From: a virus
Reading direction: 5' to 3' (one strand)
Virus record (IMG/VR): IMGVR_UViG_3300027797_000029
Location: 1-62,754 of that record
Length of the DNA stretch: 62,754 nt
Part shown: positions 1-62,754 of the stretch, one piece after another
How the letters are laid out: every line of letters starts with the position of its first letter
Position numbering within the stretch: position 1 is the first letter of the stretch
Program-made: the position numbers and the translations under genes
Notes under the pieces: generated by a model
The model's input: the letters and a program-made list of their open reading frames with translations, nothing else
What the model was told of the DNA's origin: nothing
Database searches by the model: none

Positions 1-6516: not shown

Positions 6517-9500
6517 ATGGCCGATAAAGTTGACCTAAGCGACGACACGTTAGACAAATTAGCACAACGATTAAAAAATGGCGGTGCTGGTAATTCTGGC
6601 GGTGGAAACCAAGGTGGAGGAGGTGGAGGATCTGGTGCATTTGGAGAGGCAATGAGCAAAGCCTCAAAAGAATTTAATCCTCTAGCAGATGCTTTAAAAT
6701 TAGGCGGTTCTGCGGTATCGGGCATCAGTACTGCATATGGTAAACTACAAAGTGTAATTGAACCAAGTCTTGGAACTTGGAGAAAACTCAGCGACACTGG
6801 CGCAAGTTTTGGCAATGACATTGTAGGCATGAGCGCGGCCGCATCTGGGTCTAGATTAACACTGGACGAGTTTGCAGATGTAATTAAAAAGAATTCAGGA
6901 AACTTCAGCGGCCTTGGTGGCAATGCTGCCAAAGGCGCAGAAAACTTTGCTAAACTCAGCAAAGAAATGGCAGACAGTGGCGTAAATGATAATTTGCTTC
7001 GCCTGGGCATGTCAAGTAAAGACATTAATGAAGTGTTGGCATTGCAAGTGGGCATGCAACAAAGCATTAACATGGACAACGAACAGCAACGTAAAAAAGC
7101 CATAGAATCAGCTGTTAAACTGGCAACTGAGATGGATAGCATGGCCAAACTAACGGGAGTTAGTCGCAAAGAGCAAGAAGAAAACATGAAGAAAGCTCAA
7201 GCGGACATGCAAGTTGAAGCTAAACTTCGTGTGCTGACCATGGGCAAGAGTGAGGAAGAAGCAGCTGCAATTCGTAGTGGTTTCATGACGCAATACAATG
7301 AAGCACAACTTCGCGGACAAGGACAAATGTTCAAAGAAGTGTTTGCCACAGGCACAGTTCAAAGTCAAGAAGCTGCAAATCAAGTGGCAATATCTGGTCG
7401 TGAAGCACAAATGACCATGGCTCAAGCCAAAGCCACCGCTGCGGGTGACGCAAAAGCTGCAGGTGAATACAGTAAACAAGCCGCAGTGGAGTCAATGAAG
7501 AATCAGAATGATGTTAACAAACTGAATCTTGCAATTTATTCCAGCAACACCGATGCTGGCAAGTCCATGAAAGAAAGCATGACTGCTACATCTGGCATGT
7601 ACAAAGCAGAGCAAGCTGTTAGAGCCAAGATGGAAAAAGACGGCTTGTTGGCTGGCTTGTCAGAACAACAAAAAGCTGCAAAAGTTCATGAAGAAGCATT
7701 GGCACAAATAAAACGCGAACAAAATAACGAAAACGCCGATGGTACAAAAAAAGCTGGCAGTGAAAGTACAGATGCATTGTTAAAAGTTGGCCGTGCAGCT
7801 GGGGATGTTGAAAGTGCTTTCATGAACAGCGTGGTAAAACCTCTAAACGAAAAAGTTGGACCAGCAATAAATCAAATTGCAGAAAAAGTAATACCTGCAC
7901 AAGTGATAAGAAACAGAACAGCTGCAGAAGGTGGTGGACAAGTAAAAGAAGGGTCCGGCGAAGCCTTGTCAAAAGTTGTTAAACAGGGAGTTGACGCAAG
8001 CCAAGACAGCACAGCTAAAACCAAAGACGAAGCCATTAAAACCAAGCAGCCTAATACTGGATTTGCTTTAGGCGACATTGGCCGAGCTGCAGGCGAGCTT
8101 GCAGGCACAGGCACCAATGCTGTTTTAGCAGGACTTACTTTAGCAAATGAAAAACTAGACGGACTTGATGTTAAGAAACGTGCAGAAGGCACAACAACTA
8201 CCGGACCTGAACTTGCTATCATTGGTGAAGCAGGCAAAGAGCATGTGATCCCAGATGACAAGATGCAAACTTTGATGCAGAATGTCAAGCTGGACGGCTT
8301 GAGCAAAGCAACTGAAGCATTGACAAAAGATAAAAGTGGCGGCGGAGTTGACATGGCCGCCATGGGCAAGATGGTGAACACCACAGTGAGTTCTGCAACA
8401 AGTCCTGGCGCCAGCGCAGCCACCAGTGCAGGTGCTGATGCAGTTGATGACAAAGCTGTGAACAAATGGAAAAAATGGATCACAGACGGAAATGATTTCA
8501 AAGCAGATGCTGAACGTGAAGCAGCTGTAAAAACTGGAGAATCGATCAAAGCTCGACTTGCTGATAGGCAATCACAAGTTGCTGCATTAGAGCAAACTGC
8601 CAGCCAAAGAGAATTATCAGAGAAGGAGCAACAAGAGTTAAAAGTTGCAAAATTTGGTGTTGTGCGAGCCACTAACAACCTTAAAGATCAAGAAGCTCGA
8701 ATGACAGCCATTGATCAACTTGAAAAAGAAGGTGCAACTAAACTAGTTAATTCTAAAAAATCAGAAGTTGCTGAAGTTGTGAAGCAAGCAGAAGAAGGCA
8801 AATTCAAAACTCTTGATTCTAAAAAATCAGAAATAGCCGAAGTTGTCAAGCAAGAAGAAACTAAAAAAGCATCAGTGGTTGCACAATCAGTGTTCAGTGC
8901 CATGGCCACCATTGGCTTGACTGATAATCAAAAGAAAATGTATGGAGAGTTTGCTAATCTCAGTGCAGAAGACAGTGCAAAAAAACAAGCAAGTCTCAAG
9001 GAAGAAGAAGCATCTGCCCTTGCAGCCAACATAGCAGCATCAAAAGCACGAGATGCCATAGAAGAAAAAGCTGAATTGGAAGGTCGCAAAATGACTGAGG
9101 CTGAAGAAGCTGAACACAAAGCTCTTGGGATAATACAAAATGCTTCTGCTGACAAAATAACTGCTGCACAAGAAGAACAACAGGTGCTGAGTCGTGCTGA
9201 CGAACAACGAGTATTTCAATCAAAAGTTCAAGCAACTCAAGCAGAAATGCAAACTGAAGTTTCAAACAGACTGGCAGAAATTACCAAAAACAATGGACTA
9301 GCATCGCAGGAAAGTTTACAAAAAGAAGCTGAATTTAGATTAATTGGGTTGACACAAGGTGCAGAAGCTGAAGCAAAGGCTAGAGAAGAATCACTTAAAT
9401 TGACCACCAGTGTCAGCGATGCAGAGATAGCGGCCAAGTTTAAAGAAGCTGAATTTAAATTAATTGGTATAACTCAGGGTGCAGAAGCTGAAGCAAAGGC

Positions 9501-9954
9501 CAGAGAAGAATCAGTTAAAACAATAAGCAATACTGTAGCAACATCTGAAGCTGGAAAATCAATTGATTCCACCGAAGCCAAAACACAAGATCAAACAAAA
9601 CCCAAAAAGAGCATAGCAGACACGTTTGGTGCCATGTTTGCTGATATCAAGTTGCCCGATGTTCAAAAAATAACCAGCACCGCAACTAGAATCAACCCTC
9701 CAGAAGATGTGGCTAAGAAAGCAGAAGAAGATAAAAAAGCCAAAGCTGCCATTGATGCCAAAGCAGCCGAAGCCAAAAAACCAGCAGAGGCTGCTAAATC
9801 AACTGGAGAAGTCACTCTAAAAGAAGTGCATGCCAGCTTGGAACACTTAAATAAGAGTATGGCACAAATGTTAACTTATACTCAGCAAACAGCTACAGCC
9901 ACTCAGCAACAGGTAAAAGCTACAAAAAATTTGTCGGGCAACAAGTTTGGATAA
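6517..9954 (+). CDS. 29: Tail tape measure protein (gp29-like)
   Basis: A 1145-residue, mostly helical, Ala/Lys/Glu-rich protein with a glycine-rich N-terminal segment (about 22-40) and long coiled coil. Near residue 570 the motif GPELAIIGEAGKEHVIP is the GEAGxExVIP signature common in phage tape measure proteins. Two near-repeats (KEAEFRLIGLTQGAEAEAKA and KEAEFKLIGITQGAEAEAKA) lie around 940 and 980. T4 gp29 is 590 residues, so this one is about twice as long, predicting a longer tail or extra domains. gp26/gp51, its likely chaperones, are encoded nearby on the other strand. It has its own late promoter box, and the portal gene follows 13 bases later. Confidence 0.85.
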   Translation: MADKVDLSDDTLDKLAQRLKNGGAGNSGGGNQGGGGGGSGAFGEAMSKASKEFNPLADALKLGGSAVSGISTAYGKLQSVIEPSLGTWRKLSDTGASFGNDIVGMSAAASGSRLTLDEFADVIKKNSGNFSGLGGNAAKGAENFAKLSKEMADSGVNDNLLRLGMSSKDINEVLALQVGMQQSINMDNEQQRKKAIESAVKLATEMDSMAKLTGVSRKEQEENMKKAQADMQVEAKLRVLTMGKSEEEAAAIRSGFMTQYNEAQLRGQGQMFKEVFATGTVQSQEAANQVAISGREAQMTMAQAKATAAGDAKAAGEYSKQAAVESMKNQNDVNKLNLAIYSSNTDAGKSMKESMTATSGMYKAEQAVRAKMEKDGLLAGLSEQQKAAKVHEEALAQIKREQNNENADGTKKAGSESTDALLKVGRAAGDVESAFMNSVVKPLNEKVGPAINQIAEKVIPAQVIRNRTAAEGGGQVKEGSGEALSKVVKQGVDASQDSTAKTKDEAIKTKQPNTGFALGDIGRAAGELAGTGTNAVLAGLTLANEKLDGLDVKKRAEGTTTTGPELAIIGEAGKEHVIPDDKMQTLMQNVKLDGLSKATEALTKDKSGGGVDMAAMGKMVNTTVSSATSPGASAATSAGADAVDDKAVNKWKKWITDGNDFKADAEREAAVKTGESIKARLADRQSQVAALEQTASQRELSEKEQQELKVAKFGVVRATNNLKDQEARMTAIDQLEKEGATKLVNSKKSEVAEVVKQAEEGKFKTLDSKKSEIAEVVKQEETKKASVVAQSVFSAMATIGLTDNQKKMYGEFANLSAEDSAKKQASLKEEEASALAANIAASKARDAIEEKAELEGRKMTEAEEAEHKALGIIQNASADKITAAQEEQQVLSRADEQRVFQSKVQATQAEMQTEVSNRLAEITKNNGLASQESLQKEAEFRLIGLTQGAEAEAKAREESLKLTTSVSDAEIAAKFKEAEFKLIGITQGAEAEAKAREESVKTISNTVATSEAGKSIDSTEAKTQDQTKPKKSIADTFGAMFADIKLPDVQKITSTATRINPPEDVAKKAEEDKKAKAAIDAKAAEAKKPAEAAKSTGEVTLKEVHASLEHLNKSMAQMLTYTQQTATATQQQVKATKNLSGNKFG

Positions 9955-9967
9955 CAAGGATAATTGA

Positions 9968-11695
9968 ATGACGTGGAAAAAGTATTTCTCGCCCGTTGAG
10001 GTCAACGGACAATTAAGTACCATCAGTGGACTTAATAGCGGCAATCGCCCCGGCCCGGCCAGAACTAACTATTCCAGCTATTTGCCAGATGTTTATTCCG
10101 GCAGTCCCAATCGTGTTGAACGTTATCAACAGTATGAAGTCATGGACAGTGATCCAGAAGTCAATGCTGCTTTGGATATTTTAGCAGAGTTTTGCACACA
10201 GAAATTGAAAGATGGCAAGAGTCCATTTGCAATCAAATGGCGTCAAAAAGCCACCAACAGTGAAATTAAAATTCTAAGTGAATACTTGCAACAATGGAAC
10301 ACACTGCAAAAGTTTGACACACGTATTTTCCGCATTGTGCGCAACACATTCAAGTATGGTGATGCATTTTTTATTCGTGATCCAGAAAATCAAAAATGGA
10401 GTTACATTGACGCAAGCAAAGTGGTCAAGGTGATTGTGAATGAAAGTGAAGGCAAGAAACCTGAACAGTTTGTGATCAAAGACCTAGCTCCTAACTTTGT
10501 TAATCTAGTGGCAACACAGATCACACCCAGTGTGAATCCCCGTAGTCATTCAGGTCCAGGCGGTGCTGGTGGCCCGCAACAATACGCAGGATCAACCAGC
10601 AGCAACGGCGGCAGTGGCAGCAATCGTTTTGGATTACAGCAAACTGAACAGGCAATCAACGCTGAACACATCATTCATTTGAGTCTAAGCGAAGGGTTAG
10701 ACAACAACTATCCGTTTGGCAACAGTTTGCTGGAAAACATTTACAAAGTTTACAAACAAAAAGAATTATTAGAAGATGCCATCTTAATTTATCGTATACA
10801 ACGTGCTCCAGAGCGCAGAGTATTTCACATTGATGTGGGCAACATGCCCAGTCACTTGGCCATGGCATTTGTGGAACGTGTTAAAAACGAGATTCATCAA
10901 CGTCGTATTCCGTCACAAACCGGCGGTGGACAGAACGTTATTGACAGTGCGTATAACCCACTTTCAATCAACGAAGATTATTTCTTCCCCAAGACAGCAG
11001 ACGGTAAAGGTTCAGATGTTACCATGCTTGAGGGTGGCAAGAACATTGGTGAAATTGACGATTTAAAGTACTTTACTAACAAATTGTTCCGCGGTTTGCG
11101 CATACCAAGCAGCTACTTGCCCACAGGACAAGACGACAGTCAAAGCAATTTCAATGACGGCCGTGTGGGCACTGCATACATTCAAGAACTGCGTTTTAAC
11201 AAGTATTGTGAGCGTTTACAAGCACTGATCACCGCAGTTTTTGACGAAGAATTCAAGATGTACATGCACAGCAAGGGCATGAACATTGACGCAAGTTTGT
11301 TTGAATTACAGTTTAATCCACCACTTAACTTTGCCAGTAGCAAGCAGGCCAGCATTGATGCAGAGCGTATCAACACATTTAATACTATTCAAGCTGTGCC
11401 GTTTGTGTCCAAGCGATTTGCATTGAAACGCTTCTTGAGCTTGACAGATGAAGAAGTAGCAGAAAACGAACGCATGTGGGGCGAAGAGAATGGTAAAGGG
11501 CATCCAACTACCACAGATGCCGCTGGTGAATTGCGTAGTGCAGGCCTAAGTGCCAGCGGTATTGCAGGTGACGCAGATGCAGCAGGCGACCTAAGTGCGC
11601 CTGATGATATGGATACCAGTGCGCCTGGAGAACCAGGACAGGCAGCACCACCAGGTGGTGCACCAGCAGCTCCTGCGCCAGTGCCTACTGCATAA
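9968..11695 (+). CDS. 20: Portal vertex protein gp20
   Basis: Forms the dodecameric portal at the capsid vertex, the site of DNA packaging and neck attachment. The N-terminal MTWKKYFSPVE and the segment SDPEVNAALDILAEFCTQ are characteristic of gp20 in marine T4-like phages. The core follows (YGDAFFIRDPE, RAPERRVFHIDVGNMP, FRGLRIPSSYLPTGQDD). A Gly/Ser-rich loop near 190-220 and a Pro/Ala-rich tail are variable. Its 575 residues compare with 524 in T4. It is the first gene of the head cluster gp20-gp23, with spacing and order as in T4. Confidence 0.95.
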   Translation: MTWKKYFSPVEVNGQLSTISGLNSGNRPGPARTNYSSYLPDVYSGSPNRVERYQQYEVMDSDPEVNAALDILAEFCTQKLKDGKSPFAIKWRQKATNSEIKILSEYLQQWNTLQKFDTRIFRIVRNTFKYGDAFFIRDPENQKWSYIDASKVVKVIVNESEGKKPEQFVIKDLAPNFVNLVATQITPSVNPRSHSGPGGAGGPQQYAGSTSSNGGSGSNRFGLQQTEQAINAEHIIHLSLSEGLDNNYPFGNSLLENIYKVYKQKELLEDAILIYRIQRAPERRVFHIDVGNMPSHLAMAFVERVKNEIHQRRIPSQTGGGQNVIDSAYNPLSINEDYFFPKTADGKGSDVTMLEGGKNIGEIDDLKYFTNKLFRGLRIPSSYLPTGQDDSQSNFNDGRVGTAYIQELRFNKYCERLQALITAVFDEEFKMYMHSKGMNIDASLFELQFNPPLNFASSKQASIDAERINTFNTIQAVPFVSKRFALKRFLSLTDEEVAENERMWGEENGKGHPTTTDAAGELRSAGLSASGIAGDADAAGDLSAPDDMDTSAPGEPGQAAPPGGAPAAPAPVPTA

Positions 11696-11698
11696 ATA
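11691..11698 (+). promoter_or_regulatory. Late promoter-like box (CATAAATA)
   Basis: Seven of eight bases match the late box. It overlaps the portal stop codon and lies four bases before the ATG at 11703, so a transcript starting here would have its first gene at 12049 rather than 11703. Confidence 0.4.
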
Positions 11699-11702
11699 CA
11701 TT

Positions 11703-11945
11703 ATGATTTTAAGAGAGCTATTTTATATCGATCCGGATACTCGACACGTGGCCAATGACTTGCGTTATGAGCCAAAACGTGACAGCGATGTGTTACACCG
11801 GAGCGACACACGCAAAACAAGATTAACACTTAGACAAATAAATGAATTGCGCAAAAGTACTGAAGCACATATTTTAGAACAGGAAAGCGAACTAGAATTT
11901 ATAAATGCAATGTATGCTGCACCACCTGCAGCGCCTGCCGCTTAA
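11703..11945 (+). CDS. Small virion/prohead protein of unknown function
   Basis: Eighty residues starting at the ATG at 11703 (the open frame runs further upstream inside gp20). The sequence MILRELFYIDPDTRHV...DTRKTRLTLRQINELRK...EFINAMYAAP resembles a conserved small protein found between gp20 and the core genes in marine T4-like phages, recalled from memory. In T4 this position holds gene 67, but similarity to gp67 is not evident. It ends in an Ala/Pro tail. A role in prohead assembly is inferred from position. Confidence 0.65.
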   Translation: MILRELFYIDPDTRHVANDLRYEPKRDSDVLHRSDTRKTRLTLRQINELRKSTEAHILEQESELEFINAMYAAPPAAPAA

Positions 11946-11952
11946 TTAATTG

Positions 11953-11971
11953 CAAAAACTGACTGTTTTTG
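11953..11971 (+). terminator. A+T-rich stem-loop between head genes
   Basis: CAAAAAC and GTTTTTG form a seven-base stem around the loop TGACT, directly after the 80-residue gene. The stem is weak and no T run follows beyond the arm itself, so a partial terminator or a processing site is possible. A similar stem with a GACCA loop occurs at 23009-23031. Confidence 0.35.
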
Positions 11972-12001
11972 GCCTATATCTACCCACTTTTTACGCAAAG
12001 G

Positions 12002-12009
12002 TGTAAATA
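12002..12009 (+). promoter_or_regulatory. Weak late promoter-like box (TGTAAATA)
   Basis: Six of eight bases match TATAAATA. It lies 39 bases before the ATG of the acidic core gene, a sensible leader length, with AGGAGA just ahead of that ATG. Confidence 0.35.
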
Positions 12010-12048
12010 TCTTACAGCCTTGTATTAAAAAACCACAGGAGAACCAAC

Positions 12049-12948
12049 ATGACTGACCGCGCTCAATTTGAAGCAATGCTTGAAGCTTTGATCAATGATG
12101 ATCAACAAGCAGCTAAAGAAATTTTCCACAACATCGTAGTAGGAAAATCACGTGAAATCTACGAAGAATTATTAGAGTCTGACTTTGGCAGTGACCAAGG
12201 CAACCCTTACGGTAAGAAAGATGACAAAGATGAGGGTGATTCGGAAGATGAATCCATGGGCGACGAAGAAGATGATATGGACAGTGAAGAAGATGACATG
12301 GACAGTGAAGATGATGGCGAAGAAGCCGACGACATGGATGGCGAAGAAGAGCCAGAAGGCGACATTGAAGATCGAGTTATGGATCTAGAAGACGCACTAG
12401 AAGACTTAAAAGCAGAATTTGAACAACTGTTGTCACAAGAAGGTGAAGAAGACGACGACATGGGCGACGACGACATGGGTGACATGGGCGGTGAAGACGA
12501 CCTAGAAACTGAACTAGGTGAGTTAACTGCAGAATATCCAGGTGGTAGTACAAATTTTAGCACAGGTGAAGTTAAGGGCACACATACTCCAGAAGTGCAA
12601 GAAATGCATCACGTTCACCACCATGTAAATGAATATGTAAACAAAGTTTCTTTGCCAAAGCACGGTGACAACGGTGTTAACACACGTTCAGCTGTGGCTG
12701 GTAAGAACAACATGGGCGGCTCAAGCGCCAACATTGCCAAGTCATTCTCCACAGAGAAAGGCGGCACACAAGGTGGCTTGTTAAATCCAAGCACTAAAGA
12801 AGAAAACTTTGGCAACATCAACAAGCCAGGCGGCAATGCAGGCAAGACAGCGTTCAAGAAGAAAGAACCTGGACACGGTCCTGAAAGCAAAGGCAAGGGC
12901 GAAACAGCTGATAACAAGAAAAGTTTAATCAGCTCTAAAGTAAGATAA
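12049..12948 (+). CDS. Acidic prohead core protein (gp67-like)
   Basis: A 299-residue protein. The N-terminal ~40 residues are helical (FEAMLEALINDDQQAAKEIF). An extremely acidic stretch rich in Asp/Glu with scattered Met and Ser follows (about 58-170). The C-terminal part is Gly/Lys/Asn-rich. A short helical head followed by an acidic tail is the pattern of T4 gp67, a core protein digested by the gp21 protease; this one is longer than T4's 80 residues. HHVHHH near 186-191 is a His cluster. AGGAGA precedes the ATG. Identity rests on composition and position between gp20 and gp21. Confidence 0.65.
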   Translation: MTDRAQFEAMLEALINDDQQAAKEIFHNIVVGKSREIYEELLESDFGSDQGNPYGKKDDKDEGDSEDESMGDEEDDMDSEEDDMDSEDDGEEADDMDGEEEPEGDIEDRVMDLEDALEDLKAEFEQLLSQEGEEDDDMGDDDMGDMGGEDDLETELGELTAEYPGGSTNFSTGEVKGTHTPEVQEMHHVHHHVNEYVNKVSLPKHGDNGVNTRSAVAGKNNMGGSSANIAKSFSTEKGGTQGGLLNPSTKEENFGNINKPGGNAGKTAFKKKEPGHGPESKGKGETADNKKSLISSKVR

Positions 12949-12965
12949 TACAGAGACTATACTAG

Positions 12966-13598
12966 ATGAAGTCTTTATACCTCCGAGAGAATCTCAGTTT
13001 CAACGAAGCAAAAATGATCGTTGAGTCTGATGACAAAGACGGGAAAAGTTTATACATGTCCGGGATTTGCATCCAGGGCGGTATACGCAACGCTAACCAG
13101 CGTGTTTACCCTGTGAATGAGATTGGCAAGGCTGTCAAGACCCTAAACGATCAGATTCAAAACGGTTATTCAGTTCTCGGAGAAGTGGATCATCCAGATG
13201 ATCTAAAAATTAACCTGGACCGAGTCAGCCACATGATAACAAATATGTGGATGGACGGTCCTAATGGTTACGGCAAACTGAAAGTTTTGCCAACCCCTAT
13301 GGGACAACTTATCAAAACAATGCTGGAAAGCGGAGTCAAGCTAGGTGTTTCAAGTCGCGGATCCGGGAACGTCAAAGATGACGGTTCCGGTGAAGTATCA
13401 GATTTTGAGATTATCACAGTAGATATGGTAGCTCAACCTAGTGCTCCAGGAGCATACCCAACACCAATTTATGAACACTTGATGAATAATCGAGGCGGAT
13501 TAAGTGCCTTACGCATAGCGCAAGAGGTGAAAGGTGATCCTAAAGCACAGAAATATCTCAAAGAGAGCTTATTATCGATAATAAGCAAACTCCAATAA
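12966..13598 (+). CDS. 21: Prohead core protease gp21
   Basis: A serine-type protease that matures the prohead by cutting core and shell proteins, usually after Glu. GEVDHPD (near residues 73-79) provides the likely catalytic His, and GVSSRGSG (near 126-133) the likely Ser. The IQGGIRNANQRVYP segment near the N-terminus is typical of the family. Its 210 residues match T4 gp21 (212). It lies between the core gene and scaffold gp22, the T4 order. Confidence 0.93.
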   Translation: MKSLYLRENLSFNEAKMIVESDDKDGKSLYMSGICIQGGIRNANQRVYPVNEIGKAVKTLNDQIQNGYSVLGEVDHPDDLKINLDRVSHMITNMWMDGPNGYGKLKVLPTPMGQLIKTMLESGVKLGVSSRGSGNVKDDGSGEVSDFEIITVDMVAQPSAPGAYPTPIYEHLMNNRGGLSALRIAQEVKGDPKAQKYLKESLLSIISKLQ

Positions 13599-13611
13599 TA
13601 AGGAGAATCAC

Positions 13612-14706
13612 ATGTTGGATGCACTAAAAAGTTTATTTGAGAACAATGTGATTTCTGAGGAGATCAAAGAGTCAATCGAGATGGCTTTCGAGAGTCGTGT
13701 GAACGAAGCTCGTGAACAAGCCGCTCAACAATTACGTGAAGAGTTTGCACAAAAATACGAACACGACAAGAACACAATGGTTGAAGCAGTAGATCGCATG
13801 ATCTCTGAACAACTAGCTGCTGAGATTGTTGAGTTTGCCGACGATCGCAAGCAATTGGCAGAAATGAAAGTCAAGTATGCCACAGCTATGAAACAAAATG
13901 CATTTGTAATGGAGAAATTTGTTACACGTCAGTTAGCTTCAGAAGTTAAAGAATTGCATGAAGATCAAGTAGCAATGGCAGGTAAATTTGGCGCATTAGA
14001 AAAATTCGTAGTTGAGGCTCTAGCTCAAGAAATTACAGAGTTTTACAAAGACAAGCAAGATCTAGCTGAAACGAAAGTTCGCCTAGTTCGTGAAGGTCGC
14101 GCAGAAATCAAGAAGGTAAAACAACAATTTGTACAACGTGCAGCAACGATGGTAGAATCAATCGTGACTCAGAATTTACATTCAGAGATCCATGCATTGA
14201 AAGAAGACATCGAAGCAGCTCGCCGTGCAGATTTTGGCCGCAAGTTATTCGAAGCATTCAGCGCCGAATATCAATCAAGCTACCTAAATGAAAAATCGGA
14301 AACAGCAAAATTACTCAAGGTCATAGACTTGAAAGATTTGGCAATGAAAGAAGCAGCGCAAGCTGTTGTTCAAGCTGAACAAATTTTAGAAAGTAAACAA
14401 GCTGAAATCCGTGCTCTTAAAGAGAGCCAAGAAAGAAAAGCAATCATGACAGAATTACTTGCTCCGCTAAACACAGAGCAAAAAGAAATCATGGGCGAGT
14501 TGATGGAGACTGTGAAAACAGAACGTCTAAACGAAAGTTTTGAAAAGTACTTACCGTCAGTAATTAATGGTAAGGCTCCGCAGAAGAAACAGGCACTAGT
14601 AGAGGCTAAAGAAGTAACCGGAAACAAGATTTCCAACACCAACCGTAGCAGCGAATCAGATGGCAATATCGTCGATATACGTCGTCTTGCTGGACTAAAA
14701 TTTTAA
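13612..14706 (+). CDS. 22: Prohead scaffolding core protein gp22
   Basis: A 364-residue, almost wholly helical, Glu/Lys/Gln-rich protein with long coiled coil, expected to form the internal scaffold on which gp23 assembles and to be cut up by gp21. The start MLDALKSLFENNVISEEIKESI and the end DIRRLAGL are typical of gp22 in marine T4-like phages. A gp23-like gene follows 12 bases after its stop. An AAGGAG site precedes the ATG. Longer than T4 gp22 (269). Confidence 0.88.
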   Translation: MLDALKSLFENNVISEEIKESIEMAFESRVNEAREQAAQQLREEFAQKYEHDKNTMVEAVDRMISEQLAAEIVEFADDRKQLAEMKVKYATAMKQNAFVMEKFVTRQLASEVKELHEDQVAMAGKFGALEKFVVEALAQEITEFYKDKQDLAETKVRLVREGRAEIKKVKQQFVQRAATMVESIVTQNLHSEIHALKEDIEAARRADFGRKLFEAFSAEYQSSYLNEKSETAKLLKVIDLKDLAMKEAAQAVVQAEQILESKQAEIRALKESQERKAIMTELLAPLNTEQKEIMGELMETVKTERLNESFEKYLPSVINGKAPQKKQALVEAKEVTGNKISNTNRSSESDGNIVDIRRLAGLKF

Positions 14707-14718
14707 GGAGAAATTTAA

Positions 14719-15891
14719 ATGTCAGAACTACTTAATGGACGTTGGGCAGAAACTAAAGAAGCCCTATTAGAAGGCTTACAAGGCACAAAAAAATCAGTAA
14801 TGGGTGTAACCCTTGAGAATACTCGCAAGTATTTGATGGAAAGTCCAACAACTGGTGCCACTTCTGCTGGTAACGTCGCAACACTAAATCGCGTGATCCT
14901 TCCAGTGATCCGCCGCGTTATGCCAACCGTTATTGCTAACGAGTTAGTTGGCGTACAACCAATGACTGGTCCAGTCGGTCAAATCCACACATTGCGTGTT
15001 CGCTATGCAGATAGCTCAACAGGTGCTGGAGTATTAGCTGGTGAAGAGGCATTGAGCCCATTCAAGATTGCTGAAGCTTATTCAGGTAACGAGAACGCAA
15101 CTGCTAAAGCAGCTTCAACAGCTACTTTAGAAGGTCGTGCTGGTAACAGAATGAGCATTCAAATCTTGAAACAAACAGTTGAAGCTAAAACTCGTAAATT
15201 GTCTGCTCGTTGGACATTCGAGGCTGCTCAAGACGCACAAGCCCAACAAGGCATTGACGTTGAAGCAGAAGTTATGGCTGCATTGGCTCAGGAAATCACA
15301 GCTGAAATTGACCAGGAAATCATTGCTTCGTTGACAAGTTTGGCTGGTACAGCTACTCAAACTTATGACCAAGCTGCTGTTTCTGGCACAGCTACATTCG
15401 TTGGTGACGAGCATGCTGCATTGGCTGTTCAGATCAATCGCGTAAGCAACTTGATCGCTCAACGTACACGTCGTGGTGCTGGTAACTACGCCGTTGTTAG
15501 CCCATTTGCATTGACAATTCTTCAGTCTGCTACTACTAGCGCATTTGCTCGTACAACAGAAGGCACTTTCGAAGCTCCTACAAACACCAAGTTTGTTGGT
15601 ACATTGAATGGCGCTATGAAGATTTATGTAAACAGCTACGCTCAAGATTCTGCAAGTATCCTAATCGGTTACAAAGGATCAAGCGAGAGCGATGCACCAG
15701 CATTCTATTGCCCATACATTCCATTGATGAGCAGTGGTGTTGTTCTTGATCCATCAACATTTGAACCAGTCGTGTCATTCATGACTCGTTATGGTTATGT
15801 TGAGTTGTCAAACACAGCATCCAGCTTGGGTAATGCTGCTGACTACTTGGGTCTAGTTGCTATCACTAACGGTAACGTTAAGTTCAGCTAA
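14719..15891 (+). CDS. 23: Major capsid protein gp23
   Basis: HK97-fold shell protein. The N-terminal ~41 residues are probably removed by gp21, since LME-S at 39-42 fits the LxE cleavage rule (inferred). After this come TLNRVILPVIRRVMPTVIANELVGVQPMTGPVGQI, a near-universal T4-like gp23 segment (split here for reading), and the C-terminal FMTRYGYVEL. Its 390 residues are shorter than T4 (521) but usual for marine relatives. AAGGAG precedes the ATG. A strong terminator follows, and codons look optimised, fitting high expression. Confidence 0.95.
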   Translation: MSELLNGRWAETKEALLEGLQGTKKSVMGVTLENTRKYLMESPTTGATSAGNVATLNRVILPVIRRVMPTVIANELVGVQPMTGPVGQIHTLRVRYADSSTGAGVLAGEEALSPFKIAEAYSGNENATAKAASTATLEGRAGNRMSIQILKQTVEAKTRKLSARWTFEAAQDAQAQQGIDVEAEVMAALAQEITAEIDQEIIASLTSLAGTATQTYDQAAVSGTATFVGDEHAALAVQINRVSNLIAQRTRRGAGNYAVVSPFALTILQSATTSAFARTTEGTFEAPTNTKFVGTLNGAMKIYVNSYAQDSASILIGYKGSSESDAPAFYCPYIPLMSSGVVLDPSTFEPVVSFMTRYGYVELSNTASSLGNAADYLGLVAITNGNVKFS

Positions 15892-15917
15892 TTCAAACCT
15901 AAAGTTTGTAATATAAC

Positions 15918-15942
15918 AAAAGGCATCTTCGGATGCCTTTTT
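15918..15942 (+). terminator. Strong intrinsic terminator after gp23
   Basis: AGGCATC and GATGCCT form a seven-base stem capped by TTCG, flanked by AAA upstream and a T5 run downstream. It is the clearest terminator in the window, separating the highly expressed head cluster from the fibre region. Confidence 0.92.
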
Positions 15943-15959
15943 GTTTGGGTAAATATAAG

Positions 15960-16541
15960 ATGACCACTACAACTTTTTACAGTCCGAGCACATTGAACAA
16001 TGTTAATATTCCCAACACTGTCACTGGATACGATTCAATAGATTGGAACTTTAATTCTTCAGTACTGTCAGACAGTGCAATTGCTACCAGTAAAAAATCA
16101 CTGTACACTATTAGTGGATTTTGGATGGAAAAGTTTTTAAGCAACACAAGTCAACTGTGGTGTACTGGATACAATATACCAAGCAGTGTTAGACCTGTTG
16201 TGGGAATAGAATGTCAAATCAATATACAACGTGCCGCAAGAATTGAAGATTTAATCATACAACTAACACTCAATGGTAATATAATTGGCAATAATTTGGC
16301 CAGTAATGTGAATCCTGTACAAAGTGATATGTACACAGGCGATTTCACAACACCTTTAGATCCAGTTGAAGATATAAACATATACGGAGGCGTTGACAAC
16401 TTGTGGGGAACTGCCCTTACACCTGCTGATGTGTCAAATCCCACTTTTGGTATTGTGATCAGTTTCAAAAGCAATATCATATACCCGCATAGAGATATTG
16501 CATATCTCTCCCAAGCAAGCATAAGAATTACCTACGCATAA
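15960..16541 (+). CDS. Beta-rich virion protein of unknown function
   Basis: A 193-residue protein rich in Asn, Ser, Thr and Ile with alternating hydrophobic residues, as expected of a beta sandwich (WMEKFLSNTSQLWCTGYNIP, VVGIECQINIQ, FGIVISFKSNIIYP). The open frame extends upstream into the gp23 terminator, so the ATG at 15960 is chosen. There is no signal peptide or known domain. It heads the 21-kb fibre block, which suggests a capsid decoration or fibre role. Confidence 0.65.
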   Translation: MTTTTFYSPSTLNNVNIPNTVTGYDSIDWNFNSSVLSDSAIATSKKSLYTISGFWMEKFLSNTSQLWCTGYNIPSSVRPVVGIECQINIQRAARIEDLIIQLTLNGNIIGNNLASNVNPVQSDMYTGDFTTPLDPVEDINIYGGVDNLWGTALTPADVSNPTFGIVISFKSNIIYPHRDIAYLSQASIRITYA

Positions 16542-16544
16542 ATA
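16537..16544 (+). promoter_or_regulatory. Late promoter-like box (CATAAATA)
   Basis: Overlaps the stop of the preceding gene and leaves an 88-base leader before the ATG at 16633; that leader ends in AAGGAG and holds short complementary stretches. Confidence 0.5.
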
Positions 16545-16632
16545 CAATGTACGACTCGCATGGTGTGAGTTTTATGCGGAAATCCAACCGCGTACAGCCT
16601 AGAACGCTGTTTTTCATCAAGGAGAAAACAAA

Positions 16633-17349
16633 ATGGGACGTCCTTTAAATAAGAAATTTTTTGCTAACACAAACTTACAAGACTTTGGTACAGCAAACAC
16701 AGGTGGCGAATCAATTGCCAGCGTAACAGCTCCAGCAGGTACACTAGCAAATTTAGTAAACGGTACTTACACTATTCCAGCAGGAAACATTGGTGCTCCA
16801 AATATTACTGGTGGTGCTAAGCCAGTATTAACTGTTACAGTAACTGGCGCAACTGCTTACACAGTAACAGTGGTATCAGCAGGTTCTGGTTATACTAGTG
16901 CTCCAACAATTGTGTTTGCTGGTGCGCAAGCAGGCGGTACAGGTAGTGCTACTCCAGTTGCAACACTAACATCCGGTGCAGCCGCTCGTCAAAACGGTAT
17001 CAAGTGTGAAGCACAAATTGGCGCTGGTACTGAAGTTACTACTGGCGACATTATCAAACAAGTCAACACACGTAGCTACAAAGTTCAAACTAGTGACGGT
17101 GTAGCAGTATGTAAGTTAGTTACTACAGAAGCTAAAGACGCTAATCAAATGTCAATCAAAGCCACTGACAGTGCAGGCAACACATACTTTGTTGCTAAAC
17201 TAACAAGCCGTAAAGTTGTGTTAGTTCCTGCGGCCAACGTACACGGCGGTACAACAACTATTGGTTCACAGTTTGCTTCAGGTACAACTGCTAAATGGAC
17301 TTTTGGTAGTGCCGTAGTCAACACTACAGTAACTATTGAGAATCAATAA
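16633..17349 (+). CDS. Virion protein with N-terminal GRPLNKKFF motif
   Basis: A 238-residue protein. MGRPLNKKFF starts a small virion protein type I recall from marine T4-like phages, whose exact role I do not know. Residues ~50-115 hold a Gly/Thr-rich beta module with GSGYTSAPTIVFAG, a motif often repeated in phage fibres. The C-terminal half (GIKCEAQIGAGTEVTTGDIIKQVNTRSYKV and following) is a second beta domain. AAGGAG precedes the ATG. The gene stands alone between a late promoter-like box and a stem-loop. Confidence 0.65.
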   Translation: MGRPLNKKFFANTNLQDFGTANTGGESIASVTAPAGTLANLVNGTYTIPAGNIGAPNITGGAKPVLTVTVTGATAYTVTVVSAGSGYTSAPTIVFAGAQAGGTGSATPVATLTSGAAARQNGIKCEAQIGAGTEVTTGDIIKQVNTRSYKVQTSDGVAVCKLVTTEAKDANQMSIKATDSAGNTYFVAKLTSRKVVLVPAANVHGGTTTIGSQFASGTTAKWTFGSAVVNTTVTIENQ

Positions 17350-17357
17350 TTAGGCAT

Positions 17358-17373
17358 GGGGACTCGGGTCCCC
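17358..17373 (+). terminator. G+C-rich stem-loop between genes
   Basis: GGGGAC/GTCCCC form a six-base stem with loop TCGG, nine bases after the preceding stop codon. No T run follows, so it may protect or process mRNA rather than terminate. Confidence 0.45.
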
Positions 17374-17391
17374 TAACTATAAGGATATAGA

Positions 17392-18438
17392 ATGTCAAGA
17401 ATCTTGAATGTTGATAACGGTGATTACAGAATACGAGTAAAGCCAGGCGGAAATATTATTCTGGATACAGTTAACAGTATCCCTGGCAGTTACGGCTATG
17501 TCACAATATTGGGTAATCTTGACGTTCAAGGTGCTATCACCTATGTACAAAGCACCAACACACAAATTACAGATAATATTTTAGAGTTGAACTACGGCCA
17601 AACTGGCAACGGTGTTGACCCAGCTGGAGTATTTGATCTTGCTAGACAATCTGGTATTAGAATCAAGCGAGGCAACTATTCAGATGCACTGTTTGTTTTT
17701 AAAGAAGATCAATCACATTATGATCCAGTAACATCCAGTACAGTGTTGGGCACATTTGTGTTGAAAACAGCAGATGGCACACTCAAGGGCCTGCAACTGG
17801 CATCTATTTCCAATTCAGGCAGCACCAATTTTGTGTTTGACATGCAGAATCAACCATATGCACTTGCTGTGGCCAATACTGGTAACGATGGCGCTGGGCA
17901 ATTGGGCGAAGCTTATGCAAATTTGTTGTATCCATTGTTGGGTTCAACTAGAACAACTGAAAACAACTTTATACCCAACAGAAGATTTATCACAAAATAC
18001 GTAGCTGCCGCAGAAGGTGTTGCATCGGTAGACAGATTATATTTTCCAATTGACGGGCCATTTTCTGCTGCCACTGCCAGTCTTCGAGTGTATGCCAGCA
18101 GTATACTATTTCAAATCAGCGCAGTTACCAAAGCCACTATCAGTGCATCTGGTTTAACCGTCAACAATGTGAACCTCTACACTGACACTGTCAACAACAA
18201 CACAAATAATTTAATTTTATCAGCAACTGCAACAAACACCATAGAAGTCAGCGGTGTCATGCAACTGGATAATCAAGCCAGCGCACCCATTTACAACAGC
18301 TTGGGCACTCAAATTTATTCTAGATCCACAGTTGGACCAGGAAAAACCGGTATATACTTCACCAATCAAAATGCATCACAAACGCCCGATGAACTAGTTA
18401 GCCGCAACAGAGCTGTATTACTAAGTATTTTATTATAA
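17392..18438 (+). CDS. Fibre/virion structural protein
   Basis: A 348-residue beta-rich protein. The N-terminal part (LNVDNGDYRIRVKPGGNIILDT, GYVTILGNLDVQGAITYVQS) has the short-strand pattern of the GNLxVxGxxT repeats in phage tail fibres. Residues near 85-110 (GIRIKRGNYSDALFVFKEDQ) repeat the style. The C-terminus (TPDELVSRNRAVLLSILL) is compact. It shares sequence style with the larger fibres at 19864 and 23102 and may form the same assembly. Receptor or host not deducible. Confidence 0.65.
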   Translation: MSRILNVDNGDYRIRVKPGGNIILDTVNSIPGSYGYVTILGNLDVQGAITYVQSTNTQITDNILELNYGQTGNGVDPAGVFDLARQSGIRIKRGNYSDALFVFKEDQSHYDPVTSSTVLGTFVLKTADGTLKGLQLASISNSGSTNFVFDMQNQPYALAVANTGNDGAGQLGEAYANLLYPLLGSTRTTENNFIPNRRFITKYVAAAEGVASVDRLYFPIDGPFSAATASLRVYASSILFQISAVTKATISASGLTVNNVNLYTDTVNNNTNNLILSATATNTIEVSGVMQLDNQASAPIYNSLGTQIYSRSTVGPGKTGIYFTNQNASQTPDELVSRNRAVLLSILL

Positions 18439-18447
18439 GGAACAACC

Positions 18448-18816
18448 ATGGCAATCGCAGCAACACTAATCGATGTGGCAAGCCCAACTACAAAAATAGT
18501 ATACACCAGTTTGGTCACAAGTCCACAGACTGGAAATGCTATAACTTGCATCATGATATGCAACACCAGCGCCCCACCACAAACGACACCAGCAACATTG
18601 ACACTTTATGCTGTGCCTTCAACTAACGGCGGCACAACAATTGGCGCAGCCAGCGCAGCCAATATGATTATCAATGCATTAAACATTCCAGCAGGAGAGA
18701 CTGTGAGTTTGGATCAAGAAAAGTTGGTGTTAACCAACAACGACACAATAGTTGCAATGGTGGCCGCCGGCCAAGCAAACGTTGTGTCATTTTTAATCAG
18801 CACACTGCCAGTATAA
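18448..18816 (+). CDS. Small beta-sandwich virion protein
   Basis: A 122-residue protein of alternating hydrophobic and Thr/Ser residues. The run TCIMICNTS...TLTLYAVPSTNGGTT...IPAGETVSLDQEKLVL...DTIVAMV is the same layout as the 113-residue protein at 32896 and the C-terminal part of the protein at 25409. The window thus holds three copies of one small fold, judged by eye. It probably decorates a fibre or the baseplate. AAGGAAC precedes the ATG, and the stop overlaps the next start (TAATG). Confidence 0.6.
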   Translation: MAIAATLIDVASPTTKIVYTSLVTSPQTGNAITCIMICNTSAPPQTTPATLTLYAVPSTNGGTTIGAASAANMIINALNIPAGETVSLDQEKLVLTNNDTIVAMVAAGQANVVSFLISTLPV

Positions 18817-19853
18817 TGAGATACTTAAAACAACAAAACATCAATCGTCGAGTGGCAAATCACACATCTGTATTTGTGGATCATACAGACACGCATGTTG
18901 TGTTGAACCCTGTCAACAAAGGCAGCTTACAATTGCCAGTGGGCACCAATGCCCAGCGTCCTACCAGCACTCAATCAAACGGCATGATTCGTTACAACTC
19001 AGATGCTGTCACAGGCGGACAAGTGGAAGTGTACTCTGCTGGACGTTGGAGAGCATTGCGTTTTACTGAACAACAACCAATCATTCAACAAAATTTAGGT
19101 GCAGGCGACAGCAACAACACCTACTTTGGACCATTAAACGCAACTTATTATAATCCCAGTAACCAAGCCAACAATGCCACAGTGGGTGGTCAAAACATCA
19201 TAGTTGTTGTTGAAAATGTCATTCAAGTCAGCGGCATCAACTACACAATTGCCAACAATCCAACCATACCATCTGAAACATACACTCCCACTTTGAGTTA
19301 CAATGCTGTTGTGAGCGCATCAACTTTGTATTTTAACACAAGTGTAACAGTTACTGGTGCTACCGGAAATGGCAGCACAGCAGTTCTAACATTTAGCACT
19401 GAAGTTCAAACACCATTTGCTATCGGTGCCAGTATCACAGTTACCGGAGTACTTTCAACAGGCGGTGTTGGCAACTACAATGGAGTATTCACTGTCACTG
19501 CCAGTACCACTGGCAGTGTGAGTTTTGCAAGTGCAACCACTGCAACTTATCAAACCAGTGGAGAAATTGAAGCATCAACTGCTGTGTATCCAAGTGTGGA
19601 TCTAGTGGGTGCAACAATTTCAGGAACCAATCTTGCTACTTCTACAATTTCTAGTTATGTAACTGATTCTGATACAGGTGCATTGGTCAGTGTTACATTT
19701 GGTCCTGCTGTAATCACAACCGGCATTGTGGCTGTTAACACTGCCTATACTATTATTAAAACCAGCGGTGTTGGTTCTGGATACTTTTTAAATTTCAGTA
19801 CTCCAGTACCTTACGGAAAAACTGTCATTGCATTGCTTGGTTTTGACACATAA
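18816..19853 (+). CDS. Fibre-type virion protein
   Basis: A 345-residue protein. Residues ~40-85 (GSLQLPVGTNAQRPT...GMIRYNSDAVTGGQVEVYSAGRWRAL) form the LPVGTxxxRP-GxIRYN-W module that also ends the large fibres at 19864 and 23102. The rest is Thr/Ser/Gly-rich beta repeat, and it ends in a short hydrophobic domain (VPYGKTVIALLGFDT). Its ATG shares a base with the previous stop. Likely a component of the same fibre; function inferred from composition and context. Confidence 0.6.
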   Translation: MRYLKQQNINRRVANHTSVFVDHTDTHVVLNPVNKGSLQLPVGTNAQRPTSTQSNGMIRYNSDAVTGGQVEVYSAGRWRALRFTEQQPIIQQNLGAGDSNNTYFGPLNATYYNPSNQANNATVGGQNIIVVVENVIQVSGINYTIANNPTIPSETYTPTLSYNAVVSASTLYFNTSVTVTGATGNGSTAVLTFSTEVQTPFAIGASITVTGVLSTGGVGNYNGVFTVTASTTGSVSFASATTATYQTSGEIEASTAVYPSVDLVGATISGTNLATSTISSYVTDSDTGALVSVTFGPAVITTGIVAVNTAYTIIKTSGVGSGYFLNFSTPVPYGKTVIALLGFDT

Positions 19854-19863
19854 GGAGTAAGTT

Positions 19864-22800
19864 ATGCCAGTAGGCGGTGGTGGTACTCCAAACTTTGTGA
19901 ATAATGCCAACAGAGCTTTGGGCAGAATAAGTGGCCCGTTGCTGGCAGATAACCTACTGCGCAACGGTGTTGATCTTGCATTTGAAACACAATTACTTTA
20001 TGTTGATGTAAAAAACAAACGTGTTGGTGTCAAGTACGGAAGCCCGACTGTTGAGCTATTCATCAACAACACAACCAACACCACTGATTTACGTGTAACA
20101 GATGGTAGTGCAATTGGTGATTTTGTTATCAATACAAATCAGATTCAACATTCCACTGGCTCTATAACAATTCAGCCAAATCAAAGCAGTAATCCCACAG
20201 TTACTACTCCAGGATTAAGCACAGCAAATTTATATCTGTACAGCAACACCATCAGTGGCCAGTATATTTCTACAGATGTAAGTTCTATCCTGATCACACA
20301 AGATGGGGATATTTTTGTAGCCAACGACGGCACCAGCGTTCTGTATACCAATGCTCCAGAACTTGTTGTTGGCGCCAGCAATATTAATTTTGCTGCCCAG
20401 GCCGCTGGCGGCATTAATTTAACTGGCAACACACTGGTAACTGGTAATCTACGTGCCACTGGAAATATCACAGCAAACGGTAACATACAGTTTGGCGATA
20501 ATTTAACACAAGACACTGTGACCTTTGGCGCAGAGATAAACAGTAACATTATTCCAAGTAACGATAACTTTTGGAATTTAGGCCAGTCGGTATTAAGATG
20601 GGCCACAATTTACGCCAACACTGCCAATTCAACCAGTATTACTACAATAAATTTAGCTGCCACTAATTTTACAGGATCTGGAACAAATGCATTAAATGGC
20701 AATGTGACTATTGGCGCAACTGATAGCAATACATTAACGGTCACAGCAAAAATTAATAGTGATTTAATTCCAAGTGCAACTAATGCAAATAATTTAGGTC
20801 AAGACTACGCAGCCAGTGTACCAAGTGGTGGTAGTTTGACTTTTTCTAGTGGTAATTATCTTGCTTTAAATGATCCTCAAACAATAGGCACACAATCGTA
20901 TACCTTTGAATGTTTCTTTTACACAGCCAGTAATGGACTACAGACACTGCTAGGCGCAGCCAATCCGGGAGGAATGTCAATCTGGTTGTTTGGCAATGGC
21001 ATCGATCCAGTAACCACTATACAAATTGATAGATCCTATGTGGATGCTGCGCAATACACTGTCAGCCCAATAACCATAAACACATGGCATCACATTGCGG
21101 TAACAAGAAACAGTTCGAACAACACGTCAGTATTTTTAGACGGAGTCAAAGCCACAGGATCCGCATCAAATACCACAAACTATACTGGGCCTAGCGGACT
21201 CATCGGAGCTGTAGCAGGATCTTCTTATTTTTTTACAGGATACCTAACACAGATAAAATTAACTATAGGGTCAAACTACTACGATCCAACTGCGTCTAGT
21301 ATTTCAGTCCCCACAGCACCATTAACAACCAGTGCAAATACAAAGTTATTGTTAATTGTAGCCAACAGTGGTGCATACATTACAGATACCAGCGTAACAC
21401 AAACCTTATCCAATATAAGCGGAGTTACCTACAGTACATCTACACCACTTGCACCTGTTGCTGAAAAACCAGCATTGTATTGGAATAATGTGTATGGTGT
21501 TACATTTAATAATGGCAACATAACATTAACCACTAACACAATTCAAACAAACATCACTGATAGTGATTTACGTTTGGTTGCAAATGGTTCTGGATCAGTG
21601 GTATTTTCTAAATTAAATTTACCAAATGCTAACAATATTAATATTGGCGGAACACTGGCAGTAACTGGAACCACTGCTCTAAACAACAATGTTGCAACTG
21701 GTGCAATTACGCAGACAGGCAGCTATAATGTTACTGGTAATGCAGCACTGGGAACAGTGAGTTCTGGAAATATCACAGCAGAAAATCCATTAACATTGCC
21801 AACTATAACAATTAACGGAAGTGTAATTACAGGAACAGCCATTGGCAGCAATTTGAAATTAACAGCCAACACCGGACAGACTGTTGAAATAACCAGTGCA
21901 ACAAAATTTAATAATAATGTTTTGATTAGTGGAACACTGGCAGTAAATGGAACCACCTCTCTAAACAACAATGTTGCAACTGGTGCAATCACTCAGTTGG
22001 GTAATTGGACACAATCTGGCGCCAGCGGTGCGTTGATAACAGGCGCTGTTGGAACAAATAATATTGCCATCACTGGACTTTCTTCACAGTTGATTTTAAG
22101 TAATTTTACCATATATGGCAACACAGTGGCTGGAACAGTTGGTAACCAAACTGTGCAGTATACAGCCAATGGTGTTGGATCTGTAAATGTTGAATATTTG
22201 AAATTTAACAACAACAATATTACTAACATCTGGCCCAGTGCAACCACTGATACACAAAAAAGTATTTTGTTTACTGCTAATGGCACTGGCAATGTGGAGA
22301 TAAATTCTACAAAAAGTTTAATATTGCCAATAGGAAATGACAGCACACGAGTACTAGCATCCAACGGTGAAATACGTTATAACAGCTTGTACAATAATAT
22401 TGAAGGCTACAGCAACACGGGCTATGTTAATTTATTCAATTTGTACAGTCAAAATCAACAAACTTATGCTACCGCAGAATTAACACCAAATGCTGCAGAC
22501 AGCACGTTGAGATTTGCTATTGGCAATGTGGTTACCACCACAATCAGTTCCAGCACACTGACCACTGTGAATCTGGTATCAGGCAATGTTGGTGTATCAG
22601 GTAGCACTGTTCAAAACACACAAACCAACACAGATGTGGCGTTTGCACCCAACGGCACTGGCAAAATAAATTTAAAAAGTTTTGTTAATGTCAAAGACAA
22701 CACTGTGACCAACGCCACCAGCACCAACATTTCTTTTGACTCTACCAACCAAGGTCATTGGAAATTTGGAGGCAAAAGCGGTGTGGTGATTCCGCTGGGC

Positions 22801-22980
22801 AACAGCTCTAACTATCCAATCACCGCATTGCAAGGTGCAATTAGATACAACACTGTAACTGGTTTTGCTGAAGTATACACTGGCTCTGTGTGGACGTCTT
22901 GGGTAGGCACTGGCAATGCCACAGTTTCTGAATCAGACATGAACGACCTCACGTTCCTATATACCCTTATACTTGGGTAA
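19864..22980 (+). CDS. Large tail fibre with LamG-like domain insertion
   Basis: A 1038-residue protein. The N-terminus (ALGRISGPLLADNLLRNGVDLAFET) is paralogous to that of the fibre at 23102 and probably anchors it. GNIxxxGNI-type short beta repeats follow. About residues 318-530 hold a concanavalin/LamG-like domain (YTFECFFYTASNGLQTLLG, TWHHIAVTRNSS, VFLDGVKATG) absent from the paralogue at the matching point (NNLG...YWNNVYG). Two 62-base near-copies lie at 21649-21710 and 21931-21992. The C-terminus has the LPIGNDSTRVLASNGEIRYN module. Likely binds a surface glycan. Confidence 0.75.
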   Translation: MPVGGGGTPNFVNNANRALGRISGPLLADNLLRNGVDLAFETQLLYVDVKNKRVGVKYGSPTVELFINNTTNTTDLRVTDGSAIGDFVINTNQIQHSTGSITIQPNQSSNPTVTTPGLSTANLYLYSNTISGQYISTDVSSILITQDGDIFVANDGTSVLYTNAPELVVGASNINFAAQAAGGINLTGNTLVTGNLRATGNITANGNIQFGDNLTQDTVTFGAEINSNIIPSNDNFWNLGQSVLRWATIYANTANSTSITTINLAATNFTGSGTNALNGNVTIGATDSNTLTVTAKINSDLIPSATNANNLGQDYAASVPSGGSLTFSSGNYLALNDPQTIGTQSYTFECFFYTASNGLQTLLGAANPGGMSIWLFGNGIDPVTTIQIDRSYVDAAQYTVSPITINTWHHIAVTRNSSNNTSVFLDGVKATGSASNTTNYTGPSGLIGAVAGSSYFFTGYLTQIKLTIGSNYYDPTASSISVPTAPLTTSANTKLLLIVANSGAYITDTSVTQTLSNISGVTYSTSTPLAPVAEKPALYWNNVYGVTFNNGNITLTTNTIQTNITDSDLRLVANGSGSVVFSKLNLPNANNINIGGTLAVTGTTALNNNVATGAITQTGSYNVTGNAALGTVSSGNITAENPLTLPTITINGSVITGTAIGSNLKLTANTGQTVEITSATKFNNNVLISGTLAVNGTTSLNNNVATGAITQLGNWTQSGASGALITGAVGTNNIAITGLSSQLILSNFTIYGNTVAGTVGNQTVQYTANGVGSVNVEYLKFNNNNITNIWPSATTDTQKSILFTANGTGNVEINSTKSLILPIGNDSTRVLASNGEIRYNSLYNNIEGYSNTGYVNLFNLYSQNQQTYATAELTPNAADSTLRFAIGNVVTTTISSSTLTTVNLVSGNVGVSGSTVQNTQTNTDVAFAPNGTGKINLKSFVNVKDNTVTNATSTNISFDSTNQGHWKFGGKSGVVIPLGNSSNYPITALQGAIRYNTVTGFAEVYTGSVWTSWVGTGNATVSESDMNDLTFLYTLILG
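21649..21992 (+). repeat. Direct repeat pair inside the LamG fibre gene
   Basis: Two 62-base copies (21649-21710 and 21931-21992) differ at only a few positions and are spaced 282 bases apart, encoding GTLAVTGTTALNNNVATGAI and GTLAVNGTTSLNNNVATGAI. They show a fibre grown by duplication of a ~94-residue unit. Confidence 0.75.
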
Positions 22981-22992
22981 AACCAAAAAACC

Positions 22993-23000
22993 GATAAATA
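22993..23000 (+). promoter_or_regulatory. Late promoter-like box (GATAAATA)
   Basis: Seven of eight bases match. It leaves a ~100-base structured leader before the ATG at 23102. Confidence 0.55.
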
Positions 23001-23008
23001 CTTTTACT

Positions 23009-23031
23009 GTAAAAACTGACCAAGTTTTTAC
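23009..23031 (+). promoter_or_regulatory. Perfect stem-loop in the 5' leader of the second large fibre
   Basis: GTAAAAACT/AGTTTTTAC form a nine-base stem with loop GACCA, placed about nine bases after the late promoter-like box and so at the very 5' end of the expected transcript. A second stem, CCGTG/CACGG, lies nearer the start codon. It could terminate upstream transcripts or stabilise the mRNA. Confidence 0.5.
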
Positions 23032-23101
23032 GATATTCAACTGTGGTAAACCCGCAATGCAAGGTGGTTAACCGTGAAACACGGGGTATACGGGAGCGTA
23101 A

Positions 23102-25405
23102 ATGGCTGTTGGTCGAATTTCGGGTCCGCTCTTAAAAGATAATTTGCTTCGTAACGGGGTAAATTTAGCTTTTGAGACGAACTTACTTTATCTAGATGTT
23201 AATAATAGCCGCATTGGTATTAAAACATCATCACCAGCTTACGATCTAGACGTCAATGGCACAACCCGTACTACCAATTTAACAGCAACCACCCAAGCCA
23301 ATTTAGCTACCTTTACTATCAGCGGCAACAACATTGCCAGCTCCAGTAACACAATTAATTTCTTGCCCAGCGGTGCTGGCAACACAATTTACAATGCAAG
23401 AGCATTGGTTGGAAACTTGCAATTAACCGGCAACACTATCAGTTCAACCAACAGCAACGGTGCTATCAATATCACTGCAAACGGCACTGGTGGAATTAAT
23501 TTGGGCAACACCAGCGGCAGTGTGCTGGTCACAGTTACTGGAAATTTACATGCCACTGGCAATATCACAGCAGATGGTAATATCACACTGGGTGATAACT
23601 TAACACAAGACACTGTTAGTTTTGCAGCAGAAATCAACAGCGATATAATTCCTAAAATAGATAACACATATAATTTAGGTTCAAGTCTTCTTACTTGGTC
23701 CACTGTGTACACAAATAGTGTTACAGTGACTACTGTTAGTACCACCAATTTCACAGCAACTGGTACAGTGTCAGTTTCTAATGCAACTGTCCTTAGTGGA
23801 AATACCACTATTGGTGCCACTAGTTCTAATACACTCACAGTTACAGCCAGAATCAATAGCAATCTTATCCCAAGCGCAAATAACACATATAATTTGGGCT
23901 CAGCGTTGGGGCCGCTGTATTGGAACAATGCATACATCAGCACAATCAACACAGCTGGCATGCAAATTAACAGCAACAGTATCACAGCAACAGGAACAAA
24001 TTCAAATTTACAATTAAGTGCAAACGGCACTGGCACAGTCCATATTCCAACGAGTAATCTAATTGTAACTAATAACGTTTTAATTGGCGGCACACTGACA
24101 GTTACTGGAACCAGCACATTGGCTGGAGTAGGTATCACTGGCACTCTGACACAAACAGGCAATTTTACACAATCAAGTGGTAATTTCAGCACCACTGGTA
24201 CAATTAATTCAGGTGCAATTAACAGCACAGGCACTTTAACATTACCAAATGTCACTATTGCCAACAGCACAATTACTGGCACCACAACTGCCACCAATTT
24301 GATATTAACACCTTATGCTGGGCAACAGGTTGAAATTACCAGTAATGCAACATTGAATGGAAATGCCACCGTGGGCGGCACATTGACAGTTACTGGGACC
24401 AGCACATTGGCTGGAGTAGGTATCACTGGAAATGTGACACAAACTGGCACATTTAATCAAACTGGCAACTTTACCACTAGCGGAACATTATATGTTAGTG
24501 GAAATTTAACCGCAAACAGTGCATTTACAGTTGGTAATGTTCAAATCAGTGGTAATACAGTCACTACCACAGACACCAACGGAAATTTGAACTTGACAGC
24601 CAACGGCGCTGGCAGTGTAAATGTACAAAATTTAAGTATTAACAATAATGTTATTGGCAGTATCGACACCAATGCCAACATTGTGTTGACTCCGCAAGGC
24701 ACTGGCAACGTTGTTATCAATAACACACAAAGTTTCATAGTGCCAGTGGGATCAACGGGTCAACAACCAGCCAGCCCGACCAACGGCATGATCCGTTACA
24801 ACACCACTAACAATCGTTACGAAGGATATGCCAACGGTTATTGGACCAATCTGGGTGGTGTACAAAGTTTGGACGGAAGAACTTACATAACTCCAGAAAG
24901 TTCACCCGGCGCCAACAACAATGTCATAAGTTTCTATGCCAACAACGTGAACACTGCATATATCAACAGCAGTGGCTTGTACACAACTGATTTCAAAACA
25001 GCCAATATAGATATCACTGGCAACACCATCAGCACTTACACAGCCAATACTGACATGAATTTGGTGCCAAACGGCACTGGATCCATAGTTATTGGTAATT
25101 TGGCATTCAACAACAACTCAGTGACCAACAGAGTCAGTCAAGCAGTTACAGTATTGGCAGCAAGCGGTAGCGGCTATTACAAGTTTGGCGGCACATATGG
25201 AGTTGGAATTCCGTTTGGTAACGGCAATACCGATAGACCCAGCAACATATATGCTGAGACTGGTATGATTCGTTTAAATACAGATTCACTGTCTGTGGAA
25301 GTGTTCAACGGTGCTGCTTGGTCCAGCGTGGTGGGCAACGCAGGCGGTATAACAAATATTCAAGCCACAGATATTGCACTAGGAATAGTGTTATCATTAG
25401 GATAA
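23102..25405 (+). CDS. Large tail fibre, paralogue of the LamG fibre
   Basis: A 767-residue protein. The N-terminal AVGRISGPLLKDNLLRNGVNLAFETNLLYLDV closely matches the fibre at 19864 (split here for reading); GNITADGNITLGDNLTQDTV and NTYNLGSALGPLYWNNAY also have counterparts there. It is made of short Asn/Thr/Gly-rich beta repeats. A 56-base unit occurs twice (24086 and 24374). The C-terminal third has VPVGSTGQQPASPTNGMIRYN and a closing IQATDIALGIVLSLG. Without the LamG insertion it looks like the ancestral form. Likely a trimeric fibre; receptor unknown. Confidence 0.75.
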   Translation: MAVGRISGPLLKDNLLRNGVNLAFETNLLYLDVNNSRIGIKTSSPAYDLDVNGTTRTTNLTATTQANLATFTISGNNIASSSNTINFLPSGAGNTIYNARALVGNLQLTGNTISSTNSNGAINITANGTGGINLGNTSGSVLVTVTGNLHATGNITADGNITLGDNLTQDTVSFAAEINSDIIPKIDNTYNLGSSLLTWSTVYTNSVTVTTVSTTNFTATGTVSVSNATVLSGNTTIGATSSNTLTVTARINSNLIPSANNTYNLGSALGPLYWNNAYISTINTAGMQINSNSITATGTNSNLQLSANGTGTVHIPTSNLIVTNNVLIGGTLTVTGTSTLAGVGITGTLTQTGNFTQSSGNFSTTGTINSGAINSTGTLTLPNVTIANSTITGTTTATNLILTPYAGQQVEITSNATLNGNATVGGTLTVTGTSTLAGVGITGNVTQTGTFNQTGNFTTSGTLYVSGNLTANSAFTVGNVQISGNTVTTTDTNGNLNLTANGAGSVNVQNLSINNNVIGSIDTNANIVLTPQGTGNVVINNTQSFIVPVGSTGQQPASPTNGMIRYNTTNNRYEGYANGYWTNLGGVQSLDGRTYITPESSPGANNNVISFYANNVNTAYINSSGLYTTDFKTANIDITGNTISTYTANTDMNLVPNGTGSIVIGNLAFNNNSVTNRVSQAVTVLAASGSGYYKFGGTYGVGIPFGNGNTDRPSNIYAETGMIRLNTDSLSVEVFNGAAWSSVVGNAGGITNIQATDIALGIVLSLG
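24086..24429 (+). repeat. Direct repeat pair inside the second fibre gene
   Basis: Copies at 24086-24141 and 24374-24429 (56 bases each, two differences seen) encode GGTLTVTGTSTLAGVGITG. The 288-base spacing is close to the 282-base spacing in the paralogue, indicating a shared ~95-residue repeat unit. Confidence 0.8.
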
Positions 25406-25408
25406 AAG

Positions 25409-26266
25409 ATGCCAACAGTTTTTAAAAACGTTCTTGCAACACAAATAGTAGGCACAACTACTACATTAAATATCACATCAGTGACCAGCAATAGTCCGTC
25501 TGCTGGCTATACCACATTTGGTTTTGCAACCCAACCTGTTGCTCCGTACGCAGTAGGAACAACCATTTATGTGAACGGATTATCAGTGAGCGGATACAAC
25601 GGCGGATACACAGTCACCAACTCCAGCACCACCAGCGTGAGTGTGATAAATGCATTGACCACAGCTATCAAAGGCGCATTGAACGGCGCAACTACATACA
25701 CCAGTGTTAGCGGAACCAGTGTGTCAGCAGCTGCAACTTATTCCGCAGTTAGTCCAGCATCTACCAGTGGCTCAGGCACTGGCGCAACATTCAATGTTAC
25801 AAAAATTGGTGCAGGAACCAGCTACTCTGGATTTATCACAGTCACAGTGGTCAGTGTGGGAACTGGATATGCCATTGGCGATACTGTTACAATATCTGGT
25901 GCAGATCTTGGTGGTGCAAACGGCACTAATAATTTGACATTTACTATTTCCAGTTCTGTTACACTGTTGACTGGCACAGTTAAAAACAATTTGATTTACA
26001 GTAACCCCAGTGCAACCACCACAATCATTGGATTGAGTTTGACCAACACCACACCAGAAACAGTGTTGGCAACAATTCAATTACAAGACACACTGACCGC
26101 AACCAGTGCATACTATATCAGTAACATACCAGTTCCGGGCTATCAAAGTTTGCGAGTGGTAACTGGCGGCGAAAAGTTAATTTTGACTCCAGCAACCAAT
26201 GTGTTTGTCACATCCAATGTGTCACAAAGTTTGGATGCAGTGGTGAGTTGGGTTGAGATCAGTTAA
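25409..26266 (+). CDS. Virion protein with fibre-like and beta-sandwich parts
   Basis: A 285-residue protein. The N-terminal ~190 residues are Thr/Ser/Gly-rich and include ITVTVVSVGTGYAIGDTVTI, a motif frequent in phage fibres. The C-terminal ~95 residues (NNLIYSNPSATTTIIGLSLTN...ILTPATNVFVTSNVSQSLD) resemble the small proteins at 18448 and 32896. It follows the fibre stop by three bases and may cap or link the fibre. Confidence 0.6.
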   Translation: MPTVFKNVLATQIVGTTTTLNITSVTSNSPSAGYTTFGFATQPVAPYAVGTTIYVNGLSVSGYNGGYTVTNSSTTSVSVINALTTAIKGALNGATTYTSVSGTSVSAAATYSAVSPASTSGSGTGATFNVTKIGAGTSYSGFITVTVVSVGTGYAIGDTVTISGADLGGANGTNNLTFTISSSVTLLTGTVKNNLIYSNPSATTTIIGLSLTNTTPETVLATIQLQDTLTATSAYYISNIPVPGYQSLRVVTGGEKLILTPATNVFVTSNVSQSLDAVVSWVEIS

Positions 26267-26277
26267 AGGATAATATC

Positions 26278-26643
26278 ATGGCATATGTAGGATCAAATTC
26301 TCCAGCATCAGATATCTTAGGAAATAATCCTAGATACTTCTATGCACTTCGCAGAACAGATGACGGCACACTGTATTTGGTTAGAACTGACATGATAGTT
26401 GACAACGGTGACAGTATCGAAATCAATGCTCCCGGCCCAGGTGCTGACGATTATGTTGATTTTGCTGTGGGCAATGATTTTTTTGAAGGTAGAGATGTGT
26501 TTCATAATTTGGTTTACCCTAATTTAAAATATGAACAAATGAGATGGGATGACAAAAGTGTATATTATTACATGAATGCCAACGGTGAATTAGTAGCAAG
26601 GATAGGACAAAGTTATGCGTATACTGGGTCCGATAACGTTTGA
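26278..26643 (+). CDS. Small acidic virion protein
   Basis: A 121-residue protein with a different composition from its fibre neighbours: acidic and Tyr-rich (PRYFYALRRTDDGTLYLVRT, DFFEGRDVFHNLVYPNLKY, KSVYYYMNANGELVARIG). No domain was recognised. AAGGATAA precedes the ATG. It may be a fibre adaptor or assembly factor, inferred from its place between two fibre genes. Confidence 0.6.
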   Translation: MAYVGSNSPASDILGNNPRYFYALRRTDDGTLYLVRTDMIVDNGDSIEINAPGPGADDYVDFAVGNDFFEGRDVFHNLVYPNLKYEQMRWDDKSVYYYMNANGELVARIGQSYAYTGSDNV

Positions 26644-26649
26644 TAAATA
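26642..26649 (+). promoter_or_regulatory. Late promoter-like box (GATAAATA)
   Basis: Overlaps the preceding TGA stop and gives a ~38-base leader to the ATG of the 2055-residue fibre at 26688. Confidence 0.55.
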
Positions 26650-26687
26650 ACTTATCCAATAATACGCAATGATAAAGGTATGATAAC

Positions 26688-29600
26688 ATGGCTGAATTTA
26701 AACTAGGAAGATTACGATTTGTATGGCAAGGCCCTTGGGTTTCAGCCACTAACTATGTCAAAGATGACATTGTTGCCTACGGCGGTAAGACGTATGTCTG
26801 CTTAGTCGGGCATACTGCCAACGCAGTATTTTATACAGATCTTAATAATGCAACTGCAAAATGGTCACAGATGTCCGACGGTGTGTCTTGGAAAGGCGCA
26901 TGGTCAAACACCACGGCATTTTACAAGATCAACGATATTGTACAAGTTGGCGGCAAAGATTATATCTGTTTGATAGGTCATACTCCCACAACAATCAGCC
27001 CAGTCAATCAGGGATTTTATACCGACCTAACTGCCAGCAAATGGCAATTGATGGTAGATGGTATTTCTTGGAAAACCACTTGGACCACAGCCACTTACTA
27101 TAACTTGGGCGATATTGTAAAGTTTGGCGCCAAAGAGTTTATCTGCGTAACCGGCCACATCAGCAGTTCCACACCCAACAGCGGATTTTACAGCGATTTG
27201 GCAGCTCTCAACTGGCAGTTATTTGTAGACGGCCAAACATTTATTGGTGCATGGACATCCACAACATATTATAAAATTGGTGATATTGTTAACTATGGTG
27301 GCACCAGTTACATTTGCAATACCGGACACACCAGTAGCACAACCCTTGAAGTGAATCAAGCCAATTGGACCACATTTATTCCAGGATTTGCATGGCTTGG
27401 CACTTATGCCAACGGGTATACTTACAAAGTAAATGATATTGTAAAATACGGACCTGATGCTTATATTTGCACAACAGCATACACATCTGTCACAAACACC
27501 ATTGATTTGACCAAATGGGCTTTGTTTGTGGCAGGTTTGGAATTTATGAATACCTATTCCAGTGCAACCAGTTACGCACTTGGCCAAGTGGTAACATATG
27601 GCGGATATGTTTATACTTCTTTGGTCACCAACAACTTGAATCAAACACCCAGTATTAGTCCCAGCTTTTGGAGTTTGGTAACCACCGGTTTCAACGTTCA
27701 AGGCAACTGGAATTTAACAACAGCTTACAAAGTTGGTGCAGTTGTTACTTACGGCGCATATGTTTATGTTTCTATTTTGGACGGAACTGGTTTCAATCCG
27801 GCAAACAATCCAACATATTGGTCCTTACTGAACACTGGCGTGTCTTGGCAAGGATTATGGACCGCAGGCGGAACATTCACAGCTAACATTGCCACAACCA
27901 ACATGACGGTCAGTGTGGTGGGCACAACATACTTGCGTCCTGGCGTGGTTATCACAGGATCTACCACATCGGCAAACACTGTGATCACAGGACAAACCAG
28001 TGGAACCACAGGTGGCGTGGGAGTATACACAGTCAATAACAGTCAAACAGTTGGCGCACCAGGTGCTGGCCAAGTTACATTAACTGCCACATCGTCTTAT
28101 AGATTAGGCGATTCAGTTGTGTATGGTCCAAACAGTTACATCTGTGTTGCAGCACACACTTCGGGCTACACTAGCCCAACAGGTCCAGCAACATCCAGCA
28201 ACAACAGACCGGACGTTGATACCGCAGGAACTTATTGGAACACATTGGCTCTTGGCAGTGCGGCCAACGTTCTTACCACTCTGGGCGACACTGTTTATTA
28301 CAGCGCAGGCGGCAATGCACGACTACCAATCGGTGAAGACGGTCAAATCCTGCGTGTTACTGGATCAGTACCAACTTGGAACTATTTTGGCCAAGTTGCC
28401 AATGTTTATTATGTTGCTCCCAGCGGTACAGATGCAACTGACTATGGTATTACTTTGGATAAGCCTTGGAAAACTGTTGCGTATGCTTGTGCTCGTGTGG
28501 CACAAGGTCCTGCTAATCCAAGTGCGCAATACTTGATTAATCAAAACAAGTCATGGGTGGGTGCTGAAGCCAACAACTATCTAGCTCACACTAACAAAGT
28601 TAGCGTTACCGGTACCACTGCTGGCGGCGCTTTTACCACAACCAGTACAGCAGGCTTGGCTGTTAACATGCCCATTGTGTTTAACACATTTGGTGGATAC
28701 TTAACAAACATCACACAGGCATATGCAAGTCAAAATTTATCAGTTATCAGTAGTTCAGGCACATTGCTAACAGTTAGCTCAAACATCTCTGGTGTAGTTG
28801 TTAATCAACCAGTGACATTTACCGCAGGATTTGGTAACGTGAGTTCGGGCACTGTGTATTATATTCAATCAGTGGCTGGCACACAGTTTACCATAAGTTT
28901 AACCCCAAGCGGCACAGTGTATACTGTGGGCGGTGGTGGTAGTGGTACAGCAGCAGTGCAGGGAACATTTGTAGTTGACAGCACAGTTGGATTTACACAA
29001 AACGTGCCGTTCCAAGTAACTGGAACAACTTTTGGTAATTTGTCATTGGCCACTAACTATTTTGTTTCAAACATAATTAGCGGAACATTTGTTACGTTCA
29101 GTGCCAGCAGCGGCGGCCCAGTTTTGACCAACGTTACTCCAGCTTCTGGCACAATGGCTGTTACCACTAACAACACATTGACACTGGCCGCTGCGTCATT
29201 GACCACAGCAGCCGCAACTATTGAACAAACTTATCTAGCACAAACATTGTCTGTGTTAAGTTCTGCTGGAACTACCATCACAGTCAGTGCAAACATGGTT
29301 GATGTCAGTGTTAATCAACCCATTGTGTTTAGTGCAAGTTTTGGCACAGTGGATGCAGGTGCAATTTATTATGTACAAGCAGTCAGCGGCACAAGTTTAA
29401 CTATCTCGTTGAATGTGAATGGAACACCATACACAGTGGGCATTGGTAATCAGCCTTGCAGTGCATCAGTGCAAGCCATGTTAAGAGCCACAACTACCAG
29501 CAACATACGGGCTGGCAGCAGTTTTACTGTAACAGGTGCGTTTGGCGGATTGAATACTTCAACAACTTATTACACAACTCAAGTGTTGTCAAGCACACTG

Positions 29601-32600
29601 TTCCAAGTCAGCACAACTAACGGTGGCCCTGTGATATCAACATTATCGGCTGCAACTGGTACAGCAACAGCCAACCAAGGCGTCACTTACTATGTTAAAA
29701 CTATCACAACAAACACCAGTTTTACTGTGTCAAATACATTTGGCGGCACAGCAATTACTGCTGCTGGTTCAGGTACTGTGACAGGTGTGCTTTCATACAA
29801 CGGATTCAAAGCCAAAAGAGATGTTGAGCAAATTTTAAGTGCAGTGGTTTTTGACATAGGACGGGGTGGCAACTTATCCACTACATTGGTGGCAAGATCA
29901 TACTATGCCACAGCAACAACTTACACATCAACTGTGACTTTATATTTGCTGCCTTATTTTGTGTCAGCATTAACATATGCAAGCACATTGACATCTACAA
30001 ATGTGTTGGGACAGTCTGCACCAGCCAACAACTACCAGACATTGAATGGTGTTTCTGCTGCAATCAGTCAGTTTACCAGCGGCAGTTACACAGCTGAAGC
30101 AGGCATGAACACCAAAGCTACCACATTGTTTGCAACTGTGACCAGCGGATTAAACGCTGGCACAACCAATGCTATTCCAGCACCAATAAATCCCACAACT
30201 TCTATCTTTATCAAAACAGGCACATACTCTGAAATATTACCAATCAGTGTGCCAGCATTCACATCACTGATAGGTGACGAACTTAGATCAACAATTATTC
30301 AGCCACTCACATTCAGTGTGACTGCAACCACAAGTTCTGGCACCAGTTTGACATTGTCTGATGCTACTAATGTCACGGTTGGCATGGGTATCAGTGGCAA
30401 TGCATTTATTCCAGATGGTGCGTTTGTTATTGCCAAATCAGGCAATGTGTTAACACTAAGCGCAGCAACCACTGGCACAGTGGTTGGTGCATTGGTAGCA
30501 GGCTACACAGTCAGTGACATGTTCTACATGCGTAACGGTACTGGTGCTAGAAATATGAGTGTTACTGGTTTATTTGGCAAAGTTGGTTCAGCAAACAGCT
30601 ACGGCACAGCACGACCCACAGCAGGCGCATATTTCAGCTTAGATCCAGGCAACGGCCCGGACGACGACACTGTGTGGATTTATTCAAAGAGTCCATATGT
30701 GCAAAACGTTTCACTGTTTGGAACAGGTTGTGTTGGTTGCAAGATTGACGGCAGCTTGCATGCCGGCGGCAACAAATCCATGACACTGAACGACTTTACT
30801 AATATTTTATCAGATGGTATTGCAATTTGGGCCACGCAATTGGCCAAATGCGAAGCTGTGTCTGTGTTCTCGTATTATTGCTATGCAGGATACTTGAGTG
30901 AGTACGGCGGCGCAATTCGAGCCACCAACGGCAACAGTTCTTATGGTACCTACGGTTGTGTGGCAGAAGGAACCAGCCCAACTGAAGTGCCAATCACAGC
31001 CGTGGTCAACACTCAAACCCAAGAGGCACAGGTCACATTTGTTTTGACAGGTGGCGGCCAAATTCTTTGGTTGGAATATTCAAATGCTGGTCAGGCCTAC
31101 AGTTCAGCATCTTACAGCATTACCAGCGGCAGCGGCGGCGGCGCAGCAGTTAGTGCAGCCAACTATTTTACCAATGCAGTAACTGAAGTGCGTATTGTGA
31201 CAGGCGGTGCCAACTACCTAACAGCCACCAATGTGGCTCAGAATGGAACTGCCAGCACTATCACGTTGTCAGCAGCTGATTCAGCAGCCAACAATGCATA
31301 TGTGGGCATGCGCATTGTGTTGCAAGCCGGCACAGGCGCTGGCCAATACGGGTTTATCAATTATTACAACGCCAGTACAAAACAAGTGATTGTGTTAAAA
31401 GAATCTGTTGCAGGAATTGTCACAAGCACTTGTTCAACCACCGTGTTCAACGTTACTGACACTGCAAATATTCCAGCAGGCACACCAGTTGTGTTTACTG
31501 GCACATCGTTTGCTGGTGGATCAATAACAAATAACACTGTGTTTTATGTAGTGGCCAATAACTTTACAGCAACCACATTCTCAGTGGCCACTGCCGCAGG
31601 CGGAACACCTATCACACTCACAGCAGGGTCTGGCACAATGAGTATATTTGTGGCAATGTGGGATGTGGCTGTGAGCGGTACCAGTGTGCAAACAGTGTTG
31701 GACGGCAGCACACGCTATGTTATTGAACCACGAATCACTTTCAGTGGATCAGGCACTGGCGCATTTGCTCGTGCTGTTGTGGCTACCAATCAAATTGCAG
31801 CAATTAGAATTATCAATCCAGGATCAGGATACGGCAGTGCTCCAAGCATAACCATTACTGATCCCAATTCAACCACTGCAGCCACTACCACCGTGCGTGT
31901 ACAACCCACTGGTGTGTTGGGGCAACCCACTTGGGCCAGCAGAGGCACCAATTACAACGAAGCTGCAGTCACAGTAACTGGTAACGGTTTTGCAGATTTC
32001 CAAGCACTGGGATTCTTCATCAACTTGAGTGGCATGACCAAAGTGCCAGTTCCAGGCGCAAACATTGCATTCACAGGCAACTCAACTTATTACATTGTGG
32101 TTCAGGTACTGAGTTACACTGGCAGTGCAGGCAATTACGATGCTAGTATACAGATCAATCCAGGCTTGACTGTGACAGATTCTCCAGTGAACGGAACAGT
32201 TGTTACCATCACCATTGACTACAGTCAAGTTCGGTTAACTGGACATGACTTCTTGTATGTGGGTTCTGGCAACTTCTACAACACTGGTTATCCAAACAAT
32301 TTCAGCACAGCCAACAAAATTGTGGCCAATCAAACTGTTAACAGTGCAGGCGGTCGTGTGTTCTTCACAGCCACTGACCAGGACGGTAACTTCAACGTGG
32401 GTAACTTGTTCACAGTGCAACAGGCCACTGGTATTGCCACACTCAGCGCCAGTTTGTTCAATTTGAGCGGTTTGAATCAACTACAGTTTGCTTCAGGCGG
32501 CGCACTGGTCACACAGTTCAGTACTGATGGCAACATGACTGGAAACAGCGACAGTTTGGTTCCAACACAACGTGCTGTTAGAGCATACATTGCCAGTCAG

Positions 32601-32855
32601 TTGGGTGCAGGCGGCAGCAACATCACAGCCAACAGTTTGACAGCTGGCAGTGTGTACATCAGTGGAACCACTATCACCACAACCAACGCCAACAATTTGA
32701 TAATTACATCCACAGGAACTCAAATTTCTGTGAACAATTTGGCAGTGTTCACAAGAGCGCAAACCGCTACTGTGCCGCTGGTAGCCAATGATTTGACTAA
32801 TAAAGCGTATGTGGACAATGTCAAGAGTTTTGCATTTTTCATTAGTTCTCAGTGA
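26688..32855 (+). CDS. Giant tail fibre/adhesin with eight N-terminal carbohydrate-binding-like repeats
   Basis: A 2055-residue protein, the longest in the window. Residues ~5-520 hold eight units of about 55 residues with the pattern W-G-W...Y..GDIV.YGG..Y.C...HT, resembling small chitin/cellulose-binding modules (CBM5/12 type); the eighth unit is split by a ~70-residue insertion. From ~575 a segment starts (YYVAPSGTDATDYG, PWKTVAYA) as in beta-helix pectate-lyase-like fibres. Two tandem domains follow (VNQPVTFTAGFG... and VNQPIVFSASFG...). The middle region has PTAGAYFSLDPGNGPDDDTV and GCKIDGSLHAGGNKS. The C-terminus (VPLVANDLTNKAYVDNV) is a usual fibre end. Likely a main host-recognition fibre; catalysis cannot be shown. 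Confidence 0.78.
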   Translation: MAEFKLGRLRFVWQGPWVSATNYVKDDIVAYGGKTYVCLVGHTANAVFYTDLNNATAKWSQMSDGVSWKGAWSNTTAFYKINDIVQVGGKDYICLIGHTPTTISPVNQGFYTDLTASKWQLMVDGISWKTTWTTATYYNLGDIVKFGAKEFICVTGHISSSTPNSGFYSDLAALNWQLFVDGQTFIGAWTSTTYYKIGDIVNYGGTSYICNTGHTSSTTLEVNQANWTTFIPGFAWLGTYANGYTYKVNDIVKYGPDAYICTTAYTSVTNTIDLTKWALFVAGLEFMNTYSSATSYALGQVVTYGGYVYTSLVTNNLNQTPSISPSFWSLVTTGFNVQGNWNLTTAYKVGAVVTYGAYVYVSILDGTGFNPANNPTYWSLLNTGVSWQGLWTAGGTFTANIATTNMTVSVVGTTYLRPGVVITGSTTSANTVITGQTSGTTGGVGVYTVNNSQTVGAPGAGQVTLTATSSYRLGDSVVYGPNSYICVAAHTSGYTSPTGPATSSNNRPDVDTAGTYWNTLALGSAANVLTTLGDTVYYSAGGNARLPIGEDGQILRVTGSVPTWNYFGQVANVYYVAPSGTDATDYGITLDKPWKTVAYACARVAQGPANPSAQYLINQNKSWVGAEANNYLAHTNKVSVTGTTAGGAFTTTSTAGLAVNMPIVFNTFGGYLTNITQAYASQNLSVISSSGTLLTVSSNISGVVVNQPVTFTAGFGNVSSGTVYYIQSVAGTQFTISLTPSGTVYTVGGGGSGTAAVQGTFVVDSTVGFTQNVPFQVTGTTFGNLSLATNYFVSNIISGTFVTFSASSGGPVLTNVTPASGTMAVTTNNTLTLAAASLTTAAATIEQTYLAQTLSVLSSAGTTITVSANMVDVSVNQPIVFSASFGTVDAGAIYYVQAVSGTSLTISLNVNGTPYTVGIGNQPCSASVQAMLRATTTSNIRAGSSFTVTGAFGGLNTSTTYYTTQVLSSTLFQVSTTNGGPVISTLSAATGTATANQGVTYYVKTITTNTSFTVSNTFGGTAITAAGSGTVTGVLSYNGFKAKRDVEQILSAVVFDIGRGGNLSTTLVARSYYATATTYTSTVTLYLLPYFVSALTYASTLTSTNVLGQSAPANNYQTLNGVSAAISQFTSGSYTAEAGMNTKATTLFATVTSGLNAGTTNAIPAPINPTTSIFIKTGTYSEILPISVPAFTSLIGDELRSTIIQPLTFSVTATTSSGTSLTLSDATNVTVGMGISGNAFIPDGAFVIAKSGNVLTLSAATTGTVVGALVAGYTVSDMFYMRNGTGARNMSVTGLFGKVGSANSYGTARPTAGAYFSLDPGNGPDDDTVWIYSKSPYVQNVSLFGTGCVGCKIDGSLHAGGNKSMTLNDFTNILSDGIAIWATQLAKCEAVSVFSYYCYAGYLSEYGGAIRATNGNSSYGTYGCVAEGTSPTEVPITAVVNTQTQEAQVTFVLTGGGQILWLEYSNAGQAYSSASYSITSGSGGGAAVSAANYFTNAVTEVRIVTGGANYLTATNVAQNGTASTITLSAADSAANNAYVGMRIVLQAGTGAGQYGFINYYNASTKQVIVLKESVAGIVTSTCSTTVFNVTDTANIPAGTPVVFTGTSFAGGSITNNTVFYVVANNFTATTFSVATAAGGTPITLTAGSGTMSIFVAMWDVAVSGTSVQTVLDGSTRYVIEPRITFSGSGTGAFARAVVATNQIAAIRIINPGSGYGSAPSITITDPNSTTAATTTVRVQPTGVLGQPTWASRGTNYNEAAVTVTGNGFADFQALGFFINLSGMTKVPVPGANIAFTGNSTYYIVVQVLSYTGSAGNYDASIQINPGLTVTDSPVNGTVVTITIDYSQVRLTGHDFLYVGSGNFYNTGYPNNFSTANKIVANQTVNSAGGRVFFTATDQDGNFNVGNLFTVQQATGIATLSASLFNLSGLNQLQFASGGALVTQFSTDGNMTGNSDSLVPTQRAVRAYIASQLGAGGSNITANSLTAGSVYISGTTITTTNANNLIITSTGTQISVNNLAVFTRAQTATVPLVANDLTNKAYVDNVKSFAFFISSQ

Positions 32856-32863
32856 CCAAATGA

Positions 32864-32871
32864 ACTAAATA
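32864..32871 (+). promoter_or_regulatory. Weak late promoter-like box (ACTAAATA)
   Basis: Six of eight bases match. It lies 24 bases upstream of the ATG at 32896, with GGAG between them. Confidence 0.35.
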
Positions 32872-32895
32872 CACTAAGATAACGGAGAAAAGATT

Positions 32896-33237
32896 ATGGC
32901 AGCAGGAAGATTAGGCACACCGGCAAATTTAGCAGCAGGAACAAACACCACGCTGTACACTAACGCCACCTCATACGCAGTGTGTACAGTGAACATTTTG
33001 AATCGCAACACAACTGCGTTGACAATTCGACTGGGATTGACTTCCACAGGCACGTCAGGCGGCTTTACCGGCGGCGGCGGCACACCAGGACTTGCAGAAT
33101 GGCTGGAGTTTGACACAGTTATCCCAGCCAATGGTGTGTTGGAACGCACTGGATTAGTAGTGGGCGCCACTCAAAATTTGGTTGCTTATGCCAGTGCCAC
33201 TGGTGTCACTGCCATGGTGTACGGAATTGAGACTTAA
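32896..33237 (+). CDS. Small beta-sandwich virion protein
   Basis: A 113-residue protein with the same layout as the 122-residue protein at 18448: AVCTVNILNRNTTALTIRLGL, a Gly-rich turn (FTGGGGTPG), then VIPANGVLERTGLVV and a closing strand. GGAG lies upstream of the ATG. It probably decorates or caps fibres. Function inferred. Confidence 0.6.
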   Translation: MAAGRLGTPANLAAGTNTTLYTNATSYAVCTVNILNRNTTALTIRLGLTSTGTSGGFTGGGGTPGLAEWLEFDTVIPANGVLERTGLVVGATQNLVAYASATGVTAMVYGIET

Positions 33238-33249
33238 TAGGAGCCACTG

Positions 33250-33600
33250 ATGGGACGATTTCTTGGACAAGGCTACGCTAGACAAACACCTGACAGTTTT
33301 GCAGAAACTGTGGATGTCACAACCAATATCACATTGGCGTTGAATTCCATCTATTATGTCAATACCACAGCCGCAATTGTTACACTGACATTGCCACAAT
33401 TGCCCTCAGCTGGTGACTTTGTGGATATCATTGATGCTGCTGGAACATTTGACATATACAATTGTGTTATTATTCCCAGTGGTGACGGATCAACGGTGGC
33501 TGGATTTGCAGACAACCTAACATTGAATCTTAGCCGTTTAAGTGTTCGCTTGCAGTATTCAGTTGGAAGAACCAGCTGGCTAGTAACTCAGCTGATATAA
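33250..33600 (+). CDS. Small virion protein
   Basis: A 116-residue protein: MGRFLGQGYARQTPDSFAET, then a beta domain with LNSIYYVNTTAAIVTLTLPQLPSAGDFV and TSWLVTQLI at the end. The phrase about values that vanish into LPxxPxxGDFV resembles short fibre-end domains of other phages. AGGAG precedes the start closely. The gene lies between the small sandwich protein and the cysteine-rich pair, probably as part of one adhesin operon. Confidence 0.6.
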   Translation: MGRFLGQGYARQTPDSFAETVDVTTNITLALNSIYYVNTTAAIVTLTLPQLPSAGDFVDIIDAAGTFDIYNCVIIPSGDGSTVAGFADNLTLNLSRLSVRLQYSVGRTSWLVTQLI

Positions 33601-33614
33601 GGAATAGATAAAAA

Positions 33615-34694
33615 ATGGCAAACGTATTAAGTTATATTAACACAGGATCAGTTTCAGGACCGACCGCTGGCGGCTTTACTCCTCCGCCAGGCATGTGGTG
33701 TCGACCAGCACACAAACCCACTCAGTGTGTGTTGATAACAGGTGACAACGTATGTTGTTTCTGTGTGCCAACCACAGCTACTTGTTTTGTTATTGAAATG
33801 TGGGGACAAGGCGGTGGCGGTGGCGGTGGTTGCTGTTGCGGTGTTGGATCATATGGAGGCCAAGGTGGGTCATATGGATTTGTTGCTTGCACAATTAGTG
33901 GTCAAAATTGGATTCTATGTGCATGTGTATGCAATTGCAGTTGCACAACTTGCACCATATGCACTGGCTCAATGGGACAGTTTGCCAGAGTTTGTCAGTG
34001 CAATGGTGGTGTAAACGGCACATGGTGGTGCATATGCGGTGGTTGTGAAGGTTACTGGTGTTGTAATCCCAGCGCACCATGGTGTTGGGACGGCGGCCAA
34101 CAAAACCCTGGCGCCTGGCCAACTGGCCAAAAATACAACATGTGGTTGCACTGGAAAGAAAGAAGCGCCTGTTTAGCAGGACGCTGCGGTAGTACTACAG
34201 CTGCGGCGCCCGCAGCTGGATTACCAATGTGTACAAACAGCGGTGTTGCTGGCCAAGCTCCTGTAGCTGCCACATACACCGGATGCACAACAGCAATGCC
34301 AACAAGTCCAACCGCAGGATCGAGCGGCGGCAACATACTAGATATTGTATTTCCAAAGAAAACTTGCGCCTGTTTTCAACCACTGGGTTACATATGGCAA
34401 GGTGCTTGTGGCTTTAGCGATCCAGGATTAGGAAATATGCCTGCTAGTTGTTTGAATACTGGTTACTTTAACAGTTCGATACCAAACTCAGCATGTGGCG
34501 GTGGCATGGGTGTTGGCGGATCAGCTTATGCCGGCGGCGAACAAGCATGGAAAAAATGCGGTTTTGATTGCGGCGGTTGCTGGCCACAAAATGGAAATTT
34601 TCCAGGCGGTGGCGGCATGAGTACTCACTCTTGCTCAGCATGGTCTCATCCAGGGTGCGGCGCAATGGGTTTAATTTTGATGAGTTACTGTTAA
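33615..34694 (+). CDS. Cysteine-rich, glycine-rich adhesin-like protein A
   Basis: A 359-residue protein with about 40 Cys by my count (roughly 11 percent), including CCFC, CCC and CACVCNCSC. The frame of the fold is that of glycine-rich phage fibre tips: CFVIEMWGQGGGGGGG corresponds to the usual VxVWGxGGGGGG strand, followed by YGGQGGSYGFV and an end PGGGG...MGLILMSYC. Cysteines sit where ordinary members have Thr, Val or Gln. There is no signal peptide, so it is made in the reducing cytoplasm; disulfides after lysis, or metal binding, are possible. It is paired with a paralogue nine bases downstream. Probable receptor-binding tip, inferred. Confidence 0.75.
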   Translation: MANVLSYINTGSVSGPTAGGFTPPPGMWCRPAHKPTQCVLITGDNVCCFCVPTTATCFVIEMWGQGGGGGGGCCCGVGSYGGQGGSYGFVACTISGQNWILCACVCNCSCTTCTICTGSMGQFARVCQCNGGVNGTWWCICGGCEGYWCCNPSAPWCWDGGQQNPGAWPTGQKYNMWLHWKERSACLAGRCGSTTAAAPAAGLPMCTNSGVAGQAPVAATYTGCTTAMPTSPTAGSSGGNILDIVFPKKTCACFQPLGYIWQGACGFSDPGLGNMPASCLNTGYFNSSIPNSACGGGMGVGGSAYAGGEQAWKKCGFDCGGCWPQNGNFPGGGGMSTHSCSAWSHPGCGAMGLILMSYC

Positions 34695-34703
34695 GGAAAA
34701 ATT

Positions 34704-35708
34704 ATGGCATTAATAACAAGTTTATTCACAGTAGGTACCGCTGGTGCTTCAACAGCCAGAGCCTGGTGTCGTCCTACACATAGAACTAACTGTGCATATG
34801 TGATCGGAGCCAACTCGTGTTGTATTTGTATTCCAGCAAGTGCCACCTGTTATGTAATTGAAATGTGGGGACAAGGTGGTGGTGGTGGTGGCGTTTGCTG
34901 TTGCATGGGTGCGTTGTATGGCGGTCAAGGCGGATCGTATGGATTTGTCACTTGCACAACCAGTGGCCAAGTACACACCATGTGCATGTGTTCGTGTGTG
35001 TGTACATGCGCAAGCTGTGGCACCAGCGGCCACGCGGGCCAACTGTCAGTTGTATGCGACTGCAGCTTGTCCATCAATTGGACAATATCTGGCGATGCAT
35101 GTGGCGGCTGTGCATGTTGCAATGGCATACAAACCATGAGTGCAGGCGGCTGCTCAACCTGCGGTGGATCGTATTCACGCAACCCAGCACATGCCAACAT
35201 GTCCATTAATTGCTGTTGTTTTGGACAGTGGATTGCACAAATTGGTGTTGGGCACACATGTGTTAGTCATTGGACAACAGAAACGTGCAGCACCCGAGAC
35301 ATGTTCCAGTTGGGTGCAAACATGCCGTTTTTACAACGTCAGGGCACCAACGCATATGGTTGCACTTGTGCTTGTTGCACTAGATTTAACTTTTATGTGC
35401 AAGGTGCTTGCGGCTGGAGTGCTCCAGATCTAGTAACCTGGTATGGAAGTGACACTTGCGGCGGACAACTATTTAATAAGCCGACCTGCACTTATTGTGG
35501 TGCTGGCCTATATGGCTCAGGCGGCACTGCTTATGCTGGCGGAGCAGGACAATGTTGTAACTGTGATATGGGTAATTACTACTGGCAAGGTGCGGACGGA
35601 AACTTCCCAGGCGGTGGCGGCAGCAATGCAGGACACATGTACAGCCCGGGATCATGCTGTATTGGATCATGCGGCGGATTTGGACTAATATTGATCAGTT
35701 GGTCTTAA
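34704..35708 (+). CDS. Cysteine-rich, glycine-rich adhesin-like protein B
   Basis: A 334-residue paralogue of protein A with about 43 Cys by my count (near 13 percent). It shares WCRPxH near residue 22, CYVIEMWGQGGGGGG, GGQGGSYGFVTC, a run MCMCSCVCTCASC, then YAGG and GNFPGGGG, and ends GLILISWS. Identity with A is concentrated in the Gly-rich core, and the Cys-rich loops differ, as expected if loops recognise different targets. AAGGAAAA precedes the ATG. It is followed by a His/Cys-containing protein that might assist maturation. Confidence 0.75.
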   Translation: MALITSLFTVGTAGASTARAWCRPTHRTNCAYVIGANSCCICIPASATCYVIEMWGQGGGGGGVCCCMGALYGGQGGSYGFVTCTTSGQVHTMCMCSCVCTCASCGTSGHAGQLSVVCDCSLSINWTISGDACGGCACCNGIQTMSAGGCSTCGGSYSRNPAHANMSINCCCFGQWIAQIGVGHTCVSHWTTETCSTRDMFQLGANMPFLQRQGTNAYGCTCACCTRFNFYVQGACGWSAPDLVTWYGSDTCGGQLFNKPTCTYCGAGLYGSGGTAYAGGAGQCCNCDMGNYYWQGADGNFPGGGGSNAGHMYSPGSCCIGSCGGFGLILISWS

Positions 35709-35746
35709 CATATTAAATAATTAACAAAAGAATTCAGGAGAAACAA

Positions 35747-36823
35747 ATGAGATTTACATACCAAGCACCAGTTGAATATAATGATTTAACTAGCGGTTTA
35801 AGAACTGTTGAGAGCAGATATCAAGGCCCGCACGATTTTAAAGTCTATGTTGATAAAGTTACTAGACGAGTTACTCATGGTGTTGAATTTGACCACGACG
35901 GCCACCCAGGAGTACATGCTGGAGACCCAGAAACCCTGCATGATGGTTGTGAGATGCACTATTTACATTCGCATAATCCCAACCACATTTGTTTGATGGC
36001 AATGATAACCAATCATGAAGAACATGAAGCAACCAATGTTGTAGAGGTGGTGTGTGAAAAATACAACATGGTATATCAACGTCATGAACCCATGGATTTA
36101 TTTCATACATTTGATTTTCAAAAATGCACAATTGATGAAAGAGGAGTGGTTACATATGCATGGTGGCAAATGGCTATATCTTGGGAAATGCTAGTTAGTC
36201 AAGGCATTTCCCATAGAGGTGTTATACAAGAACGAATGAAGGGCTACATGTCAGCTGAACGTATGCAAAAAGCTCAATATTGCATAGAAATTATCGACTA
36301 TGTGCTATCAAACGAAATTAGTAAAAAACATCCATGGAAAATAGCATGGCCAGACATCGACACTGTTAGTTTAGATAACTCTATACCAATTGGTCTAGGG
36401 TCTGGTACTCAGAAAAACGAAGATTGGTTGGCAATTGAACTACAACCGTATTATCAAACCAAATACTGGGGAAGTACTCCGCATGAAAAGGCTGACAGAC
36501 CAGTGGGCAGCGGCTTGCTTCGTTCAAAGAACCCAATGTCCCCATCGGAAGCAGCTCTAGTTGAGGGTGCGCTTGTTTACCAAGAATCTCTCTCTTATTG
36601 CTGGTGTGATGAGCGTTTAACCGATGCGCACCCGAGTCACTGTCATAGAGTTGATGAACATGACATAATTCGTCAGCAATTGATTGACAGTAATCCAGAT
36701 ATTGAACTTACTGCACATCTTATACGTACTGCCCACGAACACCACTGCAAAGTGTGTGAAGAAAACGGTGACCCAGTACATCGTAAGTGTATTCCATCGG
36801 ATGATTCAAGTCATACTCATTAA
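35747..36823 (+). CDS. Unknown His/Cys-rich protein after the cysteine-rich adhesins
   Basis: A 358-residue protein not recognised. The N-terminal half is His-rich (EFDHDGHPGVHAGDPETLHD, MHYLHSHNPNHICL, NHEEHEAT). The C-terminus has HEHHCKVCEENGDP...KC, which looks like a small metal site. The middle (YAWWQMAISWEMLVSQGISH) is helical. Unlike its neighbours it is not Thr/Ser-rich and reads like a soluble enzyme or chaperone. Being directly after the two Cys-rich adhesins, a role in their metal loading or folding is a reasonable guess only. CAGGAGA precedes the ATG. Confidence 0.6.
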   Translation: MRFTYQAPVEYNDLTSGLRTVESRYQGPHDFKVYVDKVTRRVTHGVEFDHDGHPGVHAGDPETLHDGCEMHYLHSHNPNHICLMAMITNHEEHEATNVVEVVCEKYNMVYQRHEPMDLFHTFDFQKCTIDERGVVTYAWWQMAISWEMLVSQGISHRGVIQERMKGYMSAERMQKAQYCIEIIDYVLSNEISKKHPWKIAWPDIDTVSLDNSIPIGLGSGTQKNEDWLAIELQPYYQTKYWGSTPHEKADRPVGSGLLRSKNPMSPSEAALVEGALVYQESLSYCWCDERLTDAHPSHCHRVDEHDIIRQQLIDSNPDIELTAHLIRTAHEHHCKVCEENGDPVHRKCIPSDDSSHTH

Positions 36824-36855
36824 TTCAAAATACACACTATAGACTCATAATTGCC

Positions 36856-36884
36856 TTGACTTGTTAGATAAATGCATATATAAT
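36856..36884 (+). promoter_or_regulatory. Near-consensus sigma70-type promoter for the carbamoyltransferase cassette
   Basis: TTGACT (36856-36861), 17 bases, then TATAAT (36879-36884), 24 bases before the ATG at 36909. This host-type promoter differs from the NATAAATA boxes of the virion genes, so the cassette is probably expressed early. Confidence 0.85.
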
Positions 36885-36908
36885 GCTACTAACAGTTGAG
36901 GCATTTTA

Positions 36909-37859
36909 ATGAGTTCAAGACCCAAAGCATTTTTTATCAACGGCGGCGCTGGCCGAGTTATATGTGCAGTTCCTGCATTGGAAAAATATGCAGAAGATCA
37001 TCCAGATGAAAAATTTTTAATAGTGTGTGAAGGCGGCACTGACTTCTTCAAAGCACACCCCAAACTTCATAATCGTGTGTACGATAATTGGCACAAAAAT
37101 CTATTCCACGATAAATTAATTGATATGGATTTGGTAACACCAGAACCGTATAGAGTTTGGGAATATTTCAACCAAAAATGTTCTCTTAGTCAAGCATTTG
37201 ATATTGAAATCAATAACAACGGTGTTAGAGATTTGCCCAGGCCCACACTAAAGTTAACACAAGACGAAATTACCAACGGCAAATTTGGCATAAAAGATGT
37301 AATTTCAAAGACTGGTAAATCTAAAACAATAGTATTCCAGCCGTTTGGCCGCGGCGTAAACATGAAAGGCGATATTGTAACAGACCCATCTGGCCGCAGC
37401 TTTGAATTGGGTAATGTTGTAAATATTATTAATAAGTTACAAAAAGATTTTTCAGTTATTGTTATGACTGAATTACCATTGAATTTTCAAACATTGGGCT
37501 GCAAGGAGCAAGTTGCAGTGCCCGCCAACATTCCTATTCGTCAGTGGGCTGGCATTATTAAAAATGCAGATGTAATACTATCATGCGACAGTGTTTCTCA
37601 ACACATTGCATATGCGCTGAATAAACCAGCTGTAACTGTGGTGGGATCGACATTTCCTATCAATGTATCATATCCTGCTTGTGAAAATATCCGAGTGTTG
37701 GATATGGGGGAAGGAGCTAGAATTTACAGCCCTATACGGATAACTGCAGACGAGTATGCAGACATGAATAATGATGGAATTATGGCAATGAATGATAAAG
37801 TTGAAAACGCTATTGTGGAATCAGTATTCGAGATGTATGATAACTTTGTAAAACAATAA
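36909..37859 (+). CDS. Glycosyltransferase family 9-like (GT-B) protein
   Basis: A 316-residue protein. INGGAGRVICAVPALEKYAE at the N-terminus has the Gly-rich loop and following helix seen in heptosyltransferase-like GT-B enzymes. The C-terminal nucleotide-binding side shows WAGIIKNADVILSCDSVSQH and ALNKPAVTVVGST, the family's best-kept part. The acceptor could be a surface sugar or a modified base; it cannot be read from sequence. First gene behind a consensus promoter and 14 bases upstream of the carbamoyltransferase. Confidence 0.78.
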   Translation: MSSRPKAFFINGGAGRVICAVPALEKYAEDHPDEKFLIVCEGGTDFFKAHPKLHNRVYDNWHKNLFHDKLIDMDLVTPEPYRVWEYFNQKCSLSQAFDIEINNNGVRDLPRPTLKLTQDEITNGKFGIKDVISKTGKSKTIVFQPFGRGVNMKGDIVTDPSGRSFELGNVVNIINKLQKDFSVIVMTELPLNFQTLGCKEQVAVPANIPIRQWAGIIKNADVILSCDSVSQHIAYALNKPAVTVVGSTFPINVSYPACENIRVLDMGEGARIYSPIRITADEYADMNNDGIMAMNDKVENAIVESVFEMYDNFVKQ

Positions 37860-37873
37860 AGGAAAACTAAAAT

Positions 37874-39676
37874 ATGTCAGAAAATAAAAAAAATATTTGG
37901 GTAGCGGGGATAACACGTGGCCATAATGCCGGAGTTTGTTTACTGAAAGACGGAGAAATTGTGTTCAGCATTGAAGAGGAGCGACTTACCCGTCAAAAAT
38001 ACGACGGGGGCCCATTGGCAACCATGCTTAAAATACTTGACTACACACCCAAATTAGACTACCTTGTTATTGCACATACTACTCCTAAAGAAACTGCTGG
38101 TAAAATTGACTTTACTGGTGACGATATGTACACTGGTTTTGCTCGTAAATTGGGATTGATTGATAGAAAAGCGGACAAGTGGAAGCATCCTCAAGTTATT
38201 GATCTCAGCCACATACATCACAAGTTACATGCAGCTTGTGCATTTTATCGATCAGGCTTCGAAGAAGCAGTTTCTGTAATTGTGGACGGCGCTGGCACAT
38301 TTTTAGAACTGGAGTTTCAAGGAGAAAAATTAACCGGCTGGGAAACTGAAAGTATTTTTGATTGTGCATACCCTGCAAATTTTACAACACTATACAAACA
38401 TATTGGAATTAGAGAACCCAAACCGGGCGCAATTATTAAGAATTTCTCTGGAGATCGATATAACGAAAAAACAACTCACGAAGCCAGAATTGGAGATTAT
38501 GCTGGAATTGTTAAAGTTTATGAAGCTGTAACAGAGTATTGTGGATTTAGTGCTATTGAAGCTGGAAAAACTATGGGATTGTTTCCTTACGGAAAACTCA
38601 ACAATGGTATTCCGCCGTTATTCGATACCACAGGGACCCATCCAAACTCTAATCGAAATTTAGTTATTCCGAGATATCCAAATGGTGCAATCATCAACCA
38701 TAGCTTATATAGTTTCTTGGATGAACATAACTCAAATGATCTCTCTGAACTGGAAAATCGTCGTGACCTTGCATACGCATGCCAAACACAGACACAAGAA
38801 CAGGTGTTACAATTAATTTTTAAAGCAGTTGAAATGTCTGGAAAAAATAATGTAGTGTTAAGTGGTGGATATGGACTTAACTGTGTGGCTAATTATTTTT
38901 ACCTTGACAAATTAAAAGAAAAAGGTATAAATTTATATGTAGAACCTATCAGCAATGATGCTGGAACTGCAATGGGAGCAGCTATGATGATATATCGATC
39001 TGCAGTTAACGATTCTACTATTACTAAATTCAAAGATAATTTATATCTGGGATTACATAAGACGTATACCGACGACGATATCGAATTAACTTGTGCATTA
39101 TTTGATAATGCCGAATTTATAAATGCAACACATAAAGATGTTGTTGATTTATTACGCAATAAAAATATTGTGGCCGTATTCCAAGGACGCAGTGAAAACG
39201 GGCCCAGAGCGTTGGGCAATCGTAGTATTTTATTTGATCCTACAGTGTTGGATGGCAAAGATTTTGTCAATAGTGTAAAACATCGAGAATATTTTAGACC
39301 GTTTGCTGGAACAATCCTTAAAGAACATGCGCACGATTGGTTTGATTTGCGAGGCATGGAAGAAAGTCCCAGTATGATGTATGCTGTTAATTGTCAACCC
39401 GGAATTGCTGAAAAAATACCCAGTATTATTCACGTAGATGGCACTTGCCGTATACAAACAGTTACTGCAGAACAAAATAAACATTTTTATGATTTAATTA
39501 GTGAATTTTACAAAGAATCAGGAGTACCAATTTTGTTTAATACCAGTTTTAACTTGGGCGGAGACCCGTTGGTTGAAACATTAGAAGACGCATTAGACAC
39601 ACTTGCAAGAAGCGAAATTGAATACTTGTATCTACCAGAAAATAAAAAATTAATTAGAATTCTTAATCAAGAATAA
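37874..39676 (+). CDS. Carbamoyltransferase, NodU/CmcH/TobZ family
   Basis: A 600-residue, full-length two-domain enzyme. The N-terminal Kae1-like domain starts IWVAGITRGHNAGVCLLKDG with SIEEERLTRQKYDGG; HIHHKLHAACAFY provides metal-binding His, and VVDGAGTFLEL follows. The C-terminal YrdC-like domain shows GRSENGPRALGNRSILFDP and YFRPFAGTIL. Such enzymes move a carbamoyl group from carbamoyl phosphate, via carbamoyl-AMP, to a hydroxyl on a sugar, antibiotic or nucleoside. Related phage enzymes are linked to carbamoyloxymethyl-cytosine in DNA. The substrate here is unknown. The gene stops two bases before the first nitrilase gene. Confidence 0.92.
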   Translation: MSENKKNIWVAGITRGHNAGVCLLKDGEIVFSIEEERLTRQKYDGGPLATMLKILDYTPKLDYLVIAHTTPKETAGKIDFTGDDMYTGFARKLGLIDRKADKWKHPQVIDLSHIHHKLHAACAFYRSGFEEAVSVIVDGAGTFLELEFQGEKLTGWETESIFDCAYPANFTTLYKHIGIREPKPGAIIKNFSGDRYNEKTTHEARIGDYAGIVKVYEAVTEYCGFSAIEAGKTMGLFPYGKLNNGIPPLFDTTGTHPNSNRNLVIPRYPNGAIINHSLYSFLDEHNSNDLSELENRRDLAYACQTQTQEQVLQLIFKAVEMSGKNNVVLSGGYGLNCVANYFYLDKLKEKGINLYVEPISNDAGTAMGAAMMIYRSAVNDSTITKFKDNLYLGLHKTYTDDDIELTCALFDNAEFINATHKDVVDLLRNKNIVAVFQGRSENGPRALGNRSILFDPTVLDGKDFVNSVKHREYFRPFAGTILKEHAHDWFDLRGMEESPSMMYAVNCQPGIAEKIPSIIHVDGTCRIQTVTAEQNKHFYDLISEFYKESGVPILFNTSFNLGGDPLVETLEDALDTLARSEIEYLYLPENKKLIRILNQE

Positions 39677-39678
39677 CC

Positions 39679-40518
39679 ATGATAGAAATTTTAAATAAAA
39701 CTATAAGATTTGGTGGAGCACAAATTCCTGTTACCCCCGATATACAAAAAAATATCAAATCTATTAAAAAAGCAATCGATTGGGCTGCAGAAAACAAAGT
39801 GGATTACCTAGTAACTCCTGAGGCATCACTTAGTGGATACTCTACAACTTGGTGTGACAATGTTGCAGTTCTGGCAGATTCTCTTAAAGAGATCGAAGTA
39901 TATGCTGCATTAATGAACGTTGGATTGTGTTTAGGCACACTATGGATAGAATCTGAATATGAAAAAGACAATACGTTAAAAGAAATTAAACGAAATCAAC
40001 TGAGATTTTATACAGCAGACGGAAAGTTTATTGGTGTAATTAACAAAACTGTTACAACTCCTCACGATCAGTTGCTTGGATTGGTAGATAGCGTAAACTT
40101 AACAGGAATATTATTAACTTTTGAAAAAATACATATACCAATAGCAGCATTTATATGTGCTGATTTGTATGGTTTAAATAGCGGCCGTGGCGGACTCCCA
40201 GAACAATTATATGATTCCGGAGCCAAGTTATTTTTACATCCTACCAATGCCGAACGAGGATTAGATCCTTTAAGAGATGAAATAGAAGAAATGTGGATAG
40301 AATCGTGGATTAGACGTGTATCATTTAAGCTACGGCCGATAATTTCTGTAGATAATTCTTGTACAATGACCGGTGAGCATTATGATGGAAAAACCATGAC
40401 TCAAAGCGGAGTATGTGCTGGTGGCGTATGGGTTAATACAGTTCCAAGACTTGGTGAACAATATTTTTATCACGATTTTGTATTAAACGATCTTATTTTA
40501 GAAAGAAATCCTTATTAA
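39679..40518 (+). CDS. Nitrilase-superfamily (CN hydrolase) protein, copy 1
   Basis: A 279-residue protein with the complete Glu-Lys-Cys triad of the nitrilase fold: PEASLSGY (E48), INKTV (K123) and FICADLYG (C160). Family members hydrolyse or form C-N bonds (amides, nitriles, N-carbamoyl groups). The location right after a carbamoyltransferase suggests a carbamoyl- or amide-containing substrate. First of three tandem paralogues; the first ~55 residues are almost identical to copies 2 and 3. Confidence 0.88.
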   Translation: MIEILNKTIRFGGAQIPVTPDIQKNIKSIKKAIDWAAENKVDYLVTPEASLSGYSTTWCDNVAVLADSLKEIEVYAALMNVGLCLGTLWIESEYEKDNTLKEIKRNQLRFYTADGKFIGVINKTVTTPHDQLLGLVDSVNLTGILLTFEKIHIPIAAFICADLYGLNSGRGGLPEQLYDSGAKLFLHPTNAERGLDPLRDEIEEMWIESWIRRVSFKLRPIISVDNSCTMTGEHYDGKTMTQSGVCAGGVWVNTVPRLGEQYFYHDFVLNDLILERNPY

Positions 40519-41514
40519 TTAAAAATAATATGAAAATAATAAAAACTATAAGATTTGGAGTGGCGCAGATTCCTGTCACCCCGTTCCAACAACGAAATAT
40601 TGAAACTATTAAAAAAGCAATCGATTGGGCTGCAGAGAACAAGGTGGATTACCTAGTAACTCCTGAGGCATCACTCAGTGGGTATTCTACAAGCTACTAT
40701 AGAGATTTAGAGTTTTTAAATAGTGGGTTACATGAAATAGAAATGTACGCAATATCAAAAAATGTTGGATTATGTTTGGGCACACTGTGGGTAGAGTATA
40801 ACGAACCAGGACACGAGCAGAAACTTGTAAAAAGAAATCAAATTAGATTTTATACAAAAGAAGGTAGATTTTTAGGTTCGACCAATAAACAAGTATTAAC
40901 TCCTTTGGATTTAGAAATTGGCATTGTAAAAGGAGAAGGGTTAGCAGGAGTCCTCATACCGTTTGAAGATAAAGTTATTCCAGTTGCTGGATTAATTTGT
41001 GCAGATTTATACGGACATTTAAGTAATTATGGTGGTCTTCCACAACAGTATTTCACTATGGGTGCAAAATTACTGATACATTCAACTAATGCAGAACGTG
41101 GTTTAGATAAATTCAAAGATAAACTTGAAGAACAGTGGCTTGAAGCAAACATAACTCGAATTTCATATTTGTTATTTCCAGTAATTTCCGCAGATAATTC
41201 TTACACAATGTCCGGAGAGCCTTATACCGGAAAAACTATAACTCAGAGTGGATTTTGCATTGGTGGTAAATGGGTTAATAAAGTTCCAAGAACAGGTACC
41301 CAATATTCGTATCATGATTTTGATATTAAAAAAATAGCAATAGACTTAGCTGATCTTCCTAAATCCAAATTATCATGAAAAATACCATAAGATTTGGAGG
41401 TGCGCAGATTCCTGTTACACCTGACATACAACAGAATATCAAAACTATTAAAACAGCAATAGACTGGGCTGCAGAGAACAAGGTGGATTATCTAGTAACT
41501 CCTGAAGCATCACT
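39772..41514 (+). repeat. Near-identical 59-base block in the three nitrilase genes
   Basis: Blocks at 39772-39830, 40617-40675 and 41456-41514 encode AIDWAAENKVDYLVTPEASL. Copies 1 and 2 differ at two of 59 bases and copies 2 and 3 at about four, while downstream parts of the genes are far more diverged. This uneven identity fits gene conversion or strong selection on the block, and offers sites for recombination that could change copy number. Confidence 0.8.
40530..41378 (+). CDS. Nitrilase-superfamily (CN hydrolase) protein, copy 2
   Basis: A 282-residue tandem paralogue. The triad motifs are intact: PEASLSGY, TNKQV and LICADLYG. It differs from copy 1 mostly after residue 60, in loops that line the active site in this fold (GHLSNYGGLPQQY against GLNSGRGGLPEQL). 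It ends four bases into copy 3 (overlap ATGA), implying coupled translation. Three intact copies suggest hetero-oligomers or three related substrates, rather than decay. Confidence 0.88.
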   Translation: MKIIKTIRFGVAQIPVTPFQQRNIETIKKAIDWAAENKVDYLVTPEASLSGYSTSYYRDLEFLNSGLHEIEMYAISKNVGLCLGTLWVEYNEPGHEQKLVKRNQIRFYTKEGRFLGSTNKQVLTPLDLEIGIVKGEGLAGVLIPFEDKVIPVAGLICADLYGHLSNYGGLPQQYFTMGAKLLIHSTNAERGLDKFKDKLEEQWLEANITRISYLLFPVISADNSYTMSGEPYTGKTITQSGFCIGGKWVNKVPRTGTQYSYHDFDIKKIAIDLADLPKSKLS

Positions 41515-42211
41515 GAGTGGATATTATACAACAGACGACGCTTCTATTAAAAGTGTAGCAACTGCAATGTCCACGATAGAAAAATATGCAGCCAGTAAAA
41601 AAATAGGTCTGTGTCTAGGTACAATATGGGACGAAGCAGAAGTTGATAAAACTGTAAGACGTAATCAGATCAGATTTTACAATCGGAAAGGGTTGCTGTG
41701 CGGCGTTACTAATAAAAGGTATGCCATCGAATTTGATCGAACAATCGGTGTAACGGGCGACAACAATGCAACATTGATACCCTTGCCAATTAAAAATAAA
41801 CTTATACCTGTTGGCGGCCTAATATGTATAGATATGTATGTGTCATCACCTGAGGAAATGACCCCAATTTTGAAATTGAATGCGCAAGGCGCAAAATTAA
41901 TAATACACTCAACTAATGCAGCACGTAATGTGTCAGTAAAAAACAAACCTAGTGTAGAACTAGCAGACAAAATAGCTAATGATTGGCACGATATATGTTT
42001 AAGACGTGCGTCGTTTCTAACAAATCTCCCAATTATAACGGTGGATAATTGTTACATGGCTGACGGTACTGAATATCACGGTCCTACATCTAGTGAAAGC
42101 GGTGTGTTAATTAATGGAGAGTGGGTCACTAAAATACCTAGAACTGGAACTCAGTATTTTTACCACGATTTTAACATTGACGAAGTGGCAATTGATTGGC
42201 CAAAAAACTAA
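41375..42211 (+). CDS. Nitrilase-superfamily (CN hydrolase) protein, copy 3
   Basis: A 278-residue, most diverged paralogue. PEASLSGY, TNKRY and LICIDMY keep the triad, but the segment after the nucleophile Cys (IDMYVSSPEEMTPI) differs from copies 1 and 2 and lacks their Gly-Gly-Leu-Pro loop, so substrate choice may differ. The N-terminal ~55 residues remain nearly identical. The gene ends one base from the stop of the converging HAD gene. Confidence 0.87.
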   Translation: MKNTIRFGGAQIPVTPDIQQNIKTIKTAIDWAAENKVDYLVTPEASLSGYYTTDDASIKSVATAMSTIEKYAASKKIGLCLGTIWDEAEVDKTVRRNQIRFYNRKGLLCGVTNKRYAIEFDRTIGVTGDNNATLIPLPIKNKLIPVGGLICIDMYVSSPEEMTPILKLNAQGAKLIIHSTNAARNVSVKNKPSVELADKIANDWHDICLRRASFLTNLPIITVDNCYMADGTEYHGPTSSESGVLINGEWVTKIPRTGTQYFYHDFNIDEVAIDWPKN

Positions 42212-42212
42212 T

Positions 42213-42842
42213 TTAGTTTAAACTGTCAGCAAATGCCATCAAGCTATCAAATACTTGTGTGCGTTTACGCAAGTTTCGATTAGCAAATGTTTCCAACTTC
42301 TTGCTAGTTTCCACCCATTCACCAGACTTGATCAGCACAGGCTTCGATTTGATATTTTCAGCGGCTTTTAAATCACTGATTTTATCACCCACAAACCAGC
42401 CTTCTTTAAATTTAACATTGTGTTCACGCTCTGCTCGATGAAACATACCAATATTAGGTAACGCAAACATATCTTCTTTCATTTTGCTAGTGGAATAATA
42501 CATGGCGTCTATACTAGGGCACCCTGCTGAACCAAACAGTTCCAGCATATGTTGATTAACCACATCCACTTCAGCGGTGGTCAATCTGCCTTCGCTAATG
42601 CCATATTGGTTGGACAGGATTACAATGCGGTAGCCTTTTTTTCGCATCACTGCCACAGCTTCTGCAGCTCCGGGTATAATTTCAAATTCGTCTGGTTTGG
42701 TCACATGGCTGGTTTTTGCATAGTTGATAACACCGTCACGTGAAATACCAATAACTGGTTTTGTAAACTGAGATGAAAAGTTTGGTATTTTTTGTAAAGA
42801 TGCAATATCAACATCTTTGTCTAGTAGGTTTCGTAGGTTCAT
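42213..42842 (-). CDS. HAD-superfamily (GmhB/HAD-IIIA type) protein lacking the nucleophile Asp
   Basis: A 209-residue protein. The HAD motif I, normally DRDGVIN, reads GISRDGVIN: Ser34 replaces the nucleophilic Asp (codon TCA), and the second Asp36 remains. Motif II is RIVILSNQYGISEG and motif IV is GWFVGDKISDLKAA, both as in histidinol/heptose-bisphosphate phosphatases. An intact frame with this change suggests an inactive or regulatory role, or different chemistry. It converges on the nitrilase cassette and has its own promoter (42860-42888). It could belong to nucleotide-sugar metabolism with the GT9-like enzyme, or be a DNA/RNA end-processing relative. Confidence 0.82.
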   Translation of the reverse strand: MNLRNLLDKDVDIASLQKIPNFSSQFTKPVIGISRDGVINYAKTSHVTKPDEFEIIPGAAEAVAVMRKKGYRIVILSNQYGISEGRLTTAEVDVVNQHMLELFGSAGCPSIDAMYYSTSKMKEDMFALPNIGMFHRAEREHNVKFKEGWFVGDKISDLKAAENIKSKPVLIKSGEWVETSKKLETFANRNLRKRTQVFDSLMAFADSLN

Positions 42843-42859
42843 ACTGTATTTTAACAGCC

Positions 42860-42888
42860 TTTATAATAAAAGTAAATCTCTATGGCAA
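42860..42888 (-). promoter_or_regulatory. Sigma70-type promoter for the HAD gene
   Basis: On the - strand TTGCCA (42888-42883), 17 bases, TATAAA (42865-42860), 18 bases upstream of the ATG at 42842. Host-type promoter, like those at 36856 and 54463. Confidence 0.65.
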
Positions 42889-42940
42889 ACTTAATTAGCT
42901 AAAATACAGGGTTATTACTAGATTTTTGAATAGATATTTG

Positions 42941-42948
42941 AATAAATA
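42941..42948 (+). promoter_or_regulatory. Late promoter-like box (AATAAATA)
   Basis: Seven of eight bases match, 19 bases before the ATG of the YHYH-domain virion gene at 42968. Confidence 0.5.
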
Positions 42949-42967
42949 CTTAAACTGGGATTGATCA

Positions 42968-45514
42968 ATGACTCAAATAGCTAATACGTTTTTTACCCGC
43001 GGCAGTAATTCGACGATTCAGCTGGCCCGCGGCACTAATTTATCGTATCAAAGTACCGGTTTAGCCATCTATACTAGTACAGAAATTGACACATGGTACA
43101 TTGGTGACTTTGTATCAGCAGAATATATTATCAATGCTGAATACGGATTAAATGAGCGAGAAACTATCCATGCTACACTGGTAGCAATGCCTGGACAAAG
43201 CAGTATTACCGTGTACGGCAGAACTAGTCTTACTCGCCCACTGATCAATGTTAGATCTTCAGCAACAAATTCGCATGCTGGCTTGATAGTTGAGCCAGCC
43301 AGTTCTATGGTACAGGGCAGCATCATAACACTATTTGCAAACTATGCCAAAACTAGCTTGCCTGTAAAACCTATGAATGCCCCAGCTATTACTGGAGCAT
43401 GCTATTGGAATCATGCATACAATGCAACTACACTGACAATCAACGTTCCGTTATCAACTGTTACTGGCACAATACTTGTTGGACAACGGGTATCCAACAC
43501 ACTTCTTCCAGTAAATGCACTAGTAAAATCGTGGACGCCTGTGTCCAGCACAGCTGGAGTTGGTTCGTTAGTTATAACAGGATTTTTATCAACAACTATT
43601 TTAGCTGGAGTTAATCAGCAATTAACATTTACCACAAGTCCTACTCAATTAAACAATTTGTTAAATGTTATTCAGCCAGTAAGAAGTTTTAGTTCAATAA
43701 TTATACCAGGTCAAAAAACAATTGATGCCAAAGTAGCCGACGATTATTTAAATTTAAAAGCTGAAAACGGTATTAAGATATCATCAAATCAAAGTGACAG
43801 AAGTATTACTATCAAAAATCAAGGCATTACACAAATTTCAGTGTTAGGCCAAAGCGATATTAATCCTGCTATAAATTTAATTAAATCAACTGAAGTTTCC
43901 TTAAACAGCAACGCAACCACCATCCAATTGGGATCTTCAAGACCTACTCAGTCAACAACATGGACACTGACCAACGGCCGTATCACGTTGCAGTCATCTG
44001 GTTTACCTTATCACAGCTATGGCAATTATCCAACTTCCCCAGTTATTCCAATTAATCAAAATTATAATCTAACTTGGACATTAAGGGCAGGAACAAATCA
44101 ACCATCCTTCCCAAATTTTATTAGTTTATCATACACTGCTATAGGATACTGGCTGAACGGTGTGGCCATGTATAGTCCTAAAACAGCAGCCGGTCCCGCC
44201 AATAATAATCCAAATATATATTACCCTCAGTGGGAATACAATACTTCTTATCAATCTGGTATTGACAACGGCTATGTGTTTGGAAACGATCTAGCCGGCG
44301 GCATAACTGATCCTGCTATTACTGGCACATATAATTATAGAGATTTTAAGTTTGGCACAGCATGGACAAACGGATCTGGATACGCCAATGGCGGCACACA
44401 GGGAGGATACCCAACTGGAACGTCTGATGCCACACTAATTCCTTATCTTAACGGAAAGTTGCAACATGAAGACGGTCACAGCAAAATTTTAGGATTTGCA
44501 TTAGACGGATATCCTGTGTACGGACCATACGGCTATACCACGCCTACAGATAACACCAGTACTGTGAAAATAATTACCAGTGGTTATTCGCTTAACACCA
44601 CACGAACAGCAATAATTAGAATTGTTGGCGGATTACCAGTACCTATATTGCCGCCAGTGGGACTAGCAACAGAAGGCAAGTATCCGCTAGGTACATTTGT
44701 TCAAGACTATTCATATGTTGGAGGTGGTGACTTAGATGAGCACAACGGACGATATTGTGTAACACCTGATTATCCTAGTGGAACATATGCTTATTTTACA
44801 ACAGTTGACACCAGTTTAAAACCAACATATCCATATGTAATTGGAAATACATTCTACGGTGTTCCATATACAAATTCAGTAGGTGTTGGATTTGCACCAA
44901 CTAGTATTACATCTGGATCAACCACACTGAATGTGGTTCAGGGCGACCACATAACACTCACAACCAAGTCAACAACTAATCAATTAACTATTACTGCAGA
45001 TGGCCAAACACTCACCACCGACGATGTTGTTACAAAGACACAAACAACCAACATCATAACTGGTGCAAACGGAATTACAACAAGTCAATCAGGTACCAAC
45101 ACGTTGACAATTCGCAACAATGTCAGTGTTTATAACAAATTATATGGTGATACCAACCCAGCTGCTGGATTTTCTTCTGCTACAAGCATTGCCAGCACGT
45201 TCAAAATATTAGGCACTGGCGCCAGTTACTCAGGAACAGCTGGCAGGCAAGCTGGTATCAGCACAATTTTGGTGTCTCAAGATGCCACTCATGGTGACTA
45301 CATACAGTTGCTCAACACTGGAGTTTTAGGTTTAAACAATGGCACTTCGGTTATTACAGGAACAGCTGGCAATTTACAACCAAGCGATATCATAAACACT
45401 GTTAATTCGCAACAACTGGTATTAACAAGTGCTAGTGGTGCGATAACTACAAATCCAGGATTACAACCAGGTTTGGTAATTTCAGCAATGATGTATTTCT
45501 TGTCTGCCGGCTAA
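42968..45514 (+). CDS. Virion protein with a YHYH domain
   Basis: An 848-residue protein. The N-terminal part is beta-rich (TQIANTFFTRGSNSTIQLA). Residues ~460-630 match the YHYH domain style: GHSKILGFALDGYPVYGPYGY, then LDEHNGRYCVTPDYPSGTYAYF (split for reading). That domain occurs in secreted bacterial proteins and in some marine phage virions; its activity is not established. The C-terminal third has short beta repeats and ends PGLVISAMMYFLSAG. Likely a tail fibre or baseplate appendage under a late promoter-like box. Confidence 0.78.
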   Translation: MTQIANTFFTRGSNSTIQLARGTNLSYQSTGLAIYTSTEIDTWYIGDFVSAEYIINAEYGLNERETIHATLVAMPGQSSITVYGRTSLTRPLINVRSSATNSHAGLIVEPASSMVQGSIITLFANYAKTSLPVKPMNAPAITGACYWNHAYNATTLTINVPLSTVTGTILVGQRVSNTLLPVNALVKSWTPVSSTAGVGSLVITGFLSTTILAGVNQQLTFTTSPTQLNNLLNVIQPVRSFSSIIIPGQKTIDAKVADDYLNLKAENGIKISSNQSDRSITIKNQGITQISVLGQSDINPAINLIKSTEVSLNSNATTIQLGSSRPTQSTTWTLTNGRITLQSSGLPYHSYGNYPTSPVIPINQNYNLTWTLRAGTNQPSFPNFISLSYTAIGYWLNGVAMYSPKTAAGPANNNPNIYYPQWEYNTSYQSGIDNGYVFGNDLAGGITDPAITGTYNYRDFKFGTAWTNGSGYANGGTQGGYPTGTSDATLIPYLNGKLQHEDGHSKILGFALDGYPVYGPYGYTTPTDNTSTVKIITSGYSLNTTRTAIIRIVGGLPVPILPPVGLATEGKYPLGTFVQDYSYVGGGDLDEHNGRYCVTPDYPSGTYAYFTTVDTSLKPTYPYVIGNTFYGVPYTNSVGVGFAPTSITSGSTTLNVVQGDHITLTTKSTTNQLTITADGQTLTTDDVVTKTQTTNIITGANGITTSQSGTNTLTIRNNVSVYNKLYGDTNPAAGFSSATSIASTFKILGTGASYSGTAGRQAGISTILVSQDATHGDYIQLLNTGVLGLNNGTSVITGTAGNLQPSDIINTVNSQQLVLTSASGAITTNPGLQPGLVISAMMYFLSAG

Positions 45515-45542
45515 TTGATAAAAACCACAAATCACAGCATGT

Positions 45543-45550
45543 GATAAATA
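45543..45550 (+). promoter_or_regulatory. Late promoter-like box (GATAAATA)
   Basis: Seven of eight bases match, 18 bases upstream of the ATG at 45569, with AAGGAA between them. Confidence 0.55.
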
Positions 45551-45568
45551 TACTACAAGGAATTCAGA

Positions 45569-46324
45569 ATGGCAAACTTAACTAGTCCGTTTACAATAGA
45601 TCCGCTGTCGTCTGCAACGGGGTTCTCCAGCCCTAATTTTGCCGTAGACGCCAACGGAAATATCAGTATGAACGGAAATCTAGTAATAAACAGCGGTAAT
45701 ATTACTAACGGTGCTACGGTATTATTAAGTCCAACCACACTGGGTTCGGGTATTACAGGCAGTAGTTTGACTAGCCTAGGAACACTTAACGGCTTGACTG
45801 TTGTTAATCCTATTGTAGGCAACGTTTCTGGATATGCTGCTAGTTTATTTGCACAAAACAGCACAGTGACAATTGACGGCGCCAACAACATAGGCATTGT
45901 CAGCAATAATTCACAGTCTTGGAGTTTTAGAGCCGACGGTTCAACACGTTTTCCTAATTATACTTTTCCAGCAGCTCGTGGAACTACTGGCCAAGTGCTG
46001 GTTGGCGATGGCGCTGGCAATTTATCTTGGACTACTCTCAACACAGGCGGCGGCTCGGTTATCACAGCAGGAAATTTGACAGGCGCTACACTGGCAAGCA
46101 ATGTGCTTGCATCTAGCCTAACCAGTGTGGGAGCATTGACCTCATTAACGGTGATTGGAATAAGTAGCTTTGCTACAGGATCATTTAGTGGAAATTACAC
46201 AGCAACCACTGCAACATTTTCAGGAAATATTACAGCAACCGCTGCTCCCACAGCCGCAGGACATTTAACAAACAAACAATATGTGGATGCACAGGCAATT
46301 GCATTGTCTGTAGGACTAAGTTAA
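45569..46324 (+). CDS. Short fibre-type virion protein
   Basis: A 251-residue beta-rich protein with fibre-style repeats (GNISMNGNLVINSGNITNGA) and a C-terminal TAAGHLTNKQYVDAQAIALS, the LTNKxYVD ending also seen in the 2055-residue fibre. The WSFRADGSTRFPNYTFP segment resembles a fibre tip seen in other marine phages. AAGGAA precedes the ATG. Specific role unknown. Confidence 0.68.
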   Translation: MANLTSPFTIDPLSSATGFSSPNFAVDANGNISMNGNLVINSGNITNGATVLLSPTTLGSGITGSSLTSLGTLNGLTVVNPIVGNVSGYAASLFAQNSTVTIDGANNIGIVSNNSQSWSFRADGSTRFPNYTFPAARGTTGQVLVGDGAGNLSWTTLNTGGGSVITAGNLTGATLASNVLASSLTSVGALTSLTVIGISSFATGSFSGNYTATTATFSGNITATAAPTAAGHLTNKQYVDAQAIALSVGLS

Positions 46325-46348
46325 CAATAAAAATGGAAACGAAATAAA

Positions 46349-49300
46349 ATGGCAAAACAGCTTTTACGAACATATGTTTTTACACCAGGTGGTGCCGGCG
46401 CAGGTACAATTATATTGCCAGGCAATTACACATTAAATCAACTGTTATTGATAACCAATACCACTAGCAATGTTATTATATATAATTTTGCCAACGTTGG
46501 CAATACTGGCACAACAGCAACGTTTACTAGAGCTGCACATCCATCGTTCCCAGGACAGTTGGGAAACAGTGACGGATACACAACAATCACCCTAGCTGTG
46601 GCAACCACAGCAATGAATGCAACTGACAATCTGCAAATATTCGTTGATACGCCTTACCAACTGGTAAAAATGGCTGTTGCTGGCACGGATGCATGGGAAC
46701 GTACTCGCATGTCGCAACCGCAATCCATGCTTGACGCTGACTTTGAGTACGGATTACAGCCCACCAAGTGGCAACAGTTGTCTTTGCTGAATAATTATCC
46801 ATCAATATATGAAATTTCAGGCAGCGACATGGCAATTACCACAGTAACTACAGATGCATCTGTGGGAGCAGGCGGAGTGGGTGCAAGTTTGATCACAGTG
46901 AACACATTGGCAGTGCATGGTTTAGTGGCAGGACAACCGGTAACAGTCAAGGGTTATCTAAACACCATTTTGGGATTCAGTCGAGCGGAGGGTTCGTTTT
47001 TTGTCAACACAGTGCCTACACCTACCAGTTTCACTTATTATGCCAAGTCAAAGACAGGCGTAAATAGTGGCGATGTTATCAGTGCTGCCTACACCATTGT
47101 GCGTAAAGGTGGCTTGTATACTGGTTCCAGTATTGGTGTTCCTACCTTCTCAGTGAGCAATGCCAGCAGTCCGTCAACTATCACAGTGACATTTGCTACT
47201 TTTCACGGATTAGTAGCTGGTCAAACTATATTGACAGCAATTACCAGTACAGGTTCAAATCATGGATTTGCACAGGGGCCGTTCTTTGTGGAAACAGTTG
47301 TTTCTTTAAACACAATTACCTACACAGCTAGATCCGCTGGAACTATTGATACTGGTACAGCAATGAATGGTGCGGTATATGCTAGACCTGATGCATTTTA
47401 CATACATAGACCTTTTGACGGAGGAGTCATGCTGGGCACTGGCGGCCCCCAATATGGTTTGCAAGCAATACGTATGAGTAAAAAATACATACGTTATCAG
47501 TCAGGCAAAGCCATTAACTATAACACTGGTTTATTATTGGCACCCAGCTATGACATAAGAAGTCTAGTTGCATCGCCTGCATTGACTTACGGAGTGATAA
47601 CTGGTTGTGCTGGAAGTGGAACTACTATTACTGTGGGCAGCACGGCTGGTCTAGTGACGGGTCAATCAGTTGTGGTAACATCAGGTGTTGGTGTATTTGC
47701 AAGAGGCACAACTATTACTGGAGTCAGTGCCGGTACTATCACAATTTCTGCCGCACCAACAGTGGCACTGGTCAATGCCAGTGTCACATACAGCGCAACA
47801 ATTACTGTTTCAACAGACGATACAGATCATGGTTTCCAACCAGGTGCTTATATTCAAATTTCTGGTGTAACATCAAGTGGGTACAACGGATTTTACAATG
47901 TGGCCAGTATAACTGATGAAAGAACGTTTACTCTTGCAGCAACTGGTGTGTTGGGACATACCACAGCTTTGTTTGGCGATCCTTGCCAAGTCAGTTTAAT
48001 TGCTTGGTATGGATCCACAGTTCGTGCAGGCACATTTGATGAACAAAACGGACAGTACTGGCAATATGACGGCACAACTATTGGAGTAGGTTATAGATCA
48101 AGTACATTCCAACTGGCAGGTACATTATCAGTGACACCTGACAGCAACACAGTGACTGGAACCAATACTAGATTCTCAACCCAAGTGGCCGCAGGCGATC
48201 GTATTGTTATCAAAGGCATGACACACAAAATATCAAATGTGGTAAGTGACACGCTGATGTATGTTACACCAGACTACCGCGGTGTCTCATCGCAAAGTGG
48301 TGTTAAAGCAGCTAAAACAATTGACTTTTTACATCCTCAAAACACATGGAACTTGGATCGTTGTGATGGAACAAACAGTGTGTTCAATCCCAGTGGATTT
48401 TTGTTCAACCCAAACAAAATGCAGATGGTTGGTATACAGTGGACTTGGTACGGTGCTGGATTTATTGACTGGATGTTGCGTGGTCCTGAAGGCAATTACA
48501 TCACAGTGCATCGTGTAAAACACAGCAACGTCAATACTGAAGCGTACATGCGTTCAGGCAACATGCCAGTGCGTTATGAAGTTATCAACGAAGGCCCTAG
48601 AACTGTGTTGAGTGCTCCGTGTACCAGCAACGACACTGTGTTATCAGTTGGTGACACCAGTTTATTTCCGCCAGCTGGTGTGCTTAATCAAGAAGGTGAA
48701 ATTATTCAGTACACTGGAAAAACACTAACATCGTTTACAGGATGTACTCGCGGCACAAATTATTCAGTATTTGCATCAGGTCTTAACAGAACATTCCAGG
48801 GCACAACAGGTAGCGGTCAGCCAACTGGCACTGGACTATATTTGTTAACACAAACAGCCACACCAAACATCAGTCACTGGGGCTCAGCATTTATTACAGA
48901 CGGTGGATTCGACCAAGACCGAGGATATTTGTTCAACTATGTTGGTACCAACATCAGTGTATCCAGCACAATTCAAACAGCATTCTTGTTACGTCTAGCA
49001 CCCAGTGTCAGTAATGCCACAGTAGGCGACCTAGGCGACAGAGAGTTGTTAAATCGTGCGCAATTATTGCTACAAAATATTGACTGTGCTGTGGACAGCG
49101 GAGCAACTGGTGGTATTGTTATTCAGGGTATTTTGAATCCCAGCAACTATCCAACTAACCCCAGCAACATTCAGTGGACTGGATTAAGTACTCAAGCTGC
49201 AGGCGGCCAACCCAGTTTTAGTCAAATTGCTCCTGGTGGTAGTGTGACATGGAGCACTGGGGCAACTGTTGTGGGCACTGCTATCACAACTCAAGCGTTT

Positions 49301-50038
49301 CCAACCGGTTCTATCACAGCTCGTGCAGCTCCGTTTGGCGCCAATTCGATCAGAAGCGACGTCAACTACTTATTTGTAACAAACTCTGATTATGCAAGTT
49401 ATCAAACAAGCGGCTTGGCTGTGGGCGATTTCTTGTCAGGCACTAATGTGCCCACTTCGGGCAATCAGATTCAATTCATTGGGGCAAGCGGCAGTTACTA
49501 TTATATACAAATCAGCAGCAGATTCACTGGCAACACCGCTGGAGACACCACACTGACTGTGACTAGACGTTACAATGTTACCAATACATCTGTGTTGTTC
49601 TTCAGTGCAGCAGAGTGGTCTGCTACAACTGCCACAATTGGTACACAGGTGTACTCAACTGACAACAATTACCCAGCTGGTACCAATGTGAACGGTGTGA
49701 CCAATCCCACATACTTTGGCACTAATTACTACAGAGTAACATTTACACAGAATTTAAACAACGGTGTAACTATTATTCCTGGCACAACACAAGTTACATT
49801 TGGCTTTGGACAACCACCATATGCATTGCCCGGTGAAACTGTGTTTTCATTCATTGCAACATCTGGAGCACTGAGTAATTTGGACCTGAGTCAGTTGAAA
49901 GAATTGACCAATACTACTATTGGTGGCCGAGGTACGTATCCAAACGGTCCAGATGTGTTGGCCATTAACATTTATAAAACAGCTGGCTCAGCTGTTACAT
50001 CCAACGTGGTGCTGCGTTGGGGTGAAGCGCAGGCGTAA
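46349..50038 (+). CDS. Large virion/baseplate-associated structural protein
   Basis: A 1229-residue protein. The N-terminal ~110 residues form a small domain (LLRTYVFTPGGAGAGTIILP). Duplicated beta modules follow (LAVHGLVAGQPVTVKGYLN...EGSFFVNTVPTPTSFTYYAK and TFHGLVAGQTILTAI...GPFFVETVVSLNTITYTAR). A more globular part includes IQWTWYGAGFIDWMLRGPEG and AYMRSGNMPVRYEVINEGP, recalled from structural proteins of marine T4-like phages. The C-terminal segment FIATSGALSNLDLSQLKELTN is well formed. Probably a baseplate-attached fibre or wedge component. Ends at a strong bidirectional terminator. Confidence 0.7.
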   Translation: MAKQLLRTYVFTPGGAGAGTIILPGNYTLNQLLLITNTTSNVIIYNFANVGNTGTTATFTRAAHPSFPGQLGNSDGYTTITLAVATTAMNATDNLQIFVDTPYQLVKMAVAGTDAWERTRMSQPQSMLDADFEYGLQPTKWQQLSLLNNYPSIYEISGSDMAITTVTTDASVGAGGVGASLITVNTLAVHGLVAGQPVTVKGYLNTILGFSRAEGSFFVNTVPTPTSFTYYAKSKTGVNSGDVISAAYTIVRKGGLYTGSSIGVPTFSVSNASSPSTITVTFATFHGLVAGQTILTAITSTGSNHGFAQGPFFVETVVSLNTITYTARSAGTIDTGTAMNGAVYARPDAFYIHRPFDGGVMLGTGGPQYGLQAIRMSKKYIRYQSGKAINYNTGLLLAPSYDIRSLVASPALTYGVITGCAGSGTTITVGSTAGLVTGQSVVVTSGVGVFARGTTITGVSAGTITISAAPTVALVNASVTYSATITVSTDDTDHGFQPGAYIQISGVTSSGYNGFYNVASITDERTFTLAATGVLGHTTALFGDPCQVSLIAWYGSTVRAGTFDEQNGQYWQYDGTTIGVGYRSSTFQLAGTLSVTPDSNTVTGTNTRFSTQVAAGDRIVIKGMTHKISNVVSDTLMYVTPDYRGVSSQSGVKAAKTIDFLHPQNTWNLDRCDGTNSVFNPSGFLFNPNKMQMVGIQWTWYGAGFIDWMLRGPEGNYITVHRVKHSNVNTEAYMRSGNMPVRYEVINEGPRTVLSAPCTSNDTVLSVGDTSLFPPAGVLNQEGEIIQYTGKTLTSFTGCTRGTNYSVFASGLNRTFQGTTGSGQPTGTGLYLLTQTATPNISHWGSAFITDGGFDQDRGYLFNYVGTNISVSSTIQTAFLLRLAPSVSNATVGDLGDRELLNRAQLLLQNIDCAVDSGATGGIVIQGILNPSNYPTNPSNIQWTGLSTQAAGGQPSFSQIAPGGSVTWSTGATVVGTAITTQAFPTGSITARAAPFGANSIRSDVNYLFVTNSDYASYQTSGLAVGDFLSGTNVPTSGNQIQFIGASGSYYYIQISSRFTGNTAGDTTLTVTRRYNVTNTSVLFFSAAEWSATTATIGTQVYSTDNNYPAGTNVNGVTNPTYFGTNYYRVTFTQNLNNGVTIIPGTTQVTFGFGQPPYALPGETVFSFIATSGALSNLDLSQLKELTNTTIGGRGTYPNGPDVLAINIYKTAGSAVTSNVVLRWGEAQA

Positions 50039-50043
50039 TCAAC

Positions 50044-50069
50044 AAAAAGCCGCTGTATGCGGCTTTTTT
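50044..50069. terminator. Bidirectional intrinsic terminator
   Basis: GCCGC/GCGGC stem with a TGTAT loop, A5 on the left and T6 on the right, between converging genes. It should stop both the 1229-residue gene and the Nudix/gp15/gp14 unit. Confidence 0.9.
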
Positions 50070-50070
50070 G

Positions 50071-50520
50071 TTAGATCAAATCCACTAGATCAAACACAGT
50101 TTGTAGTTTGGTGCGAATAATTTTATTTGAAAAACTATTGCGTAGGCCCTGATGCAAGGGCTTAGGAGCACGATCCACTGTGGTCCATGCCCATCCTTGA
50201 TGCTCGTCGCTCAACAAGGGCACAAATTCATTGTCTATCACACACAGGTATGTGTGGAAATTGAACACTCTATCATTGCTCACAAAGGTTTCTAAAGGAA
50301 TTGTTTTGATGATAGCGGGCACTGTGCCTATTTCTTCAGTTATTTCCCGCTGTAGACCTTGCCACGGAGTTTCTCCAGCAATGTTAGTGCCACCTACGAG
50401 GCCCCAAGTGCCTTCGTGTTTGCCATGTGCTTTTTGTAACAGTAAAAATCGTCGTGTGGCCTTGGCATAAAACAATGCACCACTGCAAACTATTGATTCT
50501 TTTACAACACTATTTTCCAC
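50071..50520 (-). CDS. Nudix hydrolase
   Basis: A 149-residue protein with a complete Nudix box, GTNIAGETPWQGLQREITEEIG (GX5EX7REUXEEXGU; 22 positions, the Glu and Arg residues all present), near residues 43-65. Such enzymes clear nucleoside diphosphate-linked compounds, oxidised nucleotides or RNA caps; T4 encodes NudE. The start is GTG at 50520, 19 bases inside the end of gp15, and no ATG precedes the domain. Cytoplasmic. Being last in the gp14-gp15 unit it would be made late. Confidence 0.88.
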   Translation of the reverse strand: MENSVVKESIVCSGALFYAKATRRFLLLQKAHGKHEGTWGLVGGTNIAGETPWQGLQREITEEIGTVPAIIKTIPLETFVSNDRVFNFHTYLCVIDNEFVPLLSDEHQGWAWTTVDRAPKPLHQGLRNSFSNKIIRTKLQTVFDLVDLI

Positions 50521-51959
50521 TGTTTGGCCTCGTATATACCTTCAAAGCTCTTGACCCATGAAACTCCGTTCCATGCATACTGAACTCCAGTGTATATATT
50601 CGTTTGCCACACCATGGTGTCTGGATACTGACTGTGATCAAATATTATATGCCATGCAGTTCCTGTCCATTCTATGATATTATTGGCCTTTGCCACCAGT
50701 GCGCCCCATGCTTGTGCCGGAGTCACATTAGTGATATCTCCTATATCTTCTATAATCAAAAATCTTTTACCAACAACAATGGGTTGGTCAGTTATTTCTG
50801 TACCCAGTGGTCGATAAGGGTTATATGTTAGTGGATTAACAATTGCATCAAATGTACCAGGACTGTTGGGACGATAGCTGGTGCTGGCATTGTAATTAAC
50901 TGAGCCAGTGCCTGCAATAAACTTGTTGGATCCTTCTAAAATACCGTTACTATCAATGCCAGTATTTGTGGTCAGTGTATCCCCATTCCAGTTCACACTC
51001 AACACTGTTTGGTCCAGCGCACTGATAGCAACAGTGCCCACAACATAACTACCATTGGGCTGAGCAAGAAAAATCATGCTGCTACCAGCAATGTATCGAC
51101 CACCACTTGTGGAAAACACAGTGTCCCAATTAATTGGAGTTCCTTGTCTAACAGGCATGTCCAGTGTGGGCTCTCTTGGGATCACACTTTCGCTAGCACT
51201 TAACAATATCACAGTGGAGCCGTACACTTCAATTCTGTAATCGTCAATGGTTGCACTTAAATCAAATAAACTTCCACTGGTTACAGAAGTTGATCCCATG
51301 GGATCAGTGCCTAAACCATCAATATAAGTGCCGCTGGTTGTTGCGTTACCAGCCACGCTGGCAACAATTTTTGTAACAACACCAAGGTGTTTTACCTTGA
51401 CTGGCGGACTGATCCATATAGGTGTGTCCAATGTGAGTGTTCCAACTTCGATGGGAGTTTCTGCCCCAATTGGAACAGTTTGACTGGACCAACTAATGTC
51501 ATTTAAATTTAACACACTTAAACTGGTCCAGTCTATGTAGTTGTCAGACGTTTGTATTTCCAAACTGGGATTGAACAACACCAATATCTGTTCCATGATT
51601 TGAAGTTTTTGTTCAGTATTGGCACTCCAGATGTCCACTTTCAGCGTTAATTTAAATGGAGTTGGCATCAAACGTTCAATGGTGTAATTTCGGCCTTGTC
51701 CAGTGGTGTATGTGTCGTTGGCAACATCTCGTTCTCGAATGTTTACCTTGCTGATATATGACGAATCTGAAAGCCTATCCCTATCCAGCGCAAGTGCAGA
51801 CACATACACTGCAATCCTTGGAACGCTGTTGACTTTGTTTTCTGAATTTTGACGAATGATACTGGCTGCTTGTCTATCTGTATTGCCATACATCACTGGT
51901 ATGCGCACCAGTGTGCCGTCGCCGTATTTGACCACAAAATTGCTGAACACACGTATCAC
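50502..51959 (-). CDS. 15: Tail sheath stabiliser/completion protein gp15
   Basis: A 485-residue protein whose first ~230 residues match the gp15 pattern: RIPVMYGNTDRQAASIIRQN, VPRIAVYVSALALDRDRL, SKVNIRERD, TPFKLTLKVDIWSANTEQ, ILVLFNPSLEI. gp15 caps the finished tail and joins it to the neck. The rest (about 250 residues) is an extension compared with T4 gp15 (272). The first usable start is GTG at 51959, but the same frame upstream encodes FFYDGQIRRYITQ, typical of the gp15 N-terminus in relatives, and is open back to a TAA at 52020-52022 without any ATG, GTG or TTG. The real start is therefore uncertain. Confidence 0.83.
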   Translation of the reverse strand: MIRVFSNFVVKYGDGTLVRIPVMYGNTDRQAASIIRQNSENKVNSVPRIAVYVSALALDRDRLSDSSYISKVNIRERDVANDTYTTGQGRNYTIERLMPTPFKLTLKVDIWSANTEQKLQIMEQILVLFNPSLEIQTSDNYIDWTSLSVLNLNDISWSSQTVPIGAETPIEVGTLTLDTPIWISPPVKVKHLGVVTKIVASVAGNATTSGTYIDGLGTDPMGSTSVTSGSLFDLSATIDDYRIEVYGSTVILLSASESVIPREPTLDMPVRQGTPINWDTVFSTSGGRYIAGSSMIFLAQPNGSYVVGTVAISALDQTVLSVNWNGDTLTTNTGIDSNGILEGSNKFIAGTGSVNYNASTSYRPNSPGTFDAIVNPLTYNPYRPLGTEITDQPIVVGKRFLIIEDIGDITNVTPAQAWGALVAKANNIIEWTGTAWHIIFDHSQYPDTMVWQTNIYTGVQYAWNGVSWVKSFEGIYEAKQWKIVL

Positions 51960-52019
51960 TTGTGTGATGTAACGTCTTATTTGCCCATCGTAGAAGAACT
52001 CGATTTTAGTACAACGGCG

Positions 52020-52154
52020 TTAAACCGAAGCCTCCTTGATATACCAGACTCGCTTTCCGTCTATTAATTTCCATGACTTCGTACCTTTATTTTGTATAGT
52101 TTGTCCTATGTAAGATCGATTAGATTCCAAATGGGTAAATTTATAGATATGCAT
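52020..52154 (-). CDS. Short GIY-YIG fragment between gp14 and gp15
   Basis: Forty-four residues, MHIYKFTHLESNRSYIGQTI then KSWKLIDGKRVWYIKEAS. The IYxF...SYIGQT part is the opening of a GIY-YIG nuclease; the end (WKLxDGKRVWY) looks like a C-terminal piece of such phage proteins, so the catalytic middle is missing. Its ATG overlaps the gp14 stop (TAATG), and it is in the same frame as gp15, separated by one TAA and 20 codons. AAGGAGG lies inside its end. Probably the remains of a homing endonuclease inserted at the gp14/gp15 border. Confidence 0.6.
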   Translation of the reverse strand: MHIYKFTHLESNRSYIGQTIQNKGTKSWKLIDGKRVWYIKEASV

Positions 52155-53611
52155 TATAAATCTGCCCTGGGTTTTAATGCCTTACTCAGACTTTGTTTCT
52201 GAGCGTCTCTAGTGTTGTATAAAGTAATGATCCATTGTCCATCATACGGTATTGACTGTTGCACAGCATTGATTACTGGCAAATTGATCTTTTTGGCTAA
52301 TTTTTGTACACCAGTTATTTTGTCAGTGTACTGATATGTTGTGAACAATTCAGGATATCGAACAACTTCGTATTCTAATATTTGCAATTCAAATTTGATC
52401 ACAACATAATTTGCTGTTATTGTGTTACTAATTGATGTGTTGATTACCACGTCACCCTCGGATAGATTTATATAATCGGTGATCACTGCATCGTTGTAGG
52501 TGTAAGCAGTGTTGTTGATAAATCCTGTTTTCTGGGTGTTTCTAGTGTTGTTATTGGTCATGTTCATTCTGATAGAATCTTCAACAGCAATCCATGCACT
52601 TATTACCCCGTCGAATCTATACAATCTGTTGGGGAGATAATCTGTACGCAAAAAGAAATCGTCTGCTGCTGGGTTAGCGGGAAATTGTATACCATGCCCA
52701 AACTCATATCCATTGACCGGCGAACCGTCGCTTAACAAATAACCCGTATAACCACTACGCTGAGGCACAGAACTTGCTGTGCTGGCCAACACACTGCTGC
52801 CACCACTGCTGGCTAACAAATCAGTTGCGTCTGCTGTTTTTAACAAAGAATTACCCGTGTTTGGATCAGCAGCCAGGGTGTAAAATTGTCTAGTTTCGTA
52901 ACCACTTTTTGGTGCATCGATCTCTGCTTGTGCCACAATTTGATCATTGATTTCCAACTCTCGATTATGCATGCTGAGTAAATCTCTCAGAGTGGTGTTT
53001 GCTATGGGATCTCCGTTGGCATCTTTTGCTGGTTGATCAAATATCTGTGAAAATTGTTGACTGTCTGTGACTTTCTTTATTTTTAATCTATACAAGTGCG
53101 GAAACCAAGTTACACTGAAACCTTCACTTGCACGACCCACATCTTCAATAACATAGTATCTAGGCAAACTAACATCAAAATCATTAAGAGCGAAATCGTC
53201 ACGCAAATGCGGTAATTCTATCACATCTCCACTGATGGGTTTACGACCTATGTATTTGATAAAATCATTTATATGTACGGTCATGTACAAGGTATCGTTG
53301 TCAATAAACAGGCCAAACTGGCTTAGATTAAAGTCAATGTTTTGCACATTGTAAAGGCCACGAATTCTGTATATTTGTGTGTCGTATGTGCGATCTCTAT
53401 TCTCCAAAAACAACAGATCTTGTATGTTTGTTTCTTTTGTGGTGGCATAATGCGGCTGATCAGCTGTGGCATTTGCTTCGTCGGTATTTGTACCCAGATA
53501 CTTGTGCAAGTATACATCGGTTCCGCCCGCCTGAAACATCTCAGATATGTTGCGGTCTATGAACCGATAATCTCGGCCTTTTTCTGGTTTATATAAAGAT
53601 AGTCTTGGCAT
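52154..53611 (-). CDS. 14: Neck protein gp14
   Basis: A 485-residue protein. The N-terminal KPEKGRDYRFIDRNISEMFQ and GGTDVYLHKYLG resemble gp14 of marine T4-like phages. The central INDFIKYIGRKPISGDVIELPHL and YYVIEDVGRASEGF...WFPHLYRLKIKKV match T4 gp14 in layout (the VNGKEPKEGDLI segment). gp14 with gp13 forms the neck that closes the filled head for tail joining. Almost twice T4's 256 residues, with a variable Ser/Ala-rich middle. A late promoter-like box lies just upstream, divergent from gp13. Confidence 0.8.
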   Translation of the reverse strand: MPRLSLYKPEKGRDYRFIDRNISEMFQAGGTDVYLHKYLGTNTDEANATADQPHYATTKETNIQDLLFLENRDRTYDTQIYRIRGLYNVQNIDFNLSQFGLFIDNDTLYMTVHINDFIKYIGRKPISGDVIELPHLRDDFALNDFDVSLPRYYVIEDVGRASEGFSVTWFPHLYRLKIKKVTDSQQFSQIFDQPAKDANGDPIANTTLRDLLSMHNRELEINDQIVAQAEIDAPKSGYETRQFYTLAADPNTGNSLLKTADATDLLASSGGSSVLASTASSVPQRSGYTGYLLSDGSPVNGYEFGHGIQFPANPAADDFFLRTDYLPNRLYRFDGVISAWIAVEDSIRMNMTNNNTRNTQKTGFINNTAYTYNDAVITDYINLSEGDVVINTSISNTITANYVVIKFELQILEYEVVRYPELFTTYQYTDKITGVQKLAKKINLPVINAVQQSIPYDGQWIITLYNTRDAQKQSLSKALKPRADL

Positions 53612-53616
53612 GATTG

Positions 53617-53624
53617 TATTTATG
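53617..53624 (-). promoter_or_regulatory. Late promoter-like box for gp14/gp15 (CATAAATA)
   Basis: On the - strand, seven of eight bases match, only five bases upstream of the gp14 ATG. Transcription from it would give almost no leader, so its use for gp14 itself is doubtful. Confidence 0.35.
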
Positions 53625-53640
53625 GTAAGACACTCTTAGC

Positions 53641-53648
53641 GATAAATA
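53641..53648 (+). promoter_or_regulatory. Late promoter-like box for gp13 (GATAAATA)
   Basis: Seven of eight bases match, 18 bases before the gp13 ATG at 53667, with AGGAGA between. Confidence 0.55.
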
Positions 53649-53666
53649 CCATAGGAGAACATTATA

Positions 53667-54455
53667 ATGGCAGATAACGTACCATCAACAACTCAGTCAA
53701 ATTCTACGGTAGAACGCAATAAAGTATTTGAGTTTATCAAACTCATGCTAGGCGATGGTATGATTGATGTGGAACTGGATCCAGCTCACATGGAGTTGGC
53801 CCTGGAGCGAGCATTGACTCACTACCGTCAACGTAGCAGCAATGCTGTGGAAGAAAGTTATTTGTTTTTAGAACTGATACAGGATCAAAACGAATACAGA
53901 TTACCCGATGAAGTTATTGGTGTTAGAGAAGTATTTCGCAGAGCAATTGGATCTCGTACTGGACTTGGCGCCGGCGGCACACTGTTTGAACCGTTCAACT
54001 TGGCTTACACAAATACCTATTTGATGTCAGGCAGCATGATGGGTGGACTGGCAACATACGATGCATTTGCTGGCTATCAAAAACTGGTTGGCCGTATGTT
54101 TGGTAGCTATATCGAATACAACTGGAAACCCACCAGCCACACTCTGGATATTTTACAACGTCCGTTTGCACAAGGCGAACAAATTCTCATCAGAAGTTAC
54201 AACTTTAGACCAGACTGGGTATTGTTACAGGATATCTATGCCAAACAATGGCTGAGAAATTACTCACTTGCAGTGTGCAAGCAAATACTGGGTCAAGCAC
54301 GCTCTAAGTTTGGTTCAATTGCGGGCCCTGGTAGCCCAATTACTCTGAACGGTACTGCATTAATTTCTGAAGCCAAAGAAGAAATGGAAAAGTTAGATAA
54401 AGAAGTACAAGATCTAACAGCAGGCGGCTTTGGAATGACATTTGTAATTGGCTAA
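53667..54455 (+). CDS. 13: Neck protein gp13
   Basis: A 262-residue protein. DVELDPAHMELALERALTHYRQRSSNAVEESY (split: DPAHMELALERAL and HYRQRSSNAVEES) and EYRLPDEVIGVREVFRR are features I associate with the gp13-type neck protein of marine T4-like phages. The end holds EAKEEMEKLDKEVQDL. It would bind the portal and, with gp14, complete the head. Head-to-head with gp14. T4 gp13 has 309 residues. Confidence 0.75.
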   Translation: MADNVPSTTQSNSTVERNKVFEFIKLMLGDGMIDVELDPAHMELALERALTHYRQRSSNAVEESYLFLELIQDQNEYRLPDEVIGVREVFRRAIGSRTGLGAGGTLFEPFNLAYTNTYLMSGSMMGGLATYDAFAGYQKLVGRMFGSYIEYNWKPTSHTLDILQRPFAQGEQILIRSYNFRPDWVLLQDIYAKQWLRNYSLAVCKQILGQARSKFGSIAGPGSPITLNGTALISEAKEEMEKLDKEVQDLTAGGFGMTFVIG

Positions 54456-54462
54456 AAAACTC

Positions 54463-54491
54463 TTGACCTTGCAATAAAACTGTTATATAAT
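54463..54491 (+). promoter_or_regulatory. Near-consensus sigma70-type promoter for dNMP kinase
   Basis: TTGACC (54463-54468), 17 bases, TATAAT (54486-54491), followed by GGAGG and the ATG at 54512. The host-type promoter fits early expression of a nucleotide-metabolism gene set among late genes. Confidence 0.85.
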
Positions 54492-54511
54492 AGCACATCA
54501 ACGGAGGTGCT

Positions 54512-55144
54512 ATGATTATAGGCGTATGCGGTTTTATTGGCTCTGGCAAAGACACAGTTGCTGATTATCTCACTAACTTCCACGGTTTTAGACGTGAGTC
54601 GTTTGCCAACAGTTTAAAAGATGCTGTGAGTATGGTGTTTGGCTGGGACAGAACCATGCTGGAAGGCCGCACAAAACAAGCCCGTGAATGGCGTGAACAA
54701 GTGGATCCGTGGTGGGCCAACCGCTTGAACATGCCTAATCTTACGCCACGCTGGATTCTGCAATATTGGGGCACTGAAGTTTGCCGCCAAGGGTTTCACG
54801 ATGACATGTGGATTGCTAGCCTGGAAAACAAACTACGCACCAGCACTGACAACGTTGTTATATCAGACTGTCGTTTCCCCAACGAAATTAAAAGTATCAA
54901 ACAAGCAGGCGGCATTATTGTGTGTGTGAAACGTGGCATTCAACCACACTGGTTGGACATTGCTATGCAGGCAAATCGCGGCAGTGGCAATGCTCAAGAC
55001 TGGTTAAAGAATGAAAAAATTCATGCCAGTGAAACTGCATGGGTGGGCACCAATTTCGATGATGTGCTGGATAACGATGGCACTATAGATGACTTGTTTG
55101 CACAGGTTAAAAATCTGGTCGAAGATCGCCTTGTTTCCACTTAA
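54512..55144 (+). CDS. 1: Deoxynucleoside monophosphate kinase (T4 gp1 family)
   Basis: A 210-residue P-loop kinase: GFIGSGKDTVADYL (Walker A) at residues 7-20, then ESFANSLKDAVSMVFGWDR, LQYWGTEVCRQGFHDDMW and the Walker B-like NVVISDCRFPNE. T4 gp1 phosphorylates dTMP, dGMP and hydroxymethyl-dCMP; the actual nucleotides here are unknown, but a kinase able to take modified monophosphates would fit DNA modification. It has its own sigma70-type promoter and GGAGG site. The last 38 bases overlap the converging HNH gene. Confidence 0.9.
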   Translation: MIIGVCGFIGSGKDTVADYLTNFHGFRRESFANSLKDAVSMVFGWDRTMLEGRTKQAREWREQVDPWWANRLNMPNLTPRWILQYWGTEVCRQGFHDDMWIASLENKLRTSTDNVVISDCRFPNEIKSIKQAGGIIVCVKRGIQPHWLDIAMQANRGSGNAQDWLKNEKIHASETAWVGTNFDDVLDNDGTIDDLFAQVKNLVEDRLVST

Positions 55145-55442
55145 CGCCTTCTTTGTGAAGTACCTTGGCACAGTTAGAACAAACTGTTTTTAAGTTGGCC
55201 GGTCTGCAATTATTAAGTTCGCCGTCAACGTGAAACACACTGAACACTTCCTGATGCGGACTTTTAAAGCCACACTTGTCACATTGATGTTTTAATCGGT
55301 ACCCCGATCGATACCATCTGGGTATGCTGGCATTTATGCCGCCTTTGAGGCATGCCTCGCATAATCTCCTGTAATATGTTTTGCCGTTCTTAATATAGTT
55401 AACAGCTGCGGGTCTGTGTCCGCATGTGCAAAGTGGTCTCAT
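55107..55442 (-). CDS. HNH-type endonuclease-like protein
   Basis: A 111-residue protein. N-terminal CTCGHRPA and RRLCEAC, then CDKCGFKS, FHVDGELNNCRPANL and TVCSNC: paired CxxC zinc sites around a His-Asn element as in phage HNH nucleases. It is a likely free-standing homing endonuclease, placed on the opposite strand between dNMP kinase and the tail sheath gene, and overlapping the former's 3' end. The first catalytic His (in VFHVD) is present; activity is not shown. Confidence 0.75.
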   Translation of the reverse strand: MRPLCTCGHRPAAVNYIKNGKTYYRRLCEACLKGGINASIPRWYRSGYRLKHQCDKCGFKSPHQEVFSVFHVDGELNNCRPANLKTVCSNCAKVLHKEGVKWKQGDLRPDF

Positions 55443-55506
55443 ACTTTATTTACACCTTTTCAATCCCTTTCCGTGGGCTTATATTAGGTATAAAAAACCA
55501 AAAACT

Positions 55507-55514
55507 ACTAAATA
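55507..55514 (+). promoter_or_regulatory. Weak late promoter-like box (ACTAAATA)
   Basis: Six of eight bases match, 31 bases upstream of the tail sheath ATG, with GGAGA between. Confidence 0.4.
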
Positions 55515-55545
55515 CATTAAGAACATGTACACATGGAGATAAAAT

Positions 55546-58500
55546 ATGGCACAACTAAGTTCACCAGGCGTTAGCGTAAGCGTAATAGACGAAAGTTTTT
55601 ATACACCGGCAGCACCTGGCACCGTACCCTTAATAATTATAGCGTCTGAACAAGACAAATTAAATGCTGCCGGAACTGGTATTGCTCCAGGTACTACAGC
55701 AGCAAATGCTGGCAAAGTTTGGTTGCTCACAAGTCAGATGGATCTTGGAAATACATTTGGTATTCCTTACTTTCAAACTGATGCAGAAGGCAATCCAGTT
55801 AATGCTGGCGAACTTAACGAATATGGATTGCAAGCAGCTTACAGTTTCTTGGGTGTGAGCAATCGTGCTTATGTGGTACGTGCAAATGTGGATACAAAAC
55901 AACTGATCGGTACAACAAACAGCCCATCAGGCGAGCCAGCAGACGGAACTGTTTGGTTGGATACCGCAGAAAGCAAGTTTGGTATTTTTGAGTGGAATGC
56001 CAATTCTGCCACAACTACCGGCGGCCAAACATTCACATCACAAGCAGTGACAGTTATCACCAACACAAGTTTGTTGATAGGTGGCACAGCAGGTAATGCA
56101 CCATTGGCCAGCTTTGGTACAACTGGTACATATGCTCTAGTGGCAACTTCCACACTGAACAAATTATACTACAAGAAAGGCGCCACAGACGGTGTATTGG
56201 CCGCTGGCACTTGGGTTGCAGTTGGATCACAACAATGGACAGCTAGCCGCCCAACAGCTATCAGCACAGTAGCTAGCCCAGTGCTAACAGCCACTGGTGT
56301 TTCAGCAGCCAGTGCTATTATTGGTGACGGCGCAGCTGTTGCTGGCAGTGGTGTGATAATGACAGTGAATGGCACTGTTTCAGGCGGCACTTTGGCTGTG
56401 GGACAAGTGTTGTCTGGCGGCACAATTGTTGCTGGTACAGAAATCACAGCAGTCAACACAGTGACCATTACAGCTACCATCACCACAACAACATTGACAG
56501 TTAGTGCAGTATCAAATGGCACAATTACAGTTGGTATGGCATTGAGTGGCGGTTCAGTTACTGCTGGCACTTACATTGTTGCGTTTGTGTCAGGCACAAA
56601 CGGCGGCCAGGGCGTGTACACATTGAATCAAAGTGCATCAGGTTCACCAACAACAGGTACAAGTTACACAGTTAGTACAAGCCAATTGGTAGCAACCACA
56701 ACAGTTACTACTGGTGGCAGTGTACTGACTATCAGCAACGGCACCAGCACAGTTAATGTGTCGGGTGTTGCCACAGTGGCAGCATTGGCCGCAGCCATTA
56801 ACGGCGGTGGCGGTGTATTGTTTGGTGTTACCGCAGGAGCTGCTGGCAATATATTAAACATCTATTCAACAGGTGCAAGTGTAACACTAAGTGGCACAGC
56901 TGCAACCGCATTGGGATTCTCAACAAGTCCTTATTTGGCTCCTACGTTTTCAGCAAGCCAGCACTACAATGTTCCAACATTTGGTACTGCAGACAACACA
57001 AGCACAGCCAACGGTTATCCCACAGGCAGTGTGTGGTGCAAAACTACAAATGTCAACAATGGTGCAAACTGGGTGCTTAAACAATACAGTACAGACACAT
57101 CTGCTTGGGTCTTGAAGCCAGTTAGTTTGTTGCCAAATAACGGAACAGCGTTGGCAACATTGGATCCAACTGGCGGCGGTATTAATCTTTCAGCCAGTGC
57201 TGCATATGTGAAATTCAATGATGGTGGGTTTACTACCAACAGTTTGGCAGATTTCAAAATTTATTATCGCACAGCAGCCGGCGTAACAAAAATTACAAGT
57301 AGTCCAGTTGGCAACAGCACATTTACAAATGCTGCCGCGTATAGTTTCACAATTTCAGAAACTTCGTTAACACCTGGCACTGTTGATGCTGACGGTTACG
57401 CCAGCTACTTGACAACACCAGTGACTGTGGCATTTACCGGTACTGGAAATAGTCAATCAGATGCAAACAATTTGGTTGCAGCATTGCAAGCAGCATTGGT
57501 TGGCAGTGTGGTATCTGCAGAAGTTAACAGTGATTTTTCAATCACTATCACTCACCAACGCGGCGGTGACATTGTGTTTGTGGACGGTTCAGGAGCAGCT
57601 GCCACACTAAGCAAGTTGTTCACAGCTGGTTCGACACTGAACTATTATTCAAATCCGTCTGGCATAGGTACAATGGCGTCATTATGGGGCACAATGGTTG
57701 GTAATTCAGCATATGCTACACCAAGTGCAACTCCACTGACCACAACTCCTTTAGACGGTGCATTGTGGTATGACAGCTACCTAAATGATGTGGACATCAT
57801 GGTGTGCAATGGTTCACGCTGGGTAGGCTATCGCAGTGTAGATACCACAGTGGGTAGTGCTGTTATCAAAGGCGGCAAATCAATTAATAATCCATTCGGC
57901 ACACAGGGTGATACAGATCCTAACGGTCCTATCATTAGCGCAAGTATGCCTAAAACACAAAGTACTGGCACAACATTGGCCAACGGTGATTTGTGGATCT
58001 ACACAGGCGACACTGAAAATTATCCTATCATTTACAAGTGGGATTTTGCAAACAAGAAGTGGGTATTGATTGACAACACAGATCAAGTGACCAGTGCTGG
58101 TATTGTGTTCGGTGATGCACGTTGGAGTGATCAAAGCACCAACGGTAACTTGGGTTCACCATTTGAAGGCACCGGCGCTCCTGACACAATCGTCAGTTTG
58201 CTTGCCAGTAACTTCTTAGATGGTGATGCTCCAGATCCTGCATTGTATCCAAAAGGAACATTGTTATGGAACACACGCCGTAGTGGTTACAATGTTAAGA
58301 GATATGAAGTTGGATATGTTGACACAACAGAACAAAATCCACGCATGGGCAATGCTGCACAAACTTACTATTATCCAGATCGTTGGGTAACAGCAGCTCC
58401 AAATGACACATTTGGTGTTGGACAATTTGGCCGCAAAGCACAACGTGCTGTGGTGTTGCAAGCGATTCAAGCCACAATACAAAGCAATCAAGGCATTCGT

Positions 58501-59379
58501 CAACCTGACACAGTTATCTATAACTTGTTGGCTTGCCCAGGCTATTTAGAAGCAGCCAGCGCACTTAATGGTTTGAATGCAGACAACGGCTTATCAGCAT
58601 TTATCGTATTAGACACACCAGCCCGCTTGACACCAGATGCTACAAGTTTAAGCAACTGGGGTAACAACGCTGCCGGCGCAGCTATCGATGGCGACGTGGG
58701 ATTGATTGCAACTAGTCCGTACAGTGCTGTTTACTATCCGTGGGGATACACAACTGACTTGAACGGACGCAATATTGTTGTTCCCCCAAGTCACATCATG
58801 TTGCGTACAATTGCGCTGAGCGACAATGTTTCTTATCCATGGTTTGCACCAGCTGGTGTACGTCGTGGTGGCGTATCAAACGCAAGCAGCGTTGGTTATG
58901 TCACAAGCGATTCAGGCGAATTTGTTACAGTGGCATTGAATCAAGGTCAACGCGACACAATGGCCGGCATTCATGTTAATCCAATCACATATCTTGCTGG
59001 AACAGGATTAGTGGTTTACGGACAGAAAACACGTCAACTAGTGGCCAGCAGCTTGGATCGTATCAATGTGGCTCGTTTGGTGATTTATCTACGTTATCAA
59101 TTGAACGTTATTGCTAAACCATATATCTTTGAACCAAACGATACTATCACACGTAACCAAATCAAACAACAGATTGAAAAACTATTGCTTGAGTTAGTTG
59201 GACAACGAGCATTGTATGATTTCTTAGTAGTGTGCGATAATTCAAACAACACACCGTCTAGAATTGATGCAAACGAACTACACGTCGACATAGCCATTGA
59301 GCCAGTAAAAGCTGTGGAATTTATTTACATTCCGTTGCGTTTAGAAAATACTGGCGGCATCGCAGGCTTGAGCACATAA
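55546..59379 (+). CDS. 18: Tail sheath protein gp18, unusually long
   Basis: Contractile sheath subunit of 1277 residues, nearly twice T4 gp18 (659). The N-terminus (SSPGVSVSVIDESFYTPAAPGTVPL) and the C-terminal conserved domain (PRMGNAAQTYYYPDRW, FGRKAQRAVVLQAI, NILLRYQ-like LVIYLRYQLNVIA, ...LDEAIEP-like DIAIEPVKAVEFIYIP) are clear. Between them lie sheath outer modules (GTVWLDTAESKFGIFEWN, GALWYDSYLNDVDIM) and extra Thr/Gly/Val-rich beta modules at about 250-470. One of these (GMALSGGSVTAG...GGQGVYTLNQSASG) resembles the insertion in repeat eight of the 2055-residue fibre. The outer domains probably project from the tail. Confidence 0.92.
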   Translation: MAQLSSPGVSVSVIDESFYTPAAPGTVPLIIIASEQDKLNAAGTGIAPGTTAANAGKVWLLTSQMDLGNTFGIPYFQTDAEGNPVNAGELNEYGLQAAYSFLGVSNRAYVVRANVDTKQLIGTTNSPSGEPADGTVWLDTAESKFGIFEWNANSATTTGGQTFTSQAVTVITNTSLLIGGTAGNAPLASFGTTGTYALVATSTLNKLYYKKGATDGVLAAGTWVAVGSQQWTASRPTAISTVASPVLTATGVSAASAIIGDGAAVAGSGVIMTVNGTVSGGTLAVGQVLSGGTIVAGTEITAVNTVTITATITTTTLTVSAVSNGTITVGMALSGGSVTAGTYIVAFVSGTNGGQGVYTLNQSASGSPTTGTSYTVSTSQLVATTTVTTGGSVLTISNGTSTVNVSGVATVAALAAAINGGGGVLFGVTAGAAGNILNIYSTGASVTLSGTAATALGFSTSPYLAPTFSASQHYNVPTFGTADNTSTANGYPTGSVWCKTTNVNNGANWVLKQYSTDTSAWVLKPVSLLPNNGTALATLDPTGGGINLSASAAYVKFNDGGFTTNSLADFKIYYRTAAGVTKITSSPVGNSTFTNAAAYSFTISETSLTPGTVDADGYASYLTTPVTVAFTGTGNSQSDANNLVAALQAALVGSVVSAEVNSDFSITITHQRGGDIVFVDGSGAAATLSKLFTAGSTLNYYSNPSGIGTMASLWGTMVGNSAYATPSATPLTTTPLDGALWYDSYLNDVDIMVCNGSRWVGYRSVDTTVGSAVIKGGKSINNPFGTQGDTDPNGPIISASMPKTQSTGTTLANGDLWIYTGDTENYPIIYKWDFANKKWVLIDNTDQVTSAGIVFGDARWSDQSTNGNLGSPFEGTGAPDTIVSLLASNFLDGDAPDPALYPKGTLLWNTRRSGYNVKRYEVGYVDTTEQNPRMGNAAQTYYYPDRWVTAAPNDTFGVGQFGRKAQRAVVLQAIQATIQSNQGIRQPDTVIYNLLACPGYLEAASALNGLNADNGLSAFIVLDTPARLTPDATSLSNWGNNAAGAAIDGDVGLIATSPYSAVYYPWGYTTDLNGRNIVVPPSHIMLRTIALSDNVSYPWFAPAGVRRGGVSNASSVGYVTSDSGEFVTVALNQGQRDTMAGIHVNPITYLAGTGLVVYGQKTRQLVASSLDRINVARLVIYLRYQLNVIAKPYIFEPNDTITRNQIKQQIEKLLLELVGQRALYDFLVVCDNSNNTPSRIDANELHVDIAIEPVKAVEFIYIPLRLENTGGIAGLST

Positions 59380-59393
59380 TTAGGAGAAACTAA

Positions 59394-60023
59394 ATGGCAA
59401 TTGCAGCTCTATCAAACTTTACAGTACCGTTAGCATCAGACCAAAGTGCAAGCTCGCAAGGCTTGTTGATGCCCAAACTAAAATACAGATTTCGTATTTC
59501 GTTTGAAAACTTTGGCGTGTCTGGCGCAGTAACTGAACTGACAAAACAAGTTTCAGAAGCAGCCCGTCCAAGTGTGAAATTTGCGGATCAAAAGATTGAG
59601 ATTTACAATTCAATTATTCACTATGCCGGCAAACCAAGTTGGGATCCTATCTCAATCAAATTACGAGACGATGTTACCAATCAAGTTACAACATTGGTTG
59701 GTGAACAGAATCAAAAGCAATTTGACTTCTTTGAACAAAGCAGTGCAGCTTCAGCAGGTGACTACAAATTCACCATGCGTATTGAAATGTTAGATGGCGG
59801 CAACGGCACTAACACTCCAACTGTGTTGGAAGCATGGGTGTGCTATGGTTGCTACATAGTTTCAACAAACTATACAGATTTGAAATACAGCGAACAAACT
59901 CCTGCAATGATTGATCTAAGCATACAGTTTGACAATGCTGTGCAGTTGAATCCAACTAATGGAATTGGTTCTGGCACCACAGTACAGACATTCCCAGGCG
60001 GAACTACTGTTTTAGGTTCATAA
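59394..60023 (+). CDS. 19: Tail tube protein gp19
   Basis: A 209-residue subunit of the inner tail tube. The pattern YRFRISFENFGVSGAVTELT, ARPSVKFADQKIEIYNSIIHYAGKPSW, VGEQNQKQFDFFEQ and EAWVCYGCYIVSTNYTDLKYSEQTPAMIDL (pieces shown) fits gp19 (T4: 163 residues). A GGAGA site precedes the ATG, and the gene follows gp18 by 14 bases, the T4 order. A strong terminator follows. Confidence 0.93.
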   Translation: MAIAALSNFTVPLASDQSASSQGLLMPKLKYRFRISFENFGVSGAVTELTKQVSEAARPSVKFADQKIEIYNSIIHYAGKPSWDPISIKLRDDVTNQVTTLVGEQNQKQFDFFEQSSAASAGDYKFTMRIEMLDGGNGTNTPTVLEAWVCYGCYIVSTNYTDLKYSEQTPAMIDLSIQFDNAVQLNPTNGIGSGTTVQTFPGGTTVLGS

Positions 60024-60026
60024 TAC

Positions 60027-60049
60027 AAAAACCCACTTCGGTGGGTTTT
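60027..60049 (+). terminator. Intrinsic terminator after gp19
   Basis: AAAACCCAC/GTGGGTTTT stem with a TTCG loop, followed by ATTATT. Strong hairpin closing the gp18-gp19 unit. Confidence 0.9.
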
Positions 60050-60086
60050 ATTATGATTGTTAGTTAAGTGCGTACATTATTTTTTC

Positions 60087-60094
60087 GATAAATA
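60087..60094 (+). promoter_or_regulatory. Late promoter-like box (GATAAATA)
   Basis: Seven of eight bases match, five bases before the ATG at 60100. The leader would be very short. Confidence 0.4.
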
Positions 60095-60099
60095 AAGTT

Positions 60100-61356
60100 A
60101 TGGCCTTCACACCCAACTCTAATCTCACCAGGACCGGTTCCACAATTTTTCGGGACTATGCTCATGCTGCCAATTTGTTCAATGTTGATCAGTTTAGACT
60201 TGCTCCTAAGTTTAATTTTCAATTTCACGTGTCGTTTGGTATCAATACAAAAAATTCTAAACTGGTATCGTCATACGGCCAAGAAATCAACATGTTGGTT
60301 AAAAGTATCGATTTACCTAATTTTGCAATAGTGACAGAAACATTGAATCAGTACAACAGAAAAAAGATTGTGCAGTATCGTGTGAATTACCAAGAAATTG
60401 GAGCCAAGTTTCACGATGATAACATGGGATTGATTAATCAGTTGTGGCAAGAATATTTTTCTTATTACTATGCTGACAGTAACACAGCAACTATTCCAGG
60501 TGCATATGCCAGAAATGCCACCAAAGCATACAGCACCATACCATCTGTGTACGGATACGATGCAGGCAGTACTGACCCATTTTTCAACTACATTAAAATA
60601 TATCAAATGGCCCGCCACGAGTATGTGTGCTACCACTTGTATAACCCAGTTATAACCAGTTGGAACCACAATAAATTAGATTATAGTCAAAATTCAATGC
60701 ATGACTTTGACATGAAGTTCAGTTATGAATCAGTCAGCTACAGTGTTGGCAATGTTGGCCAAGATGCTCCGGAAGGATTTGGCGACACACATTACGACAA
60801 TACACCCAGTCCGTTAAAGGGTAGTAGACCCAACGGTGTAACATCACCCAGTTTTGTGTCCAGTGGCGGCGCAGGTGCCGGCGGCATACTGTCTAACACC
60901 ATCGCACAAGTTAACACTTATCAAAACACACAATTATCCAGTAAACCTGTTAGTAGATTGGCATCTGGACTTGCTAGGGGACTCGGAGTGGTAGGAGTAT
61001 TAGGCGCGGCCAGTAGCTTAGTTAGTGGACTATCAGGATTTAGTTTTCCAAGTTTTGGTAGCAAGAACACCGATGATGTAGCAAATCCAGGAGCAAGCGG
61101 AACAGCAAGTGAAATAGAAGGCGACAATCCTCAAGAGTCATTAGACGATTCGGGTTCCTTATTAAGTAATCCAGAAGGATTTGAAGAAGATCCAGCTGTA
61201 GAAGCGCAAGAAGTTGACACTGGAGCAGATACTTATGATTATGAAACAGATTTTAGAACAGAAGATGCAGGTGGATTTGAAGATGCAGGTGGATTTGAAG
61301 ATGCAGGTGGATTTGAAGAATTTGGCGGATCTGACGACGAGGGACCAGGTTGGTAA
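60100..61356 (+). CDS. Tube-fold structural protein (gp19/gp54/gp48-related)
   Basis: A 418-residue protein. Residues ~1-225 have the tail-tube layout: KFNFQFHVSFGIN, NMLVKSIDLPNF, TLNQYNRKKIVQYRVNYQEI, FHDDNMGLINQLWQEYFSYYY, FDMKFSYESVSYSVGN. This is the form of tube and tube-initiator proteins in marine T4-like phages; whether it is gp48, gp54 or a second tube cannot be decided by eye. The C-terminal ~170 residues are Ser/Gly-rich then very acidic, with three exact EDAGGF repeats. It lies directly after gp19. Confidence 0.7.
   Translation: MAFTPNSNLTRTGSTIFRDYAHAANLFNVDQFRLAPKFNFQFHVSFGINTKNSKLVSSYGQEINMLVKSIDLPNFAIVTETLNQYNRKKIVQYRVNYQEIGAKFHDDNMGLINQLWQEYFSYYYADSNTATIPGAYARNATKAYSTIPSVYGYDAGSTDPFFNYIKIYQMARHEYVCYHLYNPVITSWNHNKLDYSQNSMHDFDMKFSYESVSYSVGNVGQDAPEGFGDTHYDNTPSPLKGSRPNGVTSPSFVSSGGAGAGGILSNTIAQVNTYQNTQLSSKPVSRLASGLARGLGVVGVLGAASSLVSGLSGFSFPSFGSKNTDDVANPGASGTASEIEGDNPQESLDDSGSLLSNPEGFEEDPAVEAQEVDTGADTYDYETDFRTEDAGGFEDAGGFEDAGGFEEFGGSDDEGPGW
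61261..61314 (+). repeat. Three exact 18-base tandem repeats
   Basis: Unit GAAGATGCAGGTGGATTT three times without a change, encoding EDAGGF x3 in the acidic tail of the tube-fold protein. Likely to vary in copy number by slippage. Confidence 0.95.
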
Positions 61357-61358
61357 TC

Positions 61359-62754: not shown

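Follow-up and report, generated by a model that had tools for sequence, protein, structure and literature searches.

The locus analyzed here lies in a stretch of 62,754 nucleotides (hereafter the window), which corresponds to positions 1 to 62,754 of the IMG/VR record IMGVR_UViG_3300027797_000029 and derives from an uncultured T4-like phage. Its fibre region encodes two adjacent cysteine-rich proteins, referred to as putative tip proteins 1 and 2, flanked by a giant tail fibre gene and two small genes on one side and by a partner gene and two sugar-related genes on the other (Table 1).

Table 1. Features of the fibre locus in the window.
Feature	Coordinates	Strand	Length (aa)	Basis or remark
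Giant tail fibre	26688..32855	+	2055	Eight CBM5/12 modules; PF02839 E 3.3e-33, 8 stretches
Small protein	32896..33237	+	113	Weak matches to tail-fibre PHROGs, E 0.009-0.012
Small fibre-domain protein	33250..33600	+	116	phrog_31104 (E 1.7e-12) and weaker tail-fibre/connector PHROGs
Cys-rich putative tip protein 1	33615..34694	+	359	40 Cys, 11.1%
Cys-rich putative tip protein 2	34704..35708	+	334	43 Cys, 12.9%; predicted TNF-like/Gly-rich fold
Partner, probable Tfa-like fibre-assembly chaperone	35747..36823	+	358	Profile match to relatives, E 3.2e-14
Glycosyltransferase family 9 (GT9), heptosyltransferase-like	36909..37859	+		PF01075 E 2.5e-6; conserved neighbour
NodU/Nol-type carbamoyltransferase	37874..39676	+		PF16861 E 1.1e-56, PF02543 E 2.6e-26; conserved neighbour

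The giant fibre matches the tail fibre family phrog_9851 (E 3.8e-159), and its tblastn matches are tail fibres of cyanophages and pelagiphages; it is likely the shaft that bears the tips. The 113-aa protein encoded between the fibre and the tips occupies the same place in the cyanophages P-SSM2, S-CAM1, and S-CAM3.

The first-pass annotation, made from the sequence alone, had reported two adjacent ORFs with about 11-13% Cys and around 40 Cys each. Both coordinates and counts agree with our analysis, and every motif listed there (IEMWGQGGGGGG, GGQGGSYGF, PGGGG, CACVCNCSC, and MCMCSCVCTC) is found in the two ORFs. The two proteins are paralogues with 35% identity, and tip protein 1 has an orthologue in contig L004 (6923-7996) with 57% identity and 34 Cys in common. 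Since the remaining genes of the window have only 0.56% Cys (95 of 17,013 codons), chance is excluded as the source of these counts: the binomial probability of 40 and 43 Cys at the background frequency is ~1e-38 and ~1e-44, respectively. The next highest Cys content in the window, 3.1%, belongs to the neighbouring gene at 35747. C-x-C spacings are more frequent than in shuffled sequences (9 vs. 4.3 expected, p = 0.017, and 12 vs. 5.4, p = 0.002, in the two proteins). Whole-protein Gly content is 18-19%, and short Gly runs such as WGQGGGG and PGGGG are retained.

The five alternative frames of the same DNA contain less Cys and 9-15 stops each. In the annotated frame, comparison with the nearest relative over the first 114 codons, where 16 of 16 Cys are in common, gives a dN/dS of 0.16, and further pairs give 0.20-0.25; all of these are shallow pairs, as deeper ones had saturated dS and were left out. 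Both frames are therefore real coding sequence. The extreme composition could in principle reflect a reading-frame or compositional artefact, but purifying selection, the existence of more than 300 related ORFs, and their presence in independently sequenced isolates rule this out, leaving it a negligible probability. A metallothionein-like metal buffer, a class of short proteins with ~30% Cys and almost no aromatic residues, was also considered and rejected, as the tip proteins have 334-359 aa, 11-13% Cys, 2.7-4.2% Trp, and a beta-rich predicted fold.

Relatives in cultured and uncultured phages

Relatives of the window type were identified in ~17 IMG/VR contigs, with 9-14% Cys. When 50,697 phage records were searched by tblastn with window-type proteins, no match was obtained; cultured isolates were reached by way of the upstream fibre gene, which led to the conserved fibre locus in Prochlorococcus phage P-SSM2. 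This phage encodes two proteins annotated as hypothetical, PSSM2_304 and PSSM2_306, with 36 Cys each (10.1%). Three tandem Cys-rich genes are present in S-SSM7 (SSSM7_114-116, 28-30 Cys in ~262 aa), and three Cys-rich genes each in Sf-FS3 (25-28 Cys), S-CAM1 (SXBG_00224-226), and S-CAM3 (24-36 Cys in the latter two). IMG/VR was then scanned with the cultured-phage sequences as seeds, keeping the best 80 of 249 and the best 80 of 95 hits. In total, the IMG/VR contigs and cultured cyanophages contain at least 339 distinct Cys/Gly-rich ORFs with 6-13% Cys; the filter was set at >4% Cys, under which the empty 4-6% range is informative and lower values are not. The first-pass annotation had called such a Cys density very rare, which holds among phage proteins generally; phages of marine and fresh waters nevertheless encode such proteins as a large family with numerous members. 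Two pattern scans of 84,980 bacterial and archaeal genomes revealed no relatives, so no host origin could be traced.

The window type belongs with the cyanophage hypothetical proteins PSSM2_304/306, SSSM7_114-116, and SXBG_00224-226 and with PHROGs 35878 and 4205 to one Cys/Gly-rich family at the same locus, but forms a subfamily of its own, marked by WGQGGGG and CxCxCxCxC signatures. The two types are joined by phrog_4205, matched by 4 of 20 window-type members (best E 8.1e-10), by profile comparisons over the WGxGGGG core (E 4e-5 and 1e-5, as single-comparison E-values), and by the fold. Tip proteins 1 and 2 themselves had no match to phrog_4205 or phrog_35878 in the PHROG profile search.

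Loss of the Cys positions in homologues had been named beforehand as an observation that would refute the first-pass reading. Instead, the positions are kept and are among the best-conserved columns. In the window-type alignment (20 sequences), 11 of the 37 invariant columns are Cys, and mean per-residue conservation is highest for Gly (0.63) and Cys (0.61), followed by Pro (0.41). Among 147 non-redundant sequences of the S-SSM7 type, the columns conserved at 95% or more comprise 21 Cys and 22 Gly.

Two contigs deserve mention for their gene content. L029 (IMGVR_UViG_3300020198_000018) carries both a window-type Cys-rich gene (4998-6038, + strand) and a P-SSM2-type pair with its own partner gene (8362-11072, - strand). 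The window-type Cys-rich gene of L022 (8001-9027; contig shared with L012) runs across two overlapping frames, owing either to a genuine frameshift or to a sequencing error.

Conserved gene order and the partner gene

The genes at this locus follow a conserved order: a CBM5/12-type fibre gene, in most cases genes for small proteins, between one and three Cys-rich genes, the partner, optional genes, GT9, and the carbamoyltransferase. This order was found in the window, P-SSM2, S-SSM7, Sf-FS3, S-CAM1, S-CAM3, and most sufficiently long contigs. The partner gene lies directly 3' of the Cys-rich genes across lineages; in the P-SSM2 type it sits between the two Cys-rich genes.

Proteins of the partner family carry a YxGP motif in their N-terminal part and are variable in their C-terminal part. 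The partner encoded in the window had no direct Pfam match, but its family matches the S-SSM7-type partners (Table 1), 9 of 25 of which contain the Phage_tail_APC domain (PF16778, best E 3.1e-11). Because of this match to relatives, the partner is most likely a fibre-assembly chaperone, like gp25 of phage Pam3, as judged from sequence. In contig L005 (8090-9319), the C-terminus of the partner is a long Gly-Thr-Thr simple-sequence repeat, which the window copy lacks.

Several additional genes were noted around the locus. S-SSM7 (L044, 7643-8302) and Sf-FS3 (L045, 7588-8220) each carry a 2OG-Fe(II) oxygenase-like gene flanked by the chaperone gene and GT9. In the window, the GT9 and NodU-type carbamoyltransferase genes are followed by three tandem carbon-nitrogen hydrolase (nitrilase-like) paralogues (39679-42211), and one or two nitrilase-like genes are present in the corresponding loci of L004, L009, L017, and L018. 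Further along, the window encodes an 848-aa structural-region protein with a YHYH domain (42968-45514; PF14240, E 8e-30), and at 3388-3825 it carries a SegE-like GIY-YIG homing endonuclease gene (PF19835, E 3e-33). The portal protein (9968-11695) has its best matches in jumbo myoviruses (Sinorhizobium phage Phosso, 51%; Agrobacterium Atu_ph07; and the Pseudomonas PA5oct group). Since the portal matches jumbo myoviruses and the fibre module matches cyanophages, these comparisons suggest that the whole tip module (26688-36823) may have been exchanged between distant T4-like lineages.

Predicted fold and comparison with known fibre proteins

The AlphaFold2 model of tip protein 2, built with 20 relatives, has an overall pLDDT of 48, reaching 74-81 at residues 21-60, with fair confidence in the other core strands and values mostly <30 at residues 136-226. 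Its top Foldseek match is the Pam3 fibre (E 0.047), and VIA-align superimposes this low-confidence model on Pam3 fibre 7ypx_A with a Z of 16.0 and an rmsd of 2.8 A over 180 residues. Lower ranks are taken by the Bxb1 tail tip (11.5), the TNF-like/glycine-rich (TG) domains of ALK/LTK (6.6-8.0), and unrelated rows (3.5). An S-SSM7-type relative, predicted with 114 sequences, gave a confident model (pLDDT 82.8, pTM 0.78) that returns the same match list, with a VIA-align Z of 16.6 and a Foldseek E of 2.2e-7 for 7ypx_A. Viral predicted structures matched include proteins of P-SSM2 and S-CAM3 and many phage proteins annotated as 'glycine-rich domain-containing'. The models thus predict a TNF-like beta sandwich running into a bundle of Gly-rich loops, as in TG-fold fibres.

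Profile searches of PDB sequences gave no match, and tip proteins 1 and 2 had no match to Gly_rich_2 (PF21722) in the Pfam profile search. S-SSM7_114 reaches 24.9 bits with this model (cut-off 24.3), and Mosig_00062 of pelagiphage Mosig reaches 50.2 bits. The latter is encoded directly after a homologous CBM5/12-type fibre gene (L042, 12770-14320), and its Gly_rich_2 domain has 39.8% Gly and one Cys, which makes it a natural Cys-poor counterpart. The tip proteins resemble Gly_rich_2 in the WGxGGGG core and the C-terminal GGxGxxGxVxVxY pattern; they differ in their failure to match the Pfam model and from the Mosig domain in its far higher Gly content. A direct match between the P-SSM2-type Cys-rich profile and the Mosig protein failed (E 0.11), and the two connect through Gly_rich_2 and the fold instead.

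Pam3 gp24 is a receptor-binding fibre that joins a TNF-like to a glycine-rich part, and gp25 is its separate chaperone; at the distal end, which faces the host, main-chain hydrogen bonds hold the stacked loops of the Gly-rich domain (39% Gly) in a lattice (PMC9608196). The window locus shares with gp24/gp25 (PDB 7ypx, 7yfw) the predicted TG fold, the adjoining gene for a Tfa-like chaperone, and the fibre context. Unlike Pam3, for which the paper mentions no cysteine or disulfide, the window proteins combine 18-19% Gly with 11-13% Cys, and Cys-rich loci contain one to three paralogues in tandem, preceded by a distinct giant fibre gene. The T-even gp38 adhesins (S16, T2, PP01) offer another parallel: in the portions of the literature accessible to us, gp38 is a distal receptor-binding tip of the long tail fibre with Gly-rich motifs and variable loops, and these portions do not describe it as Cys-rich. 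Searches of Pfam and PDB sequences yielded no match to gp38, and the absence of S16 gp38 from the VIA-align lists is no evidence against a relation.

The predicted fold, the gene order, and the neighbouring chaperone gene give good support to the first-pass reading of the proteins as adhesin-like fibre tips with a Gly-rich core, and we consider it very probable that both are receptor-binding fibre-tip proteins, although a TG fold in common does not by itself prove receptor binding. The TG fold, the arrangement of fibre plus chaperone, and the sequences themselves (without annotation) were already known. A TG tip rich in Cys seems not to have been described before: a search of the open-access literature for a Cys-rich fibre in cyanophages brought up none. 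To our knowledge, the receptor-binding proteins of most marine T4-like cyanophages have not been identified; our analysis offers a likely identity, a TG-fold fibre tip with its chaperone, for groups of 'hypothetical' genes in the model phages P-SSM2 and S-SSM7.

Possible roles of the cysteines

With about one Cys per nine residues, these proteins would have to fold under the reducing conditions of the cytoplasm and later function extracellularly, an unusual chemistry. For extensive disulfides in an extracellular tail, Agrobacterium phage Milano provides a precedent; its structural proteins average 2.1% Cys (PMC10811340). There, however, the disulfides link tail parts, whereas here 11-13% Cys is concentrated within one tip protein.

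The first-pass proposals were a disulfide-armoured tip formed after lysis, metal-thiolate clusters, and Cys ladders stacked along the core. In the S-SSM7 type, the Cys pair 222-245 is jointly present or absent across the 147 sequences, with two independent joint changes, and behaves like a disulfide. The remaining variable Cys show mostly single gains and losses, and odd Cys counts occur in 78 of 147 S-SSM7-type and 53 of 109 P-SSM2-type proteins, which weakens the complete version of the proposal. In the P-SSM2 type, the tail of Cys co-variation is slightly above the Gly, Ala, Ser, Thr, and Asn controls. The single changes and odd counts imply that not all Cys are in fixed intrachain pairs; complete pairing inside one chain is thus unlikely on these alignments, and inter-chain bonds, free thiols, and metal sites must be considered as well. 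Runs of CCC and CxC are also typical of metal sites. On average, the Cys-rich families contain 15-19% Gly and 9-11% Cys, and CC spacing is enriched in them as well.

Our first choice is disulfide stapling after lysis. The paralogous proteins would sit in the virion, presumably as trimers, as receptor-binding tips that terminate the CBM5/12 tail fibre, each with a TNF-like beta sandwich that extends a bundle of Gly-rich loops as in Pam3 gp24, and the product of the gene at 35747 would act as assembly chaperone. In Cys-free relatives, the loop bundle would be held by main-chain hydrogen bonds in a lattice of ~40% Gly; in the tip proteins, Cys would replace part of this lattice, with Gly down to 18-19% and Cys up to 11-13%. 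Cys could stand in for Gly because it is small enough for packing and able to cross-link adjacent loops. The proteins would fold in the reduced state, in the cytoplasm, with the chaperone; after lysis, many inward-facing thiols of adjacent loops would oxidise to disulfides that staple the lattice, and the variable outer loops would stay free for host-surface binding. From the geometry of a polyglycine-II type helix, in which three successive residues point in three directions, a CCC run could reach three neighbours. To this statement as a whole, covering both chaperoned tips on a CBM5/12 fibre and post-lysis disulfides, we assign a probability of roughly 0.55.

The reading we place second keeps the same TG-fold tip, with the Cys forming metal-thiolate sites (Zn, Cu, Fe) that would either stabilize it or serve as bait for metal-uptake receptors, as in the 'Ferrojan horse'. 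The enriched CxC and, in the families, CC spacing resembles metal sites, odd Cys counts and the lack of pairwise co-loss suit clusters better than pairs, and the literature discusses iron in phage fibres; yet profile searches found no likeness to a known metal-binding family, and the Cys are placed in a fold otherwise stabilized by backbone packing, so that we regard metal sites as rather unlikely. It is also conceivable, if quite improbable, that the Cys of the same tip are acceptors of modification, e.g., S-glycosylation by the GT9/carbamoyltransferase pair, or keep their thiols free for reaction with the host surface. GT9 and carbamoyltransferase genes lie 3' of the Cys-rich genes in every lineage examined, and the oxygenase-like genes of S-SSM7 and Sf-FS3 fit such a role, but this is adjacency only, and the sugar genes may have other uses.

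We consider it very unlikely that the proteins are not virion tips at all but intracellular or released redox- or metal-buffering proteins, encoded in the fibre operon and acting outside the fibre. We found no proteomic evidence in the literature for these Cys-rich proteins in virions (Sullivan et al. cite cyanophage proteomes of S-SM1, S-PM2, and Syn9; PMC3037559), and one P-SSM2-type Cys-rich gene lies after the chaperone gene, observations compatible with a non-virion role. Against it, the predicted fold matches that of a receptor-binding fibre of virions, and a probable fibre-chaperone gene adjoins the Cys-rich genes in divergent lineages.

Should the Cys be disulfide-bonded or part of metal sites, ocean phages could depend for their attachment on redox state or trace metals. 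A broader version, in which widespread tips have turned a polyglycine-helix lattice into a Cys lattice that is switched by metal ions from the water or by an S-linked sugar added by the glycosyltransferase, so that the environmental redox or metal state controls attachment, strikes us as doubtful. As close counterparts exist in well-known ocean cyanophages, the role of the Cys is open to laboratory test in existing isolates.

The Cys content of the partner protein also varies among loci, with 3.1% in the window and 3.2-3.4% in L004 and L009, which have two Cys-rich genes, and ~0.4-1% in relatives with a single Cys-rich gene.

Follow-up and report, generated by a model that had tools for sequence, protein, structure and literature searches.

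A mosaic history in a tandem array of three phage nitrilase-superfamily genes, consistent with gene conversion of their 5' part

An array of three phage genes, each predicted to encode a catalytically competent hydrolase of the nitrilase fold, has probably undergone conversion of its 5' part, in the genomic setting considered below. In the window (the whole stretch of DNA analysed, a virus record of 62,754 bases), these genes carry a by-phage history in their first fifth and a by-type history in the remainder, and such a mosaic is a textbook signature of paralogue conversion. The gene-conversion reading is well supported for this array. The event is of an ordinary, known kind, unusually clear here in a phage enzyme family, where it yields a clean and quantified mosaic; whole-gene family trees of such phage enzymes would mislead. 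The array also draws notice to a sizeable unnamed family of phage C-N hydrolases in which tandem copies occur and the catalytic residues do not vary.

The array and its 5' tract

The interval from 39679, the first base of the N1 ATG, to 42211, the final base of the N3 stop codon, spans exactly three complete tandem genes, the ATG of N3 overlapping the stop of N2. The sequence-only reading had recognised triplicated nitrilase genes in precisely this interval, and PF00795 (CN_hydrolase) scores above the Pfam cut-off in all three. The array comprises the following features, the tracts in N2 and N3 being delimited by the alignment columns of N1 codons 8–56.

39679..40518, + strand: N1, nitrilase-superfamily (CN hydrolase) gene, beta type, 279 aa; candidate triad E48, K123, C160
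39700..39846, + strand: 5' homogenised tract in N1 (codons 8–56)
40530..41378, + strand: N2, nitrilase-superfamily gene, beta type, 282 aa; candidate triad E46, K120, C157
40545..40691, + strand: 5' homogenised tract in N2
41375..42211, + strand: N3, nitrilase-superfamily gene, alpha type, 278 aa; candidate triad E44, K114, C151
41384..41530, + strand: 5' homogenised tract in N3

A second contig (L004) carries N1, N2 and N3 at 100% protein identity and a third (L005) carries N2, truncated by the contig end, and N3, likewise at 100%; thus, the array is no assembly accident of a single record. By its gp20, gp21 and gp23 relatives the virus is a T4-like phage, with a gp23 that is 68–73% identical to those of jumbo phages, e.g., Sinorhizobium phage Phosso and the PA5oct group. 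Two other genes of the window are of note in their own right. The tail sheath gene (55546–59379) encodes 1277 residues and exceeds the matched sheath families, whose PHROG profiles have 915, 496 and 962 positions, and positions 61729–62157 encode a TnsA-like endonuclease N-terminal domain as a stand-alone protein of 142 residues.

Pairwise, the N1, N2 and N3 proteins are 49–59% identical over their full length, reaching 86–92% at codons 8–56 and falling to 39–52% outside the 5' tract. The description of the first ~55 codons as near identical between copies, given by the sequence-only reading, is too strong as it was put; it holds for a core at about codons 28–51, around which weaker likeness spans codon 8 to about codon 58. 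Over alignment columns 1–60, the base differences amount to 34 of 174 sites for N1–N2, 32 of 168 for N1–N3 and 31 of 168 for N2–N3. The near-identical core of N1–N2 covers codons 28–51 (70 nt with at most two mismatches), a length equalled in 0 of 2000 column shuffles; that of N2–N3 covers codons 35–51 (50 nt; 0 of 2000) and that of N1–N3 codons 41–51 (32 nt; 13 of 2000). Two finer details already noted from the letters proved correct: copies 1 and 2 differ at two of 59 bases (39772–39830 against 40617–40675), and copy 3 has CIDMY where they have CADLY.

The position of the tract close to the start codons might point to an RNA- or codon-level constraint near gene starts, such as translation initiation or a regulatory element. 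However, the first codons of N1, N2 and N3 are those that differ most, the common tract starts at codon 7–8 and has its core at codons 28–51, and the orthologues have no such codon conservation, all of which makes this explanation exceedingly improbable.

Synonymous divergence and tree conflict

Analysis of synonymous divergence (pS) revealed that it is uneven along the genes; even divergence, which would argue for protein-level constraint only, was not found. At codons 8–56, pS is 0.50 for N1–N3, 0.38 for N2–N3 and 0.39 for N1–N2, and after codon 57 the respective values are 0.76, 0.79 and 0.62. Orthologues under the same protein constraint served as the control, taken from contigs L017, L018 and L019 (two copies each), whose arrays adjoin the same carbamoyltransferase gene as the window array. 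Nine orthologue pairs were compared, counting how often an amino acid common to both members is written with the same codon. Within the window array this same-codon share is 89/127 (0.70) in the 5' part, versus 150/324 (0.46) among the orthologues, and in the remainder it is 141/279 versus 520/1029, both 0.505. The contrast between the 5' part and the remainder, array versus orthologues, was matched by 26 of 5000 column shuffles, which ignore autocorrelation and are applied to pairs that have sequences in common. In a permutation scan, the nucleotide excess of N1 and N2 versus N3 over the orthologues formed a single segment, codons 7–67 (0 of 5000 shuffles). N1–N2, both of beta type, showed no excess over the orthologues (1530 of 5000 shuffles).

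These controls bear on the explanation by protein-level constraint alone, in which every member keeps the N-terminal core and the likeness of the DNA is a simple consequence. Orthologue pairs, equally constrained, have 5' pS values of 0.58–0.90 without a 5' drop in synonymous divergence, besides their same-codon share of 0.46, and in the conserved C-terminal motif, a second control, N2–N3 retain 64% of residues, yet pS is 0.94. With the orthologues and the C-terminal motif acting as counter-controls, the low 5' pS does not come from protein constraint alone. The explanation can draw on the family-wide conservation of the segment, single-copy relatives included, on single-pair synonymous tests that are modest (Fisher p 0.064, 0.063 and 0.0074) and on runs of identical codons, which taken by themselves are not longer than shuffled (3435, 3443 and 1375 of 5000). 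Given also the parametric bootstrap described below, we regard it as very unlikely.

A common oligomer interface shared by three specificities, the alternative offered by the sequence-only reading, found no support. What the tract encodes is the family-wide N-terminal core (strand 1, helix 1, strand 2 and the catalytic Glu), which is conserved in single-copy relatives as well, and according to the same counter-controls constraint on the protein does not by itself produce the low pS. Dimerisation through the A-surface is described as a feature of the nitrilase superfamily (PMC4700190).

For the trees, we assembled 128 genes, dropping matches below 150 bits, which left 101 after removal of identical proteins; 18 sequences were hand-chosen from these deduplicated genes. 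L004 and L005 (the window's virus) and L015, L016, L028 and L032 (the same contigs as L004–L007) were dropped. In the 3' DNA tree, N3 forms an alpha clade with L017_6147, L018_7831 and L019_7837 (support 97/96), and N1 and N2 form a beta clade with L017_7001, L018_6986 and L019_7004 (support 99/97). A clade of the window copies is rejected by the 3' part with both DNA (AU 1.6e-5) and protein (AU 3.2e-8). The 3' trees thus show that the alpha and beta lineages are old, predating the split of the related phages.

In contrast, N1, N2 and N3 form a single clade in the 5' DNA tree (codons 8–56; support 81/85); alpha is rejected there (AU 0.027), whereas beta is not (AU 0.075). With 5' protein data alpha is rejected as well (AU 0.011), but the tree does not on its own bring the window copies together (cost 2.75, AU 0.157). 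Constraining the 5' DNA to the alpha and beta types costs 27.4 lnL, a value reached in 0 of 100 simulations of a parametric bootstrap on the type-constrained tree (maximum 7.86). Along fourteen 49-codon windows of the gene, the by-type cost drops from 29.1 to 0–3 and the cost of uniting the window copies climbs from 0 to 7.5–28.3, the switch from by phage to by type occurring after the window starting at codon 57 and before the one starting at codon 81. The separate phylogenies of the two parts therefore conflict as conversion predicts, by phage versus by type. Gene conversion of the 5' part, as proposed from the letters, is supported by this conflict between the tract and the remainder of the gene together with the uneven pS, which in the tract is reduced relative to orthologues, modestly so per pair.

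These results enable us to propose a putative history of the array. Two paralogue lineages, alpha (N3) and beta (N1 and N2), were already present in the ancestor of the related phages, as the 3' trees show. Later, in the window lineage, about 150–180 bp at the 5' ends would have been homogenised by ectopic recombination between the tandem copies. The homogenisation itself is shown by the comparisons above; as its route we infer gene conversion, or else crossovers within the same block. Crossovers in the common block could also vary copy order, and the two routes are thus not separable here. Purifying selection on the N-terminal core presumably keeps DNA identity sufficient for homologous recombination, and the bodies may be too diverged for it, which would confine exchange to the 5' block.

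The same mosaic is predicted by a reverse history, namely triplication with common 5' ends followed by import of the 3' bodies from other phages, or by their shuffling through 5'-block crossovers. Body order indeed varies although the flanking carbamoyltransferase and HAD phosphatase genes are the same, being alpha-beta in L017 (6147–7849), beta-alpha in L018 (6986–8679) and beta-beta-alpha in the window. However, several imports of about 650 bp would be needed, as against the short exchanges of the preferred reading, and the N1 and N2 bodies are sisters (99/97); we therefore judge the reverse history unlikely. A bolder proposal, to which we give slightly less credence still, is that the conserved 5' block, which selection for the catalytic core would keep alike in all copies, acts as a recombination joint, behind which phage recombination would repeatedly swap, reorder, add and delete divergent bodies. 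If true, such a joint would amount to self-maintaining diversification of a phage amidase set between fixed flanking genes, and the diversified amidases would possibly be aimed at changing host glycans or at nitrilase-based defences such as DRT1.

Gene conversion, the reading that we prefer, had been coupled in the sequence-only reading with diversification of the substrate-binding part. That part of the claim holds only partly, in that there are two old lineages with a lineage-specific residue after the nucleophile. On the other hand, pN is below pS throughout the genes, synonymous sites are near saturation and positive selection is not demonstrable.

Interlocus conversion of paralogues is reported for yeast histones (PMC4700949) and Tigriopus GOT1 (PMC3728101). 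The present case resembles such conversion in that same-genome copies are closer than orthologues over one stretch, with orthology elsewhere; it differs in concerning a phage array, in a tract limited to the 5' fifth and in the low identity of the rest (39–52%). Among titles and abstract openings of the open-licence literature on phage or cyanophage nitrilases and on conversion between tandem phage copies, neither the family nor such an array was found.

Predicted enzymes and genomic setting

In an alignment of 63 proteins (64 selected from 91 allowed, with one short fragment omitted), the E, K and C residues are invariant in 63/63, and a fourth acidic position, which we take to be the second Glu of the nitrilase superfamily, is D or E in 61/63. 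Given this invariance, all copies, N1, N2 and N3 among them, probably function as active C-N hydrolases. Structures modelled with AlphaFold2 for N2 and N3 (mean pLDDT 94.5 and 92.9) have the alpha-beta-beta-alpha fold, with best PDB Z scores of 29.5 and 29.3, respectively. Superfamily amidases, carbamoylases and NAD-synthetase glutaminase domains match about equally well (Z about 26–29.5), and so the fold does not name the substrate. The structures of NitN amidase (4izv/5jqn), D-carbamoylase (6lei) and the NAD synthetase glutaminase domain (3ilv/5kha) have this fold and the E-K-C residues in common with the N2 and N3 models (Z 26.6–29.5, rmsd 2.2–2.9 over 223–253 residues), and are only 15–19% identical to the phage proteins. 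Sequence likeness to solved structures is weak; it is best for NAD synthetases, followed faintly by D-carbamoylases and Nit2. In contrast to glutamine-dependent NAD synthetase, the phage proteins, at 278–282 aa, have no synthetase domain. No NCBIfam equivalog scored above its cut-off for N1, N2 or N3. The predicted reaction is, most likely, hydrolysis of an amide or carbamoyl group carried by a small molecule or a glycan.

Directly after the nucleophile Cys, 54 of the 63 proteins have Asn. Within the window's clade of nine genes this residue is Ala in 5/5 beta and Ile or Val in 4/4 alpha members, a lineage-specific pattern that would fit a functional split of the two types.

We also considered a glutamine amidotransferase, composed of a nitrilase and a NadE-like partner, a reading prompted by Synechococcus phage Sf-FS3. 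It was rejected as a general account, with NadE (PF02540) detected in 1 of 37 records, mostly fragments, and absent in the 36 records other than Sf-FS3; the same search was positive in 14/14 control genomes. In Sf-FS3 itself (L009, 7229–10861), the only nitrilase relative is part of a sugar cluster that also contains an NH3-dependent NAD-synthetase-like gene and a UDP-glucose dehydrogenase. Such a cluster would fit a split amidotransferase with a uronic acid as its substrate.

The genes that flank the array suggest a heptose/carbamoyl glycan module.

36909..37859, + strand: GT9 (heptosyltransferase)-like gene (PF01075 2.5e-6; phrog_8954 2.1e-150)
37874..39676, + strand: NodU/Nol-type carbamoyltransferase, directly upstream of the array (PF16861 1.1e-56, PF02543 2.6e-26; phrog_1601)
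42213..42842, − strand: HAD-IIIA phosphatase, GmhB (heptose bisphosphatase)-like, directly downstream (TIGR01662 above cut-off)

The phosphatase also matches the PRK08942 model at 1.1e-33, under that model's 178-bit cut-off. Large virion- or fibre-like genes flank the module, encoding a 2055-residue protein with CBM_5_12 and a YHYH protein that matches virion structural families. In the cyanophages S-CAM1, S-SSM7 and P-SSM2, the carbamoyltransferase is found among tail-fibre genes, in regions with genes annotated as heptose kinase/adenylyltransferase (HldE), phosphoheptose isomerase (GmhA) and sugar epimerase, and in S-CAM1 and S-SSM7 a GT9-like relative immediately precedes it. As an observation apart from the nitrilases, the GT9-like and carbamoyltransferase genes thus recur as a heptose/carbamoyl module among tail-fibre genes (window 36909–39676 and 42213–42842; L175, L176 and L177).

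The likeliest setting, which we put forward tentatively and with considerable doubt, may be a carbamoyl-heptose-type decoration of tail fibres or of a host surface sugar. Within such a module, it would be a fair guess that the nitrilases trim or edit the amide or carbamoyl group. The P-SSM2 nitrilase pair counts against this setting, for it sits between a 2OG-Fe(II) oxygenase gene and the gp59/gp32 genes rather than beside the carbamoyltransferase, indicating that the functional setting is not conserved. The pair (Q58N00 and its neighbour gene) belongs to the same phage family (BFVD match, 35% identity) and is likewise tandem, without clear 5' conversion; phrog_36475 belongs to that family too, matching N3 at 3.9e-48.

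PF16861 is present in 17 of the 37 records. Co-occurrence as such says little about a link to the carbamoyltransferase, since phage records matching the window number 141 for its carbamoyltransferase but only 9 for its nitrilase. A defence reading was discarded, with a PADLOC match in 0 of 6 proteins. The antiphage reverse transcriptase DRT1 has a nitrilase domain (PMC13275509), which offers, as a lead only, a likeness in a superfamily domain active in phage-host conflict. DRT1 is, however, a host defence protein with an RT domain (PMC13275509), whereas the phage genes are free-standing and lack a PADLOC match.

Recurrence in related phages

One scan of viral contigs gave 170 matching stretches for the nitrilase family. 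Among the 37 records, mostly fragments, three copies occur in 2 (one of them the same virus as the window), two copies in 9 and one copy in 26. Tandem copies are frequent in the family, and three genes in a row were seen at 12 of the 88 loci listed, a count that is not dereplicated and includes both the window and its twin L004.

All within-array pairs were examined for 5' conversion across the family, and most arrays showed no such pattern; its recurrence is suggestive only. The arrays and controls for further shuffle and tree tests were hand-picked. L019 has a similar 5' tract by the shuffle test (18/5000), the synonymous same-codon test being not significant (524/5000), and L059 has one as well (1/5000) but lacks close orthologues. 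L018 shows no pattern over the whole gene (1393/5000 shuffles) and a synonymous patch at codons 32–47 (37/5000; same-codon test 107/5000), and L017 shows no pattern in either test (2412/5000 and 1509/5000, respectively). For L042, 5' conversion was rejected, as the array passed the shuffle test (0/5000) but failed the tree test, in which uniting the copies costs 5.9 and grouping by type 2.4. L056 (0/5000), L070 (18/5000) and L041 (73/5000) have tracts at the 3' end instead.

The two best hits in the genome collection, L095 and L096, are labelled as Rickettsiales and Neomarinimicrobiota MAGs. Both are probably phage contigs binned into these MAGs, because their identity and positions equal those of the viral contigs L030 and L032.
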